Of a stretch of 39,609 bases of DNA, positions 1-39,609 are shown one piece after another. Numbering within the stretch: the first letter of the stretch is position 1; each line of letters opens with the position of its first letter. The notes below the pieces were generated by a model. That model was not told the origin of the DNA. It saw only the letters and a program-made list of their open reading frames with translations, and made no database searches. This DNA is from Paracoccaceae bacterium (lineage in GTDB: Bacteria; Pseudomonadota; Alphaproteobacteria; Rhodobacterales; Rhodobacteraceae). A program made the position numbers and the translations under genes. The stretch covers positions 1-39,609 of the forward strand of contig JAPORQ010000068.1 of the NCBI GenBank assembly GCA_026710155.1, read 5' to 3'.

Positions 1-106
1 CCAGGAGTTTCCAGCCCCGGTCATAACTCTCGGTAATCGTGTTCATGCGTTCCTCCAATACCGAAAGCCTGCGATCAAGTTCAATGGTTTTTTCAGACTC
101 CGGCAT
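1..106 (-). CDS. Partial small protein, N-terminus only, runs off left edge
   Basis: The minus strand opens with ATG at 104-106 and stays open to the window edge, giving 35 residues that begin MPESEKTIELDRRLS and continue with a charged heptad-like stretch (LEERMNTI). This resembles the N-terminal coiled coil of small membrane-anchored or phage-type proteins, but no membrane segment is reached before the edge. Function is not recognisable. It could also be a chance ORF; the amphipathic pattern is the only argument that it is real. Confidence 0.4.
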   Translation of the reverse strand, partial: MPESEKTIELDRRLSVLEERMNTITESYDRGWKLL

Positions 107-256
107 AACCGTTACAATATATGGCCGGCACCAATTTGGCAAGTGACATTATCAGAATTGTTTTTGAATTAGTGCCTGCCCAGAAAATACCTTATTTTTG
201 AAAAATCACCAAAATCCAGGCAGCCAAATCACTCCCGATTTAACAAAAATGGGTGA

Positions 257-418
257 ACTGAAACGGTTTATTTTGAAAAACAACAGGGGTTTGACATCGA
301 GAGGGTATCGATGGCAACGGCCCCCTTCCGGAATCTCCGTGCGATGACACTGGTGGCGGGCTTGTCCTGCCTGCAGCTGTTCCAGGATCACTACGGCGAG
401 GTGGAAAAGGCCGCTTGA
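257..418 (+). pseudogene. C-terminal relic of an IS4-like DDE transposase
   Basis: The frame is open from just after a TGA at 254-256 to the TGA at 416-418, with no proper start. It encodes a segment reading QQGFDIERVSM, then a hydrophobic helix (RNLRAMTLVAGLS). This resembles the last part of IS4-superfamily transposases, where a basic 'gfdiErvr' segment precedes a hydrophobic terminal helix. The catalytic part is absent, so it is a dead fragment. Its GC is higher than the surroundings. Assignment is from pattern memory only. Confidence 0.35.
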
Positions 419-542
419 GGATGTGTTTTCCCGGGCTGACCGGGCGGCACTTTTATTATGGAAAACCCGGACCGGTCGTCATGCTGCGGGGACTGTACCA
501 ATTCCGAGCCATCCAGCCGGGATATGATCCGGGAGGATTTGT

Positions 543-1071
543 GTGAATCCAGTAGGAGATATGGGTTTGCATGACATTCCCATGCACCCGCATTTTTTGA
601 ACTATGAAAATATCCAGATCAAGATTTATGATGATCGACTAACCCCCGATATAATAGAACCCATATCAACGATCCCGGCCAACCAGCTCCATGCTTGGGA
701 TTTTTGTTCGATTGATTCGATAATTGACACCAGCAACCGCTTTTGGTCATATGCGATAACCCTGGCCATTGATGACCCGGGCAATACCCATACAGGAATT
801 GCTGGACGAATTGGACGTTTACCGTGATCGCAACATGATAGCCCGGGCCCTGGCCATTGATCCACAATACCCTTTTCCGATGCTGACTTTCTTGACCGGA
901 TCGGATCCAGGACGGGAACCGCCTCGACTGGATTGCATTTTCCTGTTGGCCGATCCGGTTTACCTGGCCTTGACTCACAAGGGAAAAAGATCGAGACAGC
1001 TCATGGAGGTCAGAAACCTTTATTTGGATACCAAAAACATGCTGGTCAGAAGAATGCCGGGCGCCAGATGA
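543..1071 (+). pseudogene. Unrecognised ORF pair, possibly one gene split by a frameshift
   Basis: Two plus-strand frames overlap: 543-827 (94 residues, start GTG) and 769-1071 (100 residues, TTG then ATG). The first ends in a low-quality tail soon after LAIDDPG. The second begins near the same place with an amphipathic helix (IQELLDELDVYRDRN) and then a globular-looking sequence with PRLDCIFLLADPVY. One gene split by a frameshift near 780-800 would explain both halves. I do not recognise a family. Nearby transposase and helix-turn-helix relics suggest mobile-element remains. It could also be two chance ORFs. Confidence 0.3.
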
Positions 1072-1179
1072 ATCGGGCGGGAAAGTTTTGGCTATAACCA
1101 ACATTTGGAGACAGGGCAGGCGGCGGATATTGAGATGTCAACTATGGCCTTTGGGAAATACGGATCAGATTACCGGCAG

Positions 1180-1478
1180 GCAAACAGATCGAGACCACAT
1201 GATAAAGTTTGCACACCAGATGAAGCCCGCCGGAACAAAGGCCATAATTCTAGAACTGAGGAACCAGAAACTTTTCAGATGTTGTCAGGAAACACAAAAA
1301 AACGAAGCAATATGTTTCAGAGTTGTCTAGGAAAGAAGGAATTGAATCACCGGCCAAGAGACGGCAAAAGGCAATCAGGGAATTGGCAAACAGATATCCA
1401 CACAAAAGCCAGAAGTGGTTAGCCGAAAAGCTCGGTTGTAAGCAACAAAGAATTAGCAAGGTGCTGAAATCTTTCTAA
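1180..1478 (+). pseudogene. Frameshifted helix-turn-helix protein relic
   Basis: The frame 1260-1478 (stop TAA 1476-1478) encodes about 72 residues with two helix-turn-helix-like units: HKKTKQYVSELSRKEGI followed by WLAEKLGCKQQRISKVLKSF. It has no start codon and follows a TGA at 1257-1259. In the neighbouring frame just upstream, AIILELRNQ looks like the missing first helix of the same domain, so a frameshift near 1260-1280 probably broke the gene. Such tandem HTH units occur in phage and plasmid regulators and in transposase N-termini. The parent family is not identifiable here. Confidence 0.4.
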
Positions 1479-1990
1479 CCCAAAAACCAAAAAAAATCTT
1501 GAGGGAGCAAGATCGCCCCCCATTTTTGTTTCCCTAAATATTCCAAAGTCAACCAATCAATTCAGTCCTTTTTTAGCGATCTAAAGTCTAAAGGTGTTGT
1601 TTTTGAGGTGGATGCCTCGAAGATTTTTTGGGTCTTCCCCTTTTTTGGTGGGTTGGATTTGTATTGACATGACTGAATTGGCTTCAAGGATGATGGTGAA
1701 GCTGAAATGCAATCAACTTATTCGTCATGCTTCAAATCCTTTGGCCTTTCGAGTTCATAGTAATCAATGAAAGATTTTATGGATTATTTTGCAAACGATC
1801 ATGAAATTCCTTGTTCATGTCTCAGTGAAGGAATTCGGGAAGTGGATTGATTTGATGATTTGTCATTTACCCACCATAATTGACCCTGATTGACAATCAA
1901 AACAAATAAAAAAACCGCTGGACCCTTGTGACAACGACATTTTCATGCCATCATCACGACAACTTAAAAACAACCCAGCGGGCTGGCATT
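1479..1990. other. Non-coding stretch, no recognisable gene
   Basis: No ORF with convincing protein character is present on either strand. A short hairpin (ATCTTG, 6-nt loop, CAAGAT) lies at about 1496-1513, followed by a C run and then a T run. It could end transcription of the upstream relic, but it is not a textbook terminator. Confidence 0.4.
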
Positions 1991-2143
1991 ATGATGGTTG
2001 AACAATCCTTTCCGATCAAGACCGAATTTTCCCCCGACCGGGACACGACACCCTTTGCCGGTGTCCTGCCCTTCCTGAAGATCCTGTCCGACCGTAAGAT
2101 CCTGTGTCACCTTTCCGGTGAACGTCTCCGTTCCCGGGCCTGA
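1991..2143 (+). pseudogene. N-terminal relic of a transposase-like ORF
   Basis: From ATG 1991 the frame gives MMVEQSFPIKTEFS, then TTPFAGVLPFLKILSDRK, and stops at 2143 after 50 residues. A motif of the type 'lTpfaGl.pf..fl..' near the N-terminus is characteristic of IS1380/IS4-superfamily transposases. The rest of the protein is missing; the following GC-rich DNA to about 2340 has no open frame that continues it. It is most likely a truncated insertion sequence. Family assignment is tentative. Confidence 0.35.
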
Positions 2144-2483
2144 CCTTGCCAGGCCTGCAAAGCCGCCGGACAGCCACAGGGGTCACGAGCGAAACAGGAT
2201 GCCCGAAAGTCAGGAGGGGGGAGGTGTGTGTGCAGGCCTTGCATCGGGGTCCGATTGTGTTTGCCGGCGCCGGAAAACATGATCCTGATCGAGAAGGTAG
2301 AGGTCAAAAATCGTTTTTTTGAACCGGACAATCGAACCGGTTGCTGAATGTGGCCGGAAATGGTAAATGAGCGAATAATCATGGTTTGGCTCGCCGATCA
2401 GGGATTTATGAAGAGCCTTAGATATGGATGAAAAAATCAGTAAGGTATGAAGTGTCAAATGATGTTTATCTTGTGGAAATTGC
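2144..2483. other. GC-rich remnant grading into AT-rich leader of nadD
   Basis: Bases 2144-2340 are distinctly GC-rich compared with the DNA after 2340 and look like the tail of the transposase relic just upstream. No frame here carries protein-like sequence. From 2340 to 2483 the base composition returns to the local AT-rich background and should contain the nadD promoter, but no convincing -35/-10 pair stands out. Confidence 0.4.
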
Positions 2484-3071
2484 ATGACTTGTACGAAATA
2501 CAGATTGGTTGGATTGCTGGGAGGCTCTTTCAATCCTGCTCACCAAGGGCACATACACATTTCCAATCTGGCTCTCAAGTTGTTTGGATTGGATGAAGTC
2601 TGGTGGCTCGTAAGCCCAGGAAACCCCCTCAAGATTGAGAAACCCGCTTCATTCATGAGACGGTGTGAAAGAGCGCAGTCTATTATTCAAAACCCAAGAA
2701 TAAAGGTCTCTAATTTTGAGTATGAATATGGTATTCACCATACCTTTGAGACAATCAGCAAACTCAATCATCAATACCATGATCACCTCTTTATCTGGTT
2801 GATGGGATCGGATAATCTTGTTCAATTCGATCAATGGAAAAAATGGGACTCGATTTTTCGAAATATTCCCATCGTGGTATTGTCTAGAACAAATTACGAT
2901 ATACCTGGATTGGCATCCAAGGCTGCAACTACCTATTCAAAATTCTATCTTCCAGCAAGGTTTGCCGATAGAATTGCTTATCTTGAGCCACCTGTTTGGA
3001 CGTTGATAAAAATTCCGAAAATTAATATTTCTTCATCTCTGTATCGGGAACAGGGTTTGTGGAATAAATAG
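2484..3071 (+). CDS. nadD: Nicotinate-nucleotide adenylyltransferase
   Basis: 195 residues. This cytoplasmic enzyme joins nicotinate mononucleotide to ATP to give deamido-NAD in NAD biosynthesis. The N-terminus carries the nucleotidyltransferase signature GGSFNPAHQGH (residues about 14-24, the HxGH-type site). The C-terminus carries ISSSLYR, the counterpart of the ISSTxxR motif. LMGSDNL in the middle is also typical of NadD. Length matches short alphaproteobacterial NadD proteins. The ATG at 2484 places the signature at the expected distance; the ribosome site upstream is weak. In many alphaproteobacteria nadD sits beside proA and rsfS. Here it stands alone between mobile-element relics and the Dnd cluster, so the neighbourhood has been rearranged. 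Confidence 0.93.
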   Translation: MTCTKYRLVGLLGGSFNPAHQGHIHISNLALKLFGLDEVWWLVSPGNPLKIEKPASFMRRCERAQSIIQNPRIKVSNFEYEYGIHHTFETISKLNHQYHDHLFIWLMGSDNLVQFDQWKKWDSIFRNIPIVVLSRTNYDIPGLASKAATTYSKFYLPARFADRIAYLEPPVWTLIKIPKINISSSLYREQGLWNK

Positions 3072-3583
3072 TATATGAGTTCAAATCTATCTTATCAGGG
3101 AAATGATTCATGGCCTGTCCCATCAACAAGGGGCCTAAGGAATGTACCAAACGGAGTTGATGACCATGTTTAACTGCAATCATTATTCTTCTCCTGAAAA
3201 ATTTCAAATTTCGGCCAACTGCTGCTTACCCACCTGATAATGGGGTTATGGTTTTTTCGAATATGGCAATATCAACTGCCAAAGGGCTCATTCATGTCAA
3301 AATCATCGCATTTATGTTGGACAGAATTAACTCTGAGGCAAGGAAGTCTGAATTTAATTTGCTTGAAATTTTGATAATATACAAATATTAGATGATCTGT
3401 ACTAAGACCAGTGGAATTTGGAGCAGAGCAATATTGAGAAGTGAGTTTTGCAAAATCTTGGATACGATCGCTTAATTCCTCTTATGGAAGGTATATTTAT
3501 TCACTTACCTCAAACATTTTTTCAAAAAAAATACCAATGGGATACTTTTATTGTTTATGAATGTAGTTATAAGGTGAAATATT
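3072..3583. other. Intergenic region upstream of the Dnd cluster
   Basis: About 510 bases without a convincing gene; the only ORFs are short and have no protein-like character. The region is very AT-rich and must carry the promoter of the Dnd operon if that operon is transcribed as a unit. I see no clear inverted repeat that could be assigned as a DndB operator. Confidence 0.4.
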
Positions 3584-4834
3584 ATGCCTTTTGAAGGAGA
3601 GTTTTCAAATAATTCATATGATATCCCAATAGATAATAACTTATCTAAGTCAAATGAAATTTGGAAACAATCATACTTTGATAATCCTAATATTCCTGAT
3701 TCAGATAACAATTTATTTCATATCAGACAAGAAGTAAGAGATGAATATGCAGAACCGCACGAAAAGCCTTGGATTATAGGATATTCAGGTGGTAAGGATA
3801 GTACGTTAGTGCTACACCTTGTAATAGAACATCTTGTTTCTTTACCACGTAGTGAGAGAGTACGGCCTATCCATGTGGTGGCTAATGATACTCTTGTCGA
3901 AAGCCCGCTAGTTATGGCACATGTCAAGAGTGTACTAAATGAGATTAAGAAAGCGGTTTTGGCATTTGATCTACCAATTATAGTAAATATAACTTCACCA
4001 GATATTGATCAGACTTTTTGGGTCAATCTTATCGGCCGAGGCTATCCTACACCAAATCGCAATTTTCGTTGGTGTACTGATCGAATGAAGATAAGGCCAA
4101 CTAGTACCTATATCCGTGAGCAAGCCAAAATTTCTGGTGAAGTAATACTTTTACTAGGGGTTAGGAGAAATGAAAGCCGTGCTCGAGCTACCACTGCGGC
4201 AAGGTATGACAATGGTTCTCGCTTGAACCAGCACAATAGTCTTCCTGGATGCAATGTATTTCGTCCCATACTTGAACTTGAAACTGAAGACGTCTGGGAA
4301 TTTCTTGCATTGAACAAACCGCCATGGGGAGGAAGCCATCAACGATTGATTCAGCTATATAGGGAAGCTGGGGGTGGGGAATGTCCAGTTGTGACATCTT
4401 TACAGGATGCTCCTTCATGTGGAACAACATCATCACGTTTTGGGTGTTGGACATGTACAGTTGTTGAAAAAGATAAGAGTCTTACTGGGTTTGTTGACTC
4501 CGGTTTCGAACAATTTTTACCTTTATTAAATTTTAGAGACTGGCTAATCGAAATTCGAAACGATCCAGAGCGTCGCCTTGCTAGGCGTAGGAATGGACAA
4601 GTTACAATTACAAATAAAGGAATATTTGTACCTGGGCCATTTAATATGTCCACTAGGCATGAAATTCTAGATCGTTTATTGGAACTTCAAACTCAATCAA
4701 AAATGGATTTAATCAAACAAACTGAAATTGATCGAATTCGTGAATTATGGATCGAAGATGTTATTGTCAGTGCTGAACGAAATTTAAAAGTTCAACGATC
4801 ATTGGGAGCAGAAGTGAATCATGCCAAACGGTAA
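3584..4834 (+). CDS. dndC: DndC, PP-loop ATPase of DNA phosphorothioation
   Basis: 416 residues. DndC belongs to the PAPS-reductase/PP-loop ATPase family. It activates the DNA backbone and, with an Fe-S cluster, passes sulfur to it. The PP-loop YSGGKDST lies near residues 68-75, followed by the family segment FRWCTDRMK (about 160-168) and LLLGVRRNESRARA (about 190-203). A cysteine group suited to a 4Fe-4S cluster is spread over about residues 265-291 (GECPVV, SCGTT, GCWTC). The start at 3584 leaves an N-terminal extension of about 65 residues before the PP-loop. The 3' end overlaps the next ORF by 14 bases, so translation is probably coupled. Codon use is strongly AT-biased like the rest of the cluster, in keeping with horizontal transfer. 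Confidence 0.93.
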   Translation: MPFEGEFSNNSYDIPIDNNLSKSNEIWKQSYFDNPNIPDSDNNLFHIRQEVRDEYAEPHEKPWIIGYSGGKDSTLVLHLVIEHLVSLPRSERVRPIHVVANDTLVESPLVMAHVKSVLNEIKKAVLAFDLPIIVNITSPDIDQTFWVNLIGRGYPTPNRNFRWCTDRMKIRPTSTYIREQAKISGEVILLLGVRRNESRARATTAARYDNGSRLNQHNSLPGCNVFRPILELETEDVWEFLALNKPPWGGSHQRLIQLYREAGGGECPVVTSLQDAPSCGTTSSRFGCWTCTVVEKDKSLTGFVDSGFEQFLPLLNFRDWLIEIRNDPERRLARRRNGQVTITNKGIFVPGPFNMSTRHEILDRLLELQTQSKMDLIKQTEIDRIRELWIEDVIVSAERNLKVQRSLGAEVNHAKR

Positions 4835-5024
4835 AGTTGTACTTTTTCACAGTGAAGAAGGACAAAAACTAATCAATTATAAGTGTAAGTCAGCGAAACT
4901 GGATTCAAGTGTTCTAAAGCAACTAATTGCTGTTGAAATAGAACAGCAAGGCAAACTTAAAAAAAGGGGAATTACAGAATCCTTCAATGAAATATTTAAT
5001 AGTATTGAAATAGAGATTGACTAA
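4821..5024 (+). CDS. Small Dnd-associated protein of unknown function
   Basis: 67 residues, starting inside the end of dndC and ending 2 bases before dndD. The sequence is charged: a possible beta hairpin at the N-terminus (KVVLFHSEEGQKLI), then helices rich in lysine and glutamate (VLKQLIAVEIEQQG). It has no metal, nucleotide or membrane motif. Its place between two core genes and its tight spacing argue that it is a real, co-translated gene. It is not DndE, because the DndE fold is found in the 7104-8651 product. I recall public annotations of short proteins tied to DNA-modification systems, but cannot match this one from memory. A role as adaptor between DndC and DndD is a guess. Confidence 0.65.
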   Translation: MPNGKVVLFHSEEGQKLINYKCKSAKLDSSVLKQLIAVEIEQQGKLKKRGITESFNEIFNSIEIEID

Positions 5025-5026
5025 TT

Positions 5027-7102
5027 ATGCATCTCCGTTCGGTTGAACTGATCAATTGGCGTTCATATAGGCACGCTCGTTTTAACTTTCCGACACCTTA
5101 TAGGGAAAGAAATGTTATACTAATTAAAGCACCGAATGAATACGGCAAAACCTCTTTCTTTGAAGCAATTGCCCTTGGAATATTTGGTCGAGAAGGCCTC
5201 GTTCTTGTACCTCGTGCCAAAGCTTCTTTGCATGGGAATGCTGATGAAGTAATCAATACGAGCTATAGCCAGTTCCTCGCAAACACTCTTCATTATAGAG
5301 CAATTGATATTGGTCTAGCAAAATGTTCTGTAACAATTGAAGTTGAAGATGATAACGGATATCCCATAGAACTATCAAGGATTTGGCATTTTCGTAAGAA
5401 TGGTCAGCACAAACCCAGTGATGATAATCTCACAATATTCCAAGGAATAGAAAGAGAACCTGTAACACCACCATCAGGAATTACAAATCGAGACCAATGG
5501 TATAGCGATTGGATTGCACAAAATTTTCTTCATCCGAGTTTGGCAGAGTTTTTTCTGTTTGATGGAGAACAAGTGCAGAGATATGCAAATCGTGAAATGA
5601 GTGAACAGGTTCGAAAAGGAATAGAAGGTTTGTTAGGTTTTCCTATTTTGAAGAGCCTTAAGGATTCTCTTGCTACGTACGCTCAAAATCAACGCTTATC
5701 AGCTGCTGCGCCCTCTGATAAGGTTGTAGATCAGGTAAAACAGGACATTGGTAGGATTTTAGAACAAAAAACAAAAAAGGAACAAATTTGTGACGAAGCT
5801 TCAATGGCAATACCCAAACTACAAGAAGAAATTGATGAAATAACCAAAATTATTGGAAGTCGTGGGGAAGGAACACAAGCATTATTACAAAAATTAATAC
5901 AAGATGAAGGCCGATATCGGGAAGAGGCAAGACGTTCATTTGAATCACTAATGGTACTCATCCAAAAAGATGTTGCTTTGGCTTTAGCTGGTCATAAGCT
6001 AAGGGAGCATACAATAAATAGGCTGGAAGAAGAAAAGATACTTGAAAAATGGGAAGCAGGAAAAAACGAAGGTGCTTTGAATTTTAATAGGTTTAGTAAA
6101 GATTTTTTACATCGTATTTCTACTCTTGATCCACCACTTGATAAAATTCGTCTTCAAAAAATAATCAAAGCAGGCGAGGAAGCTTGGGAAGCCTTATGGT
6201 ATCCTGTCCCCAATGGATGTGCTGAAAATTTCAGACACCCATACCTTAAAGGAACAAGCCGACAACGTACTATAGATTTTTTACAATCTATAGCGAATCA
6301 CAGCGAAGGAGAAGTCAAAGAAAAGGCAGAGCGTTTTAATTTAGCAATGGAAAACGCAGAGAACTCAAAAAGAGAATGGCAAGAACTTGAAACATCAATA
6401 CCTGAAATAGAAAAATATACACAAAAGTTGAAAGAATTATCTGAACAATTAGGCAAATTAACATCAGAGAGAAATGAGGCAAATTTTGGCTTGGAAGGAT
6501 TAAATACAGAACTTGGTAAAAAGCGGGCAGAATTTGGCCGATACATCGAAAGAAAGGGAACAAGTCGTCCTGCACTTAGACGTGCCAACTTCGCAGATAA
6601 ATACTCTACCCTAATCCAAGAACTACTCCAAGAAGCTCTACCTAGGGAAGTGGGAGGGGTTGCCCAAGAGATGACAAGAGTTTGGAAAGCAATGGCCCAC
6701 CATTCAAATCGTGTTGACAAAATTGAGATCACCCCAGAATGTGAAGTAAAAATGCTTACTGTAAATGGAGAGGATTTGCATGTAATTGACAAGTCTGCCG
6801 GCGCTAGTCAGGTGTTTACCCAAGCTCTGATTACAGCAATTACAAAGGTCAGTGGTCGAGCCTTTCCTTTTGTAGTTGATACCCCTTTGGCACGGTTAAG
6901 TCGTGAACAAAGAATAGGTGTTTTAAAGACTTTTACTGATAGAACAGGGCAAGTAATCCTATTATCAACAGATGAAGAAGTAATTGGTGATAAAGTAGAT
7001 GCCATAAGAGACCGTTTGTTAGTTGGATTTGAGTTAAAAATTTCAACGAGTAATGGAATAGCAGTAACACAGGTTCAAAACCTTGATCTAGAGGATATTT
7101 GA
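5027..7102 (+). CDS. dndD: DndD, SMC/Rad50-like ATPase of DNA phosphorothioation
   Basis: 691 residues with an SMC/RecF layout. An N-terminal ATPase half begins LINWRSYRHARFNFP and has the nucleotide loop APNEYGKTS (about residues 35-43). A long charged coiled-coil region spans roughly residues 225-520. The C-terminal half has the ABC-type signature KSAGASQ (about 588-594) and Walker B FPFVVDTPLARLS (about 613-625). The first glycine of the classical Walker A is replaced by alanine, while GKT is intact. The segment FFLFDGEQVQRY near residue 183 is typical of DndD proteins. DndD is thought to supply ATP-driven DNA remodelling or nicking during sulfur insertion. The gene is packed 2 bases after the small ORF and 1 base before dndE. 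Confidence 0.92.
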   Translation: MHLRSVELINWRSYRHARFNFPTPYRERNVILIKAPNEYGKTSFFEAIALGIFGREGLVLVPRAKASLHGNADEVINTSYSQFLANTLHYRAIDIGLAKCSVTIEVEDDNGYPIELSRIWHFRKNGQHKPSDDNLTIFQGIEREPVTPPSGITNRDQWYSDWIAQNFLHPSLAEFFLFDGEQVQRYANREMSEQVRKGIEGLLGFPILKSLKDSLATYAQNQRLSAAAPSDKVVDQVKQDIGRILEQKTKKEQICDEASMAIPKLQEEIDEITKIIGSRGEGTQALLQKLIQDEGRYREEARRSFESLMVLIQKDVALALAGHKLREHTINRLEEEKILEKWEAGKNEGALNFNRFSKDFLHRISTLDPPLDKIRLQKIIKAGEEAWEALWYPVPNGCAENFRHPYLKGTSRQRTIDFLQSIANHSEGEVKEKAERFNLAMENAENSKREWQELETSIPEIEKYTQKLKELSEQLGKLTSERNEANFGLEGLNTELGKKRAEFGRYIERKGTSRPALRRANFADKYSTLIQELLQEALPREVGGVAQEMTRVWKAMAHHSNRVDKIEITPECEVKMLTVNGEDLHVIDKSAGASQVFTQALITAITKVSGRAFPFVVDTPLARLSREQRIGVLKTFTDRTGQVILLSTDEEVIGDKVDAIRDRLLVGFELKISTSNGIAVTQVQNLDLEDI

Positions 7103-7103
7103 A

Positions 7104-8651
7104 ATGGTTATTGAACTATCTGACCTTTTTACAACAACGTTTAGAACCACTAGAAAAGCTGATCAATTTTGTGAATATCTTGCAAGACAATTAGGTTGGA
7201 AGCACCGATATGTTGCTGCTCGCTTAGCGATTGGAAGATCGTTGTCATTAACTGACCAACCTAAAGAATTACTTCAACAAGAATATGAGGACATGGCGAC
7301 TCCCCTACGGGGAACTCAACTACTCGGTGAGAATTCGCAGGCTGCAGGATGGTTGGCTCTAATTTTAGAGCATTCAGAATTAACAGAAATATCTAAGAGG
7401 GAGTTGCAAAATTTAGTTTCGCGTCATTGGCACAGGGGAGCATTCCTTTTGAAAAAGGATTGGGAAGACAGTGGTGAGAAAATGGAAAATTTTGTATCTC
7501 GATTGACTGAACTTGCCAGTTTTTCAGGTGATGGAGGCAAATACCAAGATTTAGATTCAGATAACTTAAATTTTGTTTTTAGAGGAGAAGTAAAAATTCC
7601 AATTGGAGAGGTTTCAATTGATACCCATACAAAAAAGGAAGTCAGATTTTCTGTAAATGGTGCTGGTGGTAGTCCACACATGGCAATAATGGGTGGGGTA
7701 GGGTCTGGTAAAACTAGAACAGCAGTAAATATGTTACATTCAATACGGAAACAAAGTAATGAACTTCCCTTCCTAGCATTTGATTTCAAGAAAGACTTAA
7801 TTGATCCATTTACTAATACCTTTGGAACAACCTTAATTTCGCCACCGCGTAGCCCAGTTCCTTTGGATGTACTACATGTTTTTTCAGATGATGATACATT
7901 AATTAAAACGACTTCTGCACGCATTCGAGATTCAATTATTGCAGTTAAATCTAGCAAACATAGTGGAGTTCAATCAGAAGCATTGCGTGAAGCAATTACT
8001 TCAGTGCTTAGAAATCGTATTGACGGTGCTTCAGGAACTCTAATCGATATTAGTAAGGCACTTGAAATGGAGTATGAGGAACGTGGACGTAAGCCAGATG
8101 AATTAACTTCGACTTTAAATGAATTAACCCAATTCTCTCTTTTCAGTCCTGAATATTCTCCAGCTGAATTCTTTTCAAGAAGTTGGTTGATTCAGTTACC
8201 TCAAGATGGGTCTGCTGAAATGAGACGGCTAATTATAAATCTAACTCTGGATGCTCTAGATAGATGGATTAACTCTCAACCAGATTCACCTAGAGATGAA
8301 AATGGTGTAAGATATTTGCGCCATTTAACAATGTTAGATGAAGCCCATGTAATACTGTCAACCCGACTTCCAGCCTTAGCCAATCTTGTAAGAATGAGTC
8401 GGTCCAAAGGTGGATCAATAATGTTAGTATCACAATCTCCTGATGATTTTGAATTTAATCAAGACGGCTACCTTGACAATATGGGTTTAACTTTAGCCTT
8501 TAGTACCCAAGCCAAACCAGGCCCAACAAAGCGTATATTTGGTAATAATTCTCCACTTACTAGTCTTCAAGTTGGTGAAGCCTTTTGTAGAATCAGAGCT
8601 GAAGCAACCACAAAAAAAATTCTGTGCTGGAAAAAACACATTGATCTTTAA
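7104..8651 (+). CDS. dndE: DndE fused to a HerA/FtsK-like ATPase
   Basis: 515 residues against about 110-130 for stand-alone DndE. Residues 1 to about 120 match the DndE (DUF1832) pattern: FRTTRKADQFCEYLARQLG, RYVAARLAIGRSLSL, then RGTQLLGENSQ and HWHRGAFLL. The rest is a P-loop ATPase of the HerA/FtsK/VirB4 type: a strand-rich lead-in, Walker A GGVGSGKT (about 197-204), LAFDFKKDL, Walker B LTMLDEAHVIL (about 406-416), and VSQSPDDFE (about 441-449) followed by LAFSTQAKP. DndE binds nicked DNA in the DndCDE complex. The fusion suggests a motor built into the modification complex. I believe such fusions occur in some archaeal and bacterial Dnd loci, but cannot confirm how common they are. Confidence 0.82.
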   Translation: MVIELSDLFTTTFRTTRKADQFCEYLARQLGWKHRYVAARLAIGRSLSLTDQPKELLQQEYEDMATPLRGTQLLGENSQAAGWLALILEHSELTEISKRELQNLVSRHWHRGAFLLKKDWEDSGEKMENFVSRLTELASFSGDGGKYQDLDSDNLNFVFRGEVKIPIGEVSIDTHTKKEVRFSVNGAGGSPHMAIMGGVGSGKTRTAVNMLHSIRKQSNELPFLAFDFKKDLIDPFTNTFGTTLISPPRSPVPLDVLHVFSDDDTLIKTTSARIRDSIIAVKSSKHSGVQSEALREAITSVLRNRIDGASGTLIDISKALEMEYEERGRKPDELTSTLNELTQFSLFSPEYSPAEFFSRSWLIQLPQDGSAEMRRLIINLTLDALDRWINSQPDSPRDENGVRYLRHLTMLDEAHVILSTRLPALANLVRMSRSKGGSIMLVSQSPDDFEFNQDGYLDNMGLTLAFSTQAKPGPTKRIFGNNSPLTSLQVGEAFCRIRAEATTKKILCWKKHIDL

Positions 8652-8897
8652 TAGAAGATAATTGGTTATTATTTTCGTTTAAATTTTTTTGGGTTTTTAT
8701 AAACTAGTATCTCAACATTTTTGGAATGATGGTTATGGTGTAATTGACACGCCTTACACGCAGATATCCAATGATAACAGAAACAAAACATCAGGATCAG
8801 TTTATTTTCAGTTATTTAATTCGAGTAACAGCCTCTGCATGAAATCGTTACCCATCATTTCAATAATTTTGAGATACTAGCCATTAGCGGAGTTAAT

Positions 8898-9383
8898 TTG
8901 GCACTAGATGCTTTCTTGGAAAAATTAGGATCGGAAGAGTTGAGAATTGTTAGATTACAGCTTAATCCGTCTAGATGGAAAAAGTATTGTGACGAATACA
9001 AACATAATTGGAATTTTACACCTTTTGAACCAAATAGGGTCAATCAAATTCCTGAAAAACCAGGCTTATACTGCTTTTATATTGGGCATGACTTAAAGTG
9101 TTTACCTAGGATTGGATTATCTTTATACGGAGGGATAACTACACGTACCCTAAAAATTCGTTTTAAGGAGTATCTTAATGAAAAAGATAATGATAAAGGC
9201 CGAATTACAGTAAAAAAATTTCTTAATGTATTTGATGGCGAATTATCATTTGGGTGGGTTGTAGTAGAAAATACTTCGATACTAAGCCAATTAGAAAAAG
9301 ATTTTAACGATGCTATGATGCCACCTTACAGTATTAAGGATTACTCAGCAATAGTTCGTAGTGAAAGAAACGCATGGCAATAA
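8898..9383 (+). CDS. GIY-YIG nuclease-like protein in the Dnd cluster
   Basis: 161 residues. The likely start is TTG at 8898, preceded by GGAG at 8889-8892; ATG 8907 is the alternative. From residue about 53, PGLYCFYIG gives a GIY-like strand, LYGGITTRT a YIG-like strand, and RFKEYLNE the following helix with arginine and tyrosine. SQLEKDFNDAMMPPYS supplies the downstream glutamate. That order fits the GIY-YIG fold, although the final asparagine is not clear. The N-terminal 50 residues form a separate helical part. The gene lies 246 bases after dndE and overlaps dndB by 10 bases, so it belongs with dndB. It could be the nuclease effector of the system, or a DNA-binding protein that has lost catalysis. 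Confidence 0.6.
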   Translation: MALDAFLEKLGSEELRIVRLQLNPSRWKKYCDEYKHNWNFTPFEPNRVNQIPEKPGLYCFYIGHDLKCLPRIGLSLYGGITTRTLKIRFKEYLNEKDNDKGRITVKKFLNVFDGELSFGWVVVENTSILSQLEKDFNDAMMPPYSIKDYSAIVRSERNAWQ

Positions 9384-10651
9384 ATAGACCAATATTATTA
9401 CCTGCTCTTCAGGCAAATTTTGGTGATTGGGTGTATTATTCGGTTATAATGCCACTCTCTGAAGTCAAAGAACGTATAAGCTTTGCTCGTGAAATCCATA
9501 AAAATAACCGGTTGGGTAAGTTGATACAAAGACAACTACAAGATTATGGTGCTGGAAGGTTTAATAGAGCAAATCAAATTGCTCAATACTTAACTTCCAA
9601 CGAAGCGCGTTTTTTTAATTCGATAGTTGTTGGTATTTACGGGGGGAACCCTTTGTGGCATCCTTTCAAGGTTGAACCACATACAAATTTTAGTAAACAG
9701 AAGCTCGATTATCTTGAAGCAACAGATAGAGTTGGTTTTCTTGAACTCCAAGGTACAGAACAAATGTTTGCTCTTGATGGTCAACATCGTGTTGCAGGTA
9801 TCAAAAAGGCATTTGGTTCGGATGAGGCTAGAAAAAATGATTATTTAACAGTTTTATTCGTACCACACCAAAATTCGCCTGAAGGTCTTCAAAGGACTCG
9901 ACGTCTATTTGTTGATCTGAATAAACATTCTATCCCTGTAGGTAAGAAAGATATAATAATTCTAGATGAGGTAGATCTGGCTGCAATTCTTGCTAGAAGA
10001 TTGGTTGATGAACATGATTGGTTTTCAAGAGGTCAGGTCGATATAGAACGTTTTACGGATGCCATACCAAAAAATTCCTCATCATTGTTTTCTATTGCTA
10101 CTCTATATAAAATAATTAGTATCTTATTTTCCTATGTTTTGGCCACAAACAAAGAAGAGCGTGATGAACTCAAAGAAGCAAAAACAATTCGACTTTCGGA
10201 ACAAAGGATAGATCATTATTATAAGCGGGTTAGTATTTATTTTGAAGGCCTAAGCGAAATTGACTCCCAACTTAAAAATTATCTCCAACGGGGCCCCAAT
10301 TCTGGGATTGCTGAATCTGCACGAACTCCAGAAGTTTGTAATATTCTCTTTCGACCAGTTGGGCAAATTGTGTTTGCTGAAACAATTGCAGATTTAGCAT
10401 TAAGAAGGGGTTTGGAATTTGCTTTGAGATCAGCCCAGTATTTTCCTACCGATATGAAACAAACACCTTTTGTCCATATAATTTGGGATCTAGGTCAAAA
10501 TAAAATAATATCAAAAAATCGTGTACTCGCAACTAATCTTTTGAAGTATATGTGTGGGAATGTATCAGAAAAAGATAAACTTCTTCAAAGATATAGATCG
10601 GTTATAGGAAGTGAAAATGTAGAGCTTCCGAAACAACTTACACTCAAATAG
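9374..10651 (+). CDS. dndB: DndB, DGQHR-domain protein
   Basis: 425 residues. The DGQHR signature (FALDGQHRVAGIKKA) sits near residues 131-145, in the usual position of DndB/DGQHR proteins. Supporting features are the preceding FLELQGTE strand and the downstream LFVDLNKHSIPVGKKD. DndB binds DNA and represses or tunes the other dnd genes in studied bacteria. It is often encoded at the head of the operon, but here it is last. The start ATG at 9374 overlaps the end of the GIY-YIG-like gene, so the two are probably translated together. A short C-run and A-run follow the stop without a clear hairpin. DGQHR proteins also occur in other defence systems, so the DndB name rests mainly on context. Confidence 0.85.
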   Translation: MAINRPILLPALQANFGDWVYYSVIMPLSEVKERISFAREIHKNNRLGKLIQRQLQDYGAGRFNRANQIAQYLTSNEARFFNSIVVGIYGGNPLWHPFKVEPHTNFSKQKLDYLEATDRVGFLELQGTEQMFALDGQHRVAGIKKAFGSDEARKNDYLTVLFVPHQNSPEGLQRTRRLFVDLNKHSIPVGKKDIIILDEVDLAAILARRLVDEHDWFSRGQVDIERFTDAIPKNSSSLFSIATLYKIISILFSYVLATNKEERDELKEAKTIRLSEQRIDHYYKRVSIYFEGLSEIDSQLKNYLQRGPNSGIAESARTPEVCNILFRPVGQIVFAETIADLALRRGLEFALRSAQYFPTDMKQTPFVHIIWDLGQNKIISKNRVLATNLLKYMCGNVSEKDKLLQRYRSVIGSENVELPKQLTLK

Positions 10652-10772
10652 CCCCCCCCAAAAAAATTTCTGCTAGATCAATTAAAATGACATTATTCGA
10701 GTAATGCTAAATCTAAAAATCTTCTGTCAATTTAATGAGACACATAACTTATAACTTAACTGTAGAAATTTG

Positions 10773-12359
10773 ATGGGTTATACTCCGCAAGAACTTGACC
10801 AATTAAAGGCTTGGCCATTCGTTGAAGCAAAGAAGCTGTTGAAGCGGATCAACAATGAAACTCCTGACAAGGGTTATGTTTTGTTTCAAACAGGTTACGG
10901 ACCGTCTGGTTTGCCACATATAGGAACCTTTGGGGAAGTAGTACGTACAACCATGGTCAGAAGGGCCTTCCAAGAAATTTCTGATATCCCGACCAAACTA
11001 GTTTGTTTTTCTGATGATTTGGATGGCTTCAGAAAAGTTCCACTGAATGTACCAAATAGAGAAAAGTTAAAGGAAGATCTAGGCTTGCCGTTGACAAAGG
11101 TCACTGATCCTTTTGGGGAGTGTGAGAGCTTCGCCCATTACAATAACCAGAAATTGAGGAGCTTTTTGGACAGTTTTGACTTTGATTACGAATTCATATC
11201 GGCGACCCAATATTATCAATCCGGTAAATTTGATGGAATGCTTATGCTTACCCTTGAGAGATATGATAAATTCATGGACATCATGCTTCCCTCTCTTGGG
11301 GGAATAGCCAAAGGAAGGGACAAAAGCTATTCTCCGTTTCTGCCTATCAGTCCAGTTTCTGGCAAGGTACTGCAGGTTCCGGTTTTGGACAGGAATATAT
11401 CGAAAGGAACTATTCTGTATCAGGAGCCTAATGGGGAGATGATAGAACTCCCTGTAACAGGTGGTAATGTAAAAATGCAATGGAAACCGGATTGGGCCAT
11501 GAGATGGGCTCAATTGGAAGTTGATTATGAAATGTACGGCAAGGATTTAATCCCATCAGCTGAACTTGCAAGAAAACTCTGTCGTGTCTTTGGTAAGCCA
11601 CCGCCCCTTGAGATGTTTTATGAACTGTTTTTGGATGAGAATGGTAGGAAAATTTCCAAATCAAGTGGTGGAGAAGGCATTTCCATGGAGAACTGGATTG
11701 ATTATTCATCACCTGATTCTCTAGGACTATTCATGTTCCAGAAACCAAAAACTGCCAAAAGATTGACCTTTGATGCTGTTCCCCGAGCAGTTGATGATTT
11801 GCAGAAGTTTGTTACCAGTTATCCATCTCAAGGATTGATTGAGCAATTGAACAATCCTGCTTGGCATGTATATGCCGGTAATCCACCTCAGGTTGGAAGT
11901 GATATTTCCTATTCTATGATTTTAAATCTGGTAGGTGCTGCTGGGACAGCAGATGAGGATGTGATTTGGGGTCTCATTCAGAAACATGCCAATATCGCCA
12001 ATCCATCAGACAATCCGGAACTGTACAGAAATCTCAAGGGTACCATCAAGTATTTCAATGAAAGGGTAGCATCGACAAGATACTTGCGAACACCTAATGA
12101 AAAAGAAAGGCTTGCTCTAGAAGAATTAAGGAACAAACTGTTGGAGTGGAAAGGTGGCAATAGTGGCGAGGAATACCAATCAATGATTTATTCAATCGGA
12201 AAGTATCACCAGTTTGATCCATTGAGGTCTTGGTTTGCAGCCTTATACGAAACACTTTTTGGTACCAGCCAAGGGCCTAGATTCGGTAGCTTCATCGCTC
12301 TTTTCGGTGCAAGGAAAACAGCTGATTTGATAACTCAAAGATTGGAAGATACACAATAA
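10773..12359 (+). CDS. lysK: Class I lysyl-tRNA synthetase
   Basis: 528 residues from ATG 10773 (a TTG directly before it is also possible). It charges tRNA-Lys. The protein is the class I (Rossmann-fold) type: the HIGH-like site is GPSGLPHIGTFGE (about residues 44-56) and the KMSKS-like site is GRKISKSSGGEG (about 290-301). It is unrelated to the class II LysS of most bacteria. Class I LysRS is found in archaea, spirochaetes and most alphaproteobacteria, so it is a useful lineage marker. It follows dndB by 120 bases on the same strand but its base composition is closer to the host genes. It is therefore likely the right-hand chromosomal flank of the Dnd cluster. Confidence 0.95.
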   Translation: MGYTPQELDQLKAWPFVEAKKLLKRINNETPDKGYVLFQTGYGPSGLPHIGTFGEVVRTTMVRRAFQEISDIPTKLVCFSDDLDGFRKVPLNVPNREKLKEDLGLPLTKVTDPFGECESFAHYNNQKLRSFLDSFDFDYEFISATQYYQSGKFDGMLMLTLERYDKFMDIMLPSLGGIAKGRDKSYSPFLPISPVSGKVLQVPVLDRNISKGTILYQEPNGEMIELPVTGGNVKMQWKPDWAMRWAQLEVDYEMYGKDLIPSAELARKLCRVFGKPPPLEMFYELFLDENGRKISKSSGGEGISMENWIDYSSPDSLGLFMFQKPKTAKRLTFDAVPRAVDDLQKFVTSYPSQGLIEQLNNPAWHVYAGNPPQVGSDISYSMILNLVGAAGTADEDVIWGLIQKHANIANPSDNPELYRNLKGTIKYFNERVASTRYLRTPNEKERLALEELRNKLLEWKGGNSGEEYQSMIYSIGKYHQFDPLRSWFAALYETLFGTSQGPRFGSFIALFGARKTADLITQRLEDTQ

Positions 12360-12420
12360 CAGGTTGGTGAAAAAGAAGTTTAGAACTGTTGCGACATCAA
12401 ATTTTTCTATGTTAAGTTTA

Positions 12421-12789
12421 GGGGCTTGTAAGGATGGGTTGGCGGATGTGCGCTTTTCCTCCCGTTCCGAACTATCCCACCTGATGGAACCCGGGGATGC
12501 CGCGCATGTCAGGATCGGAACCCGGCTGAATGAAGCCCCCAATGGCAATGACGGGGAAACACCCCGTCATGAATGGAGGCCTGAGTTCCTGTGGCCTCCC
12601 GGCCGGAAAGGAGACATGCCATCCCCCGGCTTCAGCAAACGGTTGCTGAGAGCCTTGGGACAGGTACCCCGTGCGCCGAGGAACGGCGAGAATTGGTGAG
12701 AGGAGGCATGGATTGAGGCAGAACCGGTTTGAATGCTGCCTTGTCAGGCTGGTGGATTGATACGTGGTCAACCCATCTTTATAAGCCCC
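12421..12789. mobile_element. 369-bp MITE-like element with TA target duplication
   Basis: The ends are inverted repeats. The left end reads GGGGCTTGTAAGGATGGGTT. The right end, read on the other strand, is GGGGCTTATAAAGATGGGTT, with 2 mismatches, and the match extends 1 more base. Each end is next to a TA (12419-12420 and 12790-12791), the duplication made by IS630/Tc1-mariner transposases. The interior is clearly more GC-rich than its surroundings and has no credible transposase gene. It holds a 9-bp perfect hairpin (12548-12556 with 12562-12570). This fits a non-autonomous element moved in trans by an IS630-type enzyme. It sits 60 bases past the lysK stop. Confidence 0.75.
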
Positions 12790-13041
12790 TAAAATAAATA
12801 GTATTTCAACCTATCAAAAATAGAACTTATTTATATTCTCTGAGACTCCATTGACTAAATCGAATATATTTTGAACCATAATTATTCTTCAATTTGGAAC
12901 ACAAATCTCGGCTTTGGAACACAAATAATTCAATAAAATGAAAGGTTGATAGTTGCGAGGTACTTAAATGGGATTGTAACGTCTTCGAATCTCTAGTCTC
13001 ACAAACTTTATTACACCATTATCCATTAAGTTTTAGATGTT

Positions 13042-15213
13042 CTATTTCAATGGACTTTTAAATTTTCTTGTACCGGGTTTGCCCGATTTGGACCTTCCAC
13101 GAGCTTGGAGAGCTTCCGAAACCATTTCTTCAACCTTGCTTTGCCTGGCCAGGGGATCATCGGCCAATACCAATTCCACCGTTTCCAGGCGTTTGATTTC
13201 ATCCCTGATTCTGGCAGCGTCCTCAAACTCAAGGTTTTCTGCAGCCTTGTACATTTGTTTACGCAAATCATCCAGATGTACTTGAAGGTTTGCGCCAATT
13301 TTGTGTTTTTCCAAATCAGCTGTAATGCGGTTGGTATCAATATCCGAGGAGTAAACTCCGGCAAATGCATCCGTGATGTTTTTCTGCACCGTTTGAGCCA
13401 CGATACCATGTTCCTCATTGTATTTCTTCTGCTTTTCCCTTCTTCTCTCAGTTTCTGATATTGCTGCTTCCATGGATCTGGTAATTCTATCGGCAAACAT
13501 GATCACCTTACCCTCGGCATTTCTGGATGCTCTGCCTACGGTTTGAATCAAGGAACGTTCGGATCTCAAAAAGCCCTCCTTGTCAGCATCCAGGATAGCA
13601 ACCAGACCACATTCAGGAATATCAAGACCTTCTCTAAGCAGATTGATCCCGACCAGAACATCAAAGGTACCCAACCGCAGGTCTCTGATGATCTCTATCC
13701 GTTCAAGTGTTTCAACATCTGAGTGTAAGTATCTTACCCGTATACCCTGTTCATGAAGGTACTCTGTAAGGTCTTCAGCCATACGTTTTGTAAGGGTTGT
13801 TACCAGAACCCGATATCCTTTTTGGGTAACAATCCTGATTTCTTCCAGGAGTTCATCAACCTGATGGGTAACCGGTCTGACTACAATTTCAGGGTCCAAA
13901 AGCCCGGTTGGGCGTACGATCTGCTCGACAACCACTCCTTCGGTTTTCTGTAGTTCCCAATCTCCGGGGGTTGCCGAAACAAACACGGTTTGGGGTCTGT
14001 AACTTTCCCACTCTTCGAATTTCAAAGGCCTGTTGTCAATACAGGAGGGTAATCGGAATCCATGTTCCGAAAGCGTTGATTTTCTACGAAAATCACCCTT
14101 ATACATTCCTCCCAGTTGGGAAACTGTAACATGTGATTCATCAATGAACATGATTGCCTGTTCCGGCAGATATTCCAGAAGGGTAGGAGGTGGCTCACCC
14201 GGGTTTCTGCCGGTAAGATACCTTGAGTAGTTTTCAATTCCCTTGCATACACCTGCTGCAGTCAGCATTTCCAGATCAAAATTGGTACGCTGTTCCAACC
14301 TCTGGGCTTCCAATAATTTACCAGCCTCGGTCAAATGTGCCAATCTGTGCCGCAACTCCACCTTGACATTTTCTATGGCCTGGAGAATGGTAGGACGAGG
14401 GGTTACATAATGTGAATTGGCATAAACCCTTATCTGATCAAGGTTATCAAAGACCTCCCCGGTCAAGGGATCAAATTCCTGTACCGTTTCGACTTCATCG
14501 CCAAAAAATGACAATCTCCAGGCACGATCCTCATAGTGGGCTGGCCATATTTCAACGATATCACCCCTTACCCTGAAGCAACCCCTTTGAAAAAAAGTAT
14601 CATTACGACGGTATTGTTGCTCAACAAGATTGTTGATGACCTTCCTTTGATCATAGTCATGTCCTGCAATCAGGTCGAGGGACATATCGCTGTAACTTTC
14701 AAACGAGCCAATACCATAAATACAGGACACCGAAGCGACTATGACAACATCATCCTTTTCCAGGAGTGCCCTGGTTGCAGAATGTCGCATGCGATCAATG
14801 TGTTCATTGATCTGTGCTTCCTTCTCGATGTAGGTATCGGTTCTTGGGACATATGCCTCGGGCTGGTAATAATCATAATAGCTGACAAAATATTCGACAG
14901 AATTTTCCGGAAAAAAGGATTTGAACTCACCATAGAGCTGTGCAGCCAACGTTTTGTTCGGGGCAATTACAATAGCAGGTCTTTGCAAGGCCTCAATGAC
15001 CTTGACCATGGTAAAGGTCTTACCTGTTCCGGTTGCACCGAGGAGAACTTGGTTCGTTTCACCTTCAACAATGTTCCGGGTCAATTCCTCAATGGCCTTT
15101 GGCTGGTCGCCAGCTGGCTTGAAATCGGAATGGAGGATAAAAGGTTTACCTCCTTCCAACTTGACGTTTTGCCGATATGGATTTTTCGTAAGTGTAAAGA
15201 TTTCGGAAGTCAT
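13042..15213 (-). CDS. uvrB: Excinuclease ABC subunit B
   Basis: 723 residues. UvrB is the helicase-like damage-verification subunit of nucleotide excision repair; it works with UvrA and then UvrC. Visible features include Walker A GATGTGKT (about residues 58-65), the beta-hairpin region with [15 protein letters not shown], the helicase motif [20 protein letters not shown] and QTVGRASRN. The C-terminal UVR motif ([19 protein letters not shown]) binds UvrC. The protein looks full length, with a basic tail after the UVR motif. No Shine-Dalgarno precedes the ATG. Instead a TATAAT lies 8 bases before it, which could mean a leaderless message. No GTTC-N7-GTTC LexA box is visible upstream. The gene is convergent with lysK. 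Confidence 0.97.
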
Positions 15214-15221
15214 GGGATGAT

Positions 15222-15227
15222 ATTATA
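15222..15227 (-). promoter_or_regulatory. Candidate -10 box of uvrB
   Basis: A perfect TATAAT on the minus strand ends 8 bases before the uvrB ATG. The -35 region at the right distance is poor. If used, transcription would start almost at the ATG and give a leaderless mRNA, consistent with the missing ribosome site. It may be chance in AT-rich DNA. Confidence 0.3.
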
Positions 15228-15388
15228 GGGACTTTGAAGTAAGAGTTAAGGAATTGTAAAATGAAGGTTTAGACAGCTGGCTGTGAATCAATGAGTAAAT
15301 AATTAGGATAATTGTTCAAGTGATTTATTGATTTAACATAAGGTTTTTACTAGATTAAGATTTATTGCATGAATTGTGGGATTTCAGG

Positions 15389-15700
15389 ATGGATGTACTA
15401 ATTTACCAACCTTCAAGGTCCGTAATGCAGTCAGGAACTGCAGGAACCAACAAGTGGGTATTGGAGTTTGTCCATAGTTCCCCACGCAAGAAGGATCCCC
15501 TGATGGGATGGACCAGTTCTGCCGATACCCAGTCCCAGGTAAAGCTTGCTTTCGATACGAAAGAGGAAGCCATTGAATATGCCATCAAAAGAAACCTGAC
15601 CTACAGCGTACAAAACCCCAAGAAAAGAAAGCCGGTAATCAGACCCAGAGGTTATGCCGAAAACTTTGCCTTTGAACGTAAGGCCACCTGGACCCATTGA
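15389..15700 (+). CDS. NDUFS4-like complex I accessory subunit (ETC complex I subunit)
   Basis: 103 residues from ATG 15389; an in-frame TTG at 15365 would add eight residues of poor character. The core matches bacterial relatives of the 18-kDa NDUFS4 subunit: it starts VLIYQPSRSVMQSG, then WVLEFVHS, DPLMGWTSSADTQSQVKL, FDTKEEAIEYA and a terminal RPRGYAENF. In alphaproteobacteria this peripheral protein joins NADH:ubiquinone oxidoreductase on the cytoplasmic side and helps stabilise it. The gene usually stands apart from the nuo operon, as here. It is one of the stronger lineage markers in the window. Confidence 0.9.
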   Translation: MDVLIYQPSRSVMQSGTAGTNKWVLEFVHSSPRKKDPLMGWTSSADTQSQVKLAFDTKEEAIEYAIKRNLTYSVQNPKKRKPVIRPRGYAENFAFERKATWTH

Positions 15701-15766
15701 GCAAAGAATTTTGGTTCGGTAATTTAAGTCCTCCTTACAGATTTTTTATCCACAGCAGATTTGCCG

Positions 15767-17026
15767 ATGAACAATAGTACAAAGGTAGAGAACAGCAACC
15801 TGATCACCCCCATACTCGTTTGTGGATGCTTGATTGTCTGTGTCAGTTTTGCAATCAGGTCTACTTTTGGTGTTTTTCAAATTCCCATTGCCGAGGAGTT
15901 TGGATGGCCCAGAATGGACTTTTCCTTTGCCATAGCCATTCAAAATCTAGCATGGGGAATAGGACAACCATTCTTTGGAGCCCTTGCTGAAAGGATGGGG
16001 GACAGAATTGCCATAATCCTTGGAGCAATAATCTATGCCATCGGATTGGTTTTATCGAGTGTTGCCACGACACCGGAGGCCCATCAATTACTGGAGTTTG
16101 CCGTTGGTCTGGGTATTGCAGGTACTGGTTTTGGTGTTATTCTGGCTGTTGTCGGAAGGGCCAGTTCAGACAAACACCGCTCCATGTCGCTTGGTATTGC
16201 AACGGCAGCGGGTTCTGGGGGACAAATCATAGGCCCGCCAGTAGCAGAATACCTTTTGGGTTTGATGCCATGGCAAACGGTATTTCTGGTTTTTGCCGGT
16301 GCCATTCTTCTGGTCATGGTAACTCTCCCCGTTTTCAAGGGAGACTACAAGGCAACTTCCCAGGAGATGGAAGAAACCATTGCCGGCATTTTAAAGAAAG
16401 CATTTGGTGATCCTTCATTCACACTGATTTTCGTAGGCTTTTTCTCGTGCGGCTACCAATTGGCCTTGATTACAGCGCACTTTCCGGCATTTGTGACCGA
16501 ATTCAGTGAACCGATCGTCAGAGGTGGGTTCATAGATAGCCTTGGCATTTCCACCACCTCATCATTGGGAGCTGTCACTATTTCCCTGATAGGCTTGGCA
16601 AATATCTTTGGTACCTTGGGAGCAGGTTGGTTGGGTACGTATTACTCAAGAAAATGGGTATTGACCATAATTTATACATTAAGGGCAATTTTCACGATTT
16701 TATTCCTGATTCTGCCGTTCACACCCTTCAACATTATCTGGTTCTCCCTTGTAATGGGTTTTTTGTGGCTGGCTACCGTTCCCCTGACCAGCGGCTTGAT
16801 TGGTCATATCTATGGTTTGCGTTACATGGCAACCTTGTACGGAATCATATTCTTTTCCCATCAACTCGGAGGATTCATCGGTGTATGGTTGGGAGGATTT
16901 CTTTATGACCGAACGGGAAACTATGACATGGTTTGGTGGATCGGCGTAGGGGTCGCAACATTTTCAGCCATAGTACATATCCCCATCAACGAAATTCCAT
17001 TGAGCCAGAGATTGCGAGCGAGCTGA
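15767..17026 (+). CDS. MFS transporter, OFA-like
   Basis: 419 residues from ATG 15767 (an in-frame TTG lies two codons earlier). Twelve hydrophobic segments are visible. The first reads CGCLIVCVSFAIRSTFGVF and is followed by EEFGWPRMDFSFAIAI, a pattern common in the oxalate/formate antiporter-like and monocarboxylate-like branch of the major facilitator superfamily. A charged loop near the middle (VFKGDYKATSQEMEETI) separates the two six-helix halves. Substrate cannot be told from sequence; a small organic anion is likely for this branch. It lies 66 bases after the NDUFS4-like gene on the same strand and may be read with it, but there is no functional link. No clear terminator follows. Confidence 0.85.
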   Translation: MNNSTKVENSNLITPILVCGCLIVCVSFAIRSTFGVFQIPIAEEFGWPRMDFSFAIAIQNLAWGIGQPFFGALAERMGDRIAIILGAIIYAIGLVLSSVATTPEAHQLLEFAVGLGIAGTGFGVILAVVGRASSDKHRSMSLGIATAAGSGGQIIGPPVAEYLLGLMPWQTVFLVFAGAILLVMVTLPVFKGDYKATSQEMEETIAGILKKAFGDPSFTLIFVGFFSCGYQLALITAHFPAFVTEFSEPIVRGGFIDSLGISTTSSLGAVTISLIGLANIFGTLGAGWLGTYYSRKWVLTIIYTLRAIFTILFLILPFTPFNIIWFSLVMGFLWLATVPLTSGLIGHIYGLRYMATLYGIIFFSHQLGGFIGVWLGGFLYDRTGNYDMVWWIGVGVATFSAIVHIPINEIPLSQRLRAS

Positions 17027-17154
17027 ACTCAAGAATACCTTGAAACCAATTATCAACTCAAATTTTTCCGGTTTTGGACCTTTTGAATTAAAAATGTCTT
17101 GTATACGGGTTGCAACCTGGCAATCATTCCAATAAATCTATGTTTTTCCTGGGA

Positions 17155-17231
17155 GGCCCCTTAGCTCAACTGGATAGAGTGGCTGACTTCGAATCAGTAG
17201 GTTGGGGGTTCGAGTCCTCCAGGGGCCGCCA
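17155..17231 (+). tRNA. tRNA-Arg (anticodon TCG)
   Basis: 77 nt with encoded CCA. The acceptor stem GGCCCCT pairs with AGGGGCC. The anticodon arm GCTGA/TCAGT closes the loop CTTCGAA (anticodon TCG, codon CGA). The T arm has the TTCGAGT loop with a GGGGG/CCTCC stem containing one G-T pair. The fold is complete. It is the first of two almost identical tRNA-Arg genes. Confidence 0.93.
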
Positions 17232-17274
17232 AGTCCAGGAAAAATCAGAACAACATTGGTCGGGATGTTTGATT

Positions 17275-17351
17275 GGCCCCTTAGCTCAACTGGATAGAGC
17301 GGCTGACTTCTAATCTGCAGGTTCGGGGTTCGAGTCCTCGAGGGGTCGCCA
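17275..17351 (+). tRNA. tRNA-Arg (anticodon TCT)
   Basis: 77 nt with encoded CCA, 43 bases after the preceding tRNA and nearly the same sequence. The anticodon loop is CTTCTAA (anticodon TCT, codon AGA). The acceptor stem has a G-T wobble at the second pair (GGCCCCT with AGGGGTC). The anticodon stem GCTGA/TCTGC has a T-T mismatch at its middle pair. The close identity to its neighbour points to duplication with an anticodon change. It could still be functional, since a single stem mismatch is tolerated in some tRNAs. Confidence 0.88.
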
Positions 17352-17400
17352 AACAGCGAGCAATCCTCGCAAAATGGCTCAATATGGCAATTCTCTGGAA

Positions 17401-18210
17401 ATGAACATGGAAGTGAAGATTATAAATGGCCGGGGAATAAATGTATCCGATGAGGGAAACAAGGATGGAACTGCATTTGTTCTGGCCAATTCTCTTGGTA
17501 CCGATCTACGTATTTGGAACAGGTTTTTAAAAAATTTTCCCCAAGATTACCGTATTATCAGATTTGATAAGCGAGGTCATGGATTGAGTGATATTTCGGA
17601 AAATCACTTCGGTATTGAAGGGCTTGCTTCTGACATAATGGAAATTCTGGATGATAAGCAAATCAGTGATTGTATTTTTGCAGGCGTATCAATAGGAGGA
17701 TTGATAGGCTTGCAGGTCGTATTGAATCGACCTGATCTGGTTAAGGCATTTGTTTTTTCAAATTCATCCGCGAGGGTAAGGGATGAAGCATTTTGGAATG
17801 ATCGGATAAAGATTATTGAGAAAGTTGGTCTTGATGCCGTTGGGGATTCCATCCTTGAAAAATGGTTCTCGAAAGAATTCAGAAAAAACAATACCGGGGA
17901 ACTAATGGCTTGGAGGAATATGCTCACAAGAACCCCACAAAGAGGTTATCTGGATTGTTGTCGAGTATTAAAATACACCGATTTGAGGGAACGGTTGGGA
18001 GAAGTGAAAGTGGACACGCTTGTCATTAGTGGTTCAGAAGATGGTGCAATACCACCCGAAGAGGTCATTGAAGGCACCAAGGGTTTGCCCAACGCAGTCC
18101 ATGAAACCATTATGGGTTCAGGACATTTGCCTTGTATAGAAAAACCATTGGAATTCAGGGAATTGATTTTTTCCTTTCTCCTTGAGCGAGGGCTGGTTAA
18201 CCGCAATTAA
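17401..18210 (+). CDS. Alpha/beta hydrolase, 3-oxoadipate enol-lactonase-like
   Basis: 269 residues from ATG 17401; ATG 17374 (nine residues earlier) and ATG 17407 are alternatives, and 17374 lies only 22 bases past the tRNA. The fold is alpha/beta hydrolase: LANSLGTDLRIWNRF, RFDKRGHGLSD, the nucleophile elbow AGVSIGG, the acid near SGSEDGAIPPEE and the histidine in GSGHLPCIEKP. The overall pattern, including RGYLDCCRVLKYTDLRERL, is that of PcaD, which opens the enol-lactone ring in the beta-ketoadipate pathway. No other pca genes are nearby, so the natural substrate may differ. A weak inverted repeat (GGTTAA/TTAACC, 18195-18212) overlaps the stop and might act in termination. Confidence 0.85.
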   Translation: MNMEVKIINGRGINVSDEGNKDGTAFVLANSLGTDLRIWNRFLKNFPQDYRIIRFDKRGHGLSDISENHFGIEGLASDIMEILDDKQISDCIFAGVSIGGLIGLQVVLNRPDLVKAFVFSNSSARVRDEAFWNDRIKIIEKVGLDAVGDSILEKWFSKEFRKNNTGELMAWRNMLTRTPQRGYLDCCRVLKYTDLRERLGEVKVDTLVISGSEDGAIPPEEVIEGTKGLPNAVHETIMGSGHLPCIEKPLEFRELIFSFLLERGLVNRN

Positions 18211-18259
18211 CCATAAGTTTTATTGGGCTGGGAAAATATAGTTGGAATTGTTTTATCAA

Positions 18260-18735
18260 TACTTCCATTTTTTCCATATGGGTTTTCAAGTTCTGGTCTT
18301 TTTGTCTTGGTTTTGATTCACTGGAACGGCACGGTAAATTTTTTCTTTTGAATTAGCCAGTTGTGATAAGATGGACAAACACCACTTGATGGAACATGAC
18401 CAACAACTCGCCGTTGAGTGAATTAACCAATCTGTAAAGCACAATATAACAACTCGCAGTGGGAGTTCTTTAGGTCGTTTATTGAGGTGGTATCTGGTCT
18501 ACCTAGGACCAGTGGGCGAGTACGTCGGAACTGAAATTATCTGGTGTGGTTTGAAATGACCGCTTAGGGCGTATTGTGTCACAATGTACAGAACAAGGGA
18601 GAGGAGTCTCCAATCGTAGTTCATTGGAATGATTTTGGATACTGTTGTAAAAAACCTATAGTTCTTGAGGAGAGTAAAATTGAACAAATCGCTTTTGAAA
18701 ATCATGGGATCTCAAGGAAGTGAATAAAAAGTGGT
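18260..18735 (+). repeat. Diverged dispersed repeat, copy A
   Basis: This gene-free stretch between the hydrolase and the AlbA_2 gene matches 28065-28408 in the same orientation. Matching blocks lie at its left part (around 18280-18415, including CACCACTTGATGGAAC) and right part (around 18640-18735, including TTTTGAAAATCATGGGAT and GTGAATAAAAAG). The middle holds extra sequence absent from copy B. It ends about 65 bases before the next start codon. No intact ORF is present. A reading such as SGRVRRN in the middle faintly recalls the IS30 N-terminal region, but this is too weak to name. It is most likely a decayed mobile element present in several copies. Confidence 0.6.
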
Positions 18736-18799
18736 TCCTTAATACTGTTCATAGCTATGCTATCATATTAGGACCGGTTAGATTAAAGGTTTCGGCGAA

Positions 18800-20050
18800 A
18801 TGAATAAGACTGAATTATTGGCGTTGATTGAGAATGGCAAGAATTCGGGCATAGAGTTCAAACGTGATTATCTTCATCCAGAACAATTGGCCAAAGAGAT
18901 TGTAGCCCTTGCCAATTTTAACGGAGGAAAAATTCTTATTGGTGTTGATGATGATGGGATAATCAGTGGTATTCAGCGTGATAATCTGGAGGAATGGGTA
19001 TTTGACACCATTTTCGAGAAAGTTCATCCTATGATAATCCCATCCTATGAGGAGATTCCAATAGATGAACAAACCAGGGTGGCTGTAATTACAGTAGGTC
19101 AGGGTACTACCAAGCCTTATGTAATGCGGGACAGACGCCGCGAAAATATCTATATTCGAGTTGGAACGACATCACGCCTTGCAAGTCGTGAACAACAGGC
19201 ACGATTATACGCCCTAGGGGGGATGGTCCATGCCGAGCTATTGCCGGTATCGGGGAGTGGGTTAGCAGATTTAAGCCAAGACCGCTTGAAACACTATTTG
19301 ATTTCAATTGTGGAAGACAAGGAGCCTCCCATTGAACAAAATGAATGGAATAAGCGCCTTCAGGGATTGGGTTTCATGCATGAATCGGATGGTCATACGC
19401 ATTCTCCTCTGTGTACAATAGCAGGACTTGTACTGTTTGGACATACACCTAGGAGGTTACAGCGTCAGGGTGGTATCAGATGGATGGCATTTCCTGGCAA
19501 GGAAAAGGACTATGGGGCACTTGATGATCAAATTGTTGATGGGCCTTTGGTTGCTTTGCTGAACAACTTTGATGAGGGGAAAACCATATTGGAAAATGGT
19601 CTTTTTGAAAATCTTGTTACATTAATACGACCATTTTTGTCAGAAGAAAAAAAAGAAATAGATGCTTCAATGCGTCGCGAGCGTCATTGGTTCTATCCAG
19701 TAGAAGCGATCCGCGAAGCGCTGGTCAATGCAGTGGCACATCGAGATTGGACTCGAAATGAAGAAATTGAAGTAGTCAGTTATTCAAATAGATTGGAAAT
19801 TATCAGCCCCGGTTCTTTGCCGAATTCCATGACTGTTGAAAAGATGATTGCAGGTCAACGCTCAGCCCGCAATCAATTGATTGTTGAAGTTCTTCGTGAC
19901 TATGGATATGTTGATGCCCGTGGTATGGGAATCCGTAACAAAATCATTCCCCTAACTCGTGCCTATAATGGAAGGGAACCCGAATTCCACGTTACAGAAG
20001 ACTATGTAAAGGTTGTATTCCACAAAGGTGATATTTCCAGGGACGGTTGA
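18800..20050 (+). CDS. AlbA_2/Schlafen-domain putative ATP-binding regulator (COG2865-like)
   Basis: 416 residues. The N-terminal AlbA_2 (Schlafen-type) domain is clear: GIEFKRDYLHPEQLAKEI, then ALANFNGGKILIGVDDDG. A central variable part follows. The C-terminal part is a GHKL-type ATP-binding domain with AIREALVNAVAHRDW, RLEIISPGSLPNSMT and GYVDARGMGIRNKI. Proteins of this build are often annotated as ATP-dependent DNA helicase RecG-like or transcriptional regulators, but they lack helicase motifs. Some Schlafen-type domains act on nucleic acids, and relatives occur in defence regions. The gene stands alone after repeat copy A; the start ATG at 18800 has only a weak ribosome site. Role unproven. 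Confidence 0.85.
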   Translation: MNKTELLALIENGKNSGIEFKRDYLHPEQLAKEIVALANFNGGKILIGVDDDGIISGIQRDNLEEWVFDTIFEKVHPMIIPSYEEIPIDEQTRVAVITVGQGTTKPYVMRDRRRENIYIRVGTTSRLASREQQARLYALGGMVHAELLPVSGSGLADLSQDRLKHYLISIVEDKEPPIEQNEWNKRLQGLGFMHESDGHTHSPLCTIAGLVLFGHTPRRLQRQGGIRWMAFPGKEKDYGALDDQIVDGPLVALLNNFDEGKTILENGLFENLVTLIRPFLSEEKKEIDASMRRERHWFYPVEAIREALVNAVAHRDWTRNEEIEVVSYSNRLEIISPGSLPNSMTVEKMIAGQRSARNQLIVEVLRDYGYVDARGMGIRNKIIPLTRAYNGREPEFHVTEDYVKVVFHKGDISRDG

Positions 20051-20203
20051 ATACATTTTAAAGGAATCAACACTTCATGAATAATGGCAATTGAATAGCC
20101 GAATAATTTCTACAAATTCATTTGGGATTGAAATCTGTCAACAAGTTGGTTTTTTAGGAACGTGGCTATCCATGGAAAGGTTAATTCAGAATGTATGACT
20201 TGA

Positions 20204-21130
20204 TTAACTCACATCATTGTTTTTTCCAAAGTCAACTGCGAATTGTTCAAGGGCTTGCTTTAGTGTTCGAGATACTAACCGTGAAGCTGCTTTCGGCACT
20301 GCACGCGGTGAAGTAATCAGATTAAGATATATGGACGCTGCTCGTTCACAAACCAAAGGAACAGCAATCAGCCTACCCTCAGCTAATTCTTCCGCAAAGG
20401 CCAGTCTGGTATAAAATGCCAATCCAGTTCCCCGAAGAAGAAGGTTCTTGAGCAGGGTCAAGCTGTTGGATGTTAATACCGGTAAATGTAAATGCTGGAA
20501 TTTCTCCAAGTCTTCGCCCAGAAATAGGCGCATTGGGCCAGAATTTTCCTGATAAATCAATCTCTGTCCGGAACATTGATCCAGCGTCAGGCGTTTTTCC
20601 AATGCAAGTGGATGATCAGGTCGCATTATTACTTCAATAGGACAGGGCATATCTTGCAGAACCTTGATTCCTTTCGCATCAACGGCATTGAATGTAAGTC
20701 CAAAGTCAGCACTGCAGGCAGCGACTTGTTGTGAAACTTCCATTGGGTCACATGCCACAACACGAAAAGTGATTTCTGAATGTTGATCGGCAATCCGAGA
20801 TATCAACTCTGGTAGAAACTTGACTGTTAGGCTGTTGAGCGTTGCAATGGTTACAAGACCACTCACCATACCACTAAGATTCCTTATATCGCCATGCAGT
20901 CGCTCATAACCGCTTAGTGTGTCCCTGGCATGTTGTACTGCCAGTCTTCCAGCTTCGGTTAGATGCGTACCGTTTCTATCCCGCTTGAACAATCGAGTAC
21001 CCAATCGATCCTCGACCTTCTGAATTTGCCTGGAAACGGCTGAGGGCGAAATATGCAATCGCTCAGCTGCCTCTCGTATCGATAAACATTCGGCAACCAT
21101 CACAAGACAACGAAGAGCTGTGGCATGCAT
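20204..21130 (-). CDS. LysR-type transcriptional regulator
   Basis: 308 residues. The N-terminal winged helix has LSIREAAERLHISPSAVSRQ and LGTRLFKRDRNGTHLTEAG, the standard LTTR DNA-binding pattern. The C-terminal effector domain begins SGLVTIATLNSLTVKFLPEL. It starts 3 bases after the ferredoxin stop, and its ribosome site (AAGGAG) lies inside the last codons of the ferredoxin gene. It is therefore the last gene of the operon 20204-27471 and is probably translated by coupling. LTTRs are usually divergent from their targets; this end-of-operon placement gives feedback. The inducer is probably the pathway substrate or a CoA intermediate (inference). Confidence 0.93.
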   Translation of the reverse strand: MHATALRCLVMVAECLSIREAAERLHISPSAVSRQIQKVEDRLGTRLFKRDRNGTHLTEAGRLAVQHARDTLSGYERLHGDIRNLSGMVSGLVTIATLNSLTVKFLPELISRIADQHSEITFRVVACDPMEVSQQVAACSADFGLTFNAVDAKGIKVLQDMPCPIEVIMRPDHPLALEKRLTLDQCSGQRLIYQENSGPMRLFLGEDLEKFQHLHLPVLTSNSLTLLKNLLLRGTGLAFYTRLAFAEELAEGRLIAVPLVCERAASIYLNLITSPRAVPKAASRLVSRTLKQALEQFAVDFGKNNDVS

Positions 21131-21133
21131 GAC

Positions 21134-21475
21134 CTACTCCTTGTCAGCCATAATTTGTTGCCAATTCCCTACTACAGGATGATCCTGATCAGTACGAAAC
21201 TCATCAGCCAGACCACAAGGCTGTCCCCAGCCTGTTACTTTCTCGCCAAAAAACTCTTCGTTGATCTTGGCAAAATTTTGCCACTTTTCTGGTAGATTGT
21301 CTTCATCCATTATAGCATCAACAGGGCAAACAGACTCACAGATTGCACAGTTGATGCATTCGTCAGGCTGAATGTAGAACATTCGACCTCCTTCATAAAT
21401 ACAATCAACCGGACAGACATCTGTGCATATCCCATCCTTGATGTCAATGCATGGCTCTGCAATTACAAATGCCAT
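21134..21475 (-). CDS. Seven-iron-type ferredoxin
   Basis: 113 residues from ATG 21475. The longer frame to 21628 overlaps the hydratase gene and adds unlikely sequence. The first cluster region is EPCIDIKDGICTDVCPVDC and the second is DECINCAICESVCPVDAI. This spacing matches [3Fe-4S][4Fe-4S] ferredoxins of the FdxA type, as does the long C-terminal tail (WQNFAKINEEFFGEKV). It should carry electrons in the cytoplasm. Its place in the operon suggests it serves the FAD enzyme or another redox step of the pathway. The gap to the upstream hydratase gene is 7 bases. Confidence 0.93.
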   Translation of the reverse strand: MAFVIAEPCIDIKDGICTDVCPVDCIYEGGRMFYIQPDECINCAICESVCPVDAIMDEDNLPEKWQNFAKINEEFFGEKVTGWGQPCGLADEFRTDQDHPVVGNWQQIMADKE

Positions 21476-21482
21476 AAGAAAG

Positions 21483-22250
21483 TCATCTCCCTTTCCAGAC
21501 AGGCAAGCGTTTTTCTTTGAATGCTTTGACACCTTCATGGCTGTCTTCGCACTTGAGCGCAGCAGAAAGTGTTTCCGACATGTAACGTCTTGCCTCATGT
21601 ACTTCCATGCCTGTTGTATCAAAAACAAAACTCTTGATGGCCTTTAAACTTAGCGGTGCACAGGATAAAATGTCTTCAACCCATTTTTCCACGGTCCTGT
21701 CCAGTAAATCATCTGGCACGACCTCGTTTACAATGCCCCATTCAGCAGCCTGCCTAGCAGAAATTCGTCGTCCAGTCAACATCAGTCCCAAGGCTAGATT
21801 GCGTGGAACCATTCTTGGCAGGACAATCATGCCGTCAAGTGGAAGTCTGCCAACACGGGATTCAGGCAAACCGAAGGATGCAGATTCAGCAGCAATAACT
21901 ATATCACACCCCAGTATTGTTTCAAATCCTCCTCCCAGTGCAAGGCCATTGACTTTGGCCAAAAGCGGGACATTCAATCTTCCTCCACAAGCGATGCCTG
22001 AGAATCCATGACGATTTGTTTGGACCCAGTATTCAATACCATCCGGTCCTTCTTCCTTCATGTCAGCGCCAGCACAGAAGGCTCTTCCAGTGCCAGTCAG
22101 AACTGTACAGCGTACATCATCACGCCGGTTTATTTCCGACCAAATTTCGTTGAGATGCTCAAATGTGGACTGATCTACGGCATTCAAGCGGTCCGGTCTG
22201 TTTAGGGTGACTCGCGCGACTTGGCCGGTGACCTCAAACTCAACACTCAT
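21483..22250 (-). CDS. Enoyl-CoA hydratase/isomerase family protein
   Basis: 255 residues of the crotonase family, which act on acyl-CoA thioesters. Oxyanion-hole segments are AFCAGADMKEE (about residues 58-68) and ALGGGFETILGCDIVIAAE (about 100-118). The catalytic-region segment GLPESRVGRLPLDG retains a glutamate. The tail ECEDSHEGVKAFKEKR type ending (here KCEDSHEGVKAF) is also usual. The start overlaps the stop of the CoA-transferase gene (ATGA), so translation is coupled. In this operon it would act after CoA activation: hydration, isomerisation or ring/C-C cleavage. Which of these cannot be told. Confidence 0.93.
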   Translation of the reverse strand: MSVEFEVTGQVARVTLNRPDRLNAVDQSTFEHLNEIWSEINRRDDVRCTVLTGTGRAFCAGADMKEEGPDGIEYWVQTNRHGFSGIACGGRLNVPLLAKVNGLALGGGFETILGCDIVIAAESASFGLPESRVGRLPLDGMIVLPRMVPRNLALGLMLTGRRISARQAAEWGIVNEVVPDDLLDRTVEKWVEDILSCAPLSLKAIKSFVFDTTGMEVHEARRYMSETLSAALKCEDSHEGVKAFKEKRLPVWKGR

Positions 22251-23425
22251 GGAGATGCCGTTTCTGCAAGACCACCAAGAACTTCTTTAGAGTGTTCACC
22301 AAGTTTTGGAGGGGGTAATCTAATTTTTACTGGAGCCAAAGACATATCAATCGGTGATCCAATGAGGCGAACGGGACCAGTATCAGTGGATGGGAGTTCC
22401 ATAATCATTCGATTGCATTCCGTCTGCGGATCTTCAAGCGCCTCTGATAGTGTGTTGACTGGTGCACAAAGGATATCGACATCATTAAGCTGCTTTAGCC
22501 AATGTGATGTTGAATTGGTAGCGAATCGTTCGCAGAAAATATTTTGCAGATCATCACGATTTTCTGATTGTTGTTCCAGTGTTGAATATTTCTCCTGTGA
22601 AGAGAGGTTTTCAATACACAAAGCCTCACAAATGCTCTTGAGGGGGTTTTGTTTGAAGGCTCCAATCATTACAATGGCACTGTCTGTTGTCTCAAAAACT
22701 CCTGATAATGGCATTGCGGCCCAGTTTAGTTCCTTGCCCCGCATCATCCATACAGCTGCTTCCTGCATCTGCATGGCTAGCATGGAATTGAAAAGAGAAA
22801 CTGAAACAAGCTGACCCTCACCATGTTTCTCTCTCTGCATCAGTGCAAGCAAAATACCCTGAACCAGATGCATACCCGCAGAATAATCGGCGAGAGCAGT
22901 TGGGTAAATAGTCAGAGGTTGCCGATTGTCAGCACGCCGGTGCATTGCTCCGCTCATGGCCTGAGCCAATACATCCTGACCACCTTTGTTTACATACGGC
23001 CCCTCAAGACCAAATCCAGTACCAACCGCATAAATGATACGACGGTTTACACGTTTCAGATCTTCATATCCAAGACCCATACGATCCATCACACCGGGTC
23101 GAAAATTGTTAACTACAACATCGGTGCTTTTCGCTAGTTCGAGTACAGCCATGCGTCCATCTTCAGACTTCAGATCAAGCGTTATGCTTCGTTTGTTGCG
23201 GTTCAAACTAGAGAAAACAGGATTATTTCCACCATCTGGATCCTCACCTATGCTCCAACGGGAAAGATCCCCCAATCCAGCTCTTTCGATTTTAATGACA
23301 TCCGCTCCATAATCACCGAGCATTTGGGTACAACAAGGGCCAAGCATAACTTGGCTAAAGTCCAGGACCCTAACGCCATCAAGTGGAAGTTCCAAAGAAT
23401 TACCAGTCATTTCAGATTCCCTCAT
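22247..23425 (-). CDS. Family III (CaiB/BaiF) CoA-transferase
   Basis: 392 residues. Family III CoA-transferases move CoA from a donor thioester to a carboxylic acid through a catalytic aspartate. The pattern is clear: VLDFSQVMLGPCCTQML, GADVIKIERAGLGDLSR, NRNKRSITLDLK, VVNNFRPGVMDRMGLGYEDL and TALADYSAGMHLVQGILLAL with the likely catalytic aspartate in ADYS. The start overlaps the stop of the FAD enzyme gene by ATGA; a second methionine six residues in is possible. In the operon it would activate the imported substrate. The relatives CaiB, Frc and BaiF act on quite different acids, so substrate is open. Confidence 0.93.
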   Translation of the reverse strand: MRESEMTGNSLELPLDGVRVLDFSQVMLGPCCTQMLGDYGADVIKIERAGLGDLSRWSIGEDPDGGNNPVFSSLNRNKRSITLDLKSEDGRMAVLELAKSTDVVVNNFRPGVMDRMGLGYEDLKRVNRRIIYAVGTGFGLEGPYVNKGGQDVLAQAMSGAMHRRADNRQPLTIYPTALADYSAGMHLVQGILLALMQREKHGEGQLVSVSLFNSMLAMQMQEAAVWMMRGKELNWAAMPLSGVFETTDSAIVMIGAFKQNPLKSICEALCIENLSSQEKYSTLEQQSENRDDLQNIFCERFATNSTSHWLKQLNDVDILCAPVNTLSEALEDPQTECNRMIMELPSTDTGPVRLIGSPIDMSLAPVKIRLPPPKLGEHSKEVLGGLAETASP

Positions 23426-24783
23426 GCTACTACTGAAAGCATTGCATTATCAGCCGGTTGATCGCCGGGGTCAGCACCCTGGGCCCTCATCATATGCTGA
23501 ATTTTACCGATCTCCACATCCCTAATCATGATTCCTGATTGTAATGCCAACACTGATGCTATACCGGCTGCCTCACCCATGGCCATACAAGGGGGAATCT
23601 CACGACTGAGTTTCTGGGCTGCCGAGGTTGCCGAATAGTGTCTTCCGGCAACAATAAGCTGATCAATCTTTTTAGGCAAAAGAGATCTGTATGGAGTGTA
23701 GTAGTCTCGACCACGGCATATGGTGTCAGAAAAGTGCAATCGATTCATGATGTCCTGTTTGGTAACAACATACTCTCCTTCCAGAAGGCGTGTTTGACGC
23801 ACACCAGTCTGGGGTGCGAAATCAACAAAATGAGCATTCTCGAAACCAGGAACTTTCTGGCGTGCAAATTCCAACAATGCCTGCATTCGTTTTCGACCTT
23901 CAAATTCGGAAGCAGTGAGATCTTTAACATTGAGTCCATCGAATCCTGTCATGTGTGGACAGTTGCACCAGACAATTCCCGGAAGTGGCGTTTTCAGCCA
24001 CCAATAATCCCAACAACCTTTGATTATTTTTTTGGCCTCTTTCTCCAAAGCCAAAAACTTTTCCGTTTCCTCGTATTGAAACCGTTCGGCTGTCTCGGTG
24101 TCTACATTACCCATGCGTGAGACGGTAGTGACAATATATGACCCATCTACGAATGGTGTCCCAGCACTCGATGCAACATCGAGATCTCCCGTGGCATCAA
24201 TAATGACTTTTCCCCTTAGTGCTTGAGGACCTTGCTTGGTTTCTACAATTACACCACACGCACGACCATCCTCAACCATTGTTGATTGGAACCAACTATG
24301 GAGCCGAAGTTTGAGACCTGATTCCCCTACCATGTCGAGTGCCGCCTGCTTGAATCCGTCGGGGTCAAAAGCAGCAGCAAAAACTACAGGGTGTGGTCTG
24401 TAATGGACATGGAAATCACATACTCCCCATCGTGACCATTTACGTACTGTTTCCGGCAAACCACGTACATCCAATGCTCGGTCTGATTTTGGGGGATAGA
24501 CACATAGACCACGAGAATGCATACGTTCTATGATTTCCATCGCTAGCCCGCGCACGGATATTTCGGTCTCATTATGCATGTCGTCCAAAACCAAGACCAT
24601 ACCTCCCGAAGCGAGTCCTCCAAGATATGGATATCTCTCCAGAAGTGTAACCGAGGCCCCGTTTCGAGATGCAGAGACGGCTGCCGCAATACCAGCCGGG
24701 CCTCCGCCGACAACAATAACATCGCTTTCATCTACAACTGGTACGCTAACCGCTTTACGTTTAATGATTTCATGAAGTTTCAT
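23422..24783 (-). CDS. FAD-dependent oxidoreductase (FAD_oxidored type)
   Basis: 453 residues from ATG 24783, which has a GGGGA ribosome site; ATG 24825 would overlap the permease gene by 25 bases. The N-terminal Rossmann FAD site is VIVVGGGPAGIAAAVSASRN, followed by LLERYPYLGGLASGGMV. Further FAD contact is VIIDATGDLDVASSAGTPF. The C-terminal part QLIVAGRHYSATSAAQ and CMAMGEAAGIASVLAL matches the FAD_oxidored (PF12831-like) family, which includes fumarate-reductase-like and dehydrogenase enzymes of unknown substrate. It is probably cytoplasmic. With the ferredoxin in the same operon it might oxidise or reduce the substrate before or after CoA activation. Confidence 0.88.
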   Translation of the reverse strand: MKLHEIIKRKAVSVPVVDESDVIVVGGGPAGIAAAVSASRNGASVTLLERYPYLGGLASGGMVLVLDDMHNETEISVRGLAMEIIERMHSRGLCVYPPKSDRALDVRGLPETVRKWSRWGVCDFHVHYRPHPVVFAAAFDPDGFKQAALDMVGESGLKLRLHSWFQSTMVEDGRACGVIVETKQGPQALRGKVIIDATGDLDVASSAGTPFVDGSYIVTTVSRMGNVDTETAERFQYEETEKFLALEKEAKKIIKGCWDYWWLKTPLPGIVWCNCPHMTGFDGLNVKDLTASEFEGRKRMQALLEFARQKVPGFENAHFVDFAPQTGVRQTRLLEGEYVVTKQDIMNRLHFSDTICRGRDYYTPYRSLLPKKIDQLIVAGRHYSATSAAQKLSREIPPCMAMGEAAGIASVLALQSGIMIRDVEIGKIQHMMRAQGADPGDQPADNAMLSVVA

Positions 24784-24800
24784 TCTATTTTCCCCATCTT

Positions 24801-25589
24801 TCAGCTTACTGATCCAGATTTCCACTTAATGAAGTGATGTTCGGCGATTGAGGTTAGAGTAAAACCTATCACTGCCAAACTGGCACCGGTAATCACTGTT
24901 GCATAAAGCATCGGTGATCGAAAATTGTAGGTTGCCTCAATAATCAAAGCCCCCAATCCGTAATTTGATCCAATCCACTCACCGACTATTGCACCAATAA
25001 CAGATGTTGTCGAGGCAATTTTCAATGCTGCAAACAGGAAGGGCAATGAGCTTTGTATCCTGATTTTCAATAAAATTTCAGGTTTGGTTGCAGACAACAC
25101 GTGCATGAGATCAAGCATCTGTGGGCTAACGGCATTCAGTCCTCGAACCATGTTTACCAAGGTCGGAAAGAAACAGATAAGAGCAGCGATAACAATTTTG
25201 GGTGCATATCCGTTGCCCAGAATCAAAACCAGTATAGGCGCAATGGCAATAATCGGGATTGTATTGATGAAAACTGCAATGGGATAGAAGGCTCTTTCTG
25301 CCAAACGATTGTGGACAAAACAAATTGCCAGAAAAACTGCTACCGAATTTCCAAGGATAAATCCAGATAGAGCTTCAAAAAATGTAGGTAGGAAATTTAT
25401 CCACAGGATGTCTCCTTTTTCGACAAATACCATGGCTACCTGAACCGGACTAGGCGCTATGTAGGTAGGAATATTAAATACTGATACTATCAATTGCCAC
25501 ATAACCAGCAAACCAAACACCGTTGTTATGGCTGGCAAATGTTTCTTCAAACCTTTAAGCCAATTATGATCTGTCGATTGTTTTTTCAT
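24801..25589 (-). CDS. ABC transporter permease, nitrate/sulfonate/NMT1 type
   Basis: 262 residues with about six membrane segments (first: AITTVFGLLVMWQLIVSVF). The family segment IAPSPVQVAMVF near the N-terminus and the EAA-like loop GLNAVSPQMLDLMHVLSAT are typical of the SsuC/TauC/ThiX branch (BPD_transp_1). It forms the membrane channel for the ATPase encoded just upstream (gap 21 bases) and the binding protein at 26422-27471. Substrates of this branch include sulfonates, nitrate, pyrimidine precursors, riboflavin and aromatic acids. Confidence 0.93.
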   Translation of the reverse strand: MKKQSTDHNWLKGLKKHLPAITTVFGLLVMWQLIVSVFNIPTYIAPSPVQVAMVFVEKGDILWINFLPTFFEALSGFILGNSVAVFLAICFVHNRLAERAFYPIAVFINTIPIIAIAPILVLILGNGYAPKIVIAALICFFPTLVNMVRGLNAVSPQMLDLMHVLSATKPEILLKIRIQSSLPFLFAALKIASTTSVIGAIVGEWIGSNYGLGALIIEATYNFRSPMLYATVITGASLAVIGFTLTSIAEHHFIKWKSGSVS

Positions 25590-25610
25590 TTTTCTTTTAG
25601 TACCCGAAAT

Positions 25611-26399
25611 TCAGGCCTGATCAGCACATTCAAGCAGCGACCGTAGTTTGCTTGTGACTTGCACGAATTCAAATGTATCTCTGATTGCAGGTTTGCGGGG
25701 TGTTGAGTATTCGATCACTGGAAATTCAAGTACACGGCCTGGATTACGAGACAGCACAAGACATTTTTGGCCTAGATATGCTGCTTCAGGCACCGAATGT
25801 GTTACAAAAACAATTGTTGTTCCGGTTTCTTTCCATATCCTCAGCAATTCTTGATTGAGTTTGTCTCGCGTGATCTCATCCAAAGCACCAAATGGCTCAT
25901 CCATTAAAAGTACGCGTGGGCGACAAACGAGTGCACGGGCAATTGAAACACGTTGCTGCATTCCTCCCGAAAGTTCGTTTGGAAGTGCCTCTCCCCGCCC
26001 TGCCAATCCAACTAGCTCCAAAAGATCCTGTGGTTCAGCATGTGATTCCACATTTCCACTGTGGCTACCAACTTCCAAGGGTAAGATGATATTTTCGATC
26101 GCAGTACGCCATGGCAACAATGTCGATTCTTGAAACACAAATGAAAAATCTCTCGCAAGTCTGGCTTCTTCAGGGGACCTCCCGAACACTTTGATTGTAC
26201 CTTCATCATAGGCAACAAGATCTGCAATTGCTTTCAGAAGAGTGGATTTTCCACAACCGGATGGGCCAACCATTGTGATAAAACTTCCTTCCGGTACATT
26301 AAAGGTAACATTTTCAAGAGCAGTGATCCGGTTTGACAACTCGCCAAACCGGACCGAAAGTCCATCAACTGAGATAGCTGGGATAATGCCACTTTCCAT
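25611..26399 (-). CDS. ABC transporter ATP-binding protein
   Basis: 262 residues with all ABC motifs: Walker A VGPSGCGKSTLL (about residues 42-53), Q-loop FVFQEST, signature ELSGGMQQRVSIARAL, Walker B VLLMDEPFGALDE and the H-loop VTHSVPEAAYL. The sequence is of the SsuB/TauB type that powers import. It lies 22 bases after the binding-protein gene in the transcription direction, and 21 before the permease gene. Confidence 0.95.
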   Translation of the reverse strand: MESGIIPAISVDGLSVRFGELSNRITALENVTFNVPEGSFITMVGPSGCGKSTLLKAIADLVAYDEGTIKVFGRSPEEARLARDFSFVFQESTLLPWRTAIENIILPLEVGSHSGNVESHAEPQDLLELVGLAGRGEALPNELSGGMQQRVSIARALVCRPRVLLMDEPFGALDEITRDKLNQELLRIWKETGTTIVFVTHSVPEAAYLGQKCLVLSRNPGRVLEFPVIEYSTPRKPAIRDTFEFVQVTSKLRSLLECADQA

Positions 26400-26421
26400 G
26401 TTTTTGCTATTAAGCTATATA

Positions 26422-27471
26422 TCAGCCAACCTGCTTTCTTACAGCCTCCGTTGCTTGAAGAATTTCCGATGTCATCACGTCATTAATGGTAGGTGTTGAT
26501 CCCTGGAATTGACCCAGTTGTTCGTAAGTATCAATTTGGGATTGCCAATTTTCAATATTCATGGCACCCCACCCCTCAACCGAAGTAACTTCATTGAATG
26601 AAAAACCTAGAACCGGTTTTACCGCATCTAGTTCGCTCTGCCTGTCCAAATTAACATATTCCGAAACGAGATGATCCACCGCTTCCTCTGGATTATTACG
26701 TGCATGACCCCAACCACGTGCTGAACCAGTCAGGAATCTCTCGAGCACATCACTTTGGTTTTTGAGCATGTCATCGGTTGTGTAGTAGACATTAGCGTAC
26801 AATTGGATACCGGCATCCCACAACATCATGTCTACTCGCCTGTCTCCGAGAATCTTGAGAGCATTCGTGTTGGTCTGCCAACCTGTGACTGCATGGACTT
26901 GGCCTGTCATAAGCTGGTTCATATCACTCCCCATATTAATAACTTCAACTTGATCCTCGGCAATTCCGTTATTAGCTAGGAGAGCTCGCAGAAGGATCAT
27001 CGCAGTAGGCTGGGTAGCAATGGTCTTGCCAATCATGTCTGAGGGCGTTCGGATAGGATTGTCCGATAATGAAAAATAGGTGAAAGGATGCTTCTGATAG
27101 CCGGCAGCGAATGCCTTGACTGGTATGCCCGCTGAACGTGCAAGCATCAGTGAGGGGCTTGAAGAAAGTTGACCAACTCCTGCCCGACCTGCTGCAACGG
27201 AAGCCACACCATCAACTCCTGGTCCTCCAGGTGTAACATCAAGCTCGATTCCTTGCTCATGATAAAACCCCATCCGTTTGGCTACAACCTCACCGATAAT
27301 TCCATTGCTTGCCAGCCAGCCCAGTTGCATATTGACTTTCATCCCGTCTGCACCAGCGGATGTGACTGTAATGAAGGATGAAGATGCTGCTAGTCCACCA
27401 AAAGCCAAACCATTTTTCAAAAGATTTCTACGATCAATGCAATCAGCATTATCAGTTTTTTTTACAATCAT
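26422..27471 (-). CDS. ABC transporter substrate-binding protein, NMT1/THI5-like
   Basis: 349 residues from ATG 27471, which has a GAGG site 5-8 bases upstream; a GTG/ATG 18 codons earlier (27525) is less likely. The N-terminus has a twin-arginine-like signal, DRRNLLKNGLAFGGLAASS, so the mature protein is likely exported folded by Tat. The mature start MQLGWLASNGIIGEVVAKRM, then YHEQGIELDVTPGG, matches NMT1-like periplasmic binding proteins of the SsuA/TauA group. It is the first gene of the operon. It sits downstream of an inverted repeat at 27551-27570 that may be the regulator site. The ligand is unknown. Confidence 0.92.
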   Translation of the reverse strand: MIVKKTDNADCIDRRNLLKNGLAFGGLAASSSFITVTSAGADGMKVNMQLGWLASNGIIGEVVAKRMGFYHEQGIELDVTPGGPGVDGVASVAAGRAGVGQLSSSPSLMLARSAGIPVKAFAAGYQKHPFTYFSLSDNPIRTPSDMIGKTIATQPTAMILLRALLANNGIAEDQVEVINMGSDMNQLMTGQVHAVTGWQTNTNALKILGDRRVDMMLWDAGIQLYANVYYTTDDMLKNQSDVLERFLTGSARGWGHARNNPEEAVDHLVSEYVNLDRQSELDAVKPVLGFSFNEVTSVEGWGAMNIENWQSQIDTYEQLGQFQGSTPTINDVMTSEILQATEAVRKQVG

Positions 27472-27550
27472 CTTTGCCTCGCTATTCTCGCTATTGTTGA
27501 TATCCTTAAAGAAAATCGTAACCACTTTAAGTAAAAAAACAACAACAATG

Positions 27551-27570
27551 ATTGCAACATGTGTTGCGAT
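27551..27570. promoter_or_regulatory. Inverted repeat, candidate LysR operator
   Basis: ATTGCAAC, a 4-base centre, then GTTGCGAT: 8-base arms with one mismatch. It starts 80 bases upstream of the first operon gene on the minus strand. Size and position suit an LTTR recognition site, and the only regulator in the operon is a LysR. No second copy was found in the window to support it. Confidence 0.45.
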
Positions 27571-28064
27571 TTATGCATCTAAAACATTGTGGAAAATACA
27601 GTTTTATTGCTTTCCAAGTGGCAAATACAGGCTTCAGATTGAATCTTTATTGGACGAGGCATGAAATCAGAAATCAAAGCTTTTCTGACATATATTTCTC
27701 TACAATGTCTCAATTGTGTAAAAAAACCGTGCCGCTAAACAAAAAATGAAAACGTTTGGCCATTTGGATTGAAGAGCATTTTTGTACCTCGATCAATGAT
27801 CCACTAGAGGATCAATACAAGCTTGTTAGCAGGTCGGTTGTTCTGGATCAAAGTGAAAATGATGGAGTCCTTTCAACCCTATCTTTCCCAACTTCTTTGC
27901 AACAACATATTTTTTCAACAATGGGCATGGCAGTTATCTGGTATCACTTAAACCATTTTGAAGGGCTTCCATGATTATCGTGCAAGTATCCAATCCGATA
28001 AAATCAGCAATTTCCAAAGGCCACATTGGATGGTTTGTCACCAAAATTGCAGGGTACCCCTAAT
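27571..28064. other. Non-coding stretch with no intact gene
   Basis: Short frames only. One plus-strand frame (27756-27974) lacks recognisable domains and a ribosome site. The DNA from about 27770 to 27990 is a little less AT-rich and might be a mobile-element relic like the neighbouring repeat, but nothing can be named. Confidence 0.35.
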
Positions 28065-28408
28065 TATATATTTGCAACATTCATTCCAATTGGGTTCTCA
28101 GGTCTTGTTCTTGTCGTTTTGGTTGTAATTTTGTGGAACACAACAATAAATTTTCCCTTTTTTTGATGTAAGCCGGGAGTAGTAAGGTGGATAAACGCCA
28201 CTTGTTGGAACGGGATCAACAACCTGGCATTGAGGAAATCTGCCAATCGGCAAGGCATATGAGGAAAAGAGTGGACTGGTTTTGGTTAAGATTTGAATGG
28301 TTTTTGGATAATGATGTGAAAAAACTATAGTTCTTGGGGTGAATAAAATTGAAAAAATGGCTTTTGAAAATCATCGGATATCAGGGAAGTGAATAAAAAG
28401 AGGTTTCC
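28065..28408 (+). repeat. Diverged dispersed repeat, copy B
   Basis: Counterpart of 18260-18735 in the same orientation. Shared blocks include CGCCACTTGTTGGAAC near 28197 and, at the right end, TTTTGAAAATCATCGGAT and GTGAATAAAAAG. Copy B lacks a central portion present in copy A. Its right end stops 2 bases before the ATG of the MFS gene, so the repeat now supplies the leader of that gene. A frame of 47 residues beginning MDKRHLLERDQQ is open in copy B but broken by stops in copy A. Confidence 0.6.
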
Positions 28409-28410
28409 AA

Positions 28411-29649
28411 ATGTTTAAAAACCTGCCCTTGGTATTTGTTCTGCTGACAGTAACCATAGATGCCATAGGAATTGGTATCATTATTCCAGTGATGCCTGAT
28501 TTAATTCAGGAAGTCGGTGGAGCGTCTATTGCGGATGCCGCACTTTGGGGAGGTGTTCTTGCAGCTTCCTTTTCCTTCATGCAATTCCTTTGTGGTCCCA
28601 CAGTGGGCAGCTTGTCCGATCGCTATGGCCGCCGCCCCGTATTATTGATTTCCCTGCTCTTCATGACCCTGGATTACATAATCATGGGGGTAGCGCATGT
28701 TATGGTTTTACTTTTTATCGGGAGAGTCGTTGGAGGAATTACTGCATCAACACCAGCAACAGTCGGTGCCTATATTGCCGATATCTCGAAACCGGATGAA
28801 AAGGCAAAGAATTTTGGATTGATAGGTGCCTTTTTCGGGATTGGTTTTGTCCTTGGTCCGCTTTTTGGAGGCTTATTTGCCGAATTCGGCACGAGGGTAC
28901 CGTTTTTTGCAGCTGCAGTAATTGCCTTTGCCAATTTTGTATTGGGATATTTTGTATTGCCAGAAACGGTTACTGATGAAATCAGACGGCCATTTGAATG
29001 GAAAAGGGCAAATCCCATAGGCAGTTTGTATCACATAGGCCAACTGCCAGGTTTAAAATTGCTCTTGCTTGTATTCTTTCTCATACAAATTGCCTTTGCC
29101 GTTTATCCTGCTGTCTGGTCATTCTATGGCATAGAAAGATTTGGTTGGGGGCCTGCCCTTATAGGTGTTTCCCTGGCCTGCTATGGCATCATGATAGCCT
29201 TTGTCCAAGGATGGTTCATCAGATTCATTTTGAAGTATCTTACTGAAAAACAGACAGTTATATTTGGTTTCTTCTTTGAAATAGTCGGATTCGTTGGTTA
29301 TGGAGTAATCAAGGAAGAAATATACGCCTTTATCCTGATTCCCTTTGGTGCACTTGGTGCAATCGGAATACCCGCCCTTCAGGGCATCATGTCAAGAATT
29401 GCTGCACCCAACCAGCAAGGAGAATTGCAAGGTCTTCTAACAAGTCTGACTTCATTGGCATTCATTGTTTCTCCACTCATCATGACCGGAATATTCTACA
29501 TGTTTGTCGACCCGGACTTTCCAATCTATCTCCCTGGAGCGCCATTCTTGTTCGCCGCCTTGGTGGCAATTGTTTGTTTTGGATTGATCCAATTTGTCAA
29601 GGAGAGTGATTATGGTGGAGAAAAGAAGCTCTATTTTTCACTGAAGTAA
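28411..29649 (+). CDS. MFS efflux transporter, TetA/TCR-like
   Basis: 412 residues, twelve membrane segments. Drug:proton antiporter motif A is present in loop 2-3 as GSLSDRYGRRPVLLISL. A first helix with DAIGIGIIIPVMPDL is the hallmark of the TetA/TCR subgroup, and motif C is suggested by GIGFVLGPLFGGLFAEFG. The relation to tetracycline pumps is at family level. Distant chromosomal members are common in alphaproteobacteria and often export other compounds, so resistance should not be assumed. The leader is the end of repeat copy B, and no own promoter is obvious. Confidence 0.9.
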   Translation: MFKNLPLVFVLLTVTIDAIGIGIIIPVMPDLIQEVGGASIADAALWGGVLAASFSFMQFLCGPTVGSLSDRYGRRPVLLISLLFMTLDYIIMGVAHVMVLLFIGRVVGGITASTPATVGAYIADISKPDEKAKNFGLIGAFFGIGFVLGPLFGGLFAEFGTRVPFFAAAVIAFANFVLGYFVLPETVTDEIRRPFEWKRANPIGSLYHIGQLPGLKLLLLVFFLIQIAFAVYPAVWSFYGIERFGWGPALIGVSLACYGIMIAFVQGWFIRFILKYLTEKQTVIFGFFFEIVGFVGYGVIKEEIYAFILIPFGALGAIGIPALQGIMSRIAAPNQQGELQGLLTSLTSLAFIVSPLIMTGIFYMFVDPDFPIYLPGAPFLFAALVAIVCFGLIQFVKESDYGGEKKLYFSLK

Positions 29650-30030
29650 TTCAAACTTTCCTTGTTCCATTTCTTGATATGGGATTTACGAAGGTGATGA
29701 TTTTATCTGAATGCTTGAATCATAACTCATACTGCTGGGCAATTCATTTTGCCTTTCCCCTCTTTACGGACTAGATAATGGATCAGGAAGCAACACGATA
29801 TCTGGTGCAAACAACCCGATGAACTCGCAAGGGAGGTTGTGAAAAAAATGAATGATCTGTTGTTAGGAACTCTTTTTCCCCAAATCATAAAATATCGGAC
29901 TTATTGACCAAAATCCTCTTCATGCCATGTCATCACCAAAAACAATCCAATTTAAATCAAATCCACCAGCCTATAGACTAATCTTGTAATTAAAGCCCAT
30001 AAGAGAGTTGAATTGTTATTATCTGGGTAT
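29650..30030. other. Non-coding stretch, nothing recognised
   Basis: About 380 bases between the MFS gene and the convergent PD-(D/E)XK-like gene. No ORF, RNA or clear terminator hairpin is visible. Confidence 0.4.
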
Positions 30031-31389
30031 TTAAACTTGGAACAAATCGGCCTCTTCTGTAATGGCATCAGGGGAAACATCTTCCGGTGAAGTTCGATCC
30101 TTATGGATTTTTGGTGCAGGTTTTTTCCATGCACTTAGATTTGACCCAATATTCGAATAATATTCCGGTACAATTGTTTCGATGTCCATTATAAAATTGT
30201 TGGCTTGTATGAATCTGGGCCCAAGTCGCTTCGAATAAAATACATGAAACCCTTTTGAAACCATGTGCTTTTTACCCTCTCCAACAATTGCAACATCATC
30301 CTTGAGCTGGTTGTAGGAAAACTGGGTGGAAACACTAGAACCCGGCCAATTTATCCTGATAAAGAGGTCTTCAATTTCCTCGGATTTGATTTGCCTTAAT
30401 AACCAATTGATTCTGGCTTTAGTACTTTTCCTGTCCTCTGGAGCCTTAAGGGTCATACCCACTTCAATTGTTCTTCGCCTTAAATCTGCAACCACTTGAA
30501 TCGGACCAGCTGAATCAGGAACTTCAAAAGAACAGCACAGTTGATAATTTTTCTGCAAAAAAATCTTTTCATCCTTTATCCTTTGATTAGGGCTTTGGAG
30601 ATGCTTTCGAATGAGTTTCTCCTTTACATGTACACCAGTCATTCTGCTAAGAATAAGTGAAAGATCTCTTGTTTCTTGGTGCCAGGAATCCAAAACGGCT
30701 TGCACTTCATGAGATTTAATATCTATTTCACCACCTGTTGAAACCAATTTGTTTAGGATAGCCCATTCTTTTGGCATTCGGTCAAATCCACGGATTCCAG
30801 TACTTTCATGACTTAAAAACCTCCTAAGTTCATTCAGTAGTATCAATTGCGTTTCATCAGTAATTTCTTTGTTGATTACAAGCAACTCCGTAACCGTAAG
30901 AACACTCATCCAAGACCAGTGATATACCGGAATCTTGGATTTGCTTTTCCTGATTTCCTGAACGGGATGGTTATGAGGTGTGGTAGCAAATTGGTTTGAA
31001 ATTGTAATTACACAATCAATATCATTGTTTTTTGCTAAAGTTCTATACCTCTCAACTTGCTCTACATTTATCTTGCTATTACCTACCTTGGTCTCAACAA
31101 GAGCCATCCATTCTCGTGTACTTGTAGTTAAAATTACCAATCCATCTGGTCTATTGGATGAAGGCTCATTTTGATCCTTTAAGACAACTTCAGTAAACGA
31201 TTTTATTTTAGTTAGCTTACCCCTTTTCTGTCCTACTGTGGCTAATAATTGAGCACCAAATTCATCAACAAAAACCAGGCATGCTAGTAGTATTGATGTA
31301 GCCCTTGCTTCTTTGGAATTCATTGAAAGAACAGGGAATAATCGAGATGATTCCCCCTGTATAAGTATATTTGGAAGATGGGAATCCAT
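30031..31389 (-). CDS. Orphan PD-(D/E)XK nuclease-like protein
   Basis: 452 residues. The N-terminal 60 residues are helical (SKEARATSILLACLVFVDEF). Then comes a nuclease-like core: RPDGLVIL, WMALVETKVGNSKINVEQVERY and DCVITISNQ. This gives the D...ExK order of the PD-(D/E)XK fold with a following helix. The central part is helical and the C-terminal part is a mix of strands (LFIRINWPGSSVSTQFSY). I do not recognise the full-length family. It could be a DNA-binding or defence nuclease, or a structural relative without activity. It stands alone, with toxin-antitoxin debris 440 bases upstream, which fits a defence-type accessory locus. Confidence 0.6.
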   Translation of the reverse strand: MDSHLPNILIQGESSRLFPVLSMNSKEARATSILLACLVFVDEFGAQLLATVGQKRGKLTKIKSFTEVVLKDQNEPSSNRPDGLVILTTSTREWMALVETKVGNSKINVEQVERYRTLAKNNDIDCVITISNQFATTPHNHPVQEIRKSKSKIPVYHWSWMSVLTVTELLVINKEITDETQLILLNELRRFLSHESTGIRGFDRMPKEWAILNKLVSTGGEIDIKSHEVQAVLDSWHQETRDLSLILSRMTGVHVKEKLIRKHLQSPNQRIKDEKIFLQKNYQLCCSFEVPDSAGPIQVVADLRRRTIEVGMTLKAPEDRKSTKARINWLLRQIKSEEIEDLFIRINWPGSSVSTQFSYNQLKDDVAIVGEGKKHMVSKGFHVFYSKRLGPRFIQANNFIMDIETIVPEYYSNIGSNLSAWKKPAPKIHKDRTSPEDVSPDAITEEADLFQV

Positions 31390-31828
31390 AGTTGGCTCTT
31401 GGAAAGATATTAATCATAAAACAAGTTAAATATTACCGTTCTTTGAGGAAACCTCAAGCATTAAGCCGGTTTGAGACTGTAGAAAGAGACACCCTAGTCA
31501 ATTGGTATTAATTTTTATTGCTTGTTTGAAACTGAGGTAAATTTTTTGAGAAATTGAGAGAATGAACTAAAAGCTTTTTATTATTGATAAACTTACCTTG
31601 ACCTGATAATGCCATTACCAAAATCAGATAACGAACTTATTTCCTGCCTGGTTTACAAAAAATAAGGTTAGGTTCAAATGAATGGTAATAAATTTACAGA
31701 AAATGTTGTCCAAATTCATGACACAATTTGCTTTTGTCATTTTTTGGCGCAACCTGTAAAAAGTATCTAATCCTTGTGGATCGAAATCAATCAATATCTT
31801 TCTGAATGGTGAATTGATGTCCAATCAG
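31390..31828. other. Intergenic region upstream of two divergent accessory genes
   Basis: AT-rich, about 440 bases. A minus-strand frame of 66 residues (31624-31824) lacks domain features and a ribosome site, and I do not count it as a gene. The promoters of the PD-(D/E)XK-like gene and of the decayed XRE-ImmA gene must lie here. Confidence 0.35.
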
Positions 31829-32951
31829 ATGCATATAAACCCTGAGTTGCTAACATGAGCCAGAAAAAATGCCGGTTTTACTATAGATGAAATATTAAAA
31901 ATAAAAAATTTTAGTAAAATACAATATTGGGAAAAGGGGGTAGATTTTCCAACATATCCCCAACTAGAATGCTTGGCAGAAAAATTCAAAATACCAATTG
32001 CAGTATTTTTTTTCCAGAACCACCAGAGGCGCCTTCAATTGAGGAATCATTTAGAACAATCGGTGGAACACAATACAAAAAACTACCTTCAAAAATTAAG
32101 CTGTTACTCAGAAGGGCACATGCATTTCAATTGGGGTTAGAGGAATTAAATTTTGGACGTAATCCATCTGAAAAACTCGTAACCCATGACTTGGGAAATT
32201 TAACCAAGGGTAATTATATTGAGTGGGCAGAAAAGATACGACAGTATCTTGCAGTTTCTATTGAACAACAATTCGAATGGGAAAGTACAGAAAGAGCTTT
32301 GAAGGAATGGCGTAAAGTTTTTTTTGATGCCGGTATTTTTGTGTTTAAAGACACATTCCGTTGCGAAGGTTTCGATGGTTTTTGTCTCTATCATAAGGAA
32401 TTCCCAATCATATATATTAATAATTCTTCTACCAGGGCAAGGCAGATTTTCACACTGTTTCATGAACTTGCACATTTGTTGTATCGCACAAGCGGAGTGA
32501 ATACTCAAGATATTGATTACTTTGATTTTACCACGGATAATCGTGAAATAGAAGTAGATTGCAATCAATTGGCAGCAGAAATTCTTGTTCCAGAATCAGA
32601 TTTCAATCAGGCTTTCAATGGTAGGACCCCACAGAAGAAATCGCAACTGAATTGGCTATTAAATTCAGTTTTGGTCGAGAAGTAATTTATAGAAAATTTT
32701 TAAATCAGAAGCTGATCCCTCAAGAGCAATATAATACAAAAACCAAACAATGGATTACCGAAAATTCCAAGGGGGATGGAGAAGATTACTTCAACTCAAA
32801 ATTGACTTACCTTGGAGAAGAATATGTTTCATTGGCTTTCCAGAGGTATTATCAGAATATAAACGACTATAACCAGCTCTCGGATTACCCCGACATGAAG
32901 CCCAAAAACGTTTCGAGATTGGAAGAATTACTTTCAAAGAGTAATTCATGA
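31829..32951 (+). pseudogene. Broken XRE / ImmA-IrrE metallopeptidase gene
   Basis: Read across frames this is one protein. It runs from ATG 31829 (MHINPELLT), an in-frame TGA at 31856-31858 where the family has tryptophan, then the XRE-like helix-turn-helix part (ARKNAGFTIDEILKIKN and DFPTYPQLECLAEKF), to PIAVFF. A frameshift follows in an 8-T run (32006-32013), after which PEPP continues in the next frame. The peptidase part has the zinc motif FHELAHLLYR. A second frameshift near 32621-32632 moves the C-terminal part (EEIATELAIKFSFGREV to KNVSRLEELL) into a third frame. Stop TGA 32949-32951. Intact relatives are antitoxin or regulator proteins paired with DUF4411 toxins. Three lesions make it non-functional unless the T run allows slippage. 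Confidence 0.85.
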
Positions 32952-33393
32952 ATTATGTATCTGATACCAATGCATTATCACTACTTTTTAGGAGTTGCTA
33001 CAGAAAGAGATTTCCTACACTTTGGGATAAATTCGACAGTTTGGTTGAAATCGGAGATATAACTTCGTCAAGGGAAGTTGGTCGGGAAATCGAAGACTGT
33101 CCCGTAGAAGATTTAAGAGCTTGGGCTAAAAACAATAAGGATATATTCCCAACACCGACTGCTCAAGAGGGTAAGTTTATAACAAAAATATTTCAGGTAA
33201 GGCATTTCCAGCAAGTTATTGAGAAAAAGAAACTGTTCAGAGGGGGTAAGAATGCTGACCCGTTTATAGTTGCCCGTGCCTAAGTGCTACCGTGATTACC
33301 TTGGAATCAGAACCAATCAACGGGGCAAGAGTTCCCAATATCTGTCGACACTTTGGGATTCCTTTCAATTCACTTGAAGGATGGGAGTTTTGA
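32948..33393 (+). pseudogene. DUF4411 PIN-like toxin gene, frameshifted near its end
   Basis: ATG 32948 overlaps the stop of the preceding gene (ATGA), the usual coupling of this toxin-antitoxin pair. The frame gives YVSDTNALSLLFR with the first PIN aspartate, FPTLWDKFDSLVE, SSREVGREIED, LRAWAKNNKDIF and KNADPFIVARA, then stops at 33281-33283. The expected continuation SATVITLE, NICRHFGIPFNSLEGWEF is present in another frame from 33283 to 33393, so one base was lost or gained at about 33281. The missing part includes late residues of the PIN fold. The toxin is probably dead. Confidence 0.82.
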
Positions 33394-33578
33394 TTTATAG
33401 ATCAAATCTCACTGAGTAAAAGAAACAGCGGATTTTTGATCAACAAATTGTTTATTTAAAAATTGACAATACCAAAACAACTCTTGGGAGTCTAAATTGC
33501 AATAAGTGATTTATCCGGAATCAGTGTGTCCCAATTGTCAAAAGATCTCAACTTGTAGTTTGATAGCCAGGGTGGAAA

Positions 33579-34763
33579 TCAAGGAGCAACCCAGAGTTCA
33601 TTAAAGCCATGAAAATGATATCTATCGGAATAGATGGCTTTTCTTGCTAAGTTCAGTTTCGGAAAATGTTTGAACAGGTCTCTAAGTGCTATTTTCATTT
33701 CCATTCTAGCCAGTGGGGCACCTACACAAAAATGAACCCCTGCTCCCAGTGATACATGACCAGGATTGTGGCGTTCCGGCTCAAATCGGTTAGGGTTGTT
33801 GAATGCCATTGGATCCCGGTTTGCCGCCGCAAGCAGCAACCTAATCTCCTGATCCTTTTTGAAGGTATGATCAAAAACATCCACATCATCCTTGGCATAT
33901 CGTTCAAAGATATGGAGGGGTGGATCAAATCTAAGCACTTCTTCCACCACCTTGGGAACAAATTCGGGATCATCAAGTTTTGCAACATTCATTCCCTCGT
34001 CAATTATGGCATTTATACCATTGCCCAAGGCAAAGGCTGTCGCTTCATGACCAGCATTAAGCAACAGGATACATGTTGAGACCATTTCATCCATTGAAAG
34101 ATTCTCACCATCAATTTGCGATGCCAGCAAGCCTGAAATCAGATCCTCCCCGGGAGAGGTCTTTCTGTGATTGATAAGTGAAACCATGAAATCGGTGAAT
34201 TCAGCGGAGGCTTTTCCAGCCTGAATTTCCTTGTCCAAGTCCCGGTTTGCCTGATACATGGCTACAATATCATGGGACCACTTGAGGAGCTGATCGGCCA
34301 TGGAAGCCTCCACACCCAACAGTTTGGCAATTACGAGTACGGGTACCTTCTCAGAAAAATTCTTCTGCAATTCTATTTCATCATCTGTCAGATCATTCAG
34401 GATGTTCTTCACAATCAGTTCGATTTCAGGTTCCAGCTTGGCAATACTGCTGGTGGTGAAAGCCTTCGCAACCAGTTTCCTGAGCTTGGTATGCCGAGGT
34501 GGATCAATTTCCAGAAGGGAATTCTCTTCGATTTTCAGAAAGGGAGTCAAATGATCCGAGCATGGACACTTCTTGTCTTCGGGAACTTCCCTGCCCCATT
34601 TTCGATCCCTGAGAAAATGGTTGACCGAACGATGTGAAATAGCGAATACAAGATCATAATCCTCCCAAAATATCATATCCCCTCCTTCATTGATTTTTTC
34701 ATAAAAGGAATAGGGGTTTTGTACAAAGGCTTCTTCAAGTGGGGATTGTGAAAATTTCAGCAT
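33579..34763 (-). CDS. Cytochrome P450
   Basis: 394 residues, the size of soluble bacterial P450s. Landmarks are the I-helix LLNAGHEATAFALGN (about residues 230-244), the ExxR motif EEVLRFDPP, the PERF-like region NRFEPERHN and the heme loop LGAGVHFCVGAPLARME with the cysteine ligand (about residue 344). It would insert oxygen into an organic substrate using electrons from a ferredoxin. No ferredoxin reductase is adjacent. The gene stands alone on the minus strand, 83 bases before the VapC gene. The DNA between it and the DUF4411 relic (33394-33578) holds nothing recognisable. The CYP family cannot be assigned by eye. Confidence 0.95.
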   Translation of the reverse strand: MLKFSQSPLEEAFVQNPYSFYEKINEGGDMIFWEDYDLVFAISHRSVNHFLRDRKWGREVPEDKKCPCSDHLTPFLKIEENSLLEIDPPRHTKLRKLVAKAFTTSSIAKLEPEIELIVKNILNDLTDDEIELQKNFSEKVPVLVIAKLLGVEASMADQLLKWSHDIVAMYQANRDLDKEIQAGKASAEFTDFMVSLINHRKTSPGEDLISGLLASQIDGENLSMDEMVSTCILLLNAGHEATAFALGNGINAIIDEGMNVAKLDDPEFVPKVVEEVLRFDPPLHIFERYAKDDVDVFDHTFKKDQEIRLLLAAANRDPMAFNNPNRFEPERHNPGHVSLGAGVHFCVGAPLARMEMKIALRDLFKHFPKLNLARKAIYSDRYHFHGFNELWVAP

Positions 34764-34846
34764 AATAATTTATGGAATACAAACCGAATTAACTGGAGAT
34801 GGTCAAATTTAATGCAACTCAAAATCAACTTCTTAACATTTCGAAA

Positions 34847-35263
34847 TCATGCCAAATCCGTCTTTGAAAAATCATTGCCTTTGTAGAGAAGTCTGATATC
34901 GTATTCATATGCGCAAGCATAAGCGTAACAGTCACCAAAATTCAATTTAGCTTCGTGGCCTACTATTTTTCCATATCGACTTGCGGCCTTGATGGCTAAT
35001 TTGCCAATCTGAGGGGTTATTGAAATATCCTTTGCATTTATTTCATTGCAAAATGAATTGACAGCATTTTCGGATATTTCGAGATGCTTTTTCGTAGGTC
35101 TAACCTTCCCTGAATAAATTCGTGCCAAGGCAAGTACAGCCTCAAACCTAACCAAAGGTGACACAAAGAAATTTGATTCATAATCCTGAATTCGCTTTAC
35201 CATCTCTTCAAATCCAGATTCTCCGTTTAGTATTGAAACGATTGCTGAAGCATCAATGAACAT
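34847..35263 (-). CDS. vapC: VapC-like PIN-domain ribonuclease toxin
   Basis: 138 residues. PIN residues are visible: MFIDASAIVSIL (first aspartate, residue 4), SPLVRFEAVLAL (glutamate), and LNFGDCYAYACAYEYD (second aspartate), then LLYKGNDFSKTDL. VapC toxins cut RNA, often tRNA or rRNA. The start overlaps the stop of the antitoxin gene (TGATG), so translation is coupled. The gene is full length and no lesions are seen, in contrast to the broken TA module at 31829-33393. Confidence 0.9.
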   Translation of the reverse strand: MFIDASAIVSILNGESGFEEMVKRIQDYESNFFVSPLVRFEAVLALARIYSGKVRPTKKHLEISENAVNSFCNEINAKDISITPQIGKLAIKAASRYGKIVGHEAKLNFGDCYAYACAYEYDIRLLYKGNDFSKTDLA

Positions 35264-35508
35264 CAGGAATCATCCCACATTTCATCAGTAAATTTTTTCA
35301 TGTCAAAATTAGGATCCGGCTCACCCATTGATTTAAGGCTAGCCTGGAGCTCATGAACATGCTCAAGAAGGCTTTTCTCTTTTCTCTTTTTTTCCAAGAT
35401 ACTTTTTAACCCTAAGCGAACAGCTTCAGTTTTGTTTTTTACACTAGTTGTTTTTACAACCTTCTCAGCCAGTGAATTTACGGATTCGTCCCTAATGTAT
35501 AGTGGCAT
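35263..35508 (-). CDS. vapB: VapB-like antitoxin (PSK operon type)
   Basis: 81 residues. The N-terminus, MPLYIRDESVNSLAEKV followed by NKTEAVRLGLKSIL, is a ribbon-helix-helix-type DNA-binding arm as in the Rv0623/PSK antitoxin family. The acidic C-terminal tail (DPNFDMKKFTDEMWDD) is the part that wraps the toxin. It is the first gene of the pair and follows an AATATTC-rich inverted repeat region that is probably its operator. Confidence 0.88.
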   Translation of the reverse strand: MPLYIRDESVNSLAEKVVKTTSVKNKTEAVRLGLKSILEKKRKEKSLLEHVHELQASLKSMGEPDPNFDMKKFTDEMWDDS

Positions 35509-35527
35509 ATTGAATTACTCCATAAAA

Positions 35528-35550
35528 AGAATATTCAAAATAAATATTCT
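35528..35550. promoter_or_regulatory. Inverted repeat upstream of vapB, candidate autoregulatory operator
   Basis: AGAATATT, 7 bases, AATATTCT: perfect 8-base arms, 20 bases upstream of the vapB start. Further half-site-like copies (TATATTC, GGATATTCC) follow to about 35572. TA complexes of this type bind such repeats to repress their own promoter. Confidence 0.5.
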
Positions 35551-35641
35551 GTATATTCATTTTGGATATTCCATTAAAATATCAACTCACCTTTTAATTG
35601 ATTCTCAGTTATTTCGATATCTTGTTGATTTAAGGGCAAGG

Positions 35642-36415
35642 TCAAATACAGCGACCCCCATCAACCTCCAGTATCGAACCGGTGATGAAATCTGCCTCAT
35701 CGGAAGAAAGAAACAATGCCGCCGAAGCAATATCGGTAGGAGTGCTGAAGCGACCCAAGGGGATGGAGTCCAGAAACTTTTTTCTGCTCTCGGGAGTATC
35801 GGGTCCACCCATGAAAGCTTCGGTCAAACCGGTCTTGCCAATGACAGGAGCAATACCACATACCCTTATGTTATCTGGAGCCAACTCTACCGCTAGGGAT
35901 TTTGTCATGGTATTGACCGCACCCTTGGTTGAATTGTACCAGGTCAGTCCTGGTCGGGGACGAAAACCAGCCGTGGAGCTGATATTGATCATTGTTCCTC
36001 CACCCAGATTGCGCCAGTGTGGAACTATGGCTTGAGTAAAGTTGTAAATGGAAAAGACATTGATTTCGAAGACTTTCCTGAAGGTTTCATAATCCACATC
36101 CAAAAGGGGCTGGTTTGAATGACTCCAGCCAGCATTGTTGACCAGAATATTGATAACGGATCCAGAACTAAAAACAGTGTGGATCAGGTTTTGTACATCC
36201 TCGAAAGCACTCACATCATTTTTGTGTAAATCGATGGAAACTCTCGATCCATCACTCTCGATTTCCTGCCTTGTCTGATGCAATCCTTCCTCATTGAGAT
36301 CTGTAAGAATCACATTTGAACCTTCTCTGGCAAAACGGGTGGCAATTTCCCTGCCAAAACCAGAAGCTGCACCCGTAATCAAAGCCGACTTACCCTTCAA
36401 TCGCATAGCTTTCAT
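35642..36415 (-). CDS. Short-chain dehydrogenase/reductase
   Basis: 257 residues of the classical SDR family. The cofactor site is ALITGAASGFGREIATRF (about residues 11-28). NNAGWSH follows, then the active-site serine in INISSTAG and YNSTKGAV with the Tyr-x-x-x-Lys pair. The C-terminus ends ITGSILEVDGGRCI as usual for this family. An acidic residue after the second strand (LTDLNEEG) favours NAD over NADP. It starts inside the stop of the aldehyde dehydrogenase gene (ATGA), so the two are one operon and may oxidise an alcohol to an acid in sequence, the SDR making the aldehyde or ketone. Substrate unknown. Confidence 0.93.
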   Translation of the reverse strand: MKAMRLKGKSALITGAASGFGREIATRFAREGSNVILTDLNEEGLHQTRQEIESDGSRVSIDLHKNDVSAFEDVQNLIHTVFSSGSVINILVNNAGWSHSNQPLLDVDYETFRKVFEINVFSIYNFTQAIVPHWRNLGGGTMINISSTAGFRPRPGLTWYNSTKGAVNTMTKSLAVELAPDNIRVCGIAPVIGKTGLTEAFMGGPDTPESRKKFLDSIPLGRFSTPTDIASAALFLSSDEADFITGSILEVDGGRCI

Positions 36416-37875
36416 TCCCCATAATATTGTACAACAGTTTTAATCTGCGAAAATTCCTTTAACGCTTCCATTCCCTTTTCCCTTCCGTGTCCACTCATCT
36501 TGGTTCCACCGAAAGGTAATTCCACACCCCCACCAGCTCCATAGCAGTTAATGAATACCTGGCCGCAATTCAGTTTTCTGGACAATCTGATTTGCCTACT
36601 GCCATCACGGGTCCAAACACCGGAAATCAACCCGTATCTTGTTCCATTGGCAATATTTATTGCTTCGGCTTCGTCCTTGAATTTAATACAAACCAACACC
36701 GGTCCGAAGATCTCTTCACGGGCAAGTTTGTCATCGGGATCTAAAGGACCAATCAGGGTAGGAGGAAAGTAATACCCGGAGGAAGACGCCGATGATGCAA
36801 TCTCACCTCTGGCAAGGATCAAATCCTCATTCACCCCTTTTAGGTAATTGGTCACCCTTTCTTTTTGTTGCAACGAAATCAGTGGTCCCAGATCATGATT
36901 CTGATCATATGGTCCAGCAACAAGTTTCGAGAACCGTGATTGCAACTTGCCAACAACTTCGTCATAAATGGACTCCTGAATCAAAATTCTTGATCCGGCA
37001 GAACAGGTTTGACCGGCATTTTGAATAATTGCATTAACGATGATTGGCAAGGCCATCTTCAAATCGGCATCGTTGAAGACAATCTGGGGTGATTTTCCAC
37101 CCAGCTCCAGGGTACAGGATATATGGTTCTTGGAAGCCTGGGCCTGTACGGTTGATCCAACTTCGGATGATCCGGTGAAGGAAAGAAAATTAATGTCTTG
37201 ATGGGAAGCAAGGGCCGATCCAGCCTCCTCGCCTATTCCGGATACCAGATTGATGGAGCCATTGGGAAAGCCCGCATCATGGGCCAATCCGGTTAGGGCA
37301 ATTGGAGTAAGACACGCATCTTCGGCAGGTTTGAAAACAACACAATTGCCCATCGCCAAAGCAGGAGCCAATGTTCTTCCAAACATTTGCGCAGGATAGT
37401 TCCAAGAGATTATATGACCGGTTACACCCAGAGGTTCTCTTACCAATTGAACCTGATAGTCTTGAAGATAGGGGATTGTTTCACCGCCAAACTTATCTGC
37501 AGCACCGCCATAGAATTCAAAATACCTTGCGGTTGCAACAATATCTGCGTTCGCCTGTTTAAGTGGTTTCCCAGTATCCCTGGCTTCCAATTCTGCCAAC
37601 TGGTTTATGTTGTCCTCTATGGCTTTGCCCAATCCGGCAAGCAACCTTCCTCTCTGGACAGGGTTTAAATTGGGCCATGCTCCCCTTTCAAAGGCTGTAC
37701 GGGCTGCTTCAACGGCCTGATCAATATCATTTCCGGTTGAGGCGGGAAGGGATGCCAAGGTTTTGCCTGATGAAGGGCAGTAGGTATCCATGTATTGACC
37801 TTCAATTGGGTCACACCACTCGCCATTGATAAAATTTTGCTTTTGGGGAATTTCGGGTTGAATGGCCATAGTCAA
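36412..37875 (-). CDS. Aldehyde dehydrogenase, NAD-dependent
   Basis: 487 residues, normal for the ALDH superfamily. The catalytic cysteine is in NAGQTCSAGSR (about residue 290) and the general-base glutamate in TLELGGKSPQIVF (about 257-269). Other conserved parts are ISWNYPAQMFGRTLAPALA, FTGSSEVGS and EEIFGPVLVCIKF. The sequence is closest by eye to betaine-aldehyde and general aldehyde dehydrogenases. It is the first gene of a two-gene operon with the SDR. The start is at MTMAIQPEIPQKQ; MAIQPE two residues later is an alternative. Confidence 0.94.
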   Translation of the reverse strand: MTMAIQPEIPQKQNFINGEWCDPIEGQYMDTYCPSSGKTLASLPASTGNDIDQAVEAARTAFERGAWPNLNPVQRGRLLAGLGKAIEDNINQLAELEARDTGKPLKQANADIVATARYFEFYGGAADKFGGETIPYLQDYQVQLVREPLGVTGHIISWNYPAQMFGRTLAPALAMGNCVVFKPAEDACLTPIALTGLAHDAGFPNGSINLVSGIGEEAGSALASHQDINFLSFTGSSEVGSTVQAQASKNHISCTLELGGKSPQIVFNDADLKMALPIIVNAIIQNAGQTCSAGSRILIQESIYDEVVGKLQSRFSKLVAGPYDQNHDLGPLISLQQKERVTNYLKGVNEDLILARGEIASSASSSGYYFPPTLIGPLDPDDKLAREEIFGPVLVCIKFKDEAEAINIANGTRYGLISGVWTRDGSRQIRLSRKLNCGQVFINCYGAGGGVELPFGGTKMSGHGREKGMEALKEFSQIKTVVQYYGE

Positions 37876-37947
37876 TTAATGATAGTCAGCAGTTAATGAA
37901 AGGGATTTATAAAGATTACTTGGCAAATTCATATTTCAATCCTATAA

Positions 37948-38436
37948 ATGCAACATAACAGACAATGGAGATTGAAAATTCAAAAAGCAACAGGAAAATC
38001 CTACCGAAAAGGAATTACCGTCATTGAGATGATGGATATGTTTCCGACTGAGGAATCCGCCGTTGAATGGTTTGAAAATTGTATCTGGCCTGACGGGAAA
38101 AGAACATGTTCCAAGTGCGGCAGTGATAAAACCAGGGAAGTTCCCAATGCCAAACCAATGCCTTACTGGTGCAAGTCCTGCCGATCCTATTTCAGTGTCA
38201 GGACCGGAACACCGATGGCCAGATCCAACATTCCCATGAGAAAGTGGGCAATCGGCATTTATCTCTGCGTTACATCCCTCAAATCGGTTTCCAGCATAAA
38301 ACTTCACAGGGACCTGGGCATAAGCCAACCCAGTGCCTGGTTCATGATGCACCGCATCAGGGAAGCATGGGCTGGTGATCCTGGCAATCCCCTTGATGGA
38401 CCAAAGGTGTATCAACGAGTTTTCCGGCAAGCATGA
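37948..38436 (+). pseudogene. Truncated IS1595-family transposase
   Basis: 162 residues remain of a protein normally about 300 or more. The N-terminal zinc ribbon is intact (CSKCGSDKTRE and YWCKSCRSYFSVRTGTP). The linker helix with WAIGIYL and KLHRDLGISQPSAWFMMHR, REAWAGDPGNPLDGP is the IS1595 pattern that leads into the DDE domain. The expected VDETYFGG-like catalytic start is missing: after DGP the sequence turns to KVYQRVFRQA and stops. The break at about 38405 is where the restriction operon begins, from the other strand, so one insertion or deletion probably joined the two. Terminal repeats are not identified. Confidence 0.85.
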
Positions 38437-38446
38437 CATCAGGTCT

Positions 38447-38647
38447 TTAGGAACCCTTGACCAGATGCGTGACACGGCCGACGGCATGGTCGGTCACAAC
38501 CTTCTTCACAGGAACCTTGTCGCCTGCAGCGGGCTTGACAACTCGTTTCGGTAAAAGGGAATTCCTCAACAGGGCCTTGGCCAGAAGCTCGGGGGTTGCC
38601 CCCTTCAGGTCCTTTTCCGGATCGATCATTGGCACGCCTCTGGTCAT
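38447..38647 (-). CDS. Small basic protein downstream of ThaI-type nuclease
   Basis: 66 residues from ATG 38647, which overlaps the ThaI-like stop (ATGA), with GGGAGG just upstream. The N-terminal part has the phrase DPEKDLKGATPELLAKALLRN, a likely helix. The C-terminal part is rich in lysine, arginine and valine (PKRVVKPAAGDKVPVKKVV) and may bind nucleic acid. No known fold can be named. The coupled start and good ribosome site argue for a real gene that belongs to the restriction operon. A controller or accessory role is only a guess. Confidence 0.6.
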   Translation of the reverse strand: MTRGVPMIDPEKDLKGATPELLAKALLRNSLLPKRVVKPAAGDKVPVKKVVTDHAVGRVTHLVKGS

Positions 38648-39264
38648 TGCAGGTCCTCCCAAAATTTTTCCCAACGATCATGCGGTTTGTAATCAATACC
38701 AGATAGCTGCCATTTGACAGATTGCCTCAATACTCGATTGTCTTCCTTGATCACCTTCATAGCATCGTTGGAAATGGCTATGCCCCTATGATTGGTACCC
38801 ACCTTGGCTTTTAGGTAGTTGTCTTTGAATTCTTCCCTGAAATCGGTTTGCACCGAAACCGGAATGTAGAAAATGCTGTCTTTTTCTTTTCCCCAGTATA
38901 TGTTCACAAGAAATATGTCACATTCCGGCCTGTAGTCCCTGCTGATTTCAATACCAATTTTCAGTGCATCAACTGTCCACAAAACCTTAACCTCAGCATT
39001 TCCCGTTACTGTCTTGATCGAAAGATCATGATCGCATACAGAAATATCGAAACCGCGCTTGATGCCATCAGCCATGGGTGTCACACGATCCTCGCCGAAC
39101 TCATTAATGAAGAATCCCGTCAAAAAATGCTCACGCAGAATGCCGACTGCAGGGTTTCCTTTCGGAACTTCAAGTGCTGCCATCTCAAACGCTTTTGGCA
39201 ATCCGCTGGTTAATCTCCCCATACGCTTGCTGTCATTGAAGAGGCCTTCGATGCATGGATTCAT
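38644..39264 (-). CDS. ThaI-family type II restriction endonuclease
   Basis: 206 residues. The sequence follows the ThaI-family pattern as I remember it: MNPCIEGLFNDSKRMGRL, then GLPKAFEMAALE, an acidic/lysine core (GFDISVCDHDLSIKT with D...xIK), WTVDALKIG, CDIFLVNIYWG, IPVSVQ and NHRGIAISNDAM. ThaI cuts CGCG. The gene begins inside the stop of a DNA methylase (ATGA) and its stop overlaps the next small gene, so the three form a coupled operon. The reading frame has no lesion. Recognition of CGCG here is inferred from the family name only. Confidence 0.8.
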   Translation of the reverse strand: MNPCIEGLFNDSKRMGRLTSGLPKAFEMAALEVPKGNPAVGILREHFLTGFFINEFGEDRVTPMADGIKRGFDISVCDHDLSIKTVTGNAEVKVLWTVDALKIGIEISRDYRPECDIFLVNIYWGKEKDSIFYIPVSVQTDFREEFKDNYLKAKVGTNHRGIAISNDAMKVIKEDNRVLRQSVKWQLSGIDYKPHDRWEKFWEDLQ

Positions 39265-39609
39265 GATTGCAACTCCAACGAAATTCGGGACTTGGCAATT
39301 TTCACATATTCTCCAGAAACATCGTACCCAACGTACTTCCTGCCAAATTTGGCTGCAGTAAGTGCACTCGTGCCCGACCCTACAAATGGATCAAGAACAA
39401 TGTCCCCGGAAAAGGTGTAGAGTTCAATCAATCTTCTTGGCAGTTCGATTGGGAAGGGAGCTGGATGCCCAACACGTTTGGCAGATTCAGCAGGAAACCT
39501 CCAAACGCTCTTGGTGAACGCCAGGAACTCTTCTTTGCTGATCGTTGATTGCTTTCGGGATTATATACTTGAATACACATATGGATTGATTATATTTAAT
39601 CCTGGTTTT
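39261..39609 (-). pseudogene. DNA methyltransferase, C-terminal part, apparently truncated
   Basis: On the minus strand the frame 39261-39560 reads QSTISKEEFLAFTKSVW, then RVGHPAPFPIELPRRLIELY, and DPFVGSGTSALTAAKFGRK, with motif I last. This is the C-terminal half of a beta-class amino-methyltransferase (N4-C or N6-A), the natural partner of the ThaI-type nuclease. Further out, the frame meets TAA at 39561-39563. The remaining 46 bases to the window edge are AT-rich and match no expected methylase sequence in any frame. Either the gene is cut off here or a lesion lies beyond the frame. If cut, the restriction operon has lost its protective enzyme. Confidence 0.75.

Follow-up and report, generated by a model that had tools for sequence, protein, structure and literature searches.

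A fusion of DndE to a HerA-type ATPase, encoded beside a DndD-like ABC ATPase, was already published in 2024 (PMC10853773). For the DndC protein of B7A, a predicted complex and pull-downs are reported to place binding to the globular domain of DndD in residues 433-482 (PMC12193691). For DndI and SspE, a DGQQR motif is reported to be required for NTP hydrolysis (PMC13251355, PMC11662687).

The locus considered here lies in a stretch of 39,609 nucleotides from a bacterium of the Paracoccaceae, called the window below. Between positions 3584 and 10651, six open reading frames follow one another on the forward strand. The original prediction described six genes on one strand, most of them overlapping or 1-2 bases apart. 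The six frames bear this out, as do four junctions, two with overlaps (14 and 10 nucleotides) and two with short gaps (2 and 1). The prediction does not mention the wider spacing at the fifth, where 246 nucleotides (8652-8897, forward strand) separate the dndE fusion from the gene for a GIY-YIG-like protein, at what we take to be the boundary between a modification module and an effector pair. A promoter within this gap was considered and rejected, as promoter-like matches across positions 3050-10800 are no commoner than chance (26, against 24.4 in shuffled sequences). A search of PHROGs gave weak matches only.

The cluster is AT-rich, as had been claimed, with a GC content of 37.2% against 43.1% elsewhere in the window, and with GC3 values of 0.23-0.25 against 0.41 in nadD and 0.39 in lysK. 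These two genes are its flanks. On the left is nadD (2484-3071, forward strand; PF01467 at 1e-20 and TIGR00482 at 126 bits, above cut-off); on the right is lysK, for a class I lysyl-tRNA synthetase (10770-12359, forward strand; NCBIfam lysine--tRNA ligase model, 740 bits). In three congeners, the cluster is absent, and nadD and lysK are 1.9 kb apart with a single different gene between them; lysK is found in seven of the nine genomes of the genus, and these three were examined from the six besides the window's own. Given this comparison of sites, the cluster is an acquired or swapped insert, as the prediction of an acquired island had it. Nor is the arrangement accidental, because homologues in two further loci, L015 and L017, share this order of six genes, with identities of 55-77% (the final match in L015 ends at residue 295, near the end of the contig).

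The first gene (3584-4834, forward strand) encodes a 416-residue PP-loop sulfurtransferase whose assignment as dndC is, from its sequence, secure (TIGR03183 at 375 bits, cut-off 290; PADLOC DndC at 7e-122). Both the PP-loop and the Fe-S cysteines expected of a DndC are present; the SGGKDS loop and the cysteines of WCT, ECP, SC(G/S) and FGC..CT are invariant across 11 DndCs. The window protein stops, however, where canonical DndC continues into a C-terminal domain. In DndC from E. coli H240, this domain begins by eye at residue 435, with an LKQDW segment at 482.

The second gene (4821-5024, forward strand) appears to supply what the first omits. When a profile of 18 small proteins was aligned by hhalign with a profile built from five canonical DndCs, residues 14-61 of the 67-residue product fell on DndC residues 402-449 with a probability of 95.2 and an E-value of 2.6e-8; the best of 20 column shuffles reached 0.015. 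Judged by this alignment, the small protein is a detached C-terminal domain of DndC, matching the part of DndC for which docking onto DndD is reported. It is 66-70% identical in L015, L016 and L017, and is annotated by name at NCBI in related plasmids. Its match to PbeB-like proteins is weak (probability 29). The possibility that it is the frameshifted tail of dndC was rejected, because it is a separate small gene in 31 of 31 loci, 13 of which had fed the model used to find it.

The third gene (5027-7102, forward strand) encodes a coiled-coil ABC ATPase of 691 residues. Against the DndD equivalog TIGR03185 it stays below cut-off, at 192 of 246 bits; in PADLOC, a model labelled PbeC scores best (5e-198), ahead of that for DndD (1e-64). 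Despite this label, an identification as PbeC was rejected. The protein does not have the CxC hook, which is absent from 32 of the 33 rows of the DndD tree and is present in the PbeC of Halorubrum; further, it stands apart in the tree, in the HerA-fusion clade (21 rows, support 100/99), which is also separate from canonical DndD.

The fourth gene (7104-8651, forward strand) encodes the dndE::herA fusion, 515 residues long. Its N-terminal DndE domain (residues ~13-119) matches PF08870 at 6e-8, above cut-off, and reaches 16 of the 72 bits demanded by the equivalog TIGR03184. C-terminal to this, and adjoining the DndD-like gene, is a HerA/DndH-like ATPase (residues ~160-480; DUF87 at 1e-5, PADLOC mad8 at 1e-17 as the best match, DndH at 4e-12), with GSGKT and DEAH motifs invariant in four rows. 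Thus, a DndD-family ABC ATPase is paired with DndE, though both equivalog models fall below cut-off. The models for DndC, DndD and DndE bear out the view of the locus as a Dnd-type cluster; the earlier gene names stand for dndC, for a DndD-family gene and for a DndE-ATPase fusion, but not at the level of the DndD and DndE equivalogs.

These four genes recur together. A scan of genome contigs found 36 related HerA-type loci, and wherever dndC, dndD and the fusion are all present (31 loci of 31) the order dndC, small protein, dndD, DndE::HerA is kept on one strand. The last two genes of the window cluster are less constant. A pair with the GIY-YIG-like gene is found in 3 of the 36 loci, a pair with a hydrophobic protein in 5 of 36, and the exact six-gene order in 2 of 36; the models for GIY, DGQHR and hydrophobic partner were built in part from loci that they then marked. 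The fusion itself was found in 1 of 101 relatives and in 3 of 385 genomes of the class (its own genome included); the GIY family is found in 3 of 385 genomes, and 2 of 398 have the DGQHR subfamily. Genes 1-4 are, therefore, a recurring module, and the cluster belongs, as a variant that recurs, to a defence type already known rather than to a new one. The original suggestion of a distinct subtype keeps its separable DndD clade, but must yield on novelty, since the fusion is reported in PMC10853773 and the four-gene order recurs. As to whether the six-gene order is common and already named, the core is recurrent and its fusion described, but the exact order occurs in those 2 of the 36 loci, and no existing name for the four-gene core was found.

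The fifth gene (8898-9383, forward strand, TTG start) encodes a protein of 161 residues that had been called GIY-YIG-like. Pfam GIY-YIG gives no support for the window protein, and matches one of seven family members at E 0.049. A PDB profile search placed UvrC at E 0.87, behind unrelated chains. However, G56, Y58, Y77, G79, R88 and E133 are invariant in all seven rows of the alignment, and we take Y58, Y77, R88 and E133 to be the positions of the GIY/YIG motif and the catalytic arginine and glutamate. A fold model of modest quality (pLDDT 68, pTM 0.67) finds T4 endonuclease II as its best PDB match (probability 0.96, but E 0.036), with I-TevI at 0.25. From these motif columns and this weak fold match, the protein is a candidate GIY-YIG-like nuclease.

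The sixth gene (9374-10651, forward strand), for a protein of 425 residues, had been read as a dndB standing last in the cluster. It does exceed the cut-off of 29 bits for the broad DndB family of Pfam (PF14072, 91 bits, 8e-26; PADLOC DndB 2e-17) and that of 59 for the DGQHR domain model (TIGR03187, 104 bits), with its DGQHR motif at residues 135-139. Against the DndB equivalog, however, it scores 57 of 328 bits, and in the DGQHR tree it groups outside canonical DndB (5 rows, 100/99). That tree separates a GIY-paired set, with which the window protein groups (11 rows, the motif in all 11), from a TM-paired set (8 rows, 100/100); support for the GIY-paired fork is moderate (86/96), with a warning that long branches meet. 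Thus, canonical DndB was rejected as its identity. The fold model (pTM 0.55) gave no significant match in a fold search, where ParB came top at probability 0.20, and the alignment searched by profile against the PDB gave chance-like matches only. The sister DGQHR set is paired with a small hydrophobic protein, probably, from its sequence, a membrane protein. That all small DGQHR partners form one family was rejected, as a mixed alignment split into soluble GIY-like and hydrophobic sets.

We read the cluster, with a probability of roughly 60%, as a two-module phosphorothioate (PT) defence operon, with a marking module and a GIY/DGQHR restriction arm. Module 1 (3584-8651) would mark the host's DNA; judging by its genes, the cluster probably places sulfur on the cell's own DNA, and PT would then be present there. 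DndC, with its docking domain supplied as a separate 67-residue subunit, would transfer sulfur from a desulfurase encoded elsewhere; proteins of the desulfurase family PF00266 are encoded elsewhere in the genome, and none in the cluster. The DndD ABC ATPase and DndE would find the site, and the HerA ATPase fused to DndE would add a DNA-translocating motor. In module 2 (8898-10651), the putative restriction arm, the DGQHR protein, a member of the ParB superfamily that carries the motif behind NTP hydrolysis in DndI and SspE, would sense modification state and control the small GIY-YIG-like nuclease, the two together doing what one DGQQR-HNH protein does in SspE/DndI. In the host genome (98% complete), one PADLOC DndH model matches the HerA domain of the fusion and nothing else. 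Here we infer enzyme activities, PT sensing, what the motor does, and contact between the two products of module 2.

A different view of module 2, which leaves module 1 unchanged, would make the DGQHR gene a diverged DndB with a role in repressing or tuning modification; the GIY-like gene would then encode a backup suicide nuclease. The homology to DndB would fit this, as would reports of DndB as an ATP-dependent regulator and of URI nucleases at Dnd boundaries with a proposed backup suicide role (PMC10853773). It is nonetheless unlikely, given the separate clades of the DGQHR tree and the company that the pair keeps. In Rhizobium NXC14 and Salmonella Infantis SARB27, it adjoins a dndBCDE that has a canonical dndB of its own. 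It is also found after SspABCD where no dndB is annotated; in L053, L068 and L069, which have SspABCD with no SspE nearby, it lies 3' of SspD on the same strand. A DUF262 model, which does detect the DUF262 protein that accompanies the SspABCD also encoded by the window genome, found no match in genome G198 or in an 83-kb Roseobacter plasmid, and one in genome G439, ~860 kb from the pair. It does not follow that the pair takes the place of SspE or relies on a linked operon. In three prophage-like contigs (L062-L064), Dnd and Ssp queries run by tblastn detected no operon for PT modification within the sequence available, and in L070 the pair lies ~6 kb from a 604-residue frame resembling DUF262-DUF1524 by eye.

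By these comparisons of sequence, the last two genes are a mobile pair, of a putative GIY-YIG-like nuclease and a DGQHR protein, and not a displaced dndB. By analogy, we read the pair as a two-gene counterpart of SspE/DndI. With somewhat more doubt than belief, it is further proposed to be an undescribed, portable, PT-reading effector that takes the place of SspE in certain Ssp systems and, in Dnd systems, supplements or substitutes for DndI or DndFGH. As the sister DGQHR set pairs with hydrophobic proteins, the DGQHR protein would then serve as a general sensor whose effectors can be exchanged.

Less probable than the diverged DndB is a scheme in which the HerA domain of the fusion and the DndD-like ATPase themselves carry out the interference, by blocking or pumping the DNA of invaders, with module 2 an independent passenger. 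The HerA domain is DndH-like, such domains have been grouped as HerA/FtsK capture systems (PMC10853773), and in 28 of the 36 HerA-type loci a DGQHR pair is not seen within the sequence available, several contigs ending early. Against this scheme, domain and profile models found no nuclease domain in the fusion, and DndE is a subunit of the modification complex. That the cluster only modifies, or is residual, with no role in defence, is very improbable; DndABCDE is reported to be commonly decoupled from DndFGH, with other nucleases proposed instead (PMC10853773), but all six frames are open and conserved with relatives. Under the preferred two-module reading, two labels are corrected, dndB and a small disordered regulator, in favour of a predicted DndC docking subunit and a putative nuclease/sensor pair common to Dnd and Ssp. 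Should the pair read PT marks, a restriction arm may exist in Dnd and Ssp loci that were believed to have none.

Among known systems, PbeABCD, the CxC system, resembles the cluster in its small protein and in an ABC ATPase that PADLOC labels PbeC; the window DndD differs in having no CxC and in standing apart from the PbeC row of the tree, the small protein is weakly PbeB-like, and PbeA (HKD-SF2) has no match among the six genes. Canonical dndBCDE shares DndC, DndD and DndE domains with the cluster, but has the DndC C-terminal domain in cis, a stand-alone DndE, and dndB first. The clade-3 Dnd systems of PMC10853773 likewise encode DndE joined to an ATPase of HerA/FtsK type, next to a DndD-like ABC ATPase; the portion of that source consulted makes no mention of the DndC-derived small protein or of the GIY/DGQHR pair. 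Operons of R. phaseoli, B. glumae and Aureimonas have the same order of dndC, small protein, dndD and DndE::ATPase, and those of R. phaseoli and Aureimonas have, like the window, a two-gene DGQHR pair nearby. They differ in that the ATPase is of FtsK type and the DGQHR partner, where present, is hydrophobic rather than GIY-YIG-like; a TusA gene is present in R. phaseoli and Aureimonas, and a methyltransferase gene in R. phaseoli. A fusion of DUF262 to a DUF1524 HNH domain, as in SspE or DndI, was not found among the cluster proteins. SspABCD-SspE and IscS-DndBCDE-DndI are reported to place a DGQ(H/Q)R NTPase-type protein and a nuclease beside PT genes (PMC13251355, PMC11662687, PMC9646914), as the cluster appears to do; the difference is that the window has two genes where these have one, with a putative GIY-YIG-like nuclease in place of HNH (DUF1524).

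The six open reading frames that the original prediction placed at 3584-10651 are there, on the plus strand, when the frames are read. Their tight spacing holds at four junctions, but not between the dndE fusion and the GIY-YIG-like gene, where a 246-nt gap lies. Therefore, the cluster consists of a four-gene block (dndC, a gene for a 67-aa product, dndD and a dndE::herA fusion; 3584-8651) and a two-gene block (the GIY-YIG-like gene and a DGQHR gene, 8898-10651). The cluster is indeed AT-rich against its surroundings (37.2% versus 43.1% GC), and GC3 is 0.23-0.25 in the five larger cluster genes, versus 0.41 in nadD and 0.39 in lysK. In the genus, lysK is matched in 6 genomes besides this one, and the comparison covers 3 of them (G005, G006 and G008). 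In these, nadD and lysK are ~1.9 kb apart with one 566-569 aa gene inside, and no dnd match was found between them. The differing content between nadD and lysK in these congeners makes this a variable site, at which this species has gained the cluster by insertion or by a swap; the acquired island of the original prediction is upheld in that form. One copy of the 566-569 aa gene (G008, locus L084) matches methyltransferase families, with HNH_4 below cut-off; the best PADLOC match of the gene at this site (L084, L085, L086) is mad2.

Within the four-gene block, DndC scores over the cut-off of its equivalog model, and the scores of DndD (5027-7102) place it among ABC ATPases of the DndD family. 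The dndE of fourfold length is a real gene, but it is not simply a long dndE, as HMM matches assign its product a DndE domain and a HerA-type ATPase. Its best PADLOC match is mad8 (1e-17), followed by DndH (4e-12); for the HerA-type part, the best PDB match by sequence is DptH (E 0.002), and this part is the sole match to one DndH model in the window genome.

The cluster is a real, recurring variant of the Dnd system. A profile scan of genome contigs, made with a four-row alignment, delivered 36 loci, almost all of them from Pseudomonadota judging by the record titles. Profile searches found DndC, DndD and the fusion in 31 of the 36, with a small gene between DndC and DndD in all 31 (the small-protein model holds rows from 13 of these loci and none from the other 18). 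In L020, L025, L027, L033, L040 and L045, two separate matches make up DndC or DndD. Of the other five loci, three are truncated at a contig end (L018, L041, L042) and two have part of the module absent (L043, L046). In a 33-row tree of ABC ATPases, the window DndD is one of 21 rows that form a HerA-fusion clade (100/99). Five canonical DndDs (100/98) lie elsewhere in the tree, as does Halorubrum PbeC, the only row with the CxC motif. Relations among the groups are unsure, because several rows outside the HerA-fusion clade are long branches. The proposed distinct Dnd subtype is upheld in part, as a recurring variant with a separate DndD clade; its headline feature, the dndE-HerA fusion, is, however, already in print (PMC10853773).

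The subclade of the window DndD carries a SAGAS signature and an NE(Y/H)GKT P-loop in 9 of 10 rows (L024 differs), the remaining HerA-fusion DndDs having the ABC signature SAGEK and the P-loop NG.GKT. Genes for small TusA-like proteins, possible sulfur relay proteins, adjoin the four-gene module in L003 and L007 (by annotation) and in L024, L031, L048 and L050 (by BLAST clustering with these).

The 67-aa product matches the end of PADLOC DndC models weakly (E 7e-4), and canonical DndCs extend, in alignment, ~100 residues past the end of DndCs of the window type. By hhalign, 18 small proteins match five canonical DndCs over 48 columns (probability 95.2, E 2.6e-8); the controls gave a best E of 0.015 in 20 column shuffles, 0.11 for the reversed alignment, and 0.07-0.33 for three unrelated alignments. 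The matching domain starts, by eye, at residue 435 of E. coli H240 DndC. Binding to the globular domain of DndD is reported, in a 2025 paper, for residues 433-482 of B7A DndC, in the numbering of that strain (PMC12193691). For CxC systems, the small protein is described as disordered over most of its length and is predicted to regulate negatively (PMC10853773). Our small protein matches PbeB-like proteins weakly (probability 29). The small protein of the window-type system is read as the docking subunit of DndC, not as a disordered negative regulator. Among the titles and abstracts searched, none states its DndC origin.

The last gene had been called dndB. Its product does exceed the cut-off of the broad Pfam DndB family, but it has a GIY partner of its own and lies outside canonical DndB in a tree of 26 DGQHR proteins; it is therefore a paralogue. 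In that tree, which carries a long-branch warning, canonical DndB, the GIY-paired set (moderate support, 86/96) and the set paired with a hydrophobic protein are separate. The hydrophobic partner, of ~180 aa and not GIY-like, occurs in L025, L026, L028, L029 and L039, also in L003, L005 and L007; the switch of partner is possibly an effector exchange.

The 161-aa partner in the window is a likely GIY-YIG nuclease. Seven members share an invariant G-x-Y, Y-x-G, R88 and E133, with YIG-to-R and R-to-E spacings similar to those of I-TevI. Foldseek, given an AlphaFold2 model from six rows (pLDDT 68), ranks T4 endonuclease II, a GIY-YIG enzyme, first (probability 0.96, E 0.036) and I-TevI 30th. Pfam GIY-YIG is matched in one of the seven members (E 0.049).

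The last two genes of the cluster are one unit, and BLAST and profiles assign the pair to other loci as well. It comes after the HerA module, directly in L015 and L017 and at ~3.4 kb in L023. It lies directly 3' of SspABCD in L053 (Roseobacter litoralis), L068 (genome G198) and L069 (genome G439). In L052 (Rhizobium K1/93), a large FtsK gene and, on the other strand, SspC- and SspD-like genes are nearby. It adjoins a dndBCDE with its own dndB in L051 (Rhizobium NXC14) and L096 (Salmonella Infantis SARB27, the DGQHR match in two frames). By eye, its neighbours in L070 (genome G485) include a CxC-type ATPase, an HKD-helicase-like gene and an ORF resembling DUF262-DUF1524; an SspE-like ORF may thus also occur together with the pair. 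Prophage-like viral contigs hold it in L062, L063 and L064, and a fourth, L065, has a weak GIY match alone (E 5e-4). DUF262, the SspE-type domain, was not found in genome G198 or on the 83-kb Roseobacter plasmid (plasmid only), and its sole match in G439 is ~860 kb from the pair.

The window genome probably has two phosphorothioate systems, since its contig C78 holds SspA-, SspB-, SspC- and SspD-like genes and, on the other strand from SspB-D, a gene for a DUF262 protein of 778 aa (L094, C78:113000-132500, at about 7031-15906). A protein of 802-813 aa that looks GHKL-like by eye is encoded in this locus (L094:4390-6798) and beside the GIY/DGQHR pair of viral contig L062 (11587-14028); the copies are 50% identical, and the L062 copy has no Pfam match. 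Within the window are also a ThaI-type restriction endonuclease gene (38644-39264, minus strand; PF15514, 1e-34) and, at 30031-32685 and 18800-20050, a weak match to VRR-NUC, a gene for an IrrE/M78 peptidase within a patch of AT-rich sequence, and a gene of AlbA_2/Schlafen type.

As for mechanism, the HerA motor might, as a guess, carry the modification complex along DNA, and sulfur would be supplied by a desulfurase encoded outside the cluster; the genome has several PF00266 proteins. Worth following are the identity of the small protein and the presence of the GIY/DGQHR pair in the seat of SspE. Among the titles and abstracts searched, none describes the pair. DndI and SspE are reported to be one-protein effectors that respond to the phosphorothioate mark and protect against phage, their DGQQR ATPase/GTPase being N-terminal and their HNH nickase C-terminal (PMC11662687, PMC13251355). 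The DGQHR and small nuclease genes stand in the gene position of DndI and SspE, and this suggests, by analogy, that the DGQHR protein and the small candidate nuclease may do the same job, split over two proteins.
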